Positions 1 through 56,383 of a stretch of 56,383 bases of DNA are shown here, one piece after another (position 1 is the stretch's first letter; every line of letters starts with the position of its first letter). A program made the position numbers and the translations under genes. The notes under the pieces are model-generated. The model made no database searches. It saw only the letters and a list, made by a program, of their open reading frames with translations, and was not told the origin of the DNA. This DNA comes from Gilvimarinus gilvus (lineage in GTDB: Bacteria > Pseudomonadota > Gammaproteobacteria > Pseudomonadales > Cellvibrionaceae), in the NCBI RefSeq assembly GCF_030518155.1, contig NZ_JAULRU010000371.1, positions 1 through 56,383 of the forward strand, given 5' to 3'.

Positions 1-143
1 GCTTTTAATCAGCCTGCGGCAGTCGCCGTGGGCTTGATTAACCTTCCGAAATGGCTACCATAGCCTCGCTTACCACTTCCAGGCTGGCCCGTACTCGTCG
101 TTGCCACTTTTCGATGGGTGGGCACACACCGTCAAAGTGGCAC

Positions 144-194
144 CTAGCAGGCTGAGAGTCTGAGTACGTAAGGGGGTTTTCAACGCCCTGCTAG
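144..194. repeat. Short palindrome-ended repeat remnant (ctagcagg family)
   Basis: The first 253 bases hold no convincing gene. Positions 144-151 (ctagcagg) and 187-194 (cctgctag) form a perfect 8-bp inverted repeat around about 35 bases. Read on the minus strand, 172-194 closely resembles the sequence at 56244-56266 (ctagcaggctgctgaaaaac...), so the same element end occurs near both edges of the window in opposite orientation. Bases 1-143 on the minus strand keep an open frame of about 35 codons beyond the element but show no recognisable domain. A small non-autonomous mobile element or an insertion-sequence end is likely. I see no transposase. Confidence 0.5.
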
Positions 195-253
195 ACGGCC
201 CCACTGATTTGGCTTAGTGTTACGCATACCACACACCGACGCTGGTAAACCTC

Positions 254-895
254 ATGCATTTACTTTCGATCAATTCTGCTGTTGCCACAGAGTTGGAAAT
301 CGGCAACAAAACCGTTACTTCCGGTATTTTTAAAGAACCGTTAAGCGGAGATGTACAGATTAGCGAGTTTGGGGTAGAAGGTGACACCATTGTCGACACC
401 AACGTTCACGGCGGTGAAGATCAGGCGCTTTACCTGTATAGCGCTGCCGATTACACCTGGTGGAGTAAACAGCTAGGCGGGCAACTGTCCCCGGGAACTT
501 TTGGTGAGAATTTGACGATTTCCGACTTTCATGCAGGCGAGCTGCGCATTGGCGACCAATTGAAAATAGGTGATGCTGTACTACTTGAAATCACAGCGCC
601 AAGGGTGCCTTGCGTTAAATTCGCCGCCAAGATGGGCGACCCCAAATTTGTCAAACAATTTGTAGCCGCCCAACGTCCTGGCGCATACGCACGGGTAATC
701 AGGGCAGGGACCATAAGCGCAGGCGCACCCATTGAATGGCGTCCCACCGAACAGGATTACGCAAGCGTTAAGGAAGTCTTCGTCCAGTGGCATCAAAAAG
801 CGTGGCACCCCGACGCCGTAAAGCGCGCCCTACATTCCCCCATATCCAAAATAGCGCGTGGCATTATTGAGAAACGGACTGGCGTTTCTTCCTAG
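254..895 (+). CDS. MOSC domain protein (YiiM-like)
   Basis: A 213-residue protein made almost entirely of one MOSC domain, the sulfur-carrier fold shared with the molybdenum cofactor sulfurase C-terminus. YiiM-type family members are linked to handling of molybdenum cofactor ligands and to reduction of N-hydroxylated compounds. Visible hallmarks are VHGGEDQALY (about residues 51-60), PGTFGENLT (80-88) and PRVPCVKFA (116-124), whose Cys120 is the conserved family cysteine. There is no signal peptide, so it should be cytosolic. Length is typical. The ribosome binding site is weak. The TAG stop lies inside a ctagcaggc string (892-900) that matches the repeat ends elsewhere in the window. A small membrane-protein gene follows 22 bases later on the same strand. 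Its physiological substrate cannot be read from sequence. Confidence 0.85.
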   Translation: MHLLSINSAVATELEIGNKTVTSGIFKEPLSGDVQISEFGVEGDTIVDTNVHGGEDQALYLYSAADYTWWSKQLGGQLSPGTFGENLTISDFHAGELRIGDQLKIGDAVLLEITAPRVPCVKFAAKMGDPKFVKQFVAAQRPGAYARVIRAGTISAGAPIEWRPTEQDYASVKEVFVQWHQKAWHPDAVKRALHSPISKIARGIIEKRTGVSS

Positions 896-917
896 CAGGC
901 AGTGGGAGTTAAAGCGA

Positions 918-1271
918 GTGGAACAAGTACATGCTTACGGGTTACTGATAATCGCACTGATCGTTCTAACGGTCTTCAATGCTCTGATAAGCTGGGATGT
1001 TTACTGCTGGACTCCCTCGTTTAAAAAGAAAATTGGCCTACTGTTGTTAGTTTGGCTGGCCCCCTTTATTGGCTTTCTACTCGCTAACAAGATTGGAAAA
1101 TTGGGCTGGTTCAAAAAGCCTAAAAAAGACCGCGGCACCACATCCATATCCGGAGGCTTTATGGAGGCTGACTCGTTTTTTAACCCCGGGATGAAACACC
1201 GCATGGAAATCGTGGAAAAACAGCAAGCTCAGCAAGAAAGCTCTTCGCAAAACCCCACACCAAAACGTTAA
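918..1271 (+). CDS. Small two-helix membrane protein, unknown function
   Basis: A 117-residue protein read from GTG 918, chosen because GGGAG at 904-908 gives a 9-base spacing. An upstream ATG at 858 would overlap the MOSC gene and has no better site. The N-terminal half has two hydrophobic segments (about residues 5-25 and 38-57) separated by a short basic stretch. The C-terminal half is polar, rich in Lys, Gln and Ser, and probably cytosolic. The helical pair loosely recalls phospholipase-D N-terminal-like membrane anchors, but I do not recognise a family. The TAA stop ends at 1271, exactly abutting the stop of the convergent gene at 1272, so the two 3' ends share no spacer. Confidence 0.65.
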   Translation: MEQVHAYGLLIIALIVLTVFNALISWDVYCWTPSFKKKIGLLLLVWLAPFIGFLLANKIGKLGWFKKPKKDRGTTSISGGFMEADSFFNPGMKHRMEIVEKQQAQQESSSQNPTPKR

Positions 1272-1970
1272 TTATCCTTTTTCTTCTAGCATTTTAAAGT
1301 CTTGATGGAGTTTTGCCACTATGTCGCGAAAAGATCTTCGCCAGGCCATATTACGCCCAATGCGGTCGTCTACTGAATTGGTTCCAGAGCTTATATTCAT
1401 ACCATCTTCAATCACTGCCACCAAACGACCCGTTTGGGATTCCACCAATACCGCCTGAAACGTTAGTATCCCCACCCCCATAGCATTGGTCGAGCTACCA
1501 ACCGTACCCAAGGCATCCTCGCGCCGCATAGACATTGGCATAAAATCCTTCATTCGGAACTCAATGGCGAGTACGTTCGGGCCGCCTTTCAGCGTCGGCG
1601 TTATGTAGCGGGATGATTTAAATTTCTTCATTAAGAAATCATCAAAAAACTGACATATTTTATCCATTTCATTAAAAGATGATTTGCTCCACGATTCTAA
1701 ATATTCATCATTGGTTGTTTGCGCCAATTCCATGCGATCAAATGTCATAGGGAAAAAAATGGCTTGATCGTACTGGGAAAAATTTACCGTGGTGTCATAG
1801 AAAAACGTACTAAAGCTCGAATCATCCCAATTGGAAAAATTCTCTACCTGAGATTCTGGCATCACGGTAGCCACCTTTGCTTTGCCACTTTCACCCTGGG
1901 TAGACGAAGCGCCGAAAACCACAGGGGTCAAAGCACAGGCCAAAAGCCAAAAGAAGAATTGGGTTTTCAT
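1272..1970 (-). CDS. Secreted DUF3313-like protein
   Basis: A 232-residue protein with an N-terminal signal sequence (hydrophobic residues about 4-20, ending VFGASS). There is no lipobox cysteine, so it is probably periplasmic. The middle resembles DUF3313-type proteins: a line of the kind NFSQYDQAIFFPM near residue 63, a later strand GGPNVLAIEFRMKDFMP, and an end rich in EsqTGRLVAVIEDG-type strands. DUF3313 proteins are small, poorly characterised, secreted or lipid-anchored proteins. The match is by pattern only, so the family call is tentative. It is transcribed away from the LysR gene at 2193 and converges without a gap on the small membrane protein. No function can be assigned. Confidence 0.6.
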   Translation of the reverse strand: MKTQFFFWLLACALTPVVFGASSTQGESGKAKVATVMPESQVENFSNWDDSSFSTFFYDTTVNFSQYDQAIFFPMTFDRMELAQTTNDEYLESWSKSSFNEMDKICQFFDDFLMKKFKSSRYITPTLKGGPNVLAIEFRMKDFMPMSMRREDALGTVGSSTNAMGVGILTFQAVLVESQTGRLVAVIEDGMNISSGTNSVDDRIGRNMAWRRSFRDIVAKLHQDFKMLEEKG

Positions 1971-2192
1971 GAAATGTACCTAGCTTTTAATCGATTGAGG
2001 CAAATGCTACCCCTGAATGCACGGGGTTACCACCCCTGCGTTTACAATCAAGGCTTCCCGTAAGCGGAGAAACCAGATATCCGCAATAGCCCATGCACCC
2101 AGTACTCAGGCTCGTACTGCCAAAGCGAAAATCCCACCAATATGAAATAATAACGACACCAGTAAAACACTAATAAGGACACAAGAGAGCTT

Positions 2193-3098
2193 ATGGACAC
2201 TTTTGACGGATTAAAAGCAGTCGTTGCCGTCGTTGAAGCCGGCTCTTTTACCGCGGCGGCCAACAACCTTGGTATCTCCAAAAGCCTGGTGAGTAAATAC
2301 GTCACAGAGGTAGAGTCCAATCTCGGCGTACGCTTGTTCAATCGCAACAGCCGAAGCCTGGTACTCACCGACGCCGGGCATCAGTATTACCGTCACGCGC
2401 GCCAGCTACTGGAAGCTTACAGCTCCATGGTCGACGAGGTGATAACTAAGCAGACCTCGCCCCGCGGCTTATTGCGAGTCAGCTCTCCCATTGCCTTTGG
2501 TGAACACATTCTGGCCCGCCTTCTGCCTAAATTTAGCAATTTGTTCCCAGACATAGATGTTGAGCTGCAAATCAGCAACACCCCCGTTAACATGTTGAAA
2601 GACAACATCGATGTCCGTATTAAAAGCGGGCACGTTGACGACTCCGACATGATTGCAAGGAGGTTGTGCGATTGGCCACTTATTGTTTGTGCCGCCCCTT
2701 CCTACCTACAAGCCAATGGCACACCGGCAACCCCTCAGGCGCTGAGCGAGCATCGCTGTATTCTCGATAGCCACCTAAGGGATGGGCGCAACTGGACATT
2801 TAACAGTGTCACCGGCGACCACTACACGGTACCCGTACACTCCAACATTAAAACCAACAACCCTCAGGCCTTGGTCAACCTTGTCAAAGCCGGAGGAGGT
2901 ATTGGCCTAATGGCAAAACACTCGGTGGTTACCGAACTTGCCAACGGCAGATTAGTTGAGTTATTTCCCGAACAGGCCTGTGTAAATATGGATATTTTTA
3001 TGATTTATCCACACCGCCAGCACATACCTTGCAAGGTTCAGTGTTTTATTGACTTTATGCTACAGGAGATTGGCTCGCCTTTCGTCAACGGGACGTAA
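2193..3098 (+). CDS. LysR-family transcriptional regulator
   Basis: A 301-residue LysR-type regulator. Residues 1-60 carry the winged helix-turn-helix (AVVEAGSFTAAANNLGISK, then SLVSKYVTEVESNLGVRLF, with RLFNRNSRSLVLTDAG completing the wing). The rest is the periplasmic-binding-protein-like co-inducer domain, beginning near SPRGLLRVSSPIAFGE. This layout is typical of the CrgA/DsdC-like group that regulates adjacent catabolic genes. The next genes on the same strand, an Ldh-family oxidoreductase and a GH105 hydrolase, start 83 bases downstream and are the natural candidates for its targets; that is inference. GAGAG about 6 bases upstream of the ATG serves as ribosome binding site. Confidence 0.85.
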   Translation: MDTFDGLKAVVAVVEAGSFTAAANNLGISKSLVSKYVTEVESNLGVRLFNRNSRSLVLTDAGHQYYRHARQLLEAYSSMVDEVITKQTSPRGLLRVSSPIAFGEHILARLLPKFSNLFPDIDVELQISNTPVNMLKDNIDVRIKSGHVDDSDMIARRLCDWPLIVCAAPSYLQANGTPATPQALSEHRCILDSHLRDGRNWTFNSVTGDHYTVPVHSNIKTNNPQALVNLVKAGGGIGLMAKHSVVTELANGRLVELFPEQACVNMDIFMIYPHRQHIPCKVQCFIDFMLQEIGSPFVNGT

Positions 3099-3181
3099 AC
3101 ACTGCGTTCTGTTTATATTAGTTTTATAATCTGATCAACTTCCCTATGCTTGCGCTTGACCGGCTAACCCTATAGGCGCAA

Positions 3182-4213
3182 GTGAACACCATGCACACCT
3201 CATTCCGAATTAATCACCAGATGTTGCAACGCAAAGTTAGCCTGCGCTTGCAGCAAGCCGACCTATCCGCTGAGCGGGCCGATATCGAAGCACAACTGAT
3301 GGTCGCCGCAGATCTAGCCGAGGTGCCTTCACACGGCATCAAGATGCTCCCTAAATTGATCGCCGCACTGGATGATGGACGCATCAATGCCAAACCCAGC
3401 GAGACCATCACTTCTCAGTTTGCGGCCGTAAGTATTCTTGACTGTGATTACGGTTCTGGGCGCGCGGCGGCGTTAAGGGCTATGCAGCGCGCCGTAGCTC
3501 AGGCGCAAACTTGTGGCATTGGCTTATGCCTGGCGAAAAACACCAGTCATTGGGGGCGCGCGCACGCGTATGCTACCTATGCAGCCCGCGAAGGTTGTAT
3601 TGGGATATGCAGCACTAACGCCATTCCCTCTATGGCCGCCTGGCAGGCTCGCACAAAAGTATTTGGCAATAACCCACTGGCAATTGGTGTGCCGGCCCCG
3701 ACTTTGGCTGAGCCCTGCGTGATAGACATGGCCATGAGCCAAGCGTCGGTCGGCAAGGTAGCGACGCTGCTTCAACAAGGCACAAAGGTACCGGACGGAC
3801 TGGGATTTGATGCTGCCGGAAATCCAAGCTCAGACGCGCAGCAATTACTCGCAGGCGCACTCGCAGCATTTGGCGGCCACAAGGGAGAAGGGCTGTCCCT
3901 TATGCTGGAGATGCTCAGCGCAGGCTTAACCGGTGGCGACTTTACCCACCAACTACAGCAGAAAGATCAAAGCGGAATTGACGGAGGTTCATCCAAATTT
4001 TTTATCGCCATTAACGTAGCCGCTTTTTTACCTATTGATGAATACCAGAGGCGTATCTGCGAGCTGTTCGACCATCTCAACACCACGGCGCCTGCATTCC
4101 AGTACCCCGGGGCGCGAGGCTGGAAATGCCATCAGGCAAACCTAAAACTAGGAGTGCCTTTACACCCTGAGTTGTTGCAACAGTTACAGGCCATAGGAAT
4201 AACCCTCAACTAA
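3182..4213 (+). CDS. Ldh-family (malate/L-lactate/ureidoglycolate-type) NAD(P)-dependent oxidoreductase
   Basis: A 343-residue member of the Ldh_2 superfamily, which reduces 2-keto acids and keto-sugar acids or cyclic imines with NAD(P)H. Family marks are EVPSHGIKMLP near residue 50, the KNTSHWGRAHAYA histidine block near 120, STNAIPSMA, VFGNNPLAIGVP and VIDMAMS, and the C-terminal FGGHKGEGLSLMLEMLSAG. It lacks the Rossmann GxGxxG, as expected for this fold. GTG 3182 is preferred because AGG lies 5 bases upstream; ATG 3191 is the alternative. The GH105 gene follows with only a few bases between them, so they are very likely one operon. Together they suggest that the unsaturated uronate released by GH105 is reduced here, but the substrate is not shown by the sequence. 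Confidence 0.82.
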   Translation: MNTMHTSFRINHQMLQRKVSLRLQQADLSAERADIEAQLMVAADLAEVPSHGIKMLPKLIAALDDGRINAKPSETITSQFAAVSILDCDYGSGRAAALRAMQRAVAQAQTCGIGLCLAKNTSHWGRAHAYATYAAREGCIGICSTNAIPSMAAWQARTKVFGNNPLAIGVPAPTLAEPCVIDMAMSQASVGKVATLLQQGTKVPDGLGFDAAGNPSSDAQQLLAGALAAFGGHKGEGLSLMLEMLSAGLTGGDFTHQLQQKDQSGIDGGSSKFFIAINVAAFLPIDEYQRRICELFDHLNTTAPAFQYPGARGWKCHQANLKLGVPLHPELLQQLQAIGITLN

Positions 4214-4226
4214 GGATATGGACACA

Positions 4227-5420
4227 ATGCTAAAAACAATCACCGCCTACTCTTTTTTCGTTGCGCTGCACGTATTGAACGCAAACCTTAGCCTCGCCGA
4301 GACGCCTAAACCAAGCGTAGGAGTTTGGCTTGCCGACGCTATAGTGGAGCGTCACCAGCCCACTATCGATGCACTCACGCACCACGGCTGGGATCATTCA
4401 AACAGTATTGTCCTACACGGCATAGAAAAGATTTACGCCCAGTACCGCAAGCCGACGTATTTCCGCTATATCAAGCGGTATGCAGACGAATACATTGACG
4501 ACGAAGGTAATATTAGTGGGCTGCTGACAACGCTGGATGGCATGCACCCCGGCGTTATTTGTTTGTTTTTATATGAGCAAACCGGCGAGGAAAAATACCG
4601 GCTGGCAGCAAAGACCATGCGTGATCACCTGCTGGGCACCGACGCCAAACCCTCCGTTTTTGCCAAGACACCCGACGGCCTGTACTGGCACAAAAATAAC
4701 GAGAAATACAAGAATGTCTCTTCTGTCGATGGGTTGTATATGAAAGACCCTTTTTTGGTGCGGTACGGGGTTACTTTTGGCGAGCCAGAAACCATTGCTG
4801 CTGCCACCGAGCAGGTAAAATTAATTGCGGCTCGCTCATTTAATATACGCAGTAATCTCGCCTTTCACGCCTGGAGTTACTCACGCGATAGAGCCTGGGC
4901 CGATTCAATTACGGGCCAATCTACCCAGCACTGGTCGCGAGCATCTGGTTGGTTCGCCATGGCTTTAATCGATATTCTAGAGTTCCTGCCTCAAAACCAC
5001 GCGGATTACGTCGCTATTCGCTATATGTATCAACGATTGGCGCAGGGGCTAGCGAATGCTCAAAATCCAAGTGATGGGCTTTGGTACCAGGTACTGGACA
5101 AATTCAGCAGTGAAGGGAATTACCCTGAAATTAGTGGTAGCGGCATGATCATCTACGCCTTGCAAAAAGGTGTCGACTTAGAATTACTGCCCGCGAAATA
5201 CTCAGAGGTAACACGGCGCGGGTGGAATGCTATCCAGCCTTATATTAAGACTTACCATGACGACGGCCCACAGATCACCTCTATAGCTCCAGGCATGAGT
5301 GCTAAGATTAACTACCTAGACTATGTCTCAATTAAACCCATTGATGTACCCCAAGCGGGCGCAAAACAATATTCTCACGGTTATATCGGCGTGCTAATGG
5401 CTTCATCCGTGATGGAGTAA
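4227..5420 (+). CDS. Secreted GH105 unsaturated rhamnogalacturonyl/uronyl hydrolase
   Basis: Glycoside hydrolase family 105 enzymes remove the 4,5-unsaturated uronic acid left by polysaccharide lyases on pectin, rhamnogalacturonan or ulvan fragments by hydrating the double bond. This 397-residue protein has the (alpha/alpha)6-barrel signatures: TTLDGMHPGVICLFLYEQTG, SSVDGLYMKDPFL with the likely catalytic Asp168, the AFHAWSYSRDRAW histidine near 214, HWSRASGWFAMALIDILE, GLWYQVLDKFSSEGNYPE and SGSGMIIYALQKGV. Residues 1-25 form a signal peptide, so it is exported, probably to the periplasm. ATG 4227 is preferred to ATG 4218 because AAGGA (4212-4216, overlapping the previous stop) then sits 10 bases upstream. 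It is co-directional and almost contiguous with the Ldh-family gene. Confidence 0.88.
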   Translation: MLKTITAYSFFVALHVLNANLSLAETPKPSVGVWLADAIVERHQPTIDALTHHGWDHSNSIVLHGIEKIYAQYRKPTYFRYIKRYADEYIDDEGNISGLLTTLDGMHPGVICLFLYEQTGEEKYRLAAKTMRDHLLGTDAKPSVFAKTPDGLYWHKNNEKYKNVSSVDGLYMKDPFLVRYGVTFGEPETIAAATEQVKLIAARSFNIRSNLAFHAWSYSRDRAWADSITGQSTQHWSRASGWFAMALIDILEFLPQNHADYVAIRYMYQRLAQGLANAQNPSDGLWYQVLDKFSSEGNYPEISGSGMIIYALQKGVDLELLPAKYSEVTRRGWNAIQPYIKTYHDDGPQITSIAPGMSAKINYLDYVSIKPIDVPQAGAKQYSHGYIGVLMASSVME

Positions 5421-5687
5421 ACTCATTGAGTCCGCTCCATCAAACTTGCCCCTTGCCCTAATCAAGCGAGGAACCGTAGGCCAGCAGCATAATGAAAAAT
5501 CAAATCAAGCGAGCGACATAAACTGTACGGCACATGCCTTATCTAAAACAATAGATTTAGACCAGAACACGTGAACCTTGTCGTAACAATACTGAGCCGA
5601 ACGCATGGTACAAATTAATGCGCCAGCCGCAGTTACGGTAAGCAAGAAAACTGTTGAAACCGCACGGGGTGATACTAGCGTGGGCTT

Positions 5688-8186
5688 GTGACAATAGGTA
5701 TAGTTTTGAGTATTAAATTACCTAGAGACAATATTGTTGTGTGTTTTCAAAACCTCCGCGCCCTACCCGCCAGTTTCGCCCTCCTTCTCGGATCATTAGT
5801 TTGCGCACCCGTGCTAGGCGCCGTCTGCCCCACACAAATAGATGGTGACCGTTGTACCGCCAAAGATTTGCAGCCTACCGGCACTAGCATTATCGCCGGA
5901 CCATCAGCGTGCACACAGGGAGATACCGTTTCCCTGACAGTACGCGTTGAGTTTGAAAATGGTGGCGGTGCTAACAATCGCTATGACTTAGGCTTTTTTG
6001 TCGGCGATAATGGCGACTCTACAATTGGCGGAGCAAGCTGCACATTTGCATCGTTAACGCCACAGGGCGGTGCGATCGACCTCACGTCCGGTGTTGGTCC
6101 CTATCAGGATTTGGACGGCGACAGTTGCGGTGACCTCGACTCTTCCAACCCAACTTATCGCGACATTGTGCTTCCCAATACACTTTGCAAAGACGACGAT
6201 GGCGACGGCCAGGTTGATGTAGATTTTATCATCTCCTGGGATAACAACGGATCATCTGCCGATTGTTCCGACCCTAACGATTCCACTCTATTTGAACCAA
6301 ATCCACCCAAGTGCCTGTCTAGCGCCGACTTCGACCTACCGGTGCAGGTTGAGCCCGCGCCCTCGATTAGCGTCACTAAGGTGGCGCTGCCAGCCGAACT
6401 CGAAGCGCCCGGCGGAGACGTCACCTTTTCTATCGCCATTCACAACGATTCATCCGCCACCGACCCGGTCACCATTACGTCACTGACCGATGCACCCTAC
6501 GGGGATCTAAACGGTCAAGGCACATGCACCACGCCAATAGTTATCGCCCCACAACATACCGAAGCATGTGAATTTACCATTCCTATTAGCGGCAGCCCTG
6601 GCGATTCGTTTACCGATACCGTTACGGCCAGCGGTACCGATGACGAAGGCGATTCGGTTTCCGACTCCGACTCGGCCACTGTCGACATTGTAAACTCCAC
6701 CTCCCCAGTAGGCGATTTACAATTGCGAAAAGTAGCCATGCCCTCAACCCTACCTGAACCCGGAGGTTTAGTTCGCTACAGCGTTTTACTCTACAACGCC
6801 TCATCAACGGGGGTGGAGGTCACAACACTTGATGATGACCTTTACGGAGACCTTAACGGACAGGGCTCTTGCAATGTACCGATAAGACTTGATGCCACCA
6901 CTACACCTTTTTATATTTGCCACTTCTCTGCCCCTGTAAACGATGTTCCTGGCGCTATTATCACTGATACTATTACCGCTATCGGTAGCGATGACAATAA
7001 CAATCCGGTTTCAGCCTCAGACAGCGCCAGTGTGACAATTACCGACTTGAACTCCAAATTAGAGGTCACCAAAACTCCCTTCCCTGCGTTACTCGCTGAG
7101 CCCGGAGGAAATGTAACTTATCAAGTGCAGATACAAAACGTATCGACAGCGGATGAAGTTACGTTGAACACTCTCAATGATAATATTTACGGTAACCTCG
7201 ATAGCCTTGGCACCTGTAGCGTGCCGCAAGTTCTCGCCGCTAATGGCGGCACCTATCAATGTGAATTTACACAAGCTATTAACGGCTCTGCAGGCGACAG
7301 GGAAACTGATATTATTACCGCTTCGGGCGTTGATGATGACGGCAACACCGTATCAGCTATTGGTGCAGCAACCGTATCAATTGAAGCGGCAACGCCGCCG
7401 GTAGGCAGCATTCGTGTCATTAAAACTCCGTCCAGTACCAGTGTTTACGAACCGGGCGGCATCATTACTTTTAATGTGACCGTATTTAATTCCTCCGACA
7501 ACGCCGATGCCACAATTAACACTCTGGTAGATAGCGTTCATGGCAATCTAGACGGCCAAGGGGATTGCGCCTTACCCGTAGTGCTTCCAACGCGGTCAGT
7601 TTATCGCTGTAGTTTTAGTGCTACCGTTGTTGGGCGCGGCGGTGAGCAAGAGTCAAATGTTATTGTCGCCTTTGGTGAAGATGAAACATCGAGAACATTG
7701 CTCGGTAGCGATGTTGCGCAGGTCGCCATTCTCAACCGTCCAGCCACGCTTGCCCTCACCAAAACAGCTTCGCCTCGTATAATTATTGCGCCCGGGCAAG
7801 ATGTAACCTTTACCATTGAAGTCACCAACACATCGGTCACCAATAGCATCGACTTAACCAGCTTAACAGACTCGGTATATGGCAACCTTAATGGCCGCGG
7901 CAGTTGCAGTTTACCGCCGACTATTGCCGCAGGCATTACGTACAGCTGCAGCTTTACTGAATATGTGTCGGGAGATCCGTACTCAGCTCACTTCAATTTA
8001 GCGCAAATACAGGGTGTATCAAACGATGGCGACGTCGTTGCCGCCAACGCAGCAGCGGTCGTAGCCATACTGGCGGCCGGAAACGGGGCATTTGCTCTGC
8101 CTGTGTATGGCAACTGGACAGTTGCCCTGAGCGTGGTATGTATTTTACTGCTCAGCATTGTGAGCTTGCGCAAACGACAGCGCTAA
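5688..8186 (+). CDS. Secreted five-repeat DUF11-like surface protein with a C-terminal sorting-type tail
   Basis: Up to 832 residues. A signal peptide ends near CAPVLGA (about residue 45). An N-terminal domain follows with calcium-loop-like Asp-rich strings (DLDGDSCGDLD, DDDGDGQVDVDF). From about residue 225 there are five DUF11-like beta-sandwich repeats of about 110 residues, each opening with a TK-x-PGG type strand and sharing YG-L-G-G-C-P and a later C-F pair. The paired cysteines suggest one disulfide per repeat. The last 30 residues read ALPVYGNW, a hydrophobic helix and RKRQR, the tripartite form of IPTL/PEP-CTERM-like sorting signals. It is probably an exposed adhesin or sheath protein. 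The start is uncertain: GTG 5688, or GTG 5739, which gives a more typical signal peptide. The 267 bases upstream hold no recognisable gene. Confidence 0.78.
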   Translation: MTIGIVLSIKLPRDNIVVCFQNLRALPASFALLLGSLVCAPVLGAVCPTQIDGDRCTAKDLQPTGTSIIAGPSACTQGDTVSLTVRVEFENGGGANNRYDLGFFVGDNGDSTIGGASCTFASLTPQGGAIDLTSGVGPYQDLDGDSCGDLDSSNPTYRDIVLPNTLCKDDDGDGQVDVDFIISWDNNGSSADCSDPNDSTLFEPNPPKCLSSADFDLPVQVEPAPSISVTKVALPAELEAPGGDVTFSIAIHNDSSATDPVTITSLTDAPYGDLNGQGTCTTPIVIAPQHTEACEFTIPISGSPGDSFTDTVTASGTDDEGDSVSDSDSATVDIVNSTSPVGDLQLRKVAMPSTLPEPGGLVRYSVLLYNASSTGVEVTTLDDDLYGDLNGQGSCNVPIRLDATTTPFYICHFSAPVNDVPGAIITDTITAIGSDDNNNPVSASDSASVTITDLNSKLEVTKTPFPALLAEPGGNVTYQVQIQNVSTADEVTLNTLNDNIYGNLDSLGTCSVPQVLAANGGTYQCEFTQAINGSAGDRETDIITASGVDDDGNTVSAIGAATVSIEAATPPVGSIRVIKTPSSTSVYEPGGIITFNVTVFNSSDNADATINTLVDSVHGNLDGQGDCALPVVLPTRSVYRCSFSATVVGRGGEQESNVIVAFGEDETSRTLLGSDVAQVAILNRPATLALTKTASPRIIIAPGQDVTFTIEVTNTSVTNSIDLTSLTDSVYGNLNGRGSCSLPPTIAAGITYSCSFTEYVSGDPYSAHFNLAQIQGVSNDGDVVAANAAAVVAILAAGNGAFALPVYGNWTVALSVVCILLLSIVSLRKRQR

Positions 8187-8203
8187 TCTCGAGGCAACAA
8201 CAA

Positions 8204-8226
8204 CGGCCGCGGGAGCACCGCGGCCG
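8204..8226. terminator. Bidirectional hairpin terminator between convergent genes
   Basis: A perfect 9-bp stem (cggccgcgg / ccgcggccg) encloses a 5-base loop. T-rich sequence follows on both sides (gctttgtt on plus; ttgttgtt on minus). It lies between the convergent DUF11-repeat gene and the DUF4168 gene and can serve both. Confidence 0.75.
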
Positions 8227-8232
8227 GCTTTG

Positions 8233-8661
8233 TTAACTGCCTGATTCCTCGGTTTTTTCAGGCTGAATAATATTGTTCACTGCCACCGTAATACGCTGGC
8301 GCAGCGCCTCACTTTGATTGGCAGCATTAGCAATATTTTTGTACTCACTCAAACTCAGGCCCGAATCTTTAATTGCGGTTTGCATTTGGCTTTGCGCCTG
8401 CTGTTGGATTGACTGCTTTTTTTCGGGATCTGTGATCTGCTGCAGTTGCGAGCCATATTGACGACTGAGTGACTGCACGGCCACATAAGCATCGGCAAAT
8501 TCTGCAACCTGGCCCTCACTGACTTTCATTGCAGAGGCGGAAGCCGACGGCAGGGCCGAGGTATCAGGTGACTGCGTTGTGGCCTTTTCAGCGTGTACGG
8601 CACCCGAGGCGAGGGTGGCTGCGACCAAAGCTCCACAAAGAGATTGCATAGCAGGTTTCAT
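8233..8661 (-). CDS. Secreted DUF4168 protein
   Basis: A 142-residue exported protein. A signal peptide covers about residues 1-24 (ends AVHAEK). A Ser/Ala/Pro-rich linker follows, then a helical DUF4168 domain from about residue 47 (VSEGQVAEFADAYVAVQSLS, then MQTAIKDSGLSLSEYKNIAN, then EALRQRITVAV). DUF4168 proteins are small secreted helical proteins of unknown role found widely in marine proteobacteria and cyanobacteria. The ATG is preceded by AAGGAG at a normal distance. It is monocistronic by position, with 186 bases to the next minus-strand stop. That spacer is AT-rich and probably holds its promoter. Confidence 0.75.
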   Translation of the reverse strand: MKPAMQSLCGALVAATLASGAVHAEKATTQSPDTSALPSASASAMKVSEGQVAEFADAYVAVQSLSRQYGSQLQQITDPEKKQSIQQQAQSQMQTAIKDSGLSLSEYKNIANAANQSEALRQRITVAVNNIIQPEKTEESGS

Positions 8662-8847
8662 AATTACTCCTTAGGTTACTAAAGTGATCGGTAGCAGTTC
8701 TAAGGCAGGAACCATGCCGAGGTTGTAAGCCTATGTTTTTATACGACTTTCAGGCTAGCACTTACACCCTTTTGTAAATATAACAATGCCTCAACAACAC
8801 AATTTACAAAACCTGAGAGTGCTAATATATTTAGCCAACTTGTCTAT

Positions 8848-9558
8848 TTAACGGCTGCCTCTAAGAAATGCCGCGATCCACTTCAACACCAGCAGGTCGT
8901 CCAGCGGCTGCTGGAGCGACTCTAACGCCCGGGCAACGTTAATGTCACCAATTGCCTCTACCCGCCGCCCCATCAGTGCTTTCGCATAGTCACGGGTAAA
9001 TTCGGGATGCCCCTGAAAGGTCAGCACCTGGCGCCCTAAACGAGTCATCGCCACAGGGCAGTATGCCGTTCGCGCAAGCAGCTCAAACTCTGGTGCCATT
9101 TTCACAACCTGATCTTGATGACTGGACAACAACCGGAAGATTTCACCCTCAGCGCCAAACAGTGCATCGGCACCTACCAGTTGATTTTCGTGCGTACCGA
9201 CACACCAGCCGCCTTGCGCCAGTTGCACCCTACCGCCCAGCGCCTGATGAATAACTTGGTGACCAAAACAAATCCCGACCACCGGTACGCGACTCGCGAC
9301 CAGTTCACGTATATGCTCCTGTAAGATGTGAATCCAAGGGTCTGAATCATAAGCCGCTGACTTACTTCCGGTTATGAGTACGCCATCAATATTTTTCATA
9401 GATCGCGGGTAGTCAAGCTCATTCACATCAAAACGTGAAAAGGTAAGTCTACAATCAAACCCTGCAAATGCGCGCATAAACATATCCGGATACTGACCAT
9501 GCTGCCGCGCCAGTGATTCGGGAATTGTGTCAGTGTTATATATCGCTATTGACGTCAT
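8848..9558 (-). CDS. Type 1 glutamine amidotransferase (class I GATase)
   Basis: A 236-residue cytosolic protein with the class I glutamine amidotransferase fold, which hydrolyses glutamine and passes ammonia to an acceptor, or in related members acts on gamma-glutamyl substrates. The catalytic triad is visible: nucleophile Cys97 in VVGICFGHQ, and His184 and Glu186 in TFQGHPEF. The strand LITGSKSAAYD near residue 62 is the oxyanion region. It is a stand-alone domain, as in GuaA-like proteins of unknown acceptor. ATG 9558 is chosen over the more upstream ATG 9579 because family members begin near this point; neither start has a strong ribosome binding site. No neighbouring synthetase subunit is present, so the partner reaction is unknown. 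Confidence 0.8.
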   Translation of the reverse strand: MTSIAIYNTDTIPESLARQHGQYPDMFMRAFAGFDCRLTFSRFDVNELDYPRSMKNIDGVLITGSKSAAYDSDPWIHILQEHIRELVASRVPVVGICFGHQVIHQALGGRVQLAQGGWCVGTHENQLVGADALFGAEGEIFRLLSSHQDQVVKMAPEFELLARTAYCPVAMTRLGRQVLTFQGHPEFTRDYAKALMGRRVEAIGDINVARALESLQQPLDDLLVLKWIAAFLRGSR

Positions 9559-9660
9559 TAATACCAATTTCTCGCACATTAATTTTTTGCAAAGATGGAA
9601 TCCCGCGACTATTCGTCGCGAGTGCCCGGAAACCTACACGCCATTTACAAATAGACATGA

Positions 9661-9675
9661 CTAGCAGCCTGCTAG
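9661..9675. repeat. 15-bp palindrome matching the ctagcagg element end
   Basis: The sequence ctagcagcctgctag is a perfect odd-length palindrome. Its reverse complement matches the first 13 bases of the repeat end at 56244. It lies in the promoter region of the CE4 deacetylase gene and may be a solo remnant of that element or, less likely, an operator. Confidence 0.4.
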
Positions 9676-9728
9676 CTCGAACGGTGTTAACCTATCCCCT
9701 TCAAACAACCAAAAATAAGGAGTGAACC

Positions 9729-10529
9729 ATGGGCGCCTCTCACCGAACGCTTAAACACGCCTGCCTGACGCTCAGTCTAGTGGTGCTTAGCGGTGTATGT
9801 AATGCTGAAAATCTCTGGCAAGGAAAACGGGCAGCAATTTCACTCACCTATGACGACTCCCTGAATGTACACCTTGACAAGGTAGTGCCCGCTCTCAACC
9901 GGCATGACATGAAGGGCACGTTTTATCTCACAATTAACGTCCCTCCGCTCGCTGAGCGACTGAACGAATGGCGACAAGTTGCCGAGCAAGGGCACGAGTT
10001 GGGAAATCATACCTTATTCCACCCCTGCAACGGCCAAGGGGCCGGGCGCGAGTGGGTAGCCGCTGAGCGCGACCTTTCTCAGTGGACAGCGCAACGAATG
10101 GTTGACAATATTAAGGTTGCCAATACAACTTTGCAGGCAATAGATGGCAAAACCGAACGTACACTGGCATTCCCCTGCGGCGATACAAGTGCGGGGGGAG
10201 AATCATACGTCGACGCCATTAAACCGTTGTTTGTCGGCGCGCGCGGTGTACATGCAAGCTACCCAACGCCCGATCAGGTTGCTCAATACAATATTGCGGC
10301 CCACATGATTAATGGCCAAAGTATCGGACAGTTGCAGACAATGGTGGATAACGCCATTGCCAATCAAGGTTTACTGGTGTTTTTATTTCATGGTGTGGGC
10401 GGAGAACATGGCCTTAACCTCGATGAGCCGACCCACCTAAAACTGTTGAATTATCTTAGCAACAAGCAATCCGATCTATGGATAGCCCCAATGGTAGACA
10501 TTGCACAGTTTATTGATCAGCAGGAATAA
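9729..10529 (+). CDS. Secreted polysaccharide deacetylase (CE4/NodB family)
   Basis: A 266-residue exported enzyme. Residues 1-26 form a signal peptide (cleavage near CNAEN). The NodB homology domain follows at once, with motif 1 SLTYDDS (Asp42-Asp43; the second Asp is the metal ligand) and motif 2 ELGNHTLFHP (metal ligands His94 and His98). CE4 enzymes remove N- or O-acetyl groups from chitin, peptidoglycan, xylan or exopolysaccharide using a divalent metal. The RAFPCG-type motif appears as TLAFPCGDTS, and LLVFLFHGVGGE carries the late histidine. A strong AAGGAG lies just before the ATG. Its 3' end overlaps the convergent oxidoreductase gene by 20 bases. The polymer it acts on is not determined. 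Confidence 0.87.
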   Translation: MGASHRTLKHACLTLSLVVLSGVCNAENLWQGKRAAISLTYDDSLNVHLDKVVPALNRHDMKGTFYLTINVPPLAERLNEWRQVAEQGHELGNHTLFHPCNGQGAGREWVAAERDLSQWTAQRMVDNIKVANTTLQAIDGKTERTLAFPCGDTSAGGESYVDAIKPLFVGARGVHASYPTPDQVAQYNIAAHMINGQSIGQLQTMVDNAIANQGLLVFLFHGVGGEHGLNLDEPTHLKLLNYLSNKQSDLWIAPMVDIAQFIDQQE

Positions 10530-11493
10530 CGTTGATAACAAGATTGCCGAATTTTTGACCGCTGTCCACATAGGCGTGGGCAGCACGCACCTCTGCCAGC
10601 GGATACTCCCGATCAATCAACGGGGTTAGTTTCCCCTCACTTAACCAGCGATTCAGTGCGGTTAACAGCTCAGGTTTGTAATCGGCAAATTCAAACAATA
10701 TTTTTCCTGGGCCCTTTTTATTGCGACGACTCGCACTGATCATCCCCCCTAAGCTGGGCGCACCCAATACATAGCAACCACCGACCTTAAGGGCAGATAA
10801 CGCGTCGTCGGTTGCTTTTTTTCCTACTACATCAATAACGGCGTCATAACTTGCTCGCTGAGTAAATACATCCTCACTCTGATAGTCAAAAACTCGTTCT
10901 GCGCCCAATCGCTTCAGCCCCTCAAGCTTGTTGGCGCTATCTGAACAATCAACGGTGGCACCTAGAATTTTTGCTAACTGTACCGCATAGGTACCAATAC
11001 TGCCGCCGGCGCCGTTAATTAATATTCTATCGCCGCTTTTCACTTGTGCCAGACGTAAAAAATGTAGGGCATTCACGCCCCCTGTCGGGATGGTGGCGGC
11101 CTGTGCAAATGAAAGACCGTCCGGAATCAAAGACACCGGGTATGTTTGCGGCAAACAGATATACTCGGCGTAAGCGCCAAAGCGAAACAAGGTGGCAGCG
11201 TATACCTTGTCGCCGGGCTGAAAGCGCGTAACCTTATCGCCAATCGCCACAATCTCACCCGCCACCTCTTGACCTAAGACTCCTTTGCGAGGCTTGAAAA
11301 CGCCCAAAAACAATCGCATGGGTAACCAGAGAAATGCGGGGAAATCGAATCGGCGCGCTTCACAGTCGCCCGCAGTGACGGTTGCAGCATAAATCCTTAT
11401 TTTGATTTCATCGTCTTTTACGACAGGCTCCGGACGCTCCATTAGCTGCAGTCTGTCCGGCCCACCATAGCCTGCACACACTACAACACGCAT
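10510..11493 (-). CDS. MDR-family NAD(P)-dependent oxidoreductase (quinone reductase-like, zinc-free)
   Basis: A 327-residue medium-chain dehydrogenase/reductase. An N-terminal GroES-like domain (GQEVAGEIVAIGDKVTRFQP near residue 80, then GDKVYA) is followed by a Rossmann domain with NGAGGSIGTYAVQLAK near residue 160. The zinc-ligand cysteines of alcohol dehydrogenases are missing, which points to the quinone oxidoreductase or reticulon-4-interacting-protein-like branch that reduces quinones or enones with NADPH. The C-terminal LAEVRAAHAYVDSGQKFGNLVINV is the usual family ending. The ATG is preceded by AAGGAG. It is convergent with the CE4 gene, with 20 bases of overlap. Cytosolic; substrate unknown. 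Confidence 0.85.
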   Translation of the reverse strand: MRVVVCAGYGGPDRLQLMERPEPVVKDDEIKIRIYAATVTAGDCEARRFDFPAFLWLPMRLFLGVFKPRKGVLGQEVAGEIVAIGDKVTRFQPGDKVYAATLFRFGAYAEYICLPQTYPVSLIPDGLSFAQAATIPTGGVNALHFLRLAQVKSGDRILINGAGGSIGTYAVQLAKILGATVDCSDSANKLEGLKRLGAERVFDYQSEDVFTQRASYDAVIDVVGKKATDDALSALKVGGCYVLGAPSLGGMISASRRNKKGPGKILFEFADYKPELLTALNRWLSEGKLTPLIDREYPLAEVRAAHAYVDSGQKFGNLVINVIPADQ

Positions 11494-11596
11494 TGGGCGT
11501 CTCCTTGAATTTGTCGACAGGTTAAGTATGGCGGAGCGCTGAAGGAAATGCCAGAGAGGTCAAATAAACGCGGATTTATGGGACATAGCAGCGCAT

Positions 11597-12841
11597 TCAG
11601 CGCGCAAACAACACTTGATCAGTTACCAATACATCCAGCATGAGCACATATTGCTCATTGAGTACCAAAGCATAGGTCTTGCACATATCACCACTGCGAA
11701 TGTCGCGATAAGCTTCTGAAATAACCATTTGCTCCAGGGGTAGCTGCCGAATCCCGATTAGCCTCGGGAAATAAGGCCTGTGACTCCAGTTACTCCCGAT
11801 CATTGCTGCGTCAGACTGAACATCGCGGCCACTTAACTCAAAGTTTGGCGACACTTGGGTACCCGCCACATCGCACATATAAAAGCGCAGTATGCCTAGT
11901 TTCTGAAACGCGGCGGCCGACATGGTGGCATGAATATGTGATAAATCGTCACTGGCCCGCAGCCACTCTTTCAAAATGCGAGCCTGACTTTCAACTTCAA
12001 GACGGTGGCGATATGCACGTTCAAATGTATCGGCCTTGCGCGATAGATATTGCTTTTTCAACGTTTGAGTTTTCTGCTGATACTCAAGTCCCGTGAACGG
12101 TGATACTTTGGCCGGGTCATAAATCCAGCCCTGCACTAAATCAGCGCCACACTCTACGGCAAAGTCAAATTCATCCTGAGTTTCAACGCCCTCACATACG
12201 ATCTGGCAACCTGCCCGCATGGCCATTGAGGTAATGGCCAAAGCAATATCGGCAGCGCTGCCTCCACGCGACGCCGCTTTAAACAAATCCATGTCGAGTT
12301 TTATCAGATTGGGCTCAAGCGCAATAATTCTGTCAACCTGTGACGCACCCGAGCCAAAGTCGTCGATCGCCACCCGAATTCCGTGACGCTGATACTCCCG
12401 GGTTAATTTTCTTAGATTTTCCAGGTTACCACTTCGCTCTGTCACCTCTATGACCACACGCCTTGGGTCAATTCCAACCTGATCAATCATGTTTAAGGTG
12501 GGGACCACATTCAGATCGACCAGACGATCAACCCATAGCGGTGAAATATTGAGCGCAATGAATTGGTTAGTCGGCAAAGTGGCATAGGTTGCCAGCGCCT
12601 GTCGTCGAATAGCCCGGTCAGCGGACAAAACCCAGTCTTGCGAGTAGCTCTCATCAAAAAATAATGCCGCTGCGGATACGACACGCCCCGAGCTATCCCT
12701 TTGACGAGCCAGCGCCTCATGGCCTGCAACCTTACCTGAGCTCAGCTCAACGAGAGGCTGAAAGTGAGGAAAGTACTGGTCAATGGACGTTGGCGTAGTA
12801 CCCGCGGGCTGGGAATATTTCATAGAGCTTAGAATGTTCAC
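11597..12841 (-). CDS. EAL-domain cyclic-di-GMP phosphodiesterase with a YkuI-like C-terminal domain
   Basis: A 414-residue cytosolic protein. Residues about 20-265 form an EAL domain with all the usual catalytic positions: the EAL signature at about 42-44 (GHEALARQ), LNISP, VIEVTER, DDFGSG at 160-165, LIKLDMDLF, CEGVE and VQGWIYDP. It is therefore probably an active c-di-GMP hydrolase. A charged helix (about 270-320) leads into a C-terminal alpha/beta domain resembling the sensor-like extension of Bacillus YkuI. No transmembrane segment is seen. GTG 12841 is preferred because GAGAG sits 7 bases upstream; ATG 12823 is possible. It may oppose the GGDEF protein encoded near 23 kb, but the two genes are far apart and no direct link is visible. 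Confidence 0.83.
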   Translation of the reverse strand: MNILSSMKYSQPAGTTPTSIDQYFPHFQPLVELSSGKVAGHEALARQRDSSGRVVSAAALFFDESYSQDWVLSADRAIRRQALATYATLPTNQFIALNISPLWVDRLVDLNVVPTLNMIDQVGIDPRRVVIEVTERSGNLENLRKLTREYQRHGIRVAIDDFGSGASQVDRIIALEPNLIKLDMDLFKAASRGGSAADIALAITSMAMRAGCQIVCEGVETQDEFDFAVECGADLVQGWIYDPAKVSPFTGLEYQQKTQTLKKQYLSRKADTFERAYRHRLEVESQARILKEWLRASDDLSHIHATMSAAAFQKLGILRFYMCDVAGTQVSPNFELSGRDVQSDAAMIGSNWSHRPYFPRLIGIRQLPLEQMVISEAYRDIRSGDMCKTYALVLNEQYVLMLDVLVTDQVLFAR

Positions 12842-13554
12842 AATACATCTCTCGTTCAGAACCGCTCTTTTATCCAGGTGCAACTCCCAGCCACAAAGGA
12901 ACGACCAGGCAACCGTGCACTGGCCCTAGGGGTAAGCAGGATATATACCACCTTTGCGAACCCGTACAATCTGATAGTTAGTACCGCGAACACTGAGGAA
13001 GTAAACGAAATACACCCCCGTTAACTCCCTGAGCACCATTTCCTTGCGCGCCTGATATCCGCCACCGTTACGAATCGTGCACCACCCGCCATGCTTGAAC
13101 CCATTTGGAGCACGATGATGACAATTGAGTCATTGACTCCCAATCACGCAACAGCCTCATAACTGATTGCGGCGATGCCCCAAATCGACGCATTGCCAAG
13201 CTCCCCCGCCCCTAAGGCAAATATTCATCCGCACAGTTGCAACCTGTCCTCTGCGCGTGAGCGAGCAGGAACATGGTCACCGCAAGACCCGCGCGACGGC
13301 AACCCGAACTACAACCCGAAATGTTGCGATAAAGGCTGTCGCACCAACAACCGACAAAAACTATCAGCCACCCCAGCCCAATAGCCCTAAGCCGGTCATT
13401 TTAGCGATAAATTCCCGGTTTTCGGGCATCAGTAGAATATTTACCAAAAAAACACCCAGCAGATGGTGTTTAGGGCTAATTGATATTGGCAATTGAGTGC
13501 CGCAACACTGTACAATGCCGTCCAATTTTTGGCCTTGATTATACGAGTATCGAA
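12842..13554. other. Long intergenic region upstream of the EF-G gene
   Basis: About 710 bases without a credible gene. Small open frames around 13167-13496 have no plausible start signal, no domain and arginine/threonine-rich low-complexity translations. The only signal I can name is a possible promoter close to the EF-G gene. The length is unusual for this compact genome and could hide a decayed gene or a non-coding RNA. Confidence 0.4.
13486..13516 (+). promoter_or_regulatory. Possible sigma-70 promoter of the EF-G gene
   Basis: TTGGCA (13486-13491) and TACAAT (13511-13516) are separated by 19 bases, about 38 bases before the ATG at 13555. The boxes fit well but the spacing is long, so the call is weak. 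Confidence 0.35.
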
Positions 13555-15645
13555 ATGACAGACCTAAGTTTATACAGAAATATCGGTATCTTTGCCCACG
13601 TTGACGCGGGTAAGACCACTACCACCGAACGTATCCTCAAGCTCACCGGTAAAATCCATAAGCTGGGTGAGGTACACGAGGGTGAATCCACCACCGACTT
13701 CATGGAACAGGAAGCTGAGCGCGGTATTACCATTCAGTCCGCTGCCGTTACCTGTGAGTGGAAAGGTCACCGCCTGAACGTCATCGACACCCCCGGGCAC
13801 GTTGACTTTACCGTTGAAGTTTACCGCTCACTGAAAGTACTGGACGGCGGTATCGGCGTTTTCTGTGGTTCTGGTGGTGTTGAGCCTCAGTCAGAAACCA
13901 ACTGGCGCTACGCTAACGAATCTGAAGTTGCTCGTATCATCTTCGTCAACAAGCTGGATCGCATCGGCGCCGACTTCCTGAACGTTGTTGATCAGATACA
14001 AAACGTGCTGGGTGCCAAGCCACTGGTTATGACCCTGCCTATCGGCCGCGAAGACACCTTTAGTGGTGTGGTTGATCTGCTGACCAAACAAGCCTATGTT
14101 TGGGACGATTCTGGCCAGCCAGAAAACTACGACATCGTGGACATCCCTGCTGACATGGCTGACGACGTCGACATGTACCGCGAGCAACTGATTGAAACGG
14201 CCGTTGAAATGGACGACGACCTGATGATGGCTTACATGGAAGGCGAAGAGCCTTCTGTAGAAGACCTCAAGCGCTGCATCCGCAAGGGCACCCGCGATCT
14301 GGAATTCTTCCCTACCTTCTGTGGTTCGGCCTTTAAGAACAAAGGTATGCAGCTGGTTCTGGATGCGGTTGTCGACTACCTGCCAGCCCCTGCCGAAGTA
14401 GATCCACAAGATCTGACCGACGAAGAAGGTAACCCAACCGGCGAGAAAGCCATTGTTTCTGCCGATGAGCCTTTGCGTGCATTGGCGTTTAAAATTATGG
14501 ACGACCGCTTTGGCGCCCTGACCTTCGTACGCATCTACTCGGGCAAGCTGAACAAGGGTGACACTATCCTTAACAGCTTTACCGGCAAGACCGAGCGCGT
14601 TGGCCGCATGGTGGAAATGCAAGCGGACGAACGCAACGAGCTGAGCCACGCTCAGGCCGGTGACATTATTGCCATCGTGGGCATGAAGAACGTACAGACC
14701 GGTCACACTTTATGTGACCCGAAAAACCCATGCACGCTGGAAGCCATGGTGTTCCCGGATCCGGTAATCTCCATCGCGGTTGCGCCAAAAGACAAAGGCT
14801 CTACCGAAAAAATGGGTATCGCCATTGGTAAGATGGTGGCTGAAGATCCATCGTTCCGTGTTGAAACCGATGAAGACTCAGGCGAAACCATTCTGAAAGG
14901 TATGGGTGAACTGCACCTGGACATTAAAGTCGATATCTTGAAGCGCACCTACGGTGTAGAGATGGAAGTGGGTCAACCTCAGGTTGCTTACCGCGAAACC
15001 ATCACTCAAGCCATCGAAGATTCTTACACCCACAAGAAGCAGTCTGGTGGTTCTGGTCAATTCGGTAAAATCGACTATCGCATCAAGCCGGGCGAAGCAA
15101 ACACTGGCTTCACCTTTAGCTCTAGCGTTGTGGGCGGTAACGTACCGAAAGAATTCTTCCCTGCCATTGAGAAAGGCTTTAAAGGCATGATGGACCGCGG
15201 CCCTCTGGCCGGCTTCCCTGTACTGGACGTTGAAATCGAACTGTACGATGGTGCGTTCCACGCCGTTGACTCCTCTGCGGTAGCCTTTGAGATCGCCGCT
15301 AAGGGCGCTTTCCGTCAGTCTATGCCAAAGGCAGGTCCACAGTTGCTGGAGCCTATTATGAAGGTTGACGTATTCACCCCAGAGGATCACGTGGGTGATG
15401 TTATAGGTGACCTGAACCGTCGTCGCGGTATGATCAATGGCCAAGAGCCAAACGCTACCGGCGTTCGCATCAAGGCAGAAGTTCCCCTGTCAGAGATGTT
15501 TGGCTACATTGGCCACCTGCGTACCATGACCTCCGGTCGCGGCCAGTTCTCTATGGAGTTTTCTAAGTACGCTCCATGTCCGGCCAACGTTACCGAAGAA
15601 GTTATCGCTAAGGTAAAAGAGCGCGAAGCAGCCGAGAAGAAGTAA
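13555..15645 (+). CDS. fusA: Elongation factor G, second type (FusA2-like)
   Basis: A 696-residue translational GTPase that drives ribosome translocation or, for some second EF-G copies, mainly ribosome recycling. G-domain motifs are AHVDAGKTT (14-22), DTPGHVD (78-84) and NKLD (132-135). Domains II-V follow with the usual ends ([13 protein letters not shown] near the C-terminus). It closely resembles the EF-G2 of Vibrio and relatives rather than the str-operon EF-G, and none of rpsL, rpsG or tuf lies nearby. ATG 13555 is chosen because homologues begin [15 protein letters not shown]; an upstream ATG at 13480 would add 25 unlikely residues. Codon choice is strongly biased, as in highly expressed genes and unlike its neighbours. 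A strong terminator follows directly. Confidence 0.93.
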
Positions 15646-15668
15646 TAGCTGCAACGCCTAAAAAAAAG

Positions 15669-15695
15669 GCCCCGCAAACTGCGGGGCTTTTTTTT
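15669..15695 (+). terminator. Rho-independent terminator of the EF-G gene
   Basis: An 8-bp GC-rich stem (gccccgca / tgcggggc) with a 3-base loop is followed by eight T residues, 23 bases after the stop codon. An A-run on the upstream side makes it potentially bidirectional. Confidence 0.9.
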
Positions 15696-15775
15696 GCCTG
15701 TCATTTGCACAGCTCACACTTTCTGTTATAAAACAACTATACAAGCTTCGATCTACTGGCGGTAAAGGGACTCCA

Positions 15776-16785
15776 ATGCCATTGACCCACTCATTGAAGA
15801 AAGATCTATGCCTCATAGTAGGTGCGATTATATGCACCTTGAACCCAACCAACCTAAACGCGCAAGAGGTAGAATTACCGCCCGACTATGTCGCACTTGT
15901 TCAGAGTTTTACCGCCCAGAATATCGCACGCGCCGTGGTTCTGGCCGACTCTAATCTGGTCACATTGGGCGTAATGGATTTTGATCCGAATGAATTCGTC
16001 GACTTCGGCAATATTGATGTAGGCAACGAAGAAACGTTAAAACAACGCAGTCAATTAGCGACATATTCCTTTCCATGGGCACTTCCCAGCAAAAAGATTT
16101 CGGACAAGATTAGCTGGCATTCACTATTGCGGGCGTCCTTCGTCGCAGCTGATCAGGATTTATCTCTTAGCGACTCTGGACGCACCAGCACACTCGAAGA
16201 AGAAACGTACATGCTATTTGGCGAAAGTTCCTGGCGCTACCAACTCAATCACCAGTGGAAATTTCATGCCGGCCTTGGCGGGCAGCTGGCCTATTACACC
16301 AACAGTTTTCATTATGCGGACTCACCCCTAAGGGACATCCGCGCGACTTTAGACGACACATTACTCAACACCGATTTTGGCGCATGGCTACTTGACCCCT
16401 CTATAGGGGCTAGTTTTCGGGGTGAAGCGTGGGGACAAACATGGGAGTACAAAACTATGCCATAGGGCACACGGTGGCAACGGACAGCCATGCCCAGGAC
16501 ACTACAATCGAAACAGGACGCCTTAGCAACACGCTGGTGTATCACTATGACACCCCTGATGTACTGAAACGACGCAGTCAAATTCGGGTACTGGCAAGCC
16601 GAATCGACGTTGGCGGCGATGCAGTCAGCCCCCTGGGCTCGCATCACTATTACGAGCTTGGAGCAGGTTGGTTGATTGACACCAGTAACGACATAAAATT
16701 TTTGAATAATATAGGAGTTGGTCTGGCGCTCAATATTGGCAGCAACTTAAGCGGCGGCAGCTTAGTCATTTTGTTTAACGAGTAA
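15776..16785 (+). pseudogene. Solitary outer-membrane autotransporter-barrel protein gene, frameshifted
   Basis: Two abutting frames encode one protein. The first (from ATG 15776, with AAAGGGA 5 bases upstream) has a signal peptide ending NLNAQE, then the Omp_AT-like signature ARAVVLADSNLVTLGVMDFD and beta strands, and stops at 16465 after WEYKTMP. The next frame over continues seamlessly as YAIGHTVATDSHAQD and ends with barrel strands and LVILFNE at 16785. Restoring one A in the A-run at 16451-16454 fuses them into about 336 residues, the normal size for these solitary 12-strand barrels of gammaproteobacteria. It is either a real inactivating deletion, a sequencing error in a homopolymer or, least likely, a slippery site. 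Function of the family is unknown. Confidence 0.7.
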
Positions 16786-16856
16786 ATGTAAAACCACGCC
16801 CCCAAAATAAAGGAACCTGATTAAGTCTCTGGTCGCCTCTGCGCGAGCCCAAAAGC

Positions 16857-17405
16857 TCAGTACTTAAGGCGTTTTTCGCAAGTAATATCCGTAACCCTTG
16901 GCAAGAAAAACAACGCGACGTAGGGAATGTTTTGGCCGCGCCCTTCGGGGCTTATAGAGTTTTCCGGTGTCTGTGTTGGCTCACCTCCTAGCTCAGGCAC
17001 AGCGACAATATACTTCAAACCCTGCTCAACCGCTGTCGTATTCGCGCCTTAAGAAGTTCTAGGTTTTGCGGATGAATCGAGACATAACGAATACGAAGCC
17101 ACCATTGAATTTACCGTCAACACCTGGGGACTCATTTGATAAAACCGAAACACCCAAGGTTCAACTCCAAAGAGGGCACAGTCAACCACCACCGTCTTTA
17201 CCGCGTTCAACTGTTGTGCAAACGTATCCAGATTATGAGCACGCTGGCGATAGATTTGCTCCACACAGCGGCGCACTGACTGGTCTCTTTCCAGCAGACA
17301 TTACCCCCTTAACCCAACCTTATTGCGAAGCCTTGATATACGACTTAAAGGCAGGATCATCGTGTTAATCAATAAGCGTGCGGTAACTCTGACTGAGAGT
17401 GACAT
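16857..17405 (-). pseudogene. Possible decayed gene: one open frame with two in-frame stops
   Basis: On the minus strand a single frame runs from ATG 17405 to a TGA at 16857-16859 (183 codons) and is broken only by two TAA codons, at 17301-17303 and 17049-17051. The middle part includes VEQIYRQRAHNLDTFAQQLN and VVVDCALFGVEPWVF; the last part includes GLKYIVAVPELGGEP and PYVALFFLPRVTDITCEK. About eight or nine stops would be expected by chance in non-coding DNA. I recognise no family. It most likely marks a recently inactivated gene downstream of tag; the competing 100-codon frame on the plus strand has no domain either. The remaining bases of this 680-base gap show nothing else. Confidence 0.35.
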
Positions 17406-17469
17406 CGAACCGCGTCAGGCCCCCTATGCATTGCATACGACATACTACCATCCAATGTTTGCCTTAGAC

Positions 17470-18072
17470 TCAACCTGGACGTTTAAATTCCCGTCGGGCA
17501 CGCGCGACTTGAGGCCGTGTGACGCACTCCTGCAGATGGTCATTCACCAGCCCCATTGCCTGCATAAAAGCAAATACAGTGGTGGGGCCAACGAACTTCC
17601 ACCCCTGTTTTTTCAGTGCCTTAGAGAGTGCGATGGATTCGGCAGAGGTTGTTTGCGATTGTGGCGCAACCTCTGCCGCCGGCTCATATTGCCAGACATA
17701 GGCAGCAATCGACCCTTCGCGCGCGATCAGCTCTTGCGCTCGCCTAGCATTATTAATCACTGCCTCAATTTTTCCCCGATGTCGAACAATTCCTGCATTT
17801 TGCAGCAGTCGATCGACATCCTTTGCCGTAAACTTTGCAACCGTATTAATATCGAACTGTTTGAATGCCTCGCGAAAGTTCTCCCGCTTGGCCAAAATAG
17901 TCCGCCAACTTAAGCCCGACTGAAAACCTTCCAGGCAGAGCTTCTCAAATAAAACCCGATCATCCGCCACCGGAAACCCCCACTCTTTATCGTGGTAGGG
18001 AAAAAACTCATCCACTGAGCCACACCAACCACAACGGGGTTTACCATCTGGCCCTGCCACGGTGCCACTCAT
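17470..18072 (-). CDS. tag: DNA-3-methyladenine glycosylase I
   Basis: A 200-residue cytosolic base-excision repair enzyme that removes N3-methyladenine from alkylated DNA. Family marks are the zinc-site cysteines in PRCGWC (12-17), YHDKEWGFP (26-34), the substrate pocket EKLCLEGFQSGLSW, FREAFKQFD and the C-terminal GPTTVFAFMQAMGLVNDHLQEC carrying further metal ligands. Length and order match E. coli Tag. The ATG overlaps the stop of the preceding YciI gene by four bases (ATGA), which indicates translational coupling in a tetR-yciI-tag operon. A TetR repressor as first gene suggests induction by a small molecule, perhaps an alkylating or electrophilic compound; that part is inference. Confidence 0.92.
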   Translation of the reverse strand: MSGTVAGPDGKPRCGWCGSVDEFFPYHDKEWGFPVADDRVLFEKLCLEGFQSGLSWRTILAKRENFREAFKQFDINTVAKFTAKDVDRLLQNAGIVRHRGKIEAVINNARRAQELIAREGSIAAYVWQYEPAAEVAPQSQTTSAESIALSKALKKQGWKFVGPTTVFAFMQAMGLVNDHLQECVTRPQVARARREFKRPG

Positions 18073-18368
18073 GCAGCCACCTCAGCATCCAGCAAGGCAA
18101 GTGACTGTGCCACCTTAGTAGGTGTTAACTCAATAATTTCCGCAGCGACAATACCTTCTGTCACAAGCGGATCTTCACTCACTCGGCTCTCAATATCCTC
18201 ACGCGTTACATTGTGAGCAATTATAGCGCCACCGCGCGCAGGCGCCACACTGCCAGCTAAAACGAAAACCTGATCGGCAAAACCTTGTTGCAGCCATTCA
18301 TTGTGCTCTGCCATCAACGCGGGGGCTCGCTCGCGTTTGTCCGTAAAATTCAAAAACACTATAAACAT
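18069..18368 (-). CDS. YciI-family protein
   Basis: A 99-residue protein of the YciI/YCII superfamily, a ferredoxin-like dimeric alpha/beta barrel related to muconolactone isomerase and often fused to or neighbouring oxidative functions. Visible are the opening strand MFIVFLNFTDKR, the helix HNEWLQQGF, FVLAGSVAPARGGAII near the centre and the conserved SEDPLVTEGI stretch. ATG 18368 is chosen because AAGGAG lies 7 bases upstream. That ATG overlaps the TAA of the TetR gene (TAATG) and its TGA overlaps the ATG of tag. Enzymatic role is unproven for most members. Confidence 0.85.
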   Translation of the reverse strand: MFIVFLNFTDKRERAPALMAEHNEWLQQGFADQVFVLAGSVAPARGGAIIAHNVTREDIESRVSEDPLVTEGIVAAEIIELTPTKVAQSLALLDAEVAA

Positions 18369-18964
18369 TACCGATCTCCTTTGGTTGAATGACTTCCGGC
18401 CGGCGACTTCTCCAAACTTTGCAACCACTGGCACATACGTTCAATTTCCCGATCCACAAAGCTTTTGTCGCGATAAGTACTGGCAAGCGTGGCGGTGCCC
18501 TGGCTAAACGCCAACACGTGCAAGGCGTGTTCTTCAGCCAATGTCTGTTGGCCCATGGCGACAAACTGATGCACCAACCAATCCTTGAATACCGTAAATA
18601 CTTCGCCGGCATGTTTGCGTTGCGGGTGGTCAAGCTTGCCGAGTTCCGTACTGAGTGTGCCGACTGGGCAACCGTAAAGTCGAATACTGGACCAATTGGT
18701 AGTGAGTATTTTGATAAAGCACCGAACACGTTGGGCCGGTGTGTTTGATTTACCCTCCCAAGCTTTGAGCATGTGTCTGGTTTTTTCCAGACGTCGCTCT
18801 ATAACGGCATCCAGAATCGCGTCTTTGGTTTTGAAATGGTGGTAGAAATTGCCGCGGGATATACCCACCTTCGCGGCAATTTGTGCAAACGAGGTATGCG
18901 TGAAACCCTGCTGATAAAACAGCTCATCGGCACACTCAATTATGGCGGCTTGTGTAACGTGCAT
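18368..18964 (-). CDS. TetR-family transcriptional regulator
   Basis: A 198-residue repressor. Residues 1-50 hold the TetR helix-turn-helix (AAIIECADELFYQQGFTHTS, then FAQIAAKVGISRGNFYHHFK and TKDAILDAVIERR). The C-terminal all-helical ligand domain resembles the AcrR/QacR-type group with the YGCPVGTLSTELG motif that is common in regulators of electrophile or solvent responses. It is first in a three-gene coupled operon with yciI and tag, so it very probably regulates its own promoter just upstream (18965-19033). Only 69 bases separate it from the stop of the LysR gene, which is transcribed in the same direction. Confidence 0.87.
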   Translation of the reverse strand: MHVTQAAIIECADELFYQQGFTHTSFAQIAAKVGISRGNFYHHFKTKDAILDAVIERRLEKTRHMLKAWEGKSNTPAQRVRCFIKILTTNWSSIRLYGCPVGTLSTELGKLDHPQRKHAGEVFTVFKDWLVHQFVAMGQQTLAEEHALHVLAFSQGTATLASTYRDKSFVDREIERMCQWLQSLEKSPAGSHSTKGDR

Positions 18965-19033
18965 AACTCTCTTTAGGTCGCTTGCCCTATAGTCAGATTA
19001 GGACAATCGACCTAGAAAGTCAAACCTTTCGAT

Positions 19034-19945
19034 TTAATGTCGCGCCAAATCAAACAAATGGATGTGCTCATCAACCAAGGCTATAAACTCGGCCAGTTTG
19101 GCTGGCTTGTTGAGGCCTTGCCGATACACGGCCGATATCGACAAGCCCTCACTGACCCAACCTGGTAAGACCTCCTGCAGCCGGCCCTCGTACACGTGAT
19201 CCCGGACCACTAGCCAAGGCATCTGTGCGACACCCACGCCCTCTAGCAGAACGTTTAACAGAGCTTGCATATCATCGCACTGGAAAAGTGCGGGCAAGGT
19301 AATCGTGCTTGAGATATTTCCGTTGCGCATTGTCCAGGTCGACATTTCGGCCGCGAAAACCTGCAAGCAACGATGGCCCGTCAAATCCTGAGGGCTATTG
19401 ATGGGTGGTTGCTGCTGCAGATATTTGGGGGCAGCAACAACCACCCTATTGGCATACCCCAGCGGCTTTTCAATCAGACTGTCGTCGCGATTTGTGCCCA
19501 TTCGAAATGCGAGATCGAGTCCCTCTTTAAACAGATCCTCATAGTCGTAAGAAAGCTTTAGTGCGACCCGGGCGTCGGGCCATTGCTGCAAGAACAGCGG
19601 CACCAGGTCGCGGGCAATAAAGCGCCCCAGCGCTGGTGGTGCGGCCAACCTGAGCTCTCCGTTTACACTGTGTTGCAGCCCCTTCACATCCTCGACCATC
19701 AAATCGGCCTCTTCTAGCAGAGCGCGCGCCCGCAGTGCCAGTATGCGCCCAGCCTCGGTCAAGCGGACCACACGGGATGTGCGGGCGAATAGCGGTGTCT
19801 GCAGCCGGGCTTCCAGCTGCGCAACGATTTTGCTGATTTGCGACTTGGGTATTCCGAGTGTATGGCCGGCGTGGGTAAAGTTGAGGTGCTCCGCCACGGC
19901 CATAAACACCCGCAAAGCTTTTAAATCAATCGTTTCGTTTTTCAT
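19034..19945 (-). CDS. LysR-family transcriptional regulator
   Basis: A 303-residue LysR regulator starting at ATG 19945 (MKNETIDLKALRVF), matching the usual family start; upstream residues from a TTG at 19978 are unlikely. The helix-turn-helix is LNFTHAGHTLGIPKSQISKI with QLEARLQTPLFARTSR following. The effector domain opens near GELRLAAPPALGRFIA. It is divergent from a zinc alcohol dehydrogenase gene, the classical arrangement for a LysR protein controlling its neighbour. The 167-base spacer contains an inverted ATCAA / TTGAT pair near 20026-20052 that could be a LysR site, but this is weak. Confidence 0.85.
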   Translation of the reverse strand: MKNETIDLKALRVFMAVAEHLNFTHAGHTLGIPKSQISKIVAQLEARLQTPLFARTSRVVRLTEAGRILALRARALLEEADLMVEDVKGLQHSVNGELRLAAPPALGRFIARDLVPLFLQQWPDARVALKLSYDYEDLFKEGLDLAFRMGTNRDDSLIEKPLGYANRVVVAAPKYLQQQPPINSPQDLTGHRCLQVFAAEMSTWTMRNGNISSTITLPALFQCDDMQALLNVLLEGVGVAQMPWLVVRDHVYEGRLQEVLPGWVSEGLSISAVYRQGLNKPAKLAEFIALVDEHIHLFDLARH

Positions 19946-20112
19946 ATCGTTACGTTTCAAAATACAGGATTGTTTCAATATTATTCTAGCAGCATACTGA
20001 TCCTCATTCTCGACCTGAGCGCATCAAGCCCCTACTCAAGCTTTTTGATCCGCCCAGCTACATGCCAAACCAAGCATTGATGCACCATTGCACTCACCAA
20101 AGGAGATATCCC

Positions 20113-21117
20113 ATGATCAAGGCCTATGCCGCGCAATCCTCAGGCGCACCACTAGAACCCTTTGAATTTGATCCCGGCCCCCTGGCTGGTGATGAAGTAG
20201 AAATAGATGTGGAGAGCTGTGGCCTATGCCATAGCGACATCAGCATGCTGGACAACGAGTGGGGTTTTACCCAGTACCCGTTTGTACCCGGCCACGAAGT
20301 GATCGGTAAAATTTCCGCTGCAGGTGACAAGGTCACGAACTTACACGTTGGACAGCTGGTGGGACTAGGCTGGCATAGCGGATATTGCAACGAATGCCAA
20401 ACCTGTAACAACGGAGATCACAACCTATGCGCCAGCGCGCAACCGACGATTGCCGGCCACCGAGGCGGGTTTGCCGATAAGGTACGCGCACAGGCCAAGG
20501 CGGTTGTTCCCATCCCCGACGGGGTCAACCCCGATACGGCCGGACCACTTTTTTGTGGCGGCATCACCGTGTTTAATCCGCTGGTGCAATTTGATATTCC
20601 ACCTACAGCAAAGGTCGGCGTAGTCGGTATTGGCGGCTTAGGCCATATGGCAGTTAAATTCCTGAATGCCTGGGGCTGCGAAGTTACCGCTTTCACCAGC
20701 AGTGAAGCAAAGCGAGCCGAAGCCATAGAAATGGGGGCGCACAAAACGCTCAACTCACGCAGCGACTCTGAATTAGAGGCTTCTGCCGGTTATTTCGATT
20801 TAATTTTATCCACCGTCAACGTCAAGCTCGACTGGAACGCCTACTTAAACACCTTGGCACCGAAAGGGCGTTTACACATGGTTGGCGCCACACTGGAGCC
20901 GCTTGATTTGGGTGTCTTTGGTTTAATAGGCGCACAGCGTTCAGTATCCGGGTCGCCCGTAGGTAGCCCTGCAACCATCAAAACCATGCTGGACTTTGCC
21001 GCACTGCACGGCATTGAACCGGAAACTGAAACGTTTGCCATGAGCGAAATCAATGACGCCATCGCACGCCTGCGCGAGGGTAAGGCTCACTACAGAATCG
21101 TGCTAAAAAACTCGTAG
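20113..21117 (+). CDS. Zinc-dependent NADP alcohol dehydrogenase (cinnamyl alcohol dehydrogenase/YahK type)
   Basis: A 334-residue medium-chain dehydrogenase that reduces aldehydes with NADPH. Catalytic zinc ligands are Cys36 and His40 (SCGLCHSD), His61-Glu62 (PGHEVIG) and Cys148 (LFCGGITVF). Structural zinc ligands are Cys92, 95, 98 and 106 (CNECQTCNNGDHNLC). The cofactor motif GIGGLG is at 172-177. These match the CAD/YahK group. ATG 20113 is chosen because AGGAGA lies 6 bases upstream; an upstream ATG at 20062 would add 17 residues. It is divergent from the LysR gene and followed after 112 bases by an antibiotic-biosynthesis-monooxygenase-fold gene. A role in aldehyde detoxification fits the context. 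Confidence 0.9.
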   Translation: MIKAYAAQSSGAPLEPFEFDPGPLAGDEVEIDVESCGLCHSDISMLDNEWGFTQYPFVPGHEVIGKISAAGDKVTNLHVGQLVGLGWHSGYCNECQTCNNGDHNLCASAQPTIAGHRGGFADKVRAQAKAVVPIPDGVNPDTAGPLFCGGITVFNPLVQFDIPPTAKVGVVGIGGLGHMAVKFLNAWGCEVTAFTSSEAKRAEAIEMGAHKTLNSRSDSELEASAGYFDLILSTVNVKLDWNAYLNTLAPKGRLHMVGATLEPLDLGVFGLIGAQRSVSGSPVGSPATIKTMLDFAALHGIEPETETFAMSEINDAIARLREGKAHYRIVLKNS

Positions 21118-21229
21118 GTTGACGGTATTATGCAAACAGCTTCAAGCCAATTGGAATTTTCTTAATAATTCCCAGGCAAATATGGGACAAGGAATCAAGA
21201 CTAATACCTCACCAGAAAAAGGAGAATTT

Positions 21230-21517
21230 ATGAGCATTCAAGTGATTGTTCAGCTAAGCGCGAAAGAAGACAAACAGGACAGTTTTCGTAAATTAATGGC
21301 CTCAGCTAAAAAAGATTTACCGACAGTTAATGGATGCCAATCAGTGAACATTTACCACAAAACCTCCAACCCTCTCGAGGCAACATTGGTTGAAACGTGG
21401 GAAAGCACAGAACACCATCATCAATTTCTAGACAACGCCGTGAAATCAGGCGCGCGGGATACGCTCAAGGAACATTTGCAGGAGGAGCCGATCAGCAACT
21501 ATTACCAAAAAATGTAA
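21230..21517 (+). CDS. Antibiotic biosynthesis monooxygenase (ABM) fold protein
   Basis: A 95-residue ferredoxin-like dimeric protein of the ABM/YgiN quinol monooxygenase superfamily. The pattern IQVIVQLSAKEDKQDSFRKL opens the domain; VNGCQSVNIYHKTSN and ATLVETWESTEHHHQFLD complete it. ATG 21230 is preceded by AAAGGAG at a 5-base spacing, which fixes the start despite an open frame extending upstream. Family members act on quinols or reactive carbonyl compounds without metal or flavin, though many have no proven activity. The gene follows the alcohol dehydrogenase and is likely co-regulated by the same LysR protein. Confidence 0.85.
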   Translation: MSIQVIVQLSAKEDKQDSFRKLMASAKKDLPTVNGCQSVNIYHKTSNPLEATLVETWESTEHHHQFLDNAVKSGARDTLKEHLQEEPISNYYQKM

Positions 21518-21519
21518 TA

Positions 21520-21537
21520 GGCGGGGGCAGTCCCGCC
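21520..21537. terminator. Hairpin between convergent genes
   Basis: A 6-bp GC stem (ggcggg / cccgcc) with a 6-base loop lies just after the ABM stop. On the minus strand it is followed by tattacattttttgg, so it may terminate the lipoprotein transcript. The T-tract is interrupted, so this is moderate evidence. Confidence 0.4.
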
Positions 21538-21554
21538 CCCTATTCGCAACTATT

Positions 21555-21785
21555 CTATTCGCCACGATCAACTTTGATGGCATCGGAGCGCGTCCATCCC
21601 TTATCGCTCATACAACCATCACGGGCAGATGCCGAGTCTGGATTCTCAGCTTTACAAACTTCCAAGTCTGGCTCAAAACCTTCACGGACACCGTCTTTAG
21701 CGTAACCGTGGTCGTAGTGAACAGTTGAACACGCCGTTAAAACAAACAACAGCCCAATGATTACCAGAGGTGATTTTATTTTCAT
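21555..21785 (-). CDS. Small lipoprotein, unknown function
   Basis: A 76-residue lipoprotein. The signal sequence ends in a clear lipobox (LFVLTAC), giving an acylated cysteine near residue 18. The mature part has three more cysteines spaced as in small secreted disulfide proteins (LEVCKAENPD, DGCMSDKGW). ATG 21785 is used; the adjacent ATG 21788 is equally possible with AGGA 5 bases upstream. The MSDKGW element resembles conserved ends of several small gammaproteobacterial lipoproteins in which the last cysteine block reads C(M)xxKGW. I cannot assign a function. It follows the cupin gene by 43 bases. Confidence 0.7.
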   Translation of the reverse strand: MKIKSPLVIIGLLFVLTACSTVHYDHGYAKDGVREGFEPDLEVCKAENPDSASARDGCMSDKGWTRSDAIKVDRGE

Positions 21786-21828
21786 CATACGATTCCTAAA
21801 TATAGTTACTGTAACCATAGCGAAGAAG

Positions 21829-22266
21829 TTACCGGCAATACTTTTCTGCCAGCGGGTCATCCGCCATAACCGTTGTTGGTATACCGACAGCGCCCGCATA
21901 GAACACAATAATTTCTGCCGGCCCATCAATGGCCGTACCTCGATGCAAACTCTTCATAACCTCTACGGCAGACTCTCCCTCCAGTAATACAGTTTTATCC
22001 CCCGACCGAGTTTCCACTTCGATTCTGCCCTTTTTGACAAAGCCAAAAGTGGGCACCGGGTGGCAGTGCCATGGCGCCGCTTTGCCGGCTGGCAACGACA
22101 ACAAAATTGAGGTGATTTCAGCCGCACCTGCTGGATAAGAGATCGCGGCACCGTCCCAGCTGGTGGTAGCTTTCAATAAAGGCTCCGAGGCTAACGTGGC
22201 GCTGCCGATGACCATCAGAACACTAATGAATACACTATTGTATAAATGCTTCAGTGTTCGCGACAT
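21829..22266 (-). CDS. Periplasmic cupin-domain protein
   Basis: A 145-residue exported cupin. Residues 1-27 form a signal peptide (ends ATLASEP). The single cupin_2 barrel shows the metal motif 1 as PWHCHPVPTFGFVKKGRIEVE and a reduced motif 2 around SLHRGTAI. His and Glu ligands are partly kept, so metal binding is plausible. Such periplasmic cupins are commonly seen beside stress genes and lack a known reaction. ATG 22266 gives a typical signal peptide. A GTG at 22275 overlaps the stop of the preceding membrane-protein gene (TAGTG) and would be translationally coupled. It is third in an apparent GGDEF - membrane protein - cupin operon. Confidence 0.75.
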   Translation of the reverse strand: MSRTLKHLYNSVFISVLMVIGSATLASEPLLKATTSWDGAAISYPAGAAEITSILLSLPAGKAAPWHCHPVPTFGFVKKGRIEVETRSGDKTVLLEGESAVEVMKSLHRGTAIDGPAEIIVFYAGAVGIPTTVMADDPLAEKYCR

Positions 22267-22274
22267 AACAAGCA

Positions 22275-22478
22275 CTAAGGCGTTTCGGATTTAGGTTTGC
22301 TGGCGTGATTGCGGCGCTTTTTCTTAGGAGGACCAAAGATTCCTATCCAGAACAGGCCTTCAAAAATCAAACCCGCCACAAGAAAAATGGCACCACCGGC
22401 GGGAACGCCATACATATAGCAAGCGACGGCTGCAAAGAAGCAGCCCACTATAATAATCAATCGTTTGACGGCACTCAT
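22275..22478 (-). CDS. Small two-helix membrane protein
   Basis: A 67-residue protein with two hydrophobic helices (about 6-25 and 27-49) and a strongly basic tail (PPKKKRRNHASKPK). Its ATG overlaps the TGA of the GGDEF gene (ATGA) and AAAGGG lies 6 bases upstream inside that gene, so translation is coupled. The family is not recognised. The basic tail places the C-terminus in the cytosol. It could serve as a small partner of the diguanylate cyclase, but that rests on position only. Confidence 0.65.
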   Translation of the reverse strand: MSAVKRLIIIVGCFFAAVACYMYGVPAGGAIFLVAGLIFEGLFWIGIFGPPKKKRRNHASKPKSETP

Positions 22479-23776
22479 TCCTTACCCTTTATATTTGATT
22501 CATCGAAAAACTTAACGTTACTTTTACCGGATTGCTTTACCTGATACATGGCTTTATCAGCCCTGTCGAGCAATTGGGTCATTTCAATACCGTGCTCAGG
22601 ATAACACGCGACACCAATACTCACCCCCACCTGCACCTGATTACCATCAACCGTATAGGGTTCGCTCACTAACTGTATGAGTTTTTGCGATAAATGTTCG
22701 ATACCTTGACGGCTAACCGCATTCGACTGTAACAAGACAAACTCATCGCCGCCAATGCGCGCCACCAAGTCGGAGTCCCGGGAGCGATCAATCAAGCGCT
22801 TAGCAACTTGCTTTAGCAGTTGATCACCGCACTGGTGACCGTATTGATCATTGACGGCCTTAAACCCATCCAGGTCAATAAACAATATGGCAACTTGCGT
22901 TTTAAGCCGCCGGGCCGACGCCAACAAGGCCTCGGCCTTTTCTTCGAACAAGCGCAGGTTGGGCAGCCCTGTGAGCACATCGTAATGAGCTAACTTTTGC
23001 AACTGAGCTTTGGCCTCACCGGCAGTCTCTAATGCTTGCTGCAAATCAGTGACATCGTATTCAACGACTAACAGTAAAAAGTCACCTGTTAAAGGGTGAC
23101 GCGTGCGGCGAATATCCAAGGTATGCCGTCTAACGCCCTGCATCGTAAGCATCTGGTGGGTCCAGCGCCCGCCCTGCTGCTCCAGCGCCAACCTTAAACA
23201 CGCCTCACCACTTTTAGGGCTCACAAAACGGGCGATAAATTCACAATCGGTATTGTGCTGACGCTCAACTCTGGCGTAAGCCGCCGTTGCGGCAGGGTTT
23301 TCAGTAACTCTGTGCCCATGTGCGTCGAAACTCGTGACCAATACACGGGTGTAGCGCATCGCTTCCACCAACAACAGATTTTCCGGGGTCTCGCCCAAAT
23401 CCACTTGCTCGTTGATATAAGCAATAATAGCACGGTGTTTATCCGGGCCGATAAGAACCGCCCTGTGGCGCATATAGAGAGTTTGGGGCTTACCATTGGG
23501 ATAGGTTGTCCACGGGTCGATCGTCAAGCCTTGTTGCTGCGCCAGCTCAAAAGTCTGCCAGGTTCGTTCGCGAGCGCCCTGTGTATCGCCAGACAGATCT
23601 TTATTAATAAGCGCATCTAGACTATCAAGCCCCCAGAAGTCGAGCGCCGGCTGATTGCCCCACCACCAGCTATGCTCGTCAACGTCGAATATCCATACAA
23701 CATCGGGTATCAACTCATAGAGCCGCAACTCAGTGTGATCGCGAATATGCAACAAATGGGAATAGGAATTACTCAT
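22475..23776 (-). CDS. Diguanylate cyclase with PAS-like sensor domains
   Basis: A 433-residue cytosolic protein. Two PAS-like regions (about 15-125 and 140-250, the second ending in LLLVVEYDVTDLQ) precede a GGDEF domain (about 262-425). The active-site motif GGDEF is intact at 342-346, and the product-binding inhibitory site RxxD (RDSD, 333-336) sits the standard five residues upstream. It should therefore make c-di-GMP with feedback inhibition. Other conserved parts are DVLTGLPNLRLF, ILFIDLDGFKAVND and VSIGVACYP. The ligand of the PAS part is unknown. Its 3' end is coupled to the small membrane protein. The 285 bases upstream should hold its promoter. Confidence 0.9.
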   Translation of the reverse strand: MSNSYSHLLHIRDHTELRLYELIPDVVWIFDVDEHSWWWGNQPALDFWGLDSLDALINKDLSGDTQGARERTWQTFELAQQQGLTIDPWTTYPNGKPQTLYMRHRAVLIGPDKHRAIIAYINEQVDLGETPENLLLVEAMRYTRVLVTSFDAHGHRVTENPAATAAYARVERQHNTDCEFIARFVSPKSGEACLRLALEQQGGRWTHQMLTMQGVRRHTLDIRRTRHPLTGDFLLLVVEYDVTDLQQALETAGEAKAQLQKLAHYDVLTGLPNLRLFEEKAEALLASARRLKTQVAILFIDLDGFKAVNDQYGHQCGDQLLKQVAKRLIDRSRDSDLVARIGGDEFVLLQSNAVSRQGIEHLSQKLIQLVSEPYTVDGNQVQVGVSIGVACYPEHGIEMTQLLDRADKAMYQVKQSGKSNVKFFDESNIKGKE

Positions 23777-24021
23777 TACAGGCCGGCCGCCACCTTATCT
23801 GAACCTCAGGTCTGAATTGACGTAAATACGAAGACCCGGCAGCGCATTCACTGCCGTAATTATCTATCAAGCAGTGCGGAATAAAAAGTGGGCTTGTCAG
23901 AGGCACTCATTGAGAATGGCGCACTGTGGGGAGTGCTCGTCGGAACGCTCTTTTTGAGCAACCTAAAGCAAAGCGACAATCAATTTCTCTGACTGAGAAG
24001 AATTACCTGAATGGTAAGAAT

Positions 24022-24051
24022 GCCGCCCGATGAGAAATCTCTATGGGCGGC
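24022..24051 (-). terminator. Possible terminator after the glycoside hydrolase gene
   Basis: A 7-bp stem (gccgccc / gggcggc) with a 16-base loop lies 10 bases past the minus-strand stop at 24062. There is no clear T-tract. Confidence 0.4.
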
Positions 24052-24061
24052 GACATTGTAT

Positions 24062-25387
24062 TTAGTTGGATTTTACGTAAAAAGGGAAGTTCGCATTACC
24101 CACTTTGCCCTTCCCGTCGTAGGTGTAGGAGAAAATGCGGTAGTCACCCTCCGCCTCTGGTGCCTGAAAAACCAACACGCCCGGTGCCTCTTCAACCACA
24201 GCTATATCCATCGCATCAGGCTTTTGCTCAAAGGCGCCGCCCTGACTGCGGATCTGAACCTCTTTGAGCAACACCCACTGATACTCCAGAGTGTCGCTAT
24301 CGGGGTCCTTTACGTCCACCTCAACGCGGACTTTTGCCCCCGGAGCCACATAGACGCTGTCTGTGGCCGTCTTTTCGTTCATGCGAATGGCAAACGCCAG
24401 AGGAGCTCGGTTTAGTGGGTATTCACCGGTCCAGAACCTAGACAACTCATCGACCCGGGCATTGGGTTTACCATCGGCGTTAAACATGCCATACCAAGTC
24501 GGTGTACGTTCCTGTTTTTGCCCCCACAAAAAGGCATAAGAACCAATGACTTTGCCCGTAGGATTACCGGCAAAAGCATCGTTCATCCGCTGCGCTAAAG
24601 TGCGTGCTTTGACACCACTAGGTTCTTCAATTTCTCGCCCCCACTCGGTAGTGGGACGCTCCCAATGACCTATGGCACCGTACTCGGTCACCATGTAGGG
24701 TTTGTCGATATTGTGCCCTTCAATAATACGAGGCAACTCGCCAACATCACCGTATAATTGCACTGAAATAAAATCCACGTCAGGCGTGTACTTTAATGCA
24801 GTTTTAATATGCTTTTCCGAGGCTCCGGCAAAAGTATAGGTCACGGGGTGATACGGGTCATTCTGATGTATGTATTCGATCATTGCATTGATTGACTGAT
24901 ACACACGGGGGTTAACGTCTTTCAGTGACCCGTCTTCGTTGAACAACAGGTTGGGCTCATTGGCAACCACCCAGGCTAAAAGATTGGGGTGGTTTTTGTA
25001 CTTATCCACGGTGGCCTTAAAGCGCTCAAACTGCTCCGCGACTGCCACTGTATCGTTGTAGTCAAAACCGTGAAGCTCTTTCTCGGTATCAAACCCCAGC
25101 GCCACCATAACGCCATGCTTTTGCGCTTGCGCCAAAAGGGCATCAGCACTGTGAGCATTCCAGGTGCGAACACTGTTACCGCCAACCGACACCAACAACT
25201 CCATGGTATCAATATTAGAGCCTCCCACCCCTTTGACCGCAAACGGCTCACCGTTCACCAGAAGCTGATAGACCCCGCTGTTTTTGACGATCTCCACCTG
25301 CTTAGGGCCTGCACTTTCGGCAACGACAACAGAGCTAACACAAAATGCGAGTGCCGCCGCAGCGGCCAACTTAGCTGACTTATACAT
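24062..25387 (-). CDS. Secreted glycoside hydrolase with a TIM barrel (GH2/GH5-like)
   Basis: A 441-residue exported protein. A signal peptide (1-23) is followed by a strand-rich entry (NGEPFAVKGVGGSN) and a (beta/alpha)8 barrel of clan GH-A. The acid/base Glu144 is in WVVANEPNL and the nucleophile Glu235 is in YMVTEYGAIGHWE, the usual NEP and EYG arrangement of GH2 C-terminal barrels. YAFLWGQKQERTPTWYGMF forms the late aromatic platform. The last 110 residues form a beta-sandwich (VEVDVKDPDSDTLEYQWVLL). The substrate is probably a beta-glucan or mannan, but no specific family member is recognised. It lies downstream of typA in the same direction, separated by a heptamer-repeat locus, so it likely has its own promoter. 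Confidence 0.8.
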   Translation of the reverse strand: MYKSAKLAAAAALAFCVSSVVVAESAGPKQVEIVKNSGVYQLLVNGEPFAVKGVGGSNIDTMELLVSVGGNSVRTWNAHSADALLAQAQKHGVMVALGFDTEKELHGFDYNDTVAVAEQFERFKATVDKYKNHPNLLAWVVANEPNLLFNEDGSLKDVNPRVYQSINAMIEYIHQNDPYHPVTYTFAGASEKHIKTALKYTPDVDFISVQLYGDVGELPRIIEGHNIDKPYMVTEYGAIGHWERPTTEWGREIEEPSGVKARTLAQRMNDAFAGNPTGKVIGSYAFLWGQKQERTPTWYGMFNADGKPNARVDELSRFWTGEYPLNRAPLAFAIRMNEKTATDSVYVAPGAKVRVEVDVKDPDSDTLEYQWVLLKEVQIRSQGGAFEQKPDAMDIAVVEEAPGVLVFQAPEAEGDYRIFSYTYDGKGKVGNANFPFYVKSN

Positions 25388-25477
25388 ACATCTACCTCTA
25401 ATTATTTTGTCGTATCAGAGCAGATTCTAAATCGGCAAGCGCCCCACCTGAGGATAATAGCGAAAGTGGGAACTGAA

Positions 25478-25510
25478 AAGTCGGAAGTCGGAAGTCGGAA
25501 GTCGGAAGTC
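25478..25510. repeat. 7-bp tandem repeat array (GTCGGAA)
   Basis: A perfect heptamer array of about 4.7 copies (unit aagtcgg/gtcggaa). It lies 90 bases upstream of the glycoside hydrolase start and faces an inverted heptamer block at 25631-25662, forming the left end of a composite element with 120 unrelated bases between. Confidence 0.9.
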
Positions 25511-25630
25511 AATTGTGAGGGTATCAGTAAGATCAACGCAAGTTAGAGGAAACTTACGTGCTTTCCACAACTACAGGCACATGCCCGCCGAAGTTATAAG
25601 GCACTGCGACTTGCAGCCCCTAAGGCATAC

Positions 25631-25662
25631 GCGTCGGACGTCCGGCTTCAGACATCCGACGC
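25631..25662. repeat. 32-bp palindrome-ended heptamer block, copy 1
   Basis: The unit has 8-bp inverted ends (gcgtcgga / tccgacgc) around 16 bases and includes the 13-mer TCAGACATCCGAC at 25648-25660. It ends 7 bases downstream of the typA stop (minus strand). A second copy at 34986-35017 is identical at 27 of 32 positions with the same geometry. It may act as a 3' stem-loop for typA. Confidence 0.85.
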
Positions 25663-25669
25663 ATACACA

Positions 25670-27496
25670 CTACTTATTCTTCGCGCGTTTACGTTCGTTT
25701 TCAGTCAGTAACTTTTTACGCACGCGAATGGACTCAGGTGTTACTTCCACCAGCTCATCGTCTTCGATAAATTCCAGCGCTTGCTCAAGGGTGTGACGAA
25801 TTGGCGGCGACAGGGTTAGGGCATCATCGGTACCCGAAGCGCGTACGTTGGTCAGCTGCTTGGCCTTGGTAGGGTTAACCACCAAATCATTGGCGCGCGA
25901 GTGAATACCAATTACCTGACCTTCATAAACTTCAACACCGTGGCCCAGAAATAAGCGACCACGATCTTGCAGCGGGTGCAGACCATAGGCCAGAGTTTTA
26001 CCCTTAACCATCGACACCAATACACCATTTTGGCGCTTGGCTACTTCACCATCTTTGACCGGGCCATAGTGATCAAACACGCTGGTCATAATGCCCGAGC
26101 CCGAAGTCAACGTCAGGAACTGGCCACGGAAGCCAATCAAACCGCGCGATGGAATGATAAACTCCAGCTTAACGCGACCTTTGCCGTCTGGCTCCATGTT
26201 AGTCATTTCAGCTTTACGCAAACCCAACTCTTCCATGACCGAGCCCTGATGTTGATCTTCAACGTCGATCACCACTTGCTCAAACGGCTCCTGGATTTCG
26301 CCGTCTATTTCGCGTTGAATAACCTCTGGGCGGGACACACCGAGCTCAAAGCCTTCACGACGCATATTTTCAATCAGCACGGACAAGTGCAACTCACCGC
26401 GCCCTGAAACAACAAACTTATCCGGGGTTTCACCCTGGACAACACGCAGTGCCACATTGTGTATAAGCTCTTGGTCCAGCCGATCTTTGATATTACGGCT
26501 GGTCACAAACTTACCCTCTTTACCGGCAAACGGCGAATCGTTCACCTGAAAGGTCATGCTCACGGTAGGCTCATCAACCGTCAGCGGCGGCAGTGCCTCG
26601 ACAGCCTCCGGGCTACACAATGTATCGGAGATATCCAAGCCATCAATACCAGAGATACACACAATGTCACCGGCGGTGGCGTTATCAGTCTCGACGCGCT
26701 CCAGACCGTGATAACCCATCACCTGCAATACTTTAGCTTTTTTAGTGCCGCCTTCACGCTTCGCCACGACCACTTGCTGATTGGGTGACAAACTACCGCG
26801 AGAAATTCGGCCAATACCAATAACACCGGTATAGCTGTTGTAATCCAGAGCCGACACCTGCATCTGGAAATCGCCTTCGATGTCTACATCTGGCGCTTTT
26901 ACGTGCTTGGTAATCATTTCAAACAGCGGCGTCATGTCTTCGGCCAGCTCATCGGCCTCAGGACCGGCCACGCCGTTAAGCGCAGAGGCATAAATAATCG
27001 GGAAATCGAGCTGCTCGTCGGTAGCGCCCAGACGGTCAAACAAATCAAACACTTGATCCACAACCCAGTCGGGACGAGCACCTGGACGGTCAACCTTGTT
27101 GATCACCACGATCGGGTTCAAACCTTTTTCAAACGCCTTACTGGTCACAAAACGGGTTTGCGGCATCGGGCCATCAACCGCGTCAACCAACAGCAGCACA
27201 GAGTCAACCATCGACAAAACACGCTCCACTTCACCGCCGAAGTCGGCGTGCCCCGGAGTATCCACGATATTAATACGGTAGTCATTCCAACGGATGGCAG
27301 TGTTTTTAGCCAGAATGGTAATGCCGCGTTCACGCTCCTGATCATTCGAGTCCATGATGCGCTCGGCGCCCTCGTCACGTCGATCAAGTGTGCCGGACTG
27401 CGACAGCAGCTTGTCTACCAGGGTCGTTTTACCGTGGTCAACGTGGGCGATAATGGCAATATTTCGCAAATTGGCGATTTTAGATTGGCTGGTCAC
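25670..27496 (-). CDS. typA: Ribosome-associated translational GTPase TypA/BipA
   Basis: A 608-residue EF-G-like GTPase that binds ribosomes under stress or cold and helps large-subunit assembly. Motifs: P-loop [10 protein letters not shown] (17-26), switch region [26 protein letters not shown], then domain II and the TypA-specific C-terminus ending in [17 protein letters not shown]. Length is standard (about 605-610). It starts with GTG at 27496; TGAGA about 9 bases upstream fits, and no other in-frame start matches homologues. Codon use is biased as in highly expressed genes. It is upstream of the glycoside hydrolase and downstream of the thiI pair, all on the minus strand, with a 163-base spacer before it. 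Confidence 0.95.
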
Positions 27497-27659
27497 TGTA
27501 ATGGTCTCAGGTGCGGAGTAAATGGCAGCGCACCCTTAGCAAGGGCGATAGCGCTGAAAAGGCGCGCATTATAACGATCTACGGTTACAACAGGAATGGA
27601 AAAGATCAGTTTTTAGGCACTATCGGAAAAATAATCCAATTTAGCCAGCGCAAAGCCGC

Positions 27660-28127
27660 CTAAAGACCCAAATAATTGGTGGGCTCTTCACCATCGGGAC
27701 CAATTTGGCCCTCAGAGTCACCGGCAAACTCAAATTGCTCTATCTTGCCCGACTCTGCATTAGTGAAGCAGGAGATAAACATTTCCCGGGCCGGTGGAAT
27801 CCGGTCAGAGTCGGCATACAGATCGGCCTCAATAAAGATTTTGAACTGTCCGGTTTTGTCGTCATGACGACTGCTCAACTGATCGACATGCATCACTCGA
27901 ATACGATTTTTAAACGATTTGCGCATACGCTCTTCACAGCTCATGCGCGCATCGGTCATGGTGGAGTGCTTGTAGTTGCCCTCTAAAGCATCTCCCAGCT
28001 TGAGTCCAAACTCGCCAATGGGAACCCCCGTAAAGTACAGCGTCGAACCGATAGAAACGGCGATCAGCCCAACAACGACCACCAATGCGATCAAACCCTG
28101 CACTACCGTAGACTTCTTCTTACGCAT
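27660..28127 (-). CDS. Membrane-anchored hypothetical protein
   Basis: A 155-residue protein with a basic start (MRKKKST) and a single transmembrane helix (about 9-33), then a soluble domain with two cysteines (ARMSCEERMRKSF, MFISCFTNAESG) that could form a disulfide in the periplasm. It begins 6 bases after the thiI stop, so it is very probably co-transcribed with thiI. No domain is recognised. It is acidic towards the C-terminus (GQIGPDGEEPTN). The spacer between it and typA holds no recognisable gene. Confidence 0.65.
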   Translation of the reverse strand: MRKKKSTVVQGLIALVVVVGLIAVSIGSTLYFTGVPIGEFGLKLGDALEGNYKHSTMTDARMSCEERMRKSFKNRIRVMHVDQLSSRHDDKTGQFKIFIEADLYADSDRIPPAREMFISCFTNAESGKIEQFEFAGDSEGQIGPDGEEPTNYLGL

Positions 28128-28133
28128 AAATCG

Positions 28134-29606
28134 TTACTCAGGGCGATAGACGCCAATATTGGTACGACCATCATCCACCAGGTGGGATGCGTGGAGCTGA
28201 CTCATAATGCCTTTTTCACAATACAGATAATAGCGCTTCCCTTCCTCCAGCTGCGCCAGAGACTTGTTCAATGTATAAAATGGGATTTTCAACACCACAG
28301 TATCGGTAAGCAGCAATGGCTTGAGGCACTCTTCGTCCGGGTGGCGAATATCAATTACCACGCCGTCCACAGGTAAACTGGCAACCACAGCCACCGGTTG
28401 ACCCGGCTCGACCGACTCGGCCAGATCCCGCACGTCAACCACAACCTTGTCTTGCACAGCTTTTTCGAGCACAGCAAAATCAAATTTGTCCTCGGCCGCC
28501 ACAACTCTATCGAGCTTAGCCCGGGTTGTGGGCCGCACCGAAATGACACCGCAGTACTCTGGCATGCTGGCGGCAAAGGTTTCTGTGCCAATATTGCGGG
28601 AAATGTCGATGATCTCGCCCTTATCCATGGTAATAAGCGGACGCAACACCAGGGCCTCCGTCACCCGATCTATGACATTCAGATTGGGCAGAGTCTGGCT
28701 CGACACCTGAGCAACGCTTTCTCCGGTCACCAGGGCCGGCAACTTAAGCTCTGCCGCGACCCTGCTGGCAGCGCGCATCATCATACGCTTTAACACCACG
28801 CCCATATAGGCATTGTTGACGTTTTGCAGAATCTCACTGACCACATCCTCAAAGGGCACAGTGATAAATTTCACCGGATGTGAGGCGCCAAATTTATGCC
28901 AGAGGTAGTAGGAGACCTCTTTAACACCCATTTCATGCTGACGGCCACCCAGGTTAAAAAAGCAGAAGTGCGTCCGAATACCGCGTTTCATGGTCAGGTA
29001 AGTCGATACCGTGGAATCAAACCCGCCAGATATCAGTGTTAACACCGACTCCTGCGACCCCAAAGGATAGCCACCCAAGCCCTGATGATGGCTGGATACC
29101 ACAAACAAACGGTCATCTTTAATTTCCAGACGCACCGTCACGTCGGGCTTTTTCAGGGCAACCCCGGCATTTTCAGTATGCTGCGCCAGGCCTCCGCCGA
29201 CATAGCGCTCGACATCGGTCGAGGTGAAATCGTGACGACCACCGCGCTTGGCCCGCACACAAAACGTTTTGTCCTTTAAACGACCCTGCCAGCAGCCCAG
29301 CACATGTTCGAAAATCTGCTGCATATCACCGAGCGGAAACTCAAGCACCCGCAAAAAGCTGCCAATTCCCGGGGTATGGGCAAGAATCTCGGTGACACGC
29401 GCCTCTCGATTAGCCACCTCTTCAGCCGACATGCCATCATTGCTGGCGGTAATTTCTACTTTTTCCCAGTCGCGATCAATGCGAATACCCGGCCCCACCT
29501 CACTAATTAGAGCACGTAAGTTATCCCGCAACTGACGAATAAACCGCTTGCGAACCGGCGGGCTCTTGATAATTATTTCCGGGAAAACCTTGACGATGAA
29601 ATGCAT
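28134..29606 (-). CDS. thiI: tRNA uracil 4-sulfurtransferase ThiI
   Basis: A 490-residue cytosolic enzyme that transfers sulfur to U8 of tRNA (4-thiouridine) and in many bacteria to ThiS for thiamin thiazole synthesis. Order: an N-terminal ferredoxin-like and THUMP region (1-165), then the PP-loop ATPase with LISGGFDSTVS (SGGFDS at 193-198), and a C-terminal rhodanese domain whose persulfide cysteine is Cys463 (YYLYCEKGIMSQ). The partner cysteine in the PP-loop domain is in MPEYCGVIS. The rhodanese extension is the gammaproteobacterial form. The gene is divergent from glnA and followed immediately by a membrane-anchored hypothetical gene. Confidence 0.94.
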   Translation of the reverse strand: MHFIVKVFPEIIIKSPPVRKRFIRQLRDNLRALISEVGPGIRIDRDWEKVEITASNDGMSAEEVANREARVTEILAHTPGIGSFLRVLEFPLGDMQQIFEHVLGCWQGRLKDKTFCVRAKRGGRHDFTSTDVERYVGGGLAQHTENAGVALKKPDVTVRLEIKDDRLFVVSSHHQGLGGYPLGSQESVLTLISGGFDSTVSTYLTMKRGIRTHFCFFNLGGRQHEMGVKEVSYYLWHKFGASHPVKFITVPFEDVVSEILQNVNNAYMGVVLKRMMMRAASRVAAELKLPALVTGESVAQVSSQTLPNLNVIDRVTEALVLRPLITMDKGEIIDISRNIGTETFAASMPEYCGVISVRPTTRAKLDRVVAAEDKFDFAVLEKAVQDKVVVDVRDLAESVEPGQPVAVVASLPVDGVVIDIRHPDEECLKPLLLTDTVVLKIPFYTLNKSLAQLEEGKRYYLYCEKGIMSQLHASHLVDDGRTNIGVYRPE

Positions 29607-29685
29607 GTAAGCCTACTGTTAGCGCGCGGGAAAAACGCGTGATTATAATGCATGGGGAGCGTTTAACGAAACGCCCCACCACCGG

Positions 29686-29702
29686 CGCACAAATATAGTG
29701 CC
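29686..29702. promoter_or_regulatory. NtrC binding site, distal, upstream of glnA
   Basis: The 17-bp sequence contains the symmetric half-sites GCAC and GTGC separated by 7 bases, as in the NtrC consensus TGCACC-N5-GGTGCA. Its centre is about 137 bases before the predicted sigma-54 start and 31 bases from the second site, that is three helical turns. This copies the enteric glnAp2 layout. Confidence 0.8.
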
Positions 29703-29716
29703 CACACAAATACCAA

Positions 29717-29733
29717 TGACCCGTTTTGGTGCA
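29717..29733. promoter_or_regulatory. NtrC binding site, proximal, upstream of glnA
   Basis: The sequence tgacccgttttggtgca has one full half-site (TGGTGCA) and one degenerate one with the correct 7-base spacing. Its centre is about 106 bases upstream of the predicted transcription start. Confidence 0.8.
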
Positions 29734-29804
29734 CAACAGCAAGAAGGGGGCGACTGGCGCCGGCTGCAAGCCTGACAATTCGGCCCCCTTTTATGAATAC
29801 TTTA

Positions 29805-29819
29805 TGGTACAGTTCTTGC
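29805..29819 (+). promoter_or_regulatory. Sigma-54 promoter of glnA
   Basis: TGGTACAGTTCTTGC matches the -24/-12 consensus TGGYAC-N5-TTGC, with exactly 10 bases between the invariant GG and GC. Transcription would start near 29831, about 116 bases before the glnA ATG. Confidence 0.88.
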
Positions 29820-29946
29820 CTTCTTTCGAGGACGACCACAAAGTCGCCCAGCCCCACAGGCGGGGCGCCCGATCAGTAGCAATATTGTTACTGACGATTT
29901 TTCTAAACGTACGTAGCCCACAGGCTTTACAAATTGGAGGCATTCG

Positions 29947-31350
29947 ATGTCCAAAACACTGGAATTGATCAAAGAACACGAAGCGCGCTGGGTAGACATG
30001 CGCTTTACCGACACCCGCGGTAAAGAACAGCACGTAACCATTCCTGCTGCCATCGTAGACGAAGATTTCTTCGAAGAAGGCAAAATGTTTGATGGCTCAT
30101 CCATCAACGGCTGGAAAGGCATTAACGAATCAGACATGATTTTGATGCCAGCGGATGACACCTCAGTCCTCGACCCTTTCGCCGAAGACTCTACCGTTAT
30201 TATTCGCTGTAACATCGTTGAGCCGACCACCATGCAAGGCTACGATCGCGACCCGCGCTCAATCGGCCTGCGCGCGGAAGAATACCTGAAGTCTACCGGC
30301 CTGGGCGACACCGCTCTGTTCGGTCCAGAGCCAGAGTTCTTCGTGTTTGACAGTGTGCACTGGGCCTCAGAAATGGGCGGCGCATTCTACAAAATCAAAT
30401 CCGAAGAAGGCGCTTGGTCTTCAGGCGACGATTTCGAAGACGGTAACGCGGGTCACCGCCCAACCGTTAAGGGCGGCTACTTCCCCGTGCCTCCAGTCGA
30501 TTCACTGAACGACCTGCGTGGCGCAATGTGTAATGCCATGGAAGCCATGGGTCTTGAGATTGAAGTTCATCACCACGAAGTTGCGACAGCCGGTCAGTGT
30601 GAAATCGGTGTTGGCGCCAACACCCTGGTGAAAAAAGCCGACGAAGTGCAAATTCTGAAGTACTGCGTTCACAACGTAGCTCACGCTTACGGCAAAACTG
30701 CTACCTTTATGCCCAAGCCTCTGATTGGCGATAACGGCTCAGGCATGCACGTGCACCAGTCTTTCTCTAAAGACGGCACCAATCAGTTCGCTGGCGATGA
30801 GTACGCTGGTTTGTCTGAAACCGCCCTGTACTACATTGGTGGCATCATTAAGCACGCGCGCTCACTGAACGCGTTCTGTAACGCCTCTACCAACTCGTAC
30901 AAGCGTTTGGTTCCGGGCTTCGAAGCTCCAGTAATGCTGGCCTATTCTGCGCGCAACCGCTCTGCGTCTATTCGCATTCCGTTTGTCACCAGCCCTAAAG
31001 CCAAGCGCGTTGAGACTCGCTTCCCTGACCCAACGGCCAACCCATACTTGTGCTTCGCGGCACTGCTGATGGCTGGTCTAGACGGTGTTCAGAACAAGAT
31101 TCACCCAGGTGAAGCAGCTTCTAAAGACTTGTACGACCTACCTCCAGAAGAAGAAGCACAAATCCCAACCGTGTGCTCTAGCCTGGAACAAGCTCTGCAA
31201 GCTCTGCAAGACGACAACGAGTACCTGCAAGCTGGCGGCGTATTCACTAAAGACTTCATCGATTCATACATCGAACTGAAGCAAGCCGACATTCAGCGCC
31301 TGCAAATGACTCCACACCCAGTAGAATTCGAACTCTACTACAGCGTGTAA
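29947..31350 (+). CDS. glnA: Glutamine synthetase, type I
   Basis: A 467-residue dodecameric enzyme making glutamine from glutamate, ammonia and ATP; it is the main ammonia assimilation step. Signatures: [11 protein letters not shown] near residue 47, the ATP/metal block [11 protein letters not shown], the glycine-rich [18 protein letters not shown], and the adenylylation loop [10 protein letters not shown] with Tyr396 as the site modified by GlnE. It belongs to the beta (GSI-beta) class. GGAGG lies 6 bases before the ATG. It is driven by an NtrC/sigma-54 promoter and followed by the DUF4124, ntrB and ntrC genes, as in Pseudomonas. Codon use is strongly biased, indicating high expression. Confidence 0.97.
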
Positions 31351-31388
31351 GTCACCCGAGCCAAACACGTTCACGTGTAAAAGCTCAC

Positions 31389-31420
31389 AAAAGGCCCGAT
31401 CAGCGATGATCGGGCCTTTT
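31389..31420 (+). terminator. Rho-independent terminator after glnA
   Basis: A perfect 14-bp stem (aaaaggcccgatca / tgatcgggcctttt) with a 4-base loop is followed by more T residues (tcttttag). It starts 38 bases after the stop and should separate glnA from the downstream genes, at least partly. Confidence 0.92.
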
Positions 31421-31479
31421 TCTTTTAGCGGCAAAGCGCTATCTTAGTGAAGCGCCCTTATAGCAATGGAAATATCACT

Positions 31480-32001
31480 ATGGTGAGAACAGTTGTCGCT
31501 ACATTAATTTTTTGCGCCCTTAGCGCTTCGGCCGAGGTCTACAAGTCGGTCGATAAATACGGCAACGTCACTTTTACTGACGACCCCAGCTCCGCGCAAA
31601 AACGCGGCGAGAAAACCGAAAAAGTTAACGTCCCCCCCACCAACATTGTACCGGGCGGCAAAGCCATAGAGCCGATGCGTGAAGAAGACGATGAGCCCGG
31701 TGAAGAACACCCTGATTATCAAATAAAAGTCATTAGCCCCACCGACCAGCATACCCTGACGCCCGGCCAGCGCGACCTGGTGATCGCTGTCACCACAACC
31801 GCCCCACTGCGCCATAACGCTCAGTTTGCCTACTACATGGATGGCACATTGCTCGGTAAAACCGACCTAAACAATTACTCTATTCGCGAGATTACCCGCG
31901 GCGAACACAACCTGCATGTTGAAGTAATAGACCGCAACGATCGCGTGCTCTCCAGCAGCACACCTGTGACCGTTTACGTTCACCGCCCCTCCCTAAACTG
32001 A
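31480..32001 (+). CDS. Secreted DUF4124 protein of the glnA-ntrBC locus
   Basis: A 173-residue exported protein. A signal peptide (about 1-18, ending SASAEV) is followed by the DUF4124 motif VYKSVDKYGNVTFTDDP, a short beta domain of unknown role. An acidic linker comes next, then a C-terminal immunoglobulin-like part (QIKVISPTDQHTL to PVTVYVHRPSLN). ATG 31480 is chosen because GGA lies 9 bases upstream and the signal peptide then starts correctly; a GTG at 31447 would add 11 residues. The gene sits between glnA and ntrB in many Pseudomonas relatives, but no function in nitrogen control is known. Confidence 0.83.
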   Translation: MVRTVVATLIFCALSASAEVYKSVDKYGNVTFTDDPSSAQKRGEKTEKVNVPPTNIVPGGKAIEPMREEDDEPGEEHPDYQIKVISPTDQHTLTPGQRDLVIAVTTTAPLRHNAQFAYYMDGTLLGKTDLNNYSIREITRGEHNLHVEVIDRNDRVLSSSTPVTVYVHRPSLN

Positions 32002-32115
32002 CCGCAAACAAAACGCCCGCCCCAATTTAGAGCAAAAGCCCGAATATTGTGCAAAAATTGAAAAGGGCGAGCCACGTACAGTGTGAAAACGCCCATCTTT
32101 CGCACTTTTTTGCAT

Positions 32116-32130
32116 TGGTTTACTTCTTGC
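32116..32130 (+). promoter_or_regulatory. Candidate second sigma-54 promoter upstream of ntrB
   Basis: The sequence tggtttacttcttgc has GG and GC exactly 10 bases apart and TTGC at the -12 side, but the -24 side keeps only TGGT. It is about 64 bases before the ntrB start. The match is partial, so it may be chance. Confidence 0.3.
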
Positions 32131-32193
32131 ATAGTGCACCTTCATAAATCACCGCCTGCCCTGTGGCTGGCGGTCCAGGAGTACGGAACAATC

Positions 32194-33297
32194 GTGACAC
32201 CCCCAGACCTACACAAACAGCTGCTCGACAGCCTCAGCACCGCCATTATTTTGCTGGATGGGCACCTACAACTTTGCCATATGAACCCGGCAGCTGAGGC
32301 GCTTTTGTCGATCAGTAATGAACGCTGTCTGGGCGAGCCTATCACGCATTTTTTTCATGAGTCCTCAGACACACCAGGTGAGCTGCTACACGCGGCTGAA
32401 AATAGTAACCACTACACCAAGCGGCATGCCGAGTGGCAACTGCTCAACGGCGAACAAATTACTGTGGATTATACGGTCACGCCTTTTAGCCACAACAGTG
32501 GACTGGTGATAGAAATACTGCCCATGGATCGCCTGCTGCGGATCTCCCGGGAAGAAATGCTGAGTTCATCGCAAGAAACCACCCGGGTGTTAATTCGCGG
32601 TATGGCGCATGAAATTAAGAACCCGCTCGGTGGCATTCGCGGTGCGGCACAGTTGCTGGCCCGCGAACTGCCAGGAACCGAACTAAAAGAGTACACAGGC
32701 ATCATTATTGACGAGGCCGACCGCCTGCGTAACCTAGTCGACCGCATGCTTGGCCCCAATCAATTACCGCAGCTAGGCGTCTTGAACATTCACGAGGTGC
32801 TGGAGCGCGTTGCCACTATGATTCGCGCGGAGAGCGATGACAGTATTAATATTATTCGCGACTACGATCCGAGCCTGCCAGATATTTACGGCGATAAAGA
32901 ACAGCTCATTCAGGCCCTGCTCAATATCGCCCGCAACGCCATGCAAGCGATGAATGAAAACCACACACCGAACCCGAGCTTGACCATGCGCTCACGTGTT
33001 CGGCGCCAGTTCACGATTTCCGGCGTACATCACCCCCTGGTCATACATGTCGACGTTATCGACAATGGCCCGGGGATTCCCGAGGATATGGTCAAACAGA
33101 TTTTCTACCCGATGATTTCTGGCCGCGCCGAAGGCACGGGCCTGGGACTGACAATTTCACAGCATTTGGTGCACCAGCACAAAGGGTTAATCGAATGCCA
33201 CAGCGAACCGGGCGAGACTCGCTTTTCGCTGTTCCTCCCTATGGAAACTAATTCCACTCACTCTTCATCTACGAGAAACCGCCATGCAGAAGTCTAA
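32194..33297 (+). CDS. ntrB: Nitrogen regulation sensor kinase NtrB
   Basis: A 367-residue cytosolic histidine kinase/phosphatase that phosphorylates NtrC when nitrogen is limiting and, bound to PII, dephosphorylates it. It has an N-terminal PAS domain (about 5-120), a dimerisation helix with His139 in GMAHEIKNPLGGIRG, and a catalytic domain with NIARNAMQA (N box), VIDNGPGIP (G1) and GTGLGLTI (G2). No transmembrane segment is present, as expected. GTG 32194 is chosen because homologues begin with LHKQLLDSL-type sequence and GGAA is 5 bases upstream; an in-frame ATG 37 codons earlier is unlikely. Its end overlaps ntrC by 14 bases. Confidence 0.94.
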   Translation: MTPPDLHKQLLDSLSTAIILLDGHLQLCHMNPAAEALLSISNERCLGEPITHFFHESSDTPGELLHAAENSNHYTKRHAEWQLLNGEQITVDYTVTPFSHNSGLVIEILPMDRLLRISREEMLSSSQETTRVLIRGMAHEIKNPLGGIRGAAQLLARELPGTELKEYTGIIIDEADRLRNLVDRMLGPNQLPQLGVLNIHEVLERVATMIRAESDDSINIIRDYDPSLPDIYGDKEQLIQALLNIARNAMQAMNENHTPNPSLTMRSRVRRQFTISGVHHPLVIHVDVIDNGPGIPEDMVKQIFYPMISGRAEGTGLGLTISQHLVHQHKGLIECHSEPGETRFSLFLPMETNSTHSSSTRNRHAEV

Positions 33298-34705
33298 TTG
33301 CGTATGGATTATTGACGACGATCGTTCAATCCGCTGGGTGCTGGAAAAGGCCCTGCAAGGTGCCGGAATTGAAACCCGCACTTTCGATTCCGGTGACTCC
33401 GCACTCAATCAACTCAACCGTGAAGTGCCCGATGCGATTGTCAGCGATATTCGCATGCCGGGAATGGACGGCCTGGGGCTGCTCTCTACTATGCACTCCA
33501 ACCATCCGGAGGTGCCTGTCATTATCATGACCGCGCACTCGGACCTCGACAGCGCTGTCGCAGCCTATCAGGGTGGTGCCTTTGAGTATCTGCCCAAACC
33601 GTTCGATGTCGATGAAGCCGTCGCCGTCGTACAGCGCGCGCTCGCCCACGCCGAGGAGCAAAAAAGCGATCGCACCCATGCCGACACCGTGGAAGTTGAC
33701 ACCGAAATTATTGGTGAAGCACCGGCCATGCAAGAAGTCTTTCGCGCTATTGGGCGATTGTCTCAGTCGAACATTACGGTGCTGATTAACGGTGAGTCGG
33801 GTACGGGTAAGGAGCTGGTCGCACGCGCATTGCACCGCCACAGCCCGCGGCGCAGCGAACCATTTATTGCACTTAACATGGCAGCCATCCCCAAAGACTT
33901 AATGGAATCAGAACTATTTGGTCATGAGAAAGGCGCCTTTACCGGAGCGGCGACGCAGCGTCAGGGCCGGTTTGAGCAAGCCAATGGTGGCACCTTGTTT
34001 TTGGACGAAATTGGTGACATGCCCGCTGAGACGCAGACACGGTTGCTGCGTGTACTCGCGGATGGCGAATTCTACCGCGTGGGTGGCCATACCCCGGTAA
34101 AAGTGGATGTGCGCATCATTGCTGCCACCCATCAGGATCTTGAGAACTTGGTTACCGACAATCGCTTTCGCGAAGACTTGTTCCACCGTTTGAATGTGAT
34201 ACGCATACACATTCCAAAGCTGGCCGATCGCCGTGAGGACATTCCCAAGCTGTCTCAGTTTTTTCTGCAAAAGGCGGCTGGCGAGTTAAACGTCGACACC
34301 AAAATATTGCTGAAAGAAACCGAAGAATTTATGTGCAGCCTGTCCTGGCCGGGCAATGTGCGTCAGCTCGAAAACACCTGCCGCTGGATTACCGTTATGG
34401 CTTCGGGGCGTGAAGTGCATATTGAAGACTTACCGCCAGAGCTGATGGACAGTAAAGAAGGCAATGCCCCGGCAGATGACTGGGAGAAAGCCCTGCGCCA
34501 CTGGGCAGACCAGGCGCTGGCGCGCGGCCACCACCAACTGCTCAGTGAAGCGGTACCCACCTTTGAACGCGCGCTGATAGAGACCGCGCTCAAATATACC
34601 GCCGGGCGCAAGCGCGATGCCGCCAACTTACTCGGCTGGGGCCGCAATACCCTGACCCGTAAATTGAAGGAACTGGATATGGCTGGCGGCGACGAGGCCA
34701 GCTAA
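33284..34705 (+). CDS. ntrC: Nitrogen regulation response regulator NtrC
   Basis: A 473-residue sigma-54 activator. The receiver domain (1-120) has the phosphorylated Asp55 in [11 protein letters not shown]. The AAA+ domain has Walker A GESGTGKE (170-177), the sigma-54 contact loop GAFTGA (217-222) and Walker [14 protein letters not shown]. The C-terminal Fis-type helix-turn-helix is [19 protein letters not shown]. It should bind the two sites upstream of glnA. It overlaps ntrB by 14 bases, so the pair is translationally coupled. Its TAA is followed after one base by a 107-bp heptamer array. Confidence 0.96.
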
Positions 34706-34706
34706 A

Positions 34707-34813
34707 TCTGATGTCTGATGTCTGATGTCTGATGTCTGATGTCTGATGTCTGATGTCTGATGTCTGATGTCTGATGTCTGATGTCTGATGTCTGATGTCT
34801 GATGTCTGATGTC
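34707..34813. repeat. 7-bp tandem repeat array (TCTGATG), 15 copies
   Basis: Fifteen perfect copies of tctgatg plus two bases start one base after the ntrC stop codon. Perfect short tandem arrays of this length are prone to slippage, so copy number should vary. A 173-base segment without a gene separates it from the inverted 32-bp block at 34986-35017. Together they fill most of the 362 bases between ntrC and the AGCS gene. Confidence 0.95.
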
Positions 34814-34985
34814 ATCATGAGTGGGTGACGCCTGAACCTGTCAAACCCCTTTTAGGAACGATGCCCCGCATCGCAATGCGGTGTATCGGCCCCAAAATTG
34901 TAAATCTCCGGCGCAGAGCACTAAATCGAATACCACAACCTAGGAGATACTCCAAGGCCTGCGTTATGGGCATGATTGATGTGTA

Positions 34986-35017
34986 GCGTCAGACATCCGA
35001 CCTCAGACATCTGACGC
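34986..35017. repeat. 32-bp palindrome-ended heptamer block, copy 2
   Basis: Ends gcgtcaga / tctgacgc form an 8-bp inverted repeat around 16 bases. The 13-mer TCAGACATCCGAC lies at 34989-35001. It shares 27 of 32 bases and the same geometry with the copy at 25631-25662 and lies about 50 bases upstream of the AGCS transporter start. Confidence 0.85.
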
Positions 35018-35067
35018 ACAACGCCGCAAATGTTACCCTCTGATAACAACAACACTCAGGGGGACAC

Positions 35068-36426
35068 GTGGAAAGTCTATTACAGCAATTTGCTACCTTT
35101 ATGTGGGGCACGCCACTGATCGTATTGCTGGTTGGTGGTGGGTTATTTTTTGTTGTATTCAGTCGCGCCCTACCCTATCGATACCTCGGCCATGGCCTGG
35201 CGATTCTTACCGGCCGTTATGACAACCGCAACGATCAAGGCACCCTGAGTCATTTTCAAGCGCTCAGTACTGCCCTGTCTGGCACTCTGGGACTGGGCAA
35301 TATCGCCGGTGTTGCGCTGGCGATTACCGCAGGCGGACCGGGCGCCATATTTTGGATGTGGGTAACAGCTGTGGTTGGCATTGCCACCAAGTTTTTTACC
35401 GCCACCGCCGCCGTCATGTATCGCGGCAACGACTCCAAAGGTAACCTTCAGGGCGGCCCCATGTACGTTATTCGCGAGGGGCTAGGTAGGGGCTGGCTAT
35501 GGCTGGCCGTGCTGTTCGCCTTTGCCGGCTTGTGCGGGACACAGCCAGTCTTCCAAATAAACCAATTGGTGGCCATGTTACGGACCTCCATTGCTTACCC
35601 GCTCAATTTGGCCAGCGAGGAGTCTCACTTAGTATTCGACGCCGCAGTGGGTACGCTGGCGGCAGTGTGCATATTGATTGTTATCAGCGGCGACTTGAAA
35701 CGTGTCGCTCAAGTAACGGCAAAAGTTGTTCCCACTATGGTGCTCGCCTATTTGGTGATGACCGGCGGCGTCTTGTTAACCAACCTCAGTGCCGTGCCAG
35801 ATGCTTTTGCCCTCATTTTTCAGGATGCGTTTTCGGCCACTGCCGTTGCCGGGGGCACCTTGGGTAGCGTTATTGCCATTGGTGTGAGTCGCGGCGCCTT
35901 TTCCAATGAGGCCGGTATTGGCACTGAGTCTATGGCGCACGGCGCCGCACGGACCAACGAGCCGGTGCGCGAGGGGCTGGTTGCAATGGTTGGCCCTATT
36001 ATTGACACTCTGATTGTCTGCACCTGCACGGCCTTAGCCATCCTGGTAACGGGTGTTTGGCAATCTGATAATGGCGATGGTGTAGTGCTAACCGCGGCTG
36101 CTTTTTCCTCAACCTACGGCAGCCTCGGCCCAAGTTTATTGACCGTTATGGTTATTTTTCTAAGTCTGAGTACTATCCTTACTTTTTGGTACTACGGCAG
36201 CAAGTGTCTGGGCTTTTTAATTGGGGCTCGCTATCAGCACCACTACGTTTGGATCTACTGCCTGCTCATTGTTGTGGGCAGCATTGGTACCGTAGGCGCC
36301 CTGTTTAATTTCTTAATTGGCATGTACGCGGTTATGGCCATCCCGACGATGGTGTCGGCTCTACTGCTGGCCCCCAAAATAATGGTGGCGGCTAGAAATT
36401 ACTTTAGTAGATTGAATGGTGAATGA
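35068..36426 (+). CDS. AGCS-family sodium:alanine/glycine symporter
   Basis: A 452-residue inner-membrane transporter with about 11 hydrophobic helices. Family marks are GTLGLGNIAGVALAITAGGPG near residue 73 and the later SRGAFSNEAGIGTESMAHGAA, both substrate/ion-binding regions of AGCS symporters (DagA, AlsT). It is expected to import alanine, glycine or a related amino acid with sodium. It starts with GTG 35068 directly after a GGGGGA string. Position after ntrBC suggests a nitrogen-related role, but heptamer arrays lie on both sides and no NtrC site is seen upstream. Confidence 0.92.
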   Translation: MESLLQQFATFMWGTPLIVLLVGGGLFFVVFSRALPYRYLGHGLAILTGRYDNRNDQGTLSHFQALSTALSGTLGLGNIAGVALAITAGGPGAIFWMWVTAVVGIATKFFTATAAVMYRGNDSKGNLQGGPMYVIREGLGRGWLWLAVLFAFAGLCGTQPVFQINQLVAMLRTSIAYPLNLASEESHLVFDAAVGTLAAVCILIVISGDLKRVAQVTAKVVPTMVLAYLVMTGGVLLTNLSAVPDAFALIFQDAFSATAVAGGTLGSVIAIGVSRGAFSNEAGIGTESMAHGAARTNEPVREGLVAMVGPIIDTLIVCTCTALAILVTGVWQSDNGDGVVLTAAAFSSTYGSLGPSLLTVMVIFLSLSTILTFWYYGSKCLGFLIGARYQHHYVWIYCLLIVVGSIGTVGALFNFLIGMYAVMAIPTMVSALLLAPKIMVAARNYFSRLNGE

Positions 36427-36427
36427 T

Positions 36428-36465
36428 GGACGGTGTACGGTGGACGGTGGACGGTGGACGGTGGA
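36428..36465. repeat. 7-bp tandem repeat array (GGACGGT)
   Basis: Five copies of ggacggt (one with gtacggt) plus three bases start one base after the stop of the AGCS gene. No inverted partner is seen before the next gene. The unit differs from the other arrays but has the same length and the same position relative to a stop codon. Confidence 0.9.
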
Positions 36466-36545
36466 AAAACAGTTTACGCCGATAAGCAAGATCGGTCAGG
36501 CAAAACATTATTCATTCCTCTAGCATAACCACGCTTGGAGGATAC

Positions 36546-37388
36546 ATGCCATACAGTCAAAATATACTCAATGCCATCACCGCGATTGAATCTAACCCCG
36601 ATGTACGCTTAACTCTGCAACAACTCAGTAAAACTGTGGGCATTTCGCCGTTTCATTTCCACCGCTTGTTTCGCGCGCAAACGGGTATTGCCGTTGGTCA
36701 GTTCTGCGCCATGAGCAAGCTTAAACGAGCAGCTTATCAATTGTTGTTTCGCCCCTGGTTATCCATAACAGACATCGCTCTCGACAACGCCTATCAAAGT
36801 CCGGAAGCCTTTAGCCGGGCATTCACACGCAAATTTGGCTGCCCCCCGAGTGTGTATCGTCAACAGGCATCTCCCGTTATGGCCGCCAACTTACCTACTT
36901 TGCAGGATCAAAGCATGAGCTCACAAGAGATTAAGGTGGTGCAATTCCAGCCTCTGGATATATACGAACTAATCCATCGAGGCCCCGAAAGCCAACTCAC
37001 AAAGACAATTCAACAGTTTATTGGCTGGCGTAAGGCTCGCCACTTATCACCTCAAACCAGTCGAACATTCAATGTTTTTTACAGCGACCCTAACTCTGTC
37101 GCAGCGGACGAATTTGAATTGGGGTTGGCCGTAGAAAAAAAGCGCCCAGTTGATGATATTGCCCCGCTCACAGCGAAGAGACTTCCCACGTGCCGATGCG
37201 CTTATGTACGCCACATCGGCCCTGACTCAAAAATAGACACGAAGCTGCAATTTCTTTACCGAAACTGGCTTCCCGGCAACCAAGAAGAACCGGGCGATTT
37301 CCCTCTGTTTACGGAGCGCATCCGCTTTTTCCCTGAAGTGCCAGAACACGCTATGATTACCGACCTGTATCTACCGCTCAAGGATTAG
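36546..37388 (+). CDS. AraC-family regulator with GyrI-like effector domain
   Basis: A 280-residue regulator. Residues 1-105 hold two AraC helix-turn-helices (LTLQQLSKTVGISPFHFHRL and ITDIALDNAYQSPEAFSRAF, then KFGCPPSVYR). The C-terminal 155 residues form a GyrI-like small-molecule domain (IKVVQFQPLDIYELIHRGP to DLYLPLKD), the layout of SoxS/Rob-like regulators that sense drugs or dyes. It is the first gene of a four-gene operon with a transglutaminase-like protein, DUF2164 and a GNAT acetyltransferase; one base separates it from the next ATG. GGAGG precedes the start. Confidence 0.88.
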   Translation: MPYSQNILNAITAIESNPDVRLTLQQLSKTVGISPFHFHRLFRAQTGIAVGQFCAMSKLKRAAYQLLFRPWLSITDIALDNAYQSPEAFSRAFTRKFGCPPSVYRQQASPVMAANLPTLQDQSMSSQEIKVVQFQPLDIYELIHRGPESQLTKTIQQFIGWRKARHLSPQTSRTFNVFYSDPNSVAADEFELGLAVEKKRPVDDIAPLTAKRLPTCRCAYVRHIGPDSKIDTKLQFLYRNWLPGNQEEPGDFPLFTERIRFFPEVPEHAMITDLYLPLKD

Positions 37389-37389
37389 C

Positions 37390-37998
37390 ATGACCGATTC
37401 GAACTTGGCTCTGTATCTGGCCGTCTCACACTATATAAACTGGGACGACAACAGCGTGCAGAATAAAAGTGCACAGCTTACCGGGCACCTGACCAACGAC
37501 ACAGACAAAGCCGCCGCCTGCTTTCACTTTGTGCGCGATGAAATTGCACACAGCTGGGACTTTCAGCGCAGTCCCACAACCTGCCGCGCCTCTGATGTAT
37601 TAGCCTCCGCAACAGGTTACTGCTACGCCAAAAGCCACCTTTTAGCTGCGTTATTACGGGCGGCCGATATTCCCGCTGGAGTTTGCTATCAGAGGCTTAC
37701 GGTAACTAACGATCAGCCGCCATTTTGCTTACATGGGTTGAATGCGGTATATCTCCGAGATTATGGTTGGTACCGAGTGGACGCTCGCGGCAACAAAAAG
37801 GGGGTAAATGCAGAATTTTCGCCACCCACAGAACGGTTGGCATTTCCAATTGTCAGTAGCGGCGAAGTAGACTTACCTGAAATTTGGGCCGAGCCGCTAC
37901 CCGTAATTACAGAGTGTTTAGAGCGCCATAAAACGTGGCGCAGCGTGGCTGATAATCTGCCTGACATTGCAATCATACCAAGCAACGGAGAAACTTAA
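37390..37998 (+). CDS. Transglutaminase-like cysteine protease-fold protein
   Basis: A 202-residue cytosolic transglut_core domain. The triad is visible: Cys78 in ATGYCYAKSHLLAALLRA, His115 in CLHGLNAVYL, and Asp131 in GWYRVDARGNKKG. In bacteria this fold acts as a peptidase, amidase or peptide-modifying enzyme rather than a classical transglutaminase. There is no signal peptide. The gene lies one base after the AraC stop and its TAA overlaps the next ATG (TAATG), so expression is tightly coupled. Substrate unknown. Confidence 0.85.
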   Translation: MTDSNLALYLAVSHYINWDDNSVQNKSAQLTGHLTNDTDKAAACFHFVRDEIAHSWDFQRSPTTCRASDVLASATGYCYAKSHLLAALLRAADIPAGVCYQRLTVTNDQPPFCLHGLNAVYLRDYGWYRVDARGNKKGVNAEFSPPTERLAFPIVSSGEVDLPEIWAEPLPVITECLERHKTWRSVADNLPDIAIIPSNGET

Positions 37999-38243
37999 TG
38001 AAATTTTCAAACCAAGAGAAGGAATTGATTGTACAAAAAATTCAGGGCTATTTTCGCGATGAGCTCGAGCAGTCCATCGGCAATTTTGATGCGCAATTTT
38101 TACTGGATTTTTTTAGCGAAGAAATCGGGCCGTACTTCTACAATCGCGGACTCTACGATGCCGGCGCGCTACTGCATGAGCGCATGGACAGTATTACGGA
38201 TGCCGTCTACGATCTGGAAAAAAGCACGGAGTTTAAACGGTGA
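37998..38243 (+). CDS. DUF2164 protein
   Basis: An 81-residue, mainly helical acidic protein with the DUF2164 pattern: FSNQEKELIVQKIQGYF, DELEQSIGNFDAQFLLDFF and EEIGPYFYNRGLYDAG. Family members are small conserved proteins of unknown role, often next to transglutaminase-like or acetyltransferase genes. Start ATG 37998 overlaps the stop of the transglutaminase-like gene, and its own stop overlaps the GNAT start by 4 bases. It has no membrane segment and no catalytic signature. Confidence 0.85.
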   Translation: MKFSNQEKELIVQKIQGYFRDELEQSIGNFDAQFLLDFFSEEIGPYFYNRGLYDAGALLHERMDSITDAVYDLEKSTEFKR

Positions 38244-38716
38244 TCGACATCCGACTGGCCGATTACCAAAGCAGCGATGACGGCAAAAATATCATAACGC
38301 TGCTGAATGCCTACGCTGAAGACCCTATGGGCGGAGGGCAGCCACTGCCCCAATACACACGTGAACATTTGGTAGGTAAACTGGCGGAGCACAACGCCAT
38401 AACGTTACTGGCCTTTGTAGACGATCAGGCGGCAGGGATTCTCAATGGTTTCTGGGGATTCTCCAGCTTCGCCTGCCGGCCGCTGATCAACATTCATGAC
38501 CTGGCCGTACTCAAACCGTATCGGGGAATGGGCCTCAGCCGACAGCTAATGCAAGAGCTTGAAATCATTGGCCGCGAGCGAGACTGCTGCAAATTAACCC
38601 TGGAAGTATTAAGTGGCAACACCACAGCCAAAGCCGCCTACCAAACGTTCGGCTTTGCCGGCTACGAATTAGACCCAGGCAAGGGGCAGGCTTTATTTTG
38701 GGAGAAGAAGCTATAG
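38240..38716 (+). CDS. GNAT-family N-acetyltransferase
   Basis: A 158-residue acetyl-CoA-dependent acetyltransferase. The acetyl-CoA loop is VLKPYRGMGLSRQLMQELE near residue 94 (RGMGLS follows the R/QxxGxG/A rule). IHDLAV is the preceding strand, and LEVLSGNTTAKAAYQTFGF is the conserved late helix-strand. The GTG start at 38240 overlaps the DUF2164 stop (GTGA), so it is coupled. The acceptor is unknown; the operon context suggests a small-molecule or peptide modification controlled by the AraC protein. A heptamer inverted-repeat locus follows the stop. Confidence 0.87.
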   Translation: MIDIRLADYQSSDDGKNIITLLNAYAEDPMGGGQPLPQYTREHLVGKLAEHNAITLLAFVDDQAAGILNGFWGFSSFACRPLINIHDLAVLKPYRGMGLSRQLMQELEIIGRERDCCKLTLEVLSGNTTAKAAYQTFGFAGYELDPGKGQALFWEKKL

Positions 38717-38721
38717 CGCTG

Positions 38722-38823
38722 GATGCCTGATGTCTGATGTCGGAAACGAACAATTGATGCTCTAAAGCTCAGCATTAAATGTTCTTTTTTAGCATCCGTC
38801 ATCAGACATCCGACGTCCGACGT
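38722..38823. repeat. Inverted heptamer locus between convergent genes
   Basis: The left block (38722-38744) has three heptamers of gatgcct/gatgtct/gatgtcg type. The right block (38793-38823) has four inverted ones (catccgt, catcaga, catccga, cgtccga) including TCAGACATCCGAC at 38802-38814. The blocks can pair across a 48-base loop. The element sits exactly between the GNAT stop and the FadL stop and may act as a two-way 3' end structure. Confidence 0.8.
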
Positions 38824-38827
38824 TATC

Positions 38828-40162
38828 CTAGAATTTCCAATTAAACTGTGCCGCTAAAATATTCACTGAACTGTCGAAAGAACCCGACAATACAGCGGAA
38901 CTACCGACGGGTGTTACTTCGCTTTCATGCAGCTCGGCATCGTCCACCATGAGGTAAGCGTAACTCACGTCAACCGACATGCTGTTTGATAACGGCCAGT
39001 GAAAGCCTGCAGCCAGCCAGGTGCGATCGGCATCGGGGATACGGGCACTGACAAACTCAGGGTTATCCTGAGGGGTTTCATCCTGAGCGACGCCAAACCG
39101 CCAGTTAAACTGCCCAGGCACTCCTAAAGTAGCCCCCAATGCGTAGCGCGTTGTGTCTCCGTACTGAAGGTTAAGTGCATCAACCGGAGCTCCGTTATCG
39201 GCCTTAACGACGGCCACTGTCTTAATGCTGCTCCAGTCGGTTTGCGAAACATCAAGGTGCATTGCAAATGCGGGGGTAAACCGTTGGCTTAAGCTCAAGG
39301 TAAGAGTATCGGGAAGCTCAACCTCAGCCTCAATGTCCCCGGCAAGTGCGCCGAGCGCACCGGCGCACAGTGTGCCGGTGGTGGGCGCAGGTGGGGCTCC
39401 GGTAGGATAACCTGCTCCCGGAGCACAGGCCGCATTCAAATCAAAACTGGCATCGCCCTGCAGTTTATAGTCGCCGCCCTCACGCCAAAGTAAGCCGATA
39501 CTGGTATTTTCAGAAGGTGTAATAAGTACACTGGCATCCAGAACAAAACCATCGTCATCGCCCTTAATTTTAGCGCTGCTGTCAGTGGCGGTCGCTGGTA
39601 GCACCCCCAAGGTAGAATCCACTTGATTCTCCAAGGTGGCCTCTACGGTTTGATAGTTCAACCCCAAGCCAATGGCAAACTTATCGTTGGGTGCCCAAGA
39701 GGTGGTTACGTTAAAGTTAACAACTTCCAGCTCGCTGTCGGTCGCGGAATATCGCCCCGCCCACTCTTCATCAAAACGACTGGCCAAACCAAACGGGGCG
39801 CTTATACCAACCCCAACGGCCAGCGTTTCCGTTAGGGGTATGGCGGCGTACAAATTGGGGATAAATCCGAACTCTTCGGTAGTACCGTCGCCGCCGCTGA
39901 AGGTTGAGCCGTTGTCATTGAATGTGGCATCGGTGGAAACCACATTGAAACCCACAGCAACACTGGTTGCATTAAGCTTACTCATGCCTGCGGGGTTGAA
40001 AAACACCGTAGTGGCATCGGTAATGTCGGATGCGGTGCCAGCAAAGGCCTTACCCAGCTGGGCAGGGCTCTGTTCAAGCAACTGAAATGACGCGCCGTGG
40101 GCCACACTGCTTGTGGCCACTAAGGCACCTACTATTGACAGTTTTTTCACTTTATTATTCAT
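38828..40162 (-). CDS. FadL-family outer membrane transporter
   Basis: A 444-residue outer-membrane beta-barrel of the FadL/TodX family, which passes long-chain fatty acids or other hydrophobic compounds. A signal peptide (1-23, ends AHGAS) is followed by the plug/hatch signature FQLLEQSPAQLGKAFAGTAS and DATTVFFNPAGMSKL (the NPA motif). Barrel strands end with NILAAQFNWKF, whose terminal Phe is the usual assembly signal. Length is typical. An unusual Pro/Gly-Cys loop lies near residues 245-270 (CAPGAGYPTGAPPAPTTGT). The gene converges on the GNAT gene across the heptamer locus. Confidence 0.92.
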   Translation of the reverse strand: MNNKVKKLSIVGALVATSSVAHGASFQLLEQSPAQLGKAFAGTASDITDATTVFFNPAGMSKLNATSVAVGFNVVSTDATFNDNGSTFSGGDGTTEEFGFIPNLYAAIPLTETLAVGVGISAPFGLASRFDEEWAGRYSATDSELEVVNFNVTTSWAPNDKFAIGLGLNYQTVEATLENQVDSTLGVLPATATDSSAKIKGDDDGFVLDASVLITPSENTSIGLLWREGGDYKLQGDASFDLNAACAPGAGYPTGAPPAPTTGTLCAGALGALAGDIEAEVELPDTLTLSLSQRFTPAFAMHLDVSQTDWSSIKTVAVVKADNGAPVDALNLQYGDTTRYALGATLGVPGQFNWRFGVAQDETPQDNPEFVSARIPDADRTWLAAGFHWPLSNSMSVDVSYAYLMVDDAELHESEVTPVGSSAVLSGSFDSSVNILAAQFNWKF

Positions 40163-40296
40163 TATAAAAACCCTCGATCTGGAGCTACAAAAAATCTAAC
40201 GCAAGTAGCTTAAGCGTAGCAGAAAAATCTGGGATGTGGAGTGGCCGCCAATCTGACCTGGCTCACAGCTTTAAAATTCTGCCAAGGGTTTTCAGG

Positions 40297-41937
40297 TCAC
40301 TCGCCTGACCCGCCTTTAACCTGATCAATCTTAGCGGGCGGCACTACGGGGTGCTCCGGTTGACCAACGAAATGTGGGGACATGATTTGAACGCCAGCTG
40401 CCGAAAATTCATCCTGTATGTGCTGATGTAAATCCGACAGAACGATCAGCCGGTCTTCCGGGGTATCGATATGCACAAGCAGGCGATATTCAACATACCA
40501 ATCGCTCAAAGCAATTTGACGCACATGAGGCTCTGGCTGTTCACGAACCCCGGGCGTCTTGGCACCTGCATTTAACAACAGCTGATGAACTTGTTGCCAC
40601 GGCGTGTCATAACCTATGGTAACCGTTGTGTTCACAATAACGCCGTCGGGCTTACTCAAGCGTGTGAAATTGGTGCTGCTGGCATTCAACAGTACGGCAT
40701 TGGGAATTGTGATCTCTTCCTTGCGAACGGTACGCACTTTAGTAGACAGAACGCCTACCGTGGTTACAACCCCTTCATACTCGCCAATTCGCACGTACTC
40801 CCCCGGCTGAAAAGCTCGACTGTAAACAACAATTAATCCGCCTAACAGCTGACTGACAATCCCCGCAGAACCAAGCGAAACAATCAAACCAATAAAAACG
40901 CTCACACCCTTGAACGCTTCGGTGTCTGAGCCGGGAATATACGGATAGGCAACGACAATCGCGAACAACCAAACCAACACAACAATAACCCGGCGAGTCG
41001 CTTTTGCGGTCTCCGGGTCGAACACCGTGGACTTTATTCGACCTTGCTCAATCCGCAAGAAGATACTGTGCACCGCGTTATTACACATTTTCGCAAGCCA
41101 GAAAATGATCACCGCCATGGTTAGATCGGGCACGGCATGAAGCACCCCTAAACCAATATCGGCCACTACCGAAACAATGTAGTCGGTTAACCTTTGACCG
41201 TAGCCAATGGTATAGGGAAATTGGCGCATGACAAAAGCCAGCCATAAATAGCTAATCACACCAATTGTTGCCAGCATAACCAAACGAACCACGCCTGATA
41301 ACAGCATCATTATGTAAGGCATTAGATAGACATTGCCCACATGCAGAATCTGTAAACCGTAGCGGGGGTTATTGGCCTGCTCCAGACGTGACAGAATGCG
41401 GCGACGGCCACGCATTAATAAATATGTGGCAGCCGCAAAAGCCAAGGTTGCCAAGCCGGTATACAAGGTCCCGAGCAGCAACAATCTGGGGCGCTGTTGA
41501 GCGTCGCGACGTTTTAACCACTCAATTAACCGGTGGTTTACCACTTGAGCATACGCATCCAGCGTCATATTAGGCGGAGCATCGGCCTCAAGCAGGCCTA
41601 CTACCCTGTGGTCATTGACTAAAATCCACCCACCTTTATATTCCTCTTCTGAAACTTTGCGAAAGGTGACATCGTAGTTTTTTACCGTAGGAATTGCCTG
41701 GAGGCGCTGGAGAATGTTATCGGCTCGTTGCTTGGGGGAGAAATGTCGATAATAGCTGCGTATGGTTACCAGATGCATACCCCAGATGTCCACGGAGGCA
41801 TACATCTCTTGAGCGAGTGTCGCATCAACGTCGGTAAAACTACCAGACTCTGTAATAGCATCCAAGTCACTGTCTTGCGCCAACACGTGGCAAGACGCCA
41901 ATAAAGCCGCTAGAAAAATCAAGCGAATTGCTTGCAT
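40297..41937 (-). CDS. MscS-family mechanosensitive channel
   Basis: A 546-residue inner-membrane channel. A signal peptide (1-20) is followed by a periplasmic domain (about 25-150), several transmembrane helices (about 150-365) and the MscS pore helix and beta domain (GSAGIVSQLLGGLIVVYSRA, then FQPGEYVRIGEYEG, then VRTVRKEEITIPNAVLL). The C-terminal alpha/beta vestibule ends near residue 520. It opens under membrane tension to release osmolytes. The larger size than E. coli MscS (286) places it among extended MscS-like channels such as the YbdG/YnaI/MscM types. It has no nearby partner genes and its own upstream region of about 220 bases. Confidence 0.9.
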   Translation of the reverse strand: MQAIRLIFLAALLASCHVLAQDSDLDAITESGSFTDVDATLAQEMYASVDIWGMHLVTIRSYYRHFSPKQRADNILQRLQAIPTVKNYDVTFRKVSEEEYKGGWILVNDHRVVGLLEADAPPNMTLDAYAQVVNHRLIEWLKRRDAQQRPRLLLLGTLYTGLATLAFAAATYLLMRGRRRILSRLEQANNPRYGLQILHVGNVYLMPYIMMLLSGVVRLVMLATIGVISYLWLAFVMRQFPYTIGYGQRLTDYIVSVVADIGLGVLHAVPDLTMAVIIFWLAKMCNNAVHSIFLRIEQGRIKSTVFDPETAKATRRVIVVLVWLFAIVVAYPYIPGSDTEAFKGVSVFIGLIVSLGSAGIVSQLLGGLIVVYSRAFQPGEYVRIGEYEGVVTTVGVLSTKVRTVRKEEITIPNAVLLNASSTNFTRLSKPDGVIVNTTVTIGYDTPWQQVHQLLLNAGAKTPGVREQPEPHVRQIALSDWYVEYRLLVHIDTPEDRLIVLSDLHQHIQDEFSAAGVQIMSPHFVGQPEHPVVPPAKIDQVKGGSGE

Positions 41938-42158
41938 CTGCGTGTAACTCCCGCTGATTTATTTGTTGTGATTGTATTAACTAAAAATGACAAATTACTG
42001 TGCCTTAAGAATTTACGCAAATTTTCCTGTCACTACACCTCCTTAAGTCCACACCCAGGATAATCAGCCGCGAGATAACATCAAGAAGCGTTAACGTAGA
42101 CTATTTGAGCCATTTTACCGGTAGACTATCGTAAAGAGTAACGAAAAGGAGAGCCTCC

Positions 42159-42572
42159 ATGAGCACATCTAACCGACGAAAATTCCTTACAGGTGCCGCA
42201 GCACTAGGCGCTACGGCCGCCCTACCGACAACCGCACAAGCAGGAGAATGCGATATGGCACTGCCCGCATTGGAGCACAAGGTGTTCTTTTGGTTGAAAA
42301 ACCCAGACTCCACCGAAGACCGAGATACCCTGATTGCGGGATTAAAAGCTCTGGAGGCTATCCCCAGTGTTAAGGCCATTCAGATCGGTGTACCGGCCTC
42401 AACAGAGAAACGCGATGTGGTAGACAACAGCTTTCAGGTGTCAGAGCTCATGCTGTTTGATAATGTGGAGGGACAGAATGCGTATCAAGTGCACCCATTG
42501 CATAAAAAGTTTGTCGACGAGTGCAGTCACCTGTGGGAGCGAGTAGTGGTCTTCGACTCTATTGCGGTCTAA
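42159..42572 (+). CDS. Dabb-family stress-responsive protein with a Tat signal
   Basis: A 137-residue protein with a twin-arginine signal ([18 protein letters not shown]) cleaved near TAQAGE, then a dimeric alpha/beta-barrel (Dabb) domain: [54 protein letters not shown]. Dabb proteins are small dimeric folds related to stress-induced plant proteins and to ABM oxygenases. The Tat signal implies that it is exported folded, which is less common for the family. AAGGAG precedes the ATG. Function unknown. Confidence 0.85.
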
Positions 42573-42584
42573 AGCAAAAAAATC

Positions 42585-42605
42585 ACGGGTCGTTGTACGA
42601 CCCGT
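42585..42605 (-). terminator. Terminator downstream of the minus-strand membrane gene
   Basis: An 8-bp stem (acgggtcg / cgacccgt) with a 5-base loop is followed on the minus strand by a T-run (gatttttttgc). It lies between convergent genes, 14 bases past the 42619 stop, and could partly serve the plus strand. Confidence 0.8.
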
Positions 42606-42618
42606 AATCCGCTCTACC

Positions 42619-43035
42619 TCAGGTAGCGTGCTGTTTTCTGTGCGTACGTACCACACTCACCCACAGATACAATAATGCGCCAACAAAGACGCCAAAAAAC
42701 GAGCTCACAATGATGGCATTCTGCATGGCCGTAGGAGCTGACGCCAAAATTGCTTGAGTACCCAGATTTACTGAATCACTGGCATCAACCATAACCTGTA
42801 ATTGCGCTAAGAAGCCGTCGGCTACCACGCCACTCACCCGTAAAATCACCATCACATAGACAGAGAAGGCAGCGTACAGCACACTTACCAGAAGGGTTAA
42901 AAATACATTCAAATGTTTACTGGCAAAATGCGCCAATGCAATTAAGCCAAACGATACACTTGCCCAGAATTGCATAACCGCCCAGGTACGGTTGATATAT
43001 TCACTGAAAAGATAGACCGTTTCGTACTCACTCAT
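42619..43035 (-). CDS. Multi-span membrane protein, unknown
   Basis: A 138-residue protein with three hydrophobic segments (about 19-36, 43-65 and 105-127) and a polar middle. ATG 43035 is chosen because AGGGAG lies 7 bases upstream; an earlier in-frame start would add 18 residues without support. The first segment WAVMQFWASVSFGLIALAHF and the LLYLWVSVVRTHRK end fit an inner-membrane protein with the C-terminus in the cytosol. I do not recognise the family. It sits between the Dabb gene (convergent) and the SLC13 permease gene, with a terminator on each side. Confidence 0.65.
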   Translation of the reverse strand: MSEYETVYLFSEYINRTWAVMQFWASVSFGLIALAHFASKHLNVFLTLLVSVLYAAFSVYVMVILRVSGVVADGFLAQLQVMVDASDSVNLGTQAILASAPTAMQNAIIVSSFFGVFVGALLYLWVSVVRTHRKQHAT

Positions 43036-43116
43036 AGCGACTCCCTGTTTTCCATTATTAGTATTAAGTGTGCAGCCAGTAGGGCGCAACTCTACCCGCT
43101 ACCCTAATGCGCAGAC

Positions 43117-43140
43117 AAAAAAAACGGTGCCTAAGCACCG
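43117..43140 (-). terminator. Terminator of the SLC13 permease gene
   Basis: A 6-bp stem (cggtgc / gcaccg) with loop ctaa is followed on the minus strand by eight T residues, a few bases after the stop at 43148. Confidence 0.82.
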
Positions 43141-43147
43141 CTTTAGT

Positions 43148-44920
43148 TTACGCTAAGGTCAGAGGCCAACCCAGTGATAATACAGCGACCGTTGTCGTTC
43201 CCACCAATATACTCATCGGCACGCCAGCCTTAAGAAAATCGGTAAACTTGTAACCGCCAGGGCCGTATACCATCAAGTTAGTCTGATAACCCAAAGGGGT
43301 ACTAAAGCTAGCTGAAGCCGCCATCATTACCACCAGCATAAAAGGCTCGGGGTTCAAGCTCGCTTTCTCGGTCATTTCCAGCACCACGGGTACCATTAAA
43401 ATGGCAGCCGCATTATTGGTAATGGACTCTGTTAATAACCACACCACCACATAGGTTGAAAACAGTATCAGCAGCGGATGCCCTAACCCCATTGTCAGCA
43501 GGCCATCGGCTAGCCACTGAGCAACGCCGGTCTTGTACATGGCGTTACCCAAGGCAAAAGACGACGCAATGGTCAGTAAGACGGTAGGGTCTAAACTCTT
43601 TTGCGCCTGCTGAGCCGAGCAACATCCGGTTACCATCATCGCGGCGGCGCCCAACAAGGCCGCATTTAACATAGACAGCACACCAAATGCCGCGGCCAGC
43701 ACAATACCCACAAGAATGGCCCAAGACAGAAACGCGCGTTGATGACGCGGTGGCTCAGTACCCAAATCACTTACCAACAGAAAATCTTTGTTGTATTTCT
43801 GACGGCTCACAAATGCCGGACGCGCCTCTAACAACAAAGAATCGCCCGGCTTTAATGTGGTCGTACCCAAGTTACCCGGCACCCGCTCGCCGTTGCGAGC
43901 TACCGCCAAAACGGCCGCGCCGTAACGCTCACGAAAGTGTGAATCTCGCACGGTCTGGTTAATGCAGTGGCTGTGGGGGGAAATGACCGCCTCCACCAGG
44001 CGCCGCTCACGGCGCTCACTGGCGAGCGTCGGCTCGCCATCGGTGGACGGCACAATACCCTTAATGCGCAGCAGATCCGAGATAGCCTCGGTATCGCCCG
44101 CGAAGACCAGACGGTCACCCGCCTGCAGGGGTTCTTCAGAGCTCACAGCCGGAATAATCGTACCCTGGCGCTCAATCTCTGCCAAATAAATGCGCTTTAA
44201 ATTTCGCAGTCCGGCCTCTTCTACAGTGCGGCCAACCAGCGGGCCGTCGGAGGCTATCGCCACCTCTAAGGTAAATTCCCGTAAATTGCCAAAAATACCT
44301 TTCTCACGTCGGTCCGGCAGGCTTTTGGGAAAGACGAAATACATAAACACCATGCCCACAATCACCACGGGTAAACCCACCGCGGTAATTGAGAACAGAG
44401 AGAAACTGTCGCCTCCGGTTAGCTCTTGATACTGGCCGTTGACTACCAAATTGGTGCTGGTACCAATCATGGTGAGTGTGCCTCCCAGTATCGCCGAGTA
44501 ACTAAGGGGAATCATCAGCTTGGAGGGGGCGATATCAATACGTTTCGCCCAAGAGCGCACCGCTGGAATCATGGTGGCGACAACAGGCGTGTTATTAAGG
44601 AAGGCACTAAGCAGAGCGACCGGCATACCAATACGCATTTGAGCGCGACGAGTTGAACGCGGATTGCCTAATACATGGTTCACGAGCAGATCCACGCCAC
44701 CGGAGCCGTGAATACCGGCGGCCACGACAAACATAGCGGCAACGGTCAAAACACCGTGGTTACTGAATCCGGCAAAAGCCTCACTGGCCTCTAATACGCC
44801 GGAGACACTCAGAATAACGAGGACACCCATCATCACCAGGTGAGCGGCCACGCGCGTAAAAATCAGTACCAACAGCGCACCAACCGCGAGCCCCAGCGAT
44901 AATATCCCTTGCCATTCCAT
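43148..44920 (-). CDS. SLC13/DASS-family permease with two RCK_C (TrkA_C) domains
   Basis: A 590-residue inner-membrane transporter of the divalent anion:sodium symporter type. Two hydrophobic halves flank a soluble region (about 205-380) holding two RCK_C domains (FTLEVAIASDGPLVGRTVEE and ERRERRLVEAVISPHSHCI, each ending in a GDRLVFAG / GDSLLLEA strand). Helical motifs include SAFLNNTPVVATMIPAVRSW and IGTSTNLVVNG in the first half, and TESITNNAAAILMVP and GYQTNLMVYGPGGYKF in the second; these SNT/TNL-like elements bind sodium and substrate. Sulfate, dicarboxylate or related anions are the usual cargo; the true one is unknown. It has its own terminator. Confidence 0.9.
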   Translation of the reverse strand: MEWQGILSLGLAVGALLVLIFTRVAAHLVMMGVLVILSVSGVLEASEAFAGFSNHGVLTVAAMFVVAAGIHGSGGVDLLVNHVLGNPRSTRRAQMRIGMPVALLSAFLNNTPVVATMIPAVRSWAKRIDIAPSKLMIPLSYSAILGGTLTMIGTSTNLVVNGQYQELTGGDSFSLFSITAVGLPVVIVGMVFMYFVFPKSLPDRREKGIFGNLREFTLEVAIASDGPLVGRTVEEAGLRNLKRIYLAEIERQGTIIPAVSSEEPLQAGDRLVFAGDTEAISDLLRIKGIVPSTDGEPTLASERRERRLVEAVISPHSHCINQTVRDSHFRERYGAAVLAVARNGERVPGNLGTTTLKPGDSLLLEARPAFVSRQKYNKDFLLVSDLGTEPPRHQRAFLSWAILVGIVLAAAFGVLSMLNAALLGAAAMMVTGCCSAQQAQKSLDPTVLLTIASSFALGNAMYKTGVAQWLADGLLTMGLGHPLLILFSTYVVVWLLTESITNNAAAILMVPVVLEMTEKASLNPEPFMLVVMMAASASFSTPLGYQTNLMVYGPGGYKFTDFLKAGVPMSILVGTTTVAVLSLGWPLTLA

Positions 44921-45213
44921 TTCTTACAGACCCAATCATAGATAATAAGGCCGCGAGCATACCGGAACTTGAGACGGGGTAAAAATAGTTATTTCGACTA
45001 GACATATAACTTTGGCCTATATAGGCAATGCTTGGCTAAAACTTGACCACATAATGCGGATTCGGTAGCGCCCGCATTTTTGCATGCCCCAGCTAAAACG
45101 AACTGGGCTACAATACCCGCCCAAACACCAATATGCTCTGGCAACGGTCGGCCTAGCTTAGCGTTTCGATTGCAACCCAGACCCTTAGCGCCAGAAACGG
45201 TAACTTCTACAAA

Positions 45214-46290
45214 ATGGCAACCCTTGATCACTTTTCTGAGAGTCGTCAGAACAACTTTACCGCGTTGCGCCTACTTTTTGCGTGGATGGTCCTATATGGT
45301 CACGGCTTTTCGATTCACGGTCAGGGAAGTTATCGCGACCCCCTAAACAGCCTTTGGCAGGGCAGCCTATGGACCGGTGAGCTGGCGGTACTAGGCTTCT
45401 TTTGTATCAGCGGCTTTCTAGTCTGTAAAAGCCTCAATCACCGGCGACTAAGCGAGTTTTTACAGGCTCGCGCTCTGCGCATAATTCCGGGGCTACTCGT
45501 TTGTACACTCATTACGGTCTTGATACTCGGCCCCTTGTTAACCAACGTGCCGCTGTCCGAATATTTCACCCAAACTGACACCTTTCGATATCTGGGTAAC
45601 GGTTTAGGTTTTTTACCAATTCAGTGGCATTTACCAGGTTTATTTACTGAAAACCGGCTTGATGTGGTCAATGGCTCCTTGTGGACACTACCGGTTGAGT
45701 GGTTTTGTTATCTACTTTTGGCCCTGCTCGGTTACGCCTTAGTGCGGCTACCCTTGGGCCTAGCCAATGTATTTTTAATACTCATCGCTCTATGTGTCGG
45801 AGTGTTTTTGACATACCCGGGCGCCGAACTCGGCATTAGCTTGCGCTGGAGATTGCCGTGCCTCTATTTTTGTATAGGCGTCGCGATATATACAAACCGG
45901 AAATTTATCCCTTTGCATGGCGCCGTTGCCATCGTTATGTTAGCCGCCTTTATATTTGCCAAGGGCACAAGACTCGACACCTATCTAAGCGCTATAAGTC
46001 TGCCTTATTTAATTGTTTATCTGGCTTACGGATTGCCATCTGGGTCGATATCGGAAAAACTGAGTGATGCCTCTTATGGCATTTATATTTATGCCTGGCC
46101 TGTCCAGCAATTTATCGAGCAGACTCTAACGCCCTCGCCCTGGCTGGGCATGCTTTACTCGACCCCACTTGTCGTGACATTAGCGTTGGCTTCGTGGCAT
46201 TTCATAGAGCGGCCTATGCTTCAATTCCGCCCAGCCAGCTCTAAAATGACCCTAAATCCCAACGAATCTGCGCAAGGGTCGGGCAAATAA
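45214..46290 (+). CDS. Acyltransferase family 3 membrane protein (OafA/YrhL type)
   Basis: A 358-residue inner-membrane protein with about 10 helices and the Acyl_transf_3 signature: FTALRLLFAWMVLYGHGF with the catalytic His30, GELAVLGFFCISGFLVCKSL, and ARALRIIPGLLV. Such proteins add acetyl or other acyl groups to surface polysaccharide, lipopolysaccharide or peptidoglycan from the periplasmic face. The last 20 residues overlap the end of the convergent sulfotransferase gene (39 bases), so the two 3' ends share DNA. The 293 bases upstream contain no gene I can support. The neighbouring sulfotransferase suggests cell-surface glycan decoration. Confidence 0.85.
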   Translation: MATLDHFSESRQNNFTALRLLFAWMVLYGHGFSIHGQGSYRDPLNSLWQGSLWTGELAVLGFFCISGFLVCKSLNHRRLSEFLQARALRIIPGLLVCTLITVLILGPLLTNVPLSEYFTQTDTFRYLGNGLGFLPIQWHLPGLFTENRLDVVNGSLWTLPVEWFCYLLLALLGYALVRLPLGLANVFLILIALCVGVFLTYPGAELGISLRWRLPCLYFCIGVAIYTNRKFIPLHGAVAIVMLAAFIFAKGTRLDTYLSAISLPYLIVYLAYGLPSGSISEKLSDASYGIYIYAWPVQQFIEQTLTPSPWLGMLYSTPLVVTLALASWHFIERPMLQFRPASSKMTLNPNESAQGSGK

Positions 46291-47376
46291 ACGAAACCTT
46301 TGCCACAGCGATATTCTAGAGCGATGCCTCCGCCAGGAGTTTTGCTCAGCAATCCGTCGCTCAGCCTCAGCCGTCGATAAATTTGCTTGCAAAATATCGT
46401 CAAGCCCCGGCACTAGCGGCAGCAATTCATCAATTAGGTTATAGAAGGCCGGCGCATTTAGTTCCGCACAGTGCGAATGCTTCTTTGAGTTTTGTTGAAT
46501 ACGGCCACTTAAGTCGACACCCTGCAAATATTTTTTCGCCAGCTTCTGATTGCTAGTACCGATATCAATTTGCAACAAACGCATTAAAGTTGGCGTTACA
46601 AAAAGCTGGGAATCTGTAAATCGTTGATTGAATTCCGGAAGCCGGCTATAGAGCTTGTTGCGGGTTTTTCTTGCCAACTCCGTTGGCAAAAAATAATTCA
46701 ATATGCGCTTGTATTCGATCAAATCTCCCTTTATCGATGGATTGCTGGCCTCTGGAGATTGAAACCCTTCACTCACATCAATATTCAGGAAGTTCCAACA
46801 AAAATCGTCCACTACACTATTATTTTTCATTGTGGCAGTTTCAAAAAGTTTTACGCTCACATTACCGGCAAAATGCAACTCCCATTTACTGAGAAATTTC
46901 ATATAGTCTACCGCACCAGAAAACACCTTTCGGTAATAGTCTTCTAACGTATACGTAAAGTTGTTGTCTGCATGCACCTCCTGAGCGTAGGAGGAGACCA
47001 AATAGGAAAGCTGGTCCCGCACATAGGCAATAACGTGTACGTCATAACCGCTGAACAGGCTAGCCGCTACTTCAGGGGCCATATTCTGAAAGGCTTCACT
47101 GCTGATCAAAATAGTACCGACTGGCGCACTGTCGATTTCATCGCGCAACGCCTGCACAAGAGAATTTTGCAAAGGGCTGTAACGCGCACGCAGCTTACCG
47201 ATTCGACGCATCGGGAACGGCTCGGCAATGAGGTGATGACCAAAATTGCGCACACCCGTCTCAGGGTAATAAATGCCTCGCTCAATAAGGGCCCGACGAT
47301 TAAGGCTAAAGAACGTCTGGAGCGAAGTGGTGCCGGACTTGTGCCGGCCTATATGCAATAGAATTCGCTTACTCAC
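46252..47376 (-). CDS. Sulfotransferase-fold protein
   Basis: A 374-residue protein whose N-terminus is the PAPS-binding loop of sulfotransferases (LLHIGRHKSGTTSLQ, residues 5-19, the 5'-phosphosulfate motif). The second PAPS segment appears as HVIAYVRDQLSYLVSSYAQE near residue 132 (the R-x7-S motif, 3'-phosphate binding). It transfers sulfate from PAPS to a hydroxyl, probably on a polysaccharide or lipid. No signal peptide or membrane segment is seen, so it acts in the cytosol. Its 3' end overlaps the convergent acyltransferase by 39 bases, and both could modify the same surface glycan; that is inference. No PAPS-synthesis genes lie in this window. Confidence 0.82.
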   Translation of the reverse strand: MSKRILLHIGRHKSGTTSLQTFFSLNRRALIERGIYYPETGVRNFGHHLIAEPFPMRRIGKLRARYSPLQNSLVQALRDEIDSAPVGTILISSEAFQNMAPEVAASLFSGYDVHVIAYVRDQLSYLVSSYAQEVHADNNFTYTLEDYYRKVFSGAVDYMKFLSKWELHFAGNVSVKLFETATMKNNSVVDDFCWNFLNIDVSEGFQSPEASNPSIKGDLIEYKRILNYFLPTELARKTRNKLYSRLPEFNQRFTDSQLFVTPTLMRLLQIDIGTSNQKLAKKYLQGVDLSGRIQQNSKKHSHCAELNAPAFYNLIDELLPLVPGLDDILQANLSTAEAERRIAEQNSWRRHRSRISLWQRFRLFARPLRRFVGI

Positions 47377-47431
47377 GGGTTTGACAGAACCTACTTAAGT
47401 GACCGCTAAAGCCGCTATTGTACTGCCAACC

Positions 47432-47461
47432 ATAAAAAAGGCCACCTGTTAAGGCGGCCTT
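47432..47461 (-). terminator. Terminator of the TonB-C-like protein gene
   Basis: A 9-bp stem with one mismatch (aaggccacc / ggcggcctt) and a 6-base loop is followed on the minus strand by ttttttatgg, 35 bases past the stop at 47496. Confidence 0.78.
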
Positions 47462-47495
47462 CACGACAGGGGTCAGAAGCTTCAACCGTAGGGTA

Positions 47496-48230
47496 TCAGT
47501 CGTCTGAGGGGTAATTCACTACGGCAATGTAATGCATATTGACCGCTTCTTCTCCAACAAAACCCGGGATAAAACGGGAGCCTTTCAGTGCACTTTCGAT
47601 GATACGCGCGTCGCGGCGGGCACGGCCACTGGCCTCTACCGTTTGCACGCTATCGATGCCACCATCAGCATTCACATTGCCGACAATACGAGCCAGCTTG
47701 CCATTATTAAAGAACGGCTTACCTTCACCCCGGTCCGCATAGCTGCTGTACCAGTCGCTATTGTCCAGACGCTCTTGGGGCGCAAAGTAGCTAACACCGT
47801 GCTCGCGCTGTAACGTACCTAGGTTGGGCAACATCACCACGTTAGGCTGAGTTTCATTGCGCGAGTAAACCACACGGAAAGTCATACGCACCGGCACCGC
47901 TTCGCCATCAACCTGAGCGGGACTAAACGCCAAACCGTCCAAAGCGCGCTGAGTTTGACCTTGCAGGTCATTGTAACCGGCTTTGTCGAAACAATTTACA
48001 TTGCTAGCGACACCTGAAGCCGCAATGTCGGCCTGACAATAAACCGCGATGGTTCGGTTATCAGTAGCCATAGACTGGGGTATAACAACTTTGCTAGTAA
48101 CCTGTTCGGCAACATCACCAAACTGGGCAGGCTGATACATGGAGCTCGCACTGCTGGAAAAAGGCAGTATAACTGCCAAAATTGCCAGTGAGCCGAGCAC
48201 TTTTTTGGTTAGACGAGTTTTCATGCTCAT
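47496..48230 (-). CDS. Secreted protein with two TonB-C-like domains
   Basis: A 244-residue protein. A signal peptide (about 1-29, ends FSSSASS) is followed by two units that resemble the TonB C-terminal fold: residues about 60-125 (TQRALDGLAFSPAQVDGEAV, then MTFRVVYS) and about 178-240 (GNVNADGGIDSVQTVEASG, then IIESALKGSRFIPGFVGEEA and MHYIAVVNYP). Unlike energy-transducing TonB it has no proline-rich spanning segment, and its N-terminal hydrophobic helix looks cleavable. It therefore cannot reach the inner-membrane ExbBD complex in the usual way. Position directly downstream of a TonB-dependent receptor and beta-helix lipoprotein suggests a shared task. I infer the domain only from pattern. 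Confidence 0.62.
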   Translation of the reverse strand: MSMKTRLTKKVLGSLAILAVILPFSSSASSMYQPAQFGDVAEQVTSKVVIPQSMATDNRTIAVYCQADIAASGVASNVNCFDKAGYNDLQGQTQRALDGLAFSPAQVDGEAVPVRMTFRVVYSRNETQPNVVMLPNLGTLQREHGVSYFAPQERLDNSDWYSSYADRGEGKPFFNNGKLARIVGNVNADGGIDSVQTVEASGRARRDARIIESALKGSRFIPGFVGEEAVNMHYIAVVNYPSDD

Positions 48231-48543
48231 ATCCTCTTTACTGGGGCGTACCCCAACTACAAATTGCGCTAAATAAAAGAGCTTAAGTAGCGCTGTTGTT
48301 ATAAGAATATCACCCGCCTAACCATACGATTGTTAATTTATTGTGACAGAAATGACTTATTTGCCTCTTTTTTTCAGAAAATTACTGTTTTTCTTACGAT
48401 TTTGCTCAAAATGATGCTTAATAACGGAGCGCGGTGAGCATTTTTTGTGCATTTTGGTCACATTTATAACAAAACATTCTAAGCGCCGACGGCAATTCTG
48501 ATACCTAAACTAATGCAAAAAGCCATTGGGGTAGATTTACAGA
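48231..48543. other. Spacer between TonB-C-like gene and receptor gene
   Basis: This AT-rich region, with several T- and A-runs, holds no gene. It should contain the promoter of the TonB-C-like gene, but I cannot fix the boxes. Confidence 0.4.
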
Positions 48544-48577
48544 TAAAAAAAGCCGCTGATATGCCATCAGCGGCTTT
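48544..48577 (-). terminator. Terminator of the TonB-dependent receptor gene
   Basis: A 12-bp perfect stem (aaagccgctgat / atcagcggcttt) with a 5-base loop is followed on the minus strand by seven T residues, about 45 bases after the stop at 48622. The downstream TonB-C-like gene therefore probably has its own promoter. Confidence 0.9.
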
Positions 48578-48621
48578 GTCGCAATCCTTTGCGTTATAGG
48601 TGTCCCATTGTAGCTCGGCGG

Positions 48622-51318
48622 TTAGAATGAATATTTAAAATCCAAACCAACGCCCGTGCCTTGCTCCTGCTTTAATATCGTGACATTTTCGCCGCCTGAA
48701 TTAACCTGATCAAACTCACGGTCCTGCCCCAGCAGATTGCTCAGCTTCAGCTTCATACTCAGGGTTTCCGTTGGGTAGAAGGTGTAGACCAAATCAAGCG
48801 AGTGATAAGGCTGCTCAAAGGCATCATCGTGACCGTTGGCGCGCGCGGCATAATAAACGCGATCACCAAATACGTTATACAACAGCGAGGCCGTGTGATA
48901 ACCGTCTTCCGAATCGAAACCTAATTGCGCATTCATCACATACTCGGATTGACCGGTCATACGACGCGTGGTGTTGGTAAAGCCTTCACCATCCGGCGAT
49001 ACAATTTCCGAATCGCTCAACGTCAGGTTACCCGATACGAAGAACCCCGCACCCAAGCCTTTTTTACCTTCAAACTCCAAACCGTAAATTTCACCGGAAA
49101 TGGCGTTGTAGTATTGCAGCAAGATGTCATCATCGGAGCCCGGCGCACGCGTCTGCTCGATTGGGTCAGTGATGTCTTTGTAGAACAGAGATACGGTGAA
49201 ATTATCGCCATCGCCGTAGAACCACTCAGTACGCAAGTCGAGGTGATCAATCTCCGAAAACTTCAACAGCGGGTTACCCTGTACACGAATACCCATTTCA
49301 GGATCGATGTATTCCACGTCAGAGACTTCACGCAAATCAGGACGAACGACCGTCTGACTGACCGAGGCACGAACCTGGAAGTCATCGGCATTCATAAAGC
49401 CCTGGTTCATAAACGTCAGGGCTACCGACGGATACCACCCATCATCTTTAATCGCGTAAGTTTGATCTTCCTTGGCCAACTGATCGTTCAGGTCGCGAAT
49501 TGATTCACCGGTATAGTCCAACAAATCAACCGGCAGTACCGCCTGGCGGAAGTCTTCGTAGCGCACGCCAGCGTTGATACGCCAGGTGTAGTCGAAGTTG
49601 ATATCGATCGAGCCATAAGCCGCATCGGTCATTTGCCCGGCAATGTAACTTTCTTTACCCAGCCCAGTCCCCATGGTGAACTCAAAACTGTTATCGAGGC
49701 TGCTGAGGTTATCATCAGACAACACCTCACCCGGAGTACCCGTCATGACATCACCGGAAACGCCCGCCGCGTCAATATTCGCCGTATAGCCGTAATAGGC
49801 ACGCGCCTTGTCGTGGTAGTCGTAACCGCCACTTAAGGTCACCAGGTTGTCACCAAAGTTTAAAGGCAACTCCACGTCCCAGCCATAACTGTCTACATTA
49901 TCTTCCAGCTGCAGAAACGAGAAGGTCGCCATCGACGTTGTTGACAATAGGCGCGAGGTAATTACCTCACCGGTTTCCGGGTTTAGAGTATTTGAAGCCT
50001 GAACGTTTGCCTCGTTAGGCACAGCGGTTTCAGCTTTTGAGTCAGAGTAGTACCAGTCGACGTTGATTTCATCCATGGCATCGAACAGGTCGAACTCAAA
50101 CGTGTGGTCACCGGTTACCTGTAAAATTTCCAGGCGGCGCTCTTCGAAGCGTGTCTGATAATCCAGCACCTGAGTGCCATCCGACAGCGTATTATTCGAA
50201 TCAAAACCTTCGGAAATACTCGCCATATCTTCAGTATTAGTAATGTAAAAACCACTGGCTTCAATGGTGTGCATTTCCTGAAAGCTAACGCCCGCGCTCA
50301 GTGCCGCCAGCTGGCGAATTTCTTCACTGGTGCGAGTGACCTCAGAGTTCACACTCTCGGGGCTGCCTATACCTTTTTTCTCTTGGTTTTTGTTGCGCCA
50401 CTCTTTGTCGTAAGAAAGGTTGGCCAATGCACCTATACGCCAGTCATCGGCCACATACCAAGAGTTACCCAGCGACAACTTGCCGCTCATATCCGGGTCC
50501 AGCGACTTGGGCGTAATTTCAACATCACGGTCCAGCGTCAACATCAGATCACGGTTCAATTGCTGAGCTTGCTGACGAAGCTCGGCGCTTGCCGCACCGC
50601 CGGAGGTGTGCAGAACTTCCAGAATACCGTTCGAGCTAGGATCACCCTGATACTGAGCCAGGGCATTACCGATTGCATCGGGTATAGCGTTGTCGACATC
50701 ACCACCAGAATAAAAAATACCATCGTCGCTACTGGTAGAATTCCAGCCAGTACCCAGCGAGATGTCAAACACGACATCATCGGGTATACCTTTGGTGCGG
50801 ATATTGACGTTACCGCCACCGAAACTAGCGGGCAAATCAGGCGAGTACGCCTTTTGCACCTTCAATGTTTTTACGATAGTTGAGGGCAATAAATCCAGCG
50901 GCAAAACATTGCGCGTCAACTCTGGAGAGGGAACTGCAGCGCCATTTAATTGAGTACTGGAATATCGCTCACCCAGTGAACGAACATAGACATACTGATC
51001 GTCGACAACAGTCAGACCAGTAACACGAGCCAGTGCTGATGCTATATCAGAATCACCCGCGCGAGAAATTTGATCAAAGCCGAGTACATCAGCGGCATAT
51101 GGCTGCTCGATGCGCTCGTCGATAATTGAGTCGGACGCGCTTTGCAGGCGGCCAATTGTCAGGACTTCTTCAATCACCGGTGCTTGAATACGGGGTGTCG
51201 AAGACAATTCACCGGCGTCAGAGGATTGTGCAACAGCCTGTTGGCCACTGTACAACGCGACGGACGCTGCCATTATCGCCAGGCTTATCTGGCGTCGCTT
51301 GGAAGTCATTGTGCGCAT
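48622..51318 (-). CDS. TonB-dependent outer membrane receptor
   Basis: An 898-residue receptor that imports a nutrient across the outer membrane using TonB energy. A signal peptide (1-31, ends AVAQSS) is followed by a TonB-box-like IEEVLTIGR near residue 49. The plug domain has DSDIASALARVTGLTVVDD and YVYVRSLGERYSSTQLNGA, then KVQKAYSPDLPASFGGGNVN. The 22-strand barrel fills the rest and ends VGLDFKYSF with terminal Phe. It belongs to the group with a VRSLGERYSST-type plug that is often paired with secreted beta-helix proteins in marine bacteria. No substrate motif is visible. The gene follows a beta-helix-like lipoprotein gene, with 169 bases between them. Codon use is biased towards highly expressed genes. 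Confidence 0.9.
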   Translation of the reverse strand: MRTMTSKRRQISLAIMAASVALYSGQQAVAQSSDAGELSSTPRIQAPVIEEVLTIGRLQSASDSIIDERIEQPYAADVLGFDQISRAGDSDIASALARVTGLTVVDDQYVYVRSLGERYSSTQLNGAAVPSPELTRNVLPLDLLPSTIVKTLKVQKAYSPDLPASFGGGNVNIRTKGIPDDVVFDISLGTGWNSTSSDDGIFYSGGDVDNAIPDAIGNALAQYQGDPSSNGILEVLHTSGGAASAELRQQAQQLNRDLMLTLDRDVEITPKSLDPDMSGKLSLGNSWYVADDWRIGALANLSYDKEWRNKNQEKKGIGSPESVNSEVTRTSEEIRQLAALSAGVSFQEMHTIEASGFYITNTEDMASISEGFDSNNTLSDGTQVLDYQTRFEERRLEILQVTGDHTFEFDLFDAMDEINVDWYYSDSKAETAVPNEANVQASNTLNPETGEVITSRLLSTTSMATFSFLQLEDNVDSYGWDVELPLNFGDNLVTLSGGYDYHDKARAYYGYTANIDAAGVSGDVMTGTPGEVLSDDNLSSLDNSFEFTMGTGLGKESYIAGQMTDAAYGSIDINFDYTWRINAGVRYEDFRQAVLPVDLLDYTGESIRDLNDQLAKEDQTYAIKDDGWYPSVALTFMNQGFMNADDFQVRASVSQTVVRPDLREVSDVEYIDPEMGIRVQGNPLLKFSEIDHLDLRTEWFYGDGDNFTVSLFYKDITDPIEQTRAPGSDDDILLQYYNAISGEIYGLEFEGKKGLGAGFFVSGNLTLSDSEIVSPDGEGFTNTTRRMTGQSEYVMNAQLGFDSEDGYHTASLLYNVFGDRVYYAARANGHDDAFEQPYHSLDLVYTFYPTETLSMKLKLSNLLGQDREFDQVNSGGENVTILKQEQGTGVGLDFKYSF

Positions 51319-51487
51319 GTTAAAAACCCATTCAGGCGGTTTTCTATTCGATTGGAGTTCGGTTCGCCAACGTGAAATGCAATAAAGGAAATGCGATTAA
51401 CGTCAGCGTGATGAGACAGACCTTGCGGCCTTATCGCAACAAGGCGCCCAAGAAAGGCGCCTCGCCGCTTAGCTTTGGACGTTAAAC

Positions 51488-53188
51488 TTAGTTGTCCAAA
51501 CCAACAGTCCAACCGGCTACCCAGTCGTCGGAACCAACGGCACCAATGAAGTCAACCGCTTCAAAAAAGGTGCTGGAACCTGAGTCACCCAAAGCAGGAG
51601 CTGCTCCAGCGTCAAACTCATTTAACAGCATGGTTACGTCGTAAACAGGCACGTCAATCACGTTGCTGTTGCCGTCCATCATATTAGCCGCGGTCATGTA
51701 AGCGCGTGGGTTACTGTCCAAACCTTCAATAACAACCGCTGGCAATGCGCCGACAGTGTTCTCATCAAAGATGTAGTTGTCGGTGTTCTCACCCGAAGCC
51801 AACCAAGCATCAATATCGAAAGCGCCATTGGCAGGGTCAACACCCGCTTTAGTCGCCTCAGTACATGCGATAACAGTGCTCTTCACCACTGACCAGCCAC
51901 CGGTAGCGGCAAAAATGGTTTGTGGGCCTTCTGAGTCATCCAGCTCAAGACACTCATTAGACTCCATACCCGAAGCGTTTGAAGTAACGATTGAGTTGTA
52001 AAGCTCGAAGTGCGCACCTTCGCGGAACAGAGGACCTTCTGAGCTACCTTTTGAAGATGGATCGGTGCCGTCACCTTCATCCACGTTAGAGGTGATACAA
52101 GTCAGGTTAGAAATACGACCTTTAGTGAAAGGCTCCAGGTCATCGGCACGACCTTCACCGGTGTTGTCTGCCTCAACACAACGATTCGAACCAGAAGTGT
52201 GAGTAACCAGTGCGAACTGGATGTTACCCACCCAACCTTCAGAGAAGTCGATAGAGTCGTCACCAACGTTAACCGCAACAATGTTTTTCAGGTCAACCGC
52301 ACCACCGAACATTTCAAAACCATCATCCTGAGTGGTGTAAGTTTGCACGTACTCGATAGTAGTGCCAGAACCTACACCGTTCAGGGTCAAACCGTTCAAC
52401 TCGCTGCCATCAACCACTTCGAAACCAGCGTGCTTGATTTGAACGTAACGAAGAATACCGCTGCTTTCTGCGTTGTTGTTGCCGCCGTAAGTTGCTGGGC
52501 GACCCTCTGCAGTAATGTGACAGTTGTGTACGTTGTTGTCAGTCGCTGCGCGCTGCTCGTCAGTACACTTATTGGTAATACCGTTACCGTTAATTTGAAC
52601 ACCACCCCAAAGGCCGCGATCAGACTCAGTGCCAGCGCCATCACGCAGATCCGCTACGGCAGAGAAAATAATCGGAGCATCGGCAGTACCTTCAGCCAAA
52701 ATAGAAGAGCCGCGAGCAACACGAACATAGTCGGTAGAGGCGGAGAAAGCGATCAAAGAACCGGCTTCAACCGACAGTACCGGACCTTCTCCTTCCTGAG
52801 GAATACGAACACCGGTAGCCGCTTCACTGGCGTCAACATCTTCGCCTACCCACAGGCTGTCCTGGAAAATATGGATGCCGCCGTTTTCCAGAGCAGGAAT
52901 GTTCAAGTCAACAGTTAAAGGGTTTATATCGCTTACGAATGCAGCGCTATAAGTACAGCTGCCATTGGCGTAGCTACCTTCGCGGGTCTGACCGTTTTCG
53001 GTGTAAGACGCGCATGGGTTTTCGTCAACGGGAGTGCCACCGCCGTCACCGGCTTCGTTGGTAACATTGTTTGTGGTGTTGTTTGAATCGATAACATTGC
53101 TCGAAGGATTCAGGTTAATGTCACCACCACCACAGGCAACCAGCATGGCAGCCAAAGTGTTTACGCTAATGAGGGTCTTGATCTTCAT
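51488..53188 (-). CDS. Lipoprotein with beta-helix-like repeats, partner of the TonB receptor
   Basis: A 566-residue lipoprotein. The signal sequence ends in the lipobox MLVAC followed by GGG, so it is anchored to a membrane. Asn/Thr-rich linker residues lead to a long parallel beta-helix-like body with short recurring strands: RGLWGGVQINGNG near residue 205, GILRYVQIKHAGFEV, TIEYVQTYTTQDDGFEMFGG, and AVDLKNIVAVNVGDDSIDF. These GLWGG and DDGFEMFGG motifs recur in secreted partners of TonB receptors in marine proteobacteria and Bacteroidetes. The start ATG 53188 is chosen because it makes the lipobox signal complete; upstream residues from ATG 53290 are unlikely. PhoB-box-like repeats lie about 170 bases upstream. 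Substrate unknown. Confidence 0.78.
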   Translation of the reverse strand: MKIKTLISVNTLAAMLVACGGGDINLNPSSNVIDSNNTTNNVTNEAGDGGGTPVDENPCASYTENGQTREGSYANGSCTYSAAFVSDINPLTVDLNIPALENGGIHIFQDSLWVGEDVDASEAATGVRIPQEGEGPVLSVEAGSLIAFSASTDYVRVARGSSILAEGTADAPIIFSAVADLRDGAGTESDRGLWGGVQINGNGITNKCTDEQRAATDNNVHNCHITAEGRPATYGGNNNAESSGILRYVQIKHAGFEVVDGSELNGLTLNGVGSGTTIEYVQTYTTQDDGFEMFGGAVDLKNIVAVNVGDDSIDFSEGWVGNIQFALVTHTSGSNRCVEADNTGEGRADDLEPFTKGRISNLTCITSNVDEGDGTDPSSKGSSEGPLFREGAHFELYNSIVTSNASGMESNECLELDDSEGPQTIFAATGGWSVVKSTVIACTEATKAGVDPANGAFDIDAWLASGENTDNYIFDENTVGALPAVVIEGLDSNPRAYMTAANMMDGNSNVIDVPVYDVTMLLNEFDAGAAPALGDSGSSTFFEAVDFIGAVGSDDWVAGWTVGLDN

Positions 53189-53358
53189 AAGTTCCAACTC
53201 TCCCGGAATGGATAGTTTGCAAAAAAATTTTAAGGCCGCAGGCCTAACCTGCGGCCAATAATCCGTAGCACTTCTGCGTGCCCAGTCCATGGCTGACTGA
53301 TTTCTCGGCGCTTGCCTAAAACAAGCTCAGTGCTCATGTGGCGCCTATACTTGATTAG

Positions 53359-53391
53359 ATTTATGAAATTTGCGTGACAAGTATGTGAAGG
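53359..53391 (-). promoter_or_regulatory. Candidate PhoB box upstream of the lipoprotein-TonB receptor module
   Basis: Read on the minus strand, three consecutive 11-base units carry ttcac, gtcac and ttcat at exact 11-base spacing, each followed by AT-rich bases. The PhoB consensus is repeated CTGTCAT at 11-base spacing; the units match 4, 5 and 5 of 7 positions. No other box is visible nearby. It lies about 170 bases before the lipoprotein start. Binding is unproven. Confidence 0.45.
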
Positions 53392-53545
53392 TTTTATTTC
53401 AGATCGTTTTTTGATCAGACCTTGCGCCGGTGTAATTGGGCCACACCGTAAGCGGGTACCAACATTTCAATTTGTGACGATCTTCTTGCAGTGGCGTTAA
53501 GCAGTGGAACTTTCCCAACTAGGTGCATACTGTTCCCAAAATACG

Positions 53546-53574
53546 TTGACACATATGGATATCCGTATATTAGA
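53546..53574 (+). promoter_or_regulatory. ArsR operator and promoter of the arsR-gapdh-arsJ operon
   Basis: TTGACA (53546-53551) is a -35 box. The spacer holds a near-perfect palindrome centred on GGATATCC (53551-53570, 16 of 20 positions symmetric), and TATTAG (53568-53573) is the likely -10 box at 16-base spacing. This palindrome between the promoter boxes is the usual ArsR repressor site. The arsR start lies about 50 bases downstream. Confidence 0.7.
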
Positions 53575-53624
53575 ATGCTCATTTTTACAATTAGCACCAC
53601 GAGGACGACTCACAAGAGATCACT

Positions 53625-53963
53625 ATGGATCACAGCCAGTTTTTTAAGTGTTTGGCCGATGACACGCGCCTGCAGTGTTTACTCCTTATGCAGCAGGCCG
53701 GAGAGCTGTGTGTTTGTGAGTTGACGCAGGCACTGCAACTGAGCCAACCCAAAGTGTCGCGGCACTTAGCGGTACTGCGCCAGTGTGGGCTCCTCGCCGA
53801 TAGGCGCAAAGGCAAGTGGGTGTATTACAACCTCCACCCCAACTTGGCGGGCTGGATGCTCAACGTGCTCGACACCACCTTGCAGGATTATCGAAAAGGC
53901 AGTTCCGATTTTCAGCGGTCACTGCAGCTGCTGGCGAGCGGCGCAGGAAGGGTATGCACGTGA
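53625..53963 (+). CDS. arsR: ArsR-family arsenical-resistance repressor
   Basis: A 112-residue winged-helix repressor that leaves DNA when As(III) binds its cysteines. The helix-turn-helix is LQLSQPKVSRHLAVLRQCG with the wing RRKGKWVYYNLHP. The metal-sensing pair is Cys29 and Cys31 in ELCVCELTQAL. The third cysteine of the E. coli-type site (CVCDLC) is replaced by Thr34, so As(III) must be bound by the pair plus another residue, possibly the C-terminal Cys (GRVCT). It is first in the arsR-gapdh-arsJ operon and divergent from the lipoprotein-TonB receptor module. Confidence 0.87.
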   Translation: MDHSQFFKCLADDTRLQCLLLMQQAGELCVCELTQALQLSQPKVSRHLAVLRQCGLLADRRKGKWVYYNLHPNLAGWMLNVLDTTLQDYRKGSSDFQRSLQLLASGAGRVCT

Positions 53964-54004
53964 GCAACACCAGACACTTCAATACCACAACAGGAATATA
54001 AACG

Positions 54005-55012
54005 ATGAAAGTAGGCATTAACGGCTTAGGGCGAATGGGAAAACTGGCATTGCGCGCAGCGTTCGATTGGGATGATTTCGAGATCATTGCCGTAAACGAC
54101 CCCGCAGGGAGCGCCGAAACCTTCGCCCACCTTCTCAACTTCGACTCTGTTCACGGGCGCTGGCATCACGAGGCGACAGCCGAAGGCGACTCTATTGTGG
54201 TCGGTAGCAAGCGTATTCGCTGCACGCAAAACACCGATATTAGTGCAACGGATTGGTCCGACTGTGACCTGGTAATTGAAGCCAGCGGTAAAAACAATAA
54301 TTGCGCTGCGCTGCGCTCTTATATTGAACAAGGCGTCAAACGCGTCGTCGTCAGTGCGCCGGTAAAAGAGGCCGGCGCGGTTAATATTGTAATGGGCGTT
54401 AACCAGCGAGAGTACCAGCCGGATACACACCGTATTGTTACCGCAGCCTCCTGCACCACCAACTGTTTGGCCCCCGTTGTCAAAGTAATTCACGAGTCAT
54501 TAGGCATTGTGCACGGCGCCATCACCACCATCCATGATATTACCAACACGCAAACCATTATTGATGCGGCCCATAAAGATTTGCGCCGGGCCCGCTCCTG
54601 CGGCAGCAACTTAATACCAACCACCACCGGCTCTGCCACCGCCATTACCCATATTTTCCCAGAGCTAAAGGGCAAGCTAAACGGCCACGCCATACGCGTG
54701 CCTATTACCAACGCCTCTATTACCGACTGTGTTTTCGAGGTGGCACGCCCCACCACAGCCGAGGAGGTTAACGCGCTATTAAAAGAAGCCGCCGCGGGAG
54801 AGCTTAAAAATATTCTCGGCTATGAAGAGCGGCCGTTGGTCTCGTCTGATTACCGCACCGACCCACGCTCCAGCATTATCGACGCGCTATCCACCATGGT
54901 TGTCGATGGTACCCAGGTAAAAATTTACGCCTGGTACGACAACGAGTGGGGTTATGCCAATCGCCTGGCCGAGCTTGCGCGTTGGGTAGGCCAACAAGAT
55001 TCGGCTCAATAG
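54005..55012 (+). CDS. ArsJ-associated glyceraldehyde-3-phosphate dehydrogenase
   Basis: A 335-residue GAPDH. The NAD motif is [16 protein letters not shown] (4-19), the catalytic Cys is in [11 protein letters not shown] near residue 150 and the paired His is in a later strand. In arsenic operons this enzyme uses arsenate in place of phosphate to form 1-arseno-3-phosphoglycerate, which the ArsJ permease then exports, giving arsenate resistance. Order arsR-gapdh-arsJ with a 41-base gap to arsR, and an arsJ start overlapping or just after the TAG, fits that system. A housekeeping role in glycolysis is less likely in this setting. Start ATG 54005 gives the standard N-terminus. Confidence 0.9.
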
Positions 55013-55026
55013 TGGTTCATAAAGCT

Positions 55027-56247
55027 ATGCAAAAACTTGCCGCGCTGCCAGAGTCGGTTCGACAATATTTGTTGATTACCGCCAACTACTGGGTATTCAC
55101 GCTTACCGACGGCGCTCTGCGCATGCTGGTGGTGCTACATTTCTATAAATTGGGCTATGCCGCGCTCGATATTGCCCTACTGTTTTTGTTTTATGAAATT
55201 TTTGGCGTGGTTACCAATCTGTTCGGAGGCTGGCTAGGCGCCCGCGTTGGCCTAAACCGCACCATGAATCTCGGCTTGCTGTTGCAGGTGCTGGCACTGG
55301 CCATGCTTTTAGTGCCCAGTGCGGCACTGACCTTAGCCTGGGTGATGGCCGCTCAGGCACTTTCCGGCATTGCCAAAGACTTAAACAAAATGAGCGCGAA
55401 AAGCGCCATAAAGCTGTTAGTGCCCAAAGGGGAAAACTCAGCGTTGTTTCGTTGGGTTGCATTGTTAACCGGCTCCAAAAATGCTTTGAAAGGCGCAGGC
55501 TTTTTTCTTGGTGGCGCCCTGTTAAGTGCCCTGCAATTTCAAGGCGCCGTCAGTGCAATGCTGCTGATGCTCGGCGCCGTCTGGCTACTGAGTATATTGA
55601 CCTTAAAAAATGATCTCGGGCGTGGCACAAAAAAAAGCAAAATTACCGCTGTGTTTTCCAAAAGCCGAGCCATTAACGTACTCGCCGCGGCCCGCTTATG
55701 TTTATTTGCCGCCAGAGACGTGTGGTTTGTCGTGGCCCTGCCCGTGTATTTAGCGAGCAAGCTTGCCTGGCCACACTGGCAAGTGGGCAGCTTTTTAGCT
55801 GCCTGGATTATTGGCTATGGCGTAGTGCAAACGGTGGCGCCAAAGCTGTTCTACCGGTCAAGTCATTCCGGCCCGGGCGGTACAGCCGCGACCACCTGCG
55901 CTACCGTACTGACCCTGGTGACCGCAACTCTTGCGGCTGCCATGAGCATTGGCTTGCCACCTGCGGCCACACTCGTTATCGGACTGATGATATTTGGCGT
56001 AGCCTTCGCCGTTAATTCATCGCTGCACAGCTACCTTATTGTTAGCTACGCGCGGGACGATGGCGTCTCACTCGATGTCGGTTTTTACTACAGCGCTAAT
56101 GCCGCCGGGCGATTGCTGGGCACAGTGCTTTCCGGCTGGCTATTTCAAGCTTACGGCCTGATACCTTGCCTGTGGGTATCGGCGGGGCTGCTTGTCAGCG
56201 CAGCGCTGTTATCATTAGCACTTCCCAAGACTATAGACCCGGCCTAG
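55027..56247 (+). CDS. arsJ: ArsJ organoarsenical efflux permease (MFS)
   Basis: A 406-residue major facilitator with about 12 hydrophobic helices. The N-terminus VRQYLLITANYWVFTLTDGA matches ArsJ, which exports 1-arseno-3-phosphoglycerate made by the neighbouring GAPDH. Further conserved parts are FYEIFGVVTNLFGGWLGARV and GIAKDLNKMSAKSAIKLLVP. ATG 55027 gives the family start; a GTG at 55012 overlapping the GAPDH stop (TAGTG) is also possible and would be coupled. The TAG stop lies inside the ctagcagg repeat end that begins at 56244, so the last codon may have been set by element insertion. Confidence 0.9.
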   Translation: MQKLAALPESVRQYLLITANYWVFTLTDGALRMLVVLHFYKLGYAALDIALLFLFYEIFGVVTNLFGGWLGARVGLNRTMNLGLLLQVLALAMLLVPSAALTLAWVMAAQALSGIAKDLNKMSAKSAIKLLVPKGENSALFRWVALLTGSKNALKGAGFFLGGALLSALQFQGAVSAMLLMLGAVWLLSILTLKNDLGRGTKKSKITAVFSKSRAINVLAAARLCLFAARDVWFVVALPVYLASKLAWPHWQVGSFLAAWIIGYGVVQTVAPKLFYRSSHSGPGGTAATTCATVLTLVTATLAAAMSIGLPPAATLVIGLMIFGVAFAVNSSLHSYLIVSYARDDGVSLDVGFYYSANAAGRLLGTVLSGWLFQAYGLIPCLWVSAGLLVSAALLSLALPKTIDPA

Positions 56248-56383
56248 CAGGCTGCTGAAAAACCCCATGCATGCTCAGCGTGGCCTGACGCGTGCAGATG
56301 TTGTGTCTTGTCTCGACGCACAGGGTGGTTCCCTTTGCTAGAGGCAAGGCGCAGCAGATGTGCGCTTCAGGTCACGCCCTGCG
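56244..56383. repeat. Interspersed repeat element with ctagcagg end, truncated by the window
   Basis: The sequence from 56244 begins ctagcaggctgctgaaaaac, matching the inverted repeat end near position 194, and contains two partly inverse-complementary strings (tgtcttgtctcgac and agaggcaaggcgcagc). It overlaps the arsJ stop codon and runs off the window end. A mobile repeat or insertion-sequence remnant is likely; no transposase is visible. Confidence 0.5.

Follow-up and report, generated by a model that had tools for sequence, protein, structure and literature searches.

What are the seven-letter tandem arrays with inverted partner blocks that lie behind genes of Gilvimarinus gilvus? We addressed this question in a stretch of 56,383 nucleotides (contig NZ_JAULRU010000371.1, hereafter the window), in the genome that contains it (G000), and in other bacteria. 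Direct repeats of period 7, intergenic and patchily distributed, are familiar from cyanobacteria as STRR sequences. To our knowledge, no function has been established for heptamer repeats, for S23 proteins, or for rRNA intervening sequences, although all three have been described separately. Our analysis suggests that heptamer arrays and S23 are parts of a single, so far overlooked type of mobile DNA, because the arrays flank and co-occur with S23 genes across bacteria. The composites of the window are probably related to an intervening-sequence-like element family that ends in heptamer arrays, but lack its S23 gene.

Composites in the window

Composite A begins on the plus strand with a forward GTCGGAA array (25478 to 25510; 4.7 copies by TRF), located past the 5' end of the neighboring upstream ORF (24062-25387), and ends on the minus strand with a 32-bp hairpin block (25631 to 25662), 9 bp off the 3' end of the minus-strand ORF 25670-27496. 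In composite B, the left end is a plus-strand forward GTCTGAT array (34707 to 34813; TRF phase TCTGATG, 15.3 copies) immediately 3' of the ntrC stop (ORF 33284-34705), and the right end is a minus-strand 32-bp hairpin block (34986 to 35017) that precedes a sodium:alanine symporter ORF (35068-36426). The stop of this ORF is followed immediately by a plus-strand array of a separate heptamer family, TGGACGG (36427 to 36465; 5.6 copies by TRF), for which no inverted partner was seen. Composite C joins a plus-strand forward array (38722 to 38745; TRF span 38722-38741) behind a GNAT-like ORF (38240-38716) to a minus-strand reverse array (38793 to 38823; TRF span 38805-38823) behind the minus-strand ORF 38828-40162. 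None of the three composites contains a gene, and an Rfam search of the window gave no match.

Read directly, the right-hand blocks of A and B differ at 5 of 32 positions, which agrees with the 27/32 identity given in the preliminary description. The geometry given there is also correct: 8-bp stems (GCGTCGGA/TCCGACGC and GCGTCAGA/TCTGACGC) enclose a core of 16 bp, and each block forms a hairpin when folded (z -4.46 and -4.69). The 32 bp are most readily understood as a run of four heptamers, the first of which is complementary to the last. The short motif said to be common to all three composites, TCAGACATCCGAC, was located at 25648, 34989, and 38802; it occurs 12 times genome-wide versus 0 for its reversed control.

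Heptamer arrays across the genome

The arrays and their inverted end blocks are real features of this genome, since TRF finds the arrays and GTCNGANGTCNGANGTC occurs in 224 copies genome-wide versus 1 for the reversed control. They are also commoner than chance: 820 kb of G000 hold 29 period-7 segments (including one A-rich run of low complexity), versus 0 to 2 for any of the other periods between 4 and 15, 14 excepted. The supposed hot spot at ntrC disappears at this scale, because the 25 array clusters counted in 820 kb are spread over all five sampled contigs, with only 3 inside the window. Their placement at gene 3' ends was borne out, with 21 of the 25 clusters no more than 60 bp from an ORF stop and 6 equally close to an ORF start, according to gene calls from a greedy ORF script rather than an annotation. 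Neighboring arrays are ordered FR in 13 cases, FF in 7, RR in 2, and RF in 0, and the convergent inverted pairing by which Xanthomonas-type repeats are recognized is thus found in G000. As to G-quadruplex formation, considered as a trait of the Xanthomonas type, the GTCNGAN unit has no run of three G. The genome carries further heptamer families besides those flanking its S23 gene.

Ordinary simple-sequence slippage, or DNA-uptake-like sequences with no tie to S23, could be invoked for arrays that reach 15 perfect units, and the uptake sequences of other bacteria also occur as inverted pairs in terminators. However, the excess is limited to period 7 and its multiples, the order of the arrays is fixed (FR 13, RF 0), and there is an association with S23, so that we regard this origin as very improbable.

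S23 genes between matching arrays

S23 (PF05635), the 23S rRNA intervening-sequence protein, is encoded by a small gene and is a basic four-helix-bundle protein (median pI 9.1). The G000 copy sits between metK and ahcY, outside the window and outside 23S rRNA, and is enclosed by complementary ends. The preliminary description had proposed to look for a linked enzyme gene; there is indeed a linked gene, but no enzyme or transposase domain was found in S23 in Pfam or NCBIfam, and PADLOC gave no match for two S23 proteins. In G027 and Azospirillum, S23 is located inside 23S rRNA, with degenerate heptamers at its ends.

Period-7 arrays accompany 53 of 76 gammaproteobacterial S23 loci, a set of 7 + 29 + 40, the last 40 being picked from a longer list and most short or contig-edge matches being excluded (72 of the 76 genes are intact by script). 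At the same loci, other periods, multiples of 7 aside, were found 0 to 2 times; the controls gave 3/3040 for shuffled flanks and 0/48 for ntrC flanks, the latter being the 48 of 80 ntrC loci chosen for full flanks. Both sides scored at least 9 at 32 of the 76 loci, and here the flanking arrays match as inverted repeats (0.83 versus 0.52 permuted), the inverted match beating the direct one in 30 of 32. A further 19 loci scored below 9 on both sides, several of them showing degenerate heptamers by eye. The similarity of S23 proteins is correlated with that of their heptamers (r 0.23, p 0.001). S23 genes on cyanobacterial plasmids (18 records, near-copies included) are likewise flanked by period-7 arrays.

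The arrays could instead be host RNA elements of gene 3' ends, acting as termination or mRNA-protection hairpins, with S23 as an RNA-binding regulator and nothing mobile, the arrays arising and drifting in place. They do adjoin stop codons and fold strongly as RNA (z -6.83, -7.94, and -4.06), and S23 is under purifying selection (dN 0.05 between G000 and G003, with dS saturated). Moreover, 83% of the Xanthomonas campestris repeats are kept in place in a relative, according to the study describing them (PMC4692102). Against such a host function, S23 lies within its own array pair at many types of site, including 23S rRNA, and the distribution in the genus is patchy. In addition, the same site carries different heptamers in different species, and separate S23 copies of one genome are flanked by different heptamers. 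We therefore consider this explanation unlikely.

Co-occurrence of S23 and arrays among genomes

Within the genus, array counts track S23 status in 8/8 genomes: they amount to 224, 133, 98, and 31 in the four genomes with intact S23, 7 where it is broken, and 5, 2, and 0 where it is missing. On a broader scale, random samples contained no period-7 segment scoring at least 12, whether drawn from seven S23 genomes (400 kb) or from eight S23-free genomes (400 kb). This test of dispersal was negative, whereas G000 gave its 29 segments in 820 kb when scanned in the same way. Whole-genome counts of two patterns were used instead, genomes with at least 10 matches being termed heptamer-rich. Among 369 genomes, 21 of the 77 with S23 were heptamer-rich versus 6 of the 292 without (p 4.9e-11; forward and reverse columns), in statistics that ignore kinship between genomes and rest on count tables entered by hand; leaving out the genome of the window, the same count gives 20 of 76. 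Six of the 77 S23 genomes have an S23 match below the Pfam cut-off. Since reversed patterns also catch heptamers, their columns were summed as well, and at least 10 matches were then found in 27/77 versus 6/292 genomes (p 2.7e-15). The 57 reversed-pattern matches of G011 are not the heptamer flanking its S23 gene.

S23 might also be a passenger, with a third factor such as replication slippage, repair defects, or another mobile system favoring both S23 elements and arrays. This would suit the 50 of 77 S23 genomes with fewer than 10 matches of the two patterns, and the six S23-free genomes with at least 10. Two of these, G354 and G209, have many matches, and S23 was not found in them at E values up to 10; a permissive search of nine genomes, including all six, gave no S23 over the cut-off. 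Nevertheless, the arrays on the two sides of an S23 gene match and are unlike those at other loci, S23 is conserved in the genus, and the genus comparison follows S23, while the PF00078 reverse transcriptase is missing from 8 of the 16 genomes searched. A passenger role is accordingly quite unlikely. The same enzyme was considered as the driver of the arrays but found unsupported, because five of the eight genomes without it (G004, G011, G159, G162, and G299) have an intact S23.

A proposed element and its relatives

The preliminary description had offered a mobile-element remnant, a 3' module, or recombination sites as readings of the composites. The first is strengthened by the link between the arrays and an intervening-sequence gene, and the 3' placement stands beside it. 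We infer that S23 binds the heptamers and that the elements move, possibly through S23. A full element would consist of a forward heptamer array, the S23 gene, and then the same heptamers inverted, so that its RNA could form a long stem whose loop holds the gene. Such elements lie where a hairpin harms little, namely after stop codons, in gaps within operons, between convergent genes, and inside 23S rRNA. S23 would most likely recognize the heptamer stem of its own element, whether in RNA or in extruded DNA, and may promote the growth of the stem and its copying to other gene ends by host enzymes, through slippage and template switching. Copies stripped of the gene could then persist as dispersed composites. 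Decayed S23 genes lie inside composites of two other genomes: a frame-broken copy between arrays of the Xanthomonas-type heptamer GGGAATC in G404, and a remnant between GGGACTC arrays in G246. Empty sites, which the preliminary description had proposed to look for, do exist in relatives, with spacers too diverged for a target duplication to be read, and neither a transposition junction nor a target duplication was seen.

Contrary to the earlier supposition, the inverted architecture is not new to gammaproteobacteria. In PMC4692102, the GGGNATC repeats of Xanthomonas and Nostoc are described as intergenic, of period 7, within 50 bp of stops, and on the sense strand, with 70 inverted convergent pairs in X. 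campestris and a preference for four units. The arrays of G000 are alike in period, stop-codon proximity, and inverted convergent pairs but differ in their heptamer (GTCNGAN). S23 is nowhere mentioned in that paper (no occurrence of "four helix," "XCC0516," or "intervening sequence"), and searches of open-licence papers turned up none that links S23 with heptamer repeats. The TAACTGA repeats of Beggiatoaceae share period 7, intergenic sites, and patchiness; they differ in that most lie ahead of a start codon and just one inverted pair is found. MacGregor raised the possibility that the mobile element might be a protein binding the repeats (PMC4679880).

Intervening sequences of 23S rRNA, termed a selfish element in PMC4990558, likewise hold an S23 gene between complementary, stem-forming ends. 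In contrast to them, the element of this genus lies between protein genes and ends in heptamer arrays, and the composites of the window are gene-less. In combining short elements that have inverted ends but no gene with a less common form that carries one, the family also recalls MITEs, although here the ends are tandem heptamers and the gene-bearing form encodes S23, with no transposase domain. Avd of diversity-generating retroelements is a distant relative of S23, a homology stated in PMC10053308; the match of S23 to NCBIfam DivGenRetAVD (E 8.5e-4) is far below the family cut-off. Unlike in Avd systems, no reverse transcriptase is needed here, PF00078 being absent from the five genomes named above, and no variable target was seen.

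More tentatively, and somewhat short of probable, the STRR sequences of cyanobacteria, the GGGNATC repeats of Xanthomonas, and the families reported here may all stem from one widespread mobile class run by the non-enzymatic S23 four-helix bundle, as its ends and as copies of it that lack the gene. Each S23 lineage would read its own seven-letter word, and rRNA intervening sequences would be members of this class trapped within 23S genes. If these belong to a single element, S23 acquires a role that can be tested, the repeats serving as strain fingerprints acquire an origin, and a class without a recognized enzyme opens to experiment.

Heptamer composites in the window and its genome

The three composites of the window were borne out, each as a forward GTCNGAN heptamer array followed by a spacer and a reverse array, and RNA folding of these composites beats that of shuffles (z -6.83, -7.94, and -4.06). 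Both 32-bp blocks (25631-25662 and 34986-35017) consist of four heptamers with complementary first and last units, and 32-bp blocks also occur at the ntrC 3' end of two other genomes (G004 and G007), where GCGTCAGA/TCTGACGC form the outer stems. Among named NtrC proteins, the closest to that of the window comes from Marinimicrobium agarilyticum (90% identity), which makes Marinimicrobium the probable genus. The fourth array, TGGACGG (36427-36465), represents a separate heptamer family, with weak folding relative to shuffles (z -2.08).

The repeats exceed chance: GTCNGANGTCNGANGTC occurs 224 times in this 4.78-Mb genome (G000), versus once for the reversed control. Within 820 kb of G000, 29 period-7 segments scored at least 12, one being an A-rich run, and periods from 4 to 15 other than 7 and 14 gave 0 to 2 segments each. 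Neighboring arrays less than 400 bp apart were ordered forward-reverse in 13 cases, forward-forward in 7, reverse-reverse in 2, and reverse-forward in none. Convergent ORFs flank 11 of 25 array clusters (versus 125 convergent among all 729 ORF pairs), with an ORF stop at most 60 bp away for 21 clusters and an ORF start for 6. A longer noncoding repeat of a few hundred base pairs, whose ends coincide with or lie close to heptamer arrays, also recurs in G000 (contig C184, 46890-47387, 104865-105173, and 275489-275810; loci L012, L029, L030, L040, and L042).

S23 in the genus

Outside the window, an array cluster at 90037-90484 of contig C332 surrounds a small ORF, with what we take to be metK on one side and ahcY on the other. 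This ORF encodes a 23S rRNA-intervening sequence protein (PF05635, or S23). The preliminary description had suggested looking for a linked enzyme gene; S23 is a linked gene, and domain-family searches found no enzyme domain in it. Across eight genomes of the genus, the motif was counted 224, 133, 98, 31, 7, 5, 2, and 0 times, being abundant in some species only, and its count was 0 in 30 genomes from other genera. S23 is intact in the four array-richest genomes, is interrupted by a stop codon in the genome with 7 copies, and was not found in those with 5, 2, and 0; the metK-ahcY spacer of these three provides the sites lacking the element that had been sought. The gene is present in 7 of 38 relatives. 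Judging from the sequences of G000 and its genus relative G003 (dN 0.05, dS saturated), S23 is under strong purifying selection.

Heptamer arrays around S23 genes

Across gammaproteobacteria, S23 is present in 77 of 369 genomes. At 53 of the 76 S23 loci examined (out of 62 genomes), period 7 reached a score of at least 10 on either flank, compared with 0 to 2 loci for other periods from 4 to 15 (14 excepted), 3 of 3,040 shuffled flanks, and 0 of 48 ntrC flanks. Both flanks scored below 9 at 19 loci, several of which, G000 included, carry degenerate heptamers by eye. The heptamer word varies between genomes and also between S23 copies within one genome. The two flanks of one gene pair as inverted repeats (0.83 versus 0.52 permuted, with a maximum of 0.60 in 2,000 permutations), and the gene's own downstream array was the best match among all downstream arrays at 25 of 32 loci. 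Cyanobacteria (Nostoc, Calothrix, Anabaena, and others) account for 16 of 18 S23-bearing plasmid records, and arrays scoring at least 12 lie upstream in 12 and downstream in 9 of the 18. On a Gemmatirosa plasmid (L308), the arrays beside S23 look like period 8 rather than 7.

The genomic settings of S23 are diverse. The gene lies inside 23S rRNA in G027 and Azospirillum, with degenerate heptamers on either side. It was also seen inside CRISPR operons of cyanobacterial plasmids (L296, L306, and L307), between cas6 and cas4 in Pseudanabaena and Anabaena 90; on a Picosynechococcus plasmid, its neighbors are cas10 and a Cmr3-family gene. In many unrelated genomes (L206, L212, L215, L319, L322, L324, L325, L327, L330, L334, and L336), it sits between genes recognized as, presumably, rpsI and a tRNA gene, which may reflect either a recurrent site or old inheritance. 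A 1.5-Mb genome (G362) gave eleven weak PF05635 matches, mostly equal in score.

The same 369 genomes were also scanned with two patterns, each made up of four heptamers. At least 10 hits summed over all columns (forward, reverse, and reversed pattern) were obtained in 27 of 77 S23 genomes versus 6 of 292 without S23 (p 2.7e-15), and in the forward and reverse columns alone in 21 of 77 versus 6 of 292 (p 4.9e-11), both without phylogenetic correction; removing the window's genome left 20 of 76 S23 genomes in the latter count. A third, Xanthomonas-type pattern, GGGANTN, matched in 9 of 77 versus 2 of 292 (p 1.9e-5, likewise uncorrected for phylogeny). Against this association, the hits number below 10 in 50 of the 77 S23 genomes, and random samples (400 kb from seven S23 genomes and 400 kb from eight without) alike contained no period-7 arrays scoring at least 12. 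Moreover, G354 and G209 are array rich, and S23 was not found in them even at E 10. In G011, the reversed pattern CTGNAGNCTGNAGNCTG hit 57 times, and this heptamer family differs from the one beside its S23.

A putative element, its relatives, and its decay

The repeats and S23 are best read together as an intervening-sequence-like element whose ends would be made of heptamer arrays, with S23 as its putative trans-acting factor and the dispersed composites as probable gene-less copies. We infer that copies may reach new gene ends through template switching that involves host enzymes. With a median pI of 9.1, S23 proteins are basic, and they have relatives among solved structures (2gsc and 2rld); no reverse transcriptase was found in several S23 genomes searched. 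In one study, the Coxiella intervening sequence is termed a selfish element, RNase III excision is reported, and Xanthomonas S23 is described as a homopentamer whose function is not known (PMC4990558).

The preliminary description knew of no such architecture in gammaproteobacteria, but it is not new there, since a Xanthomonas study already describes heptamer arrays which, like the composites here, form inverted convergent pairs behind stop codons (PMC4692102). MacGregor 2015 suggested that a heptamer-binding protein might be the mobile element itself (PMC4679880). No published link between S23 and heptamer repeats was found in the literature searched, and this tie is the new part.

Two loci look like steps from the full element to a gene-less composite. 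In G404, a frame-broken S23 lies between heptamer arrays of the published word GGGAATC, in a locus between biotin-carrier and biotin-carboxylase genes, and in G246 an S23 remnant alone, under the Pfam cutoff, lies between GGGACTC arrays. The metK-ahcY S23 of G004 is diverged (nonsynonymous difference of 0.42 from G000) and bordered by GCNGAAC arrays, outside of which a GTCNGAN array lies on the metK side. S23 similarity and heptamer similarity are correlated (Mantel r 0.23, p 0.001), with the effect of host relatedness left in. Finally, the 3' end of a GNAT-like gene carries GTCNGAN composites in G000 and G003 and GGGGTAC arrays at the same place in G006 and G002.
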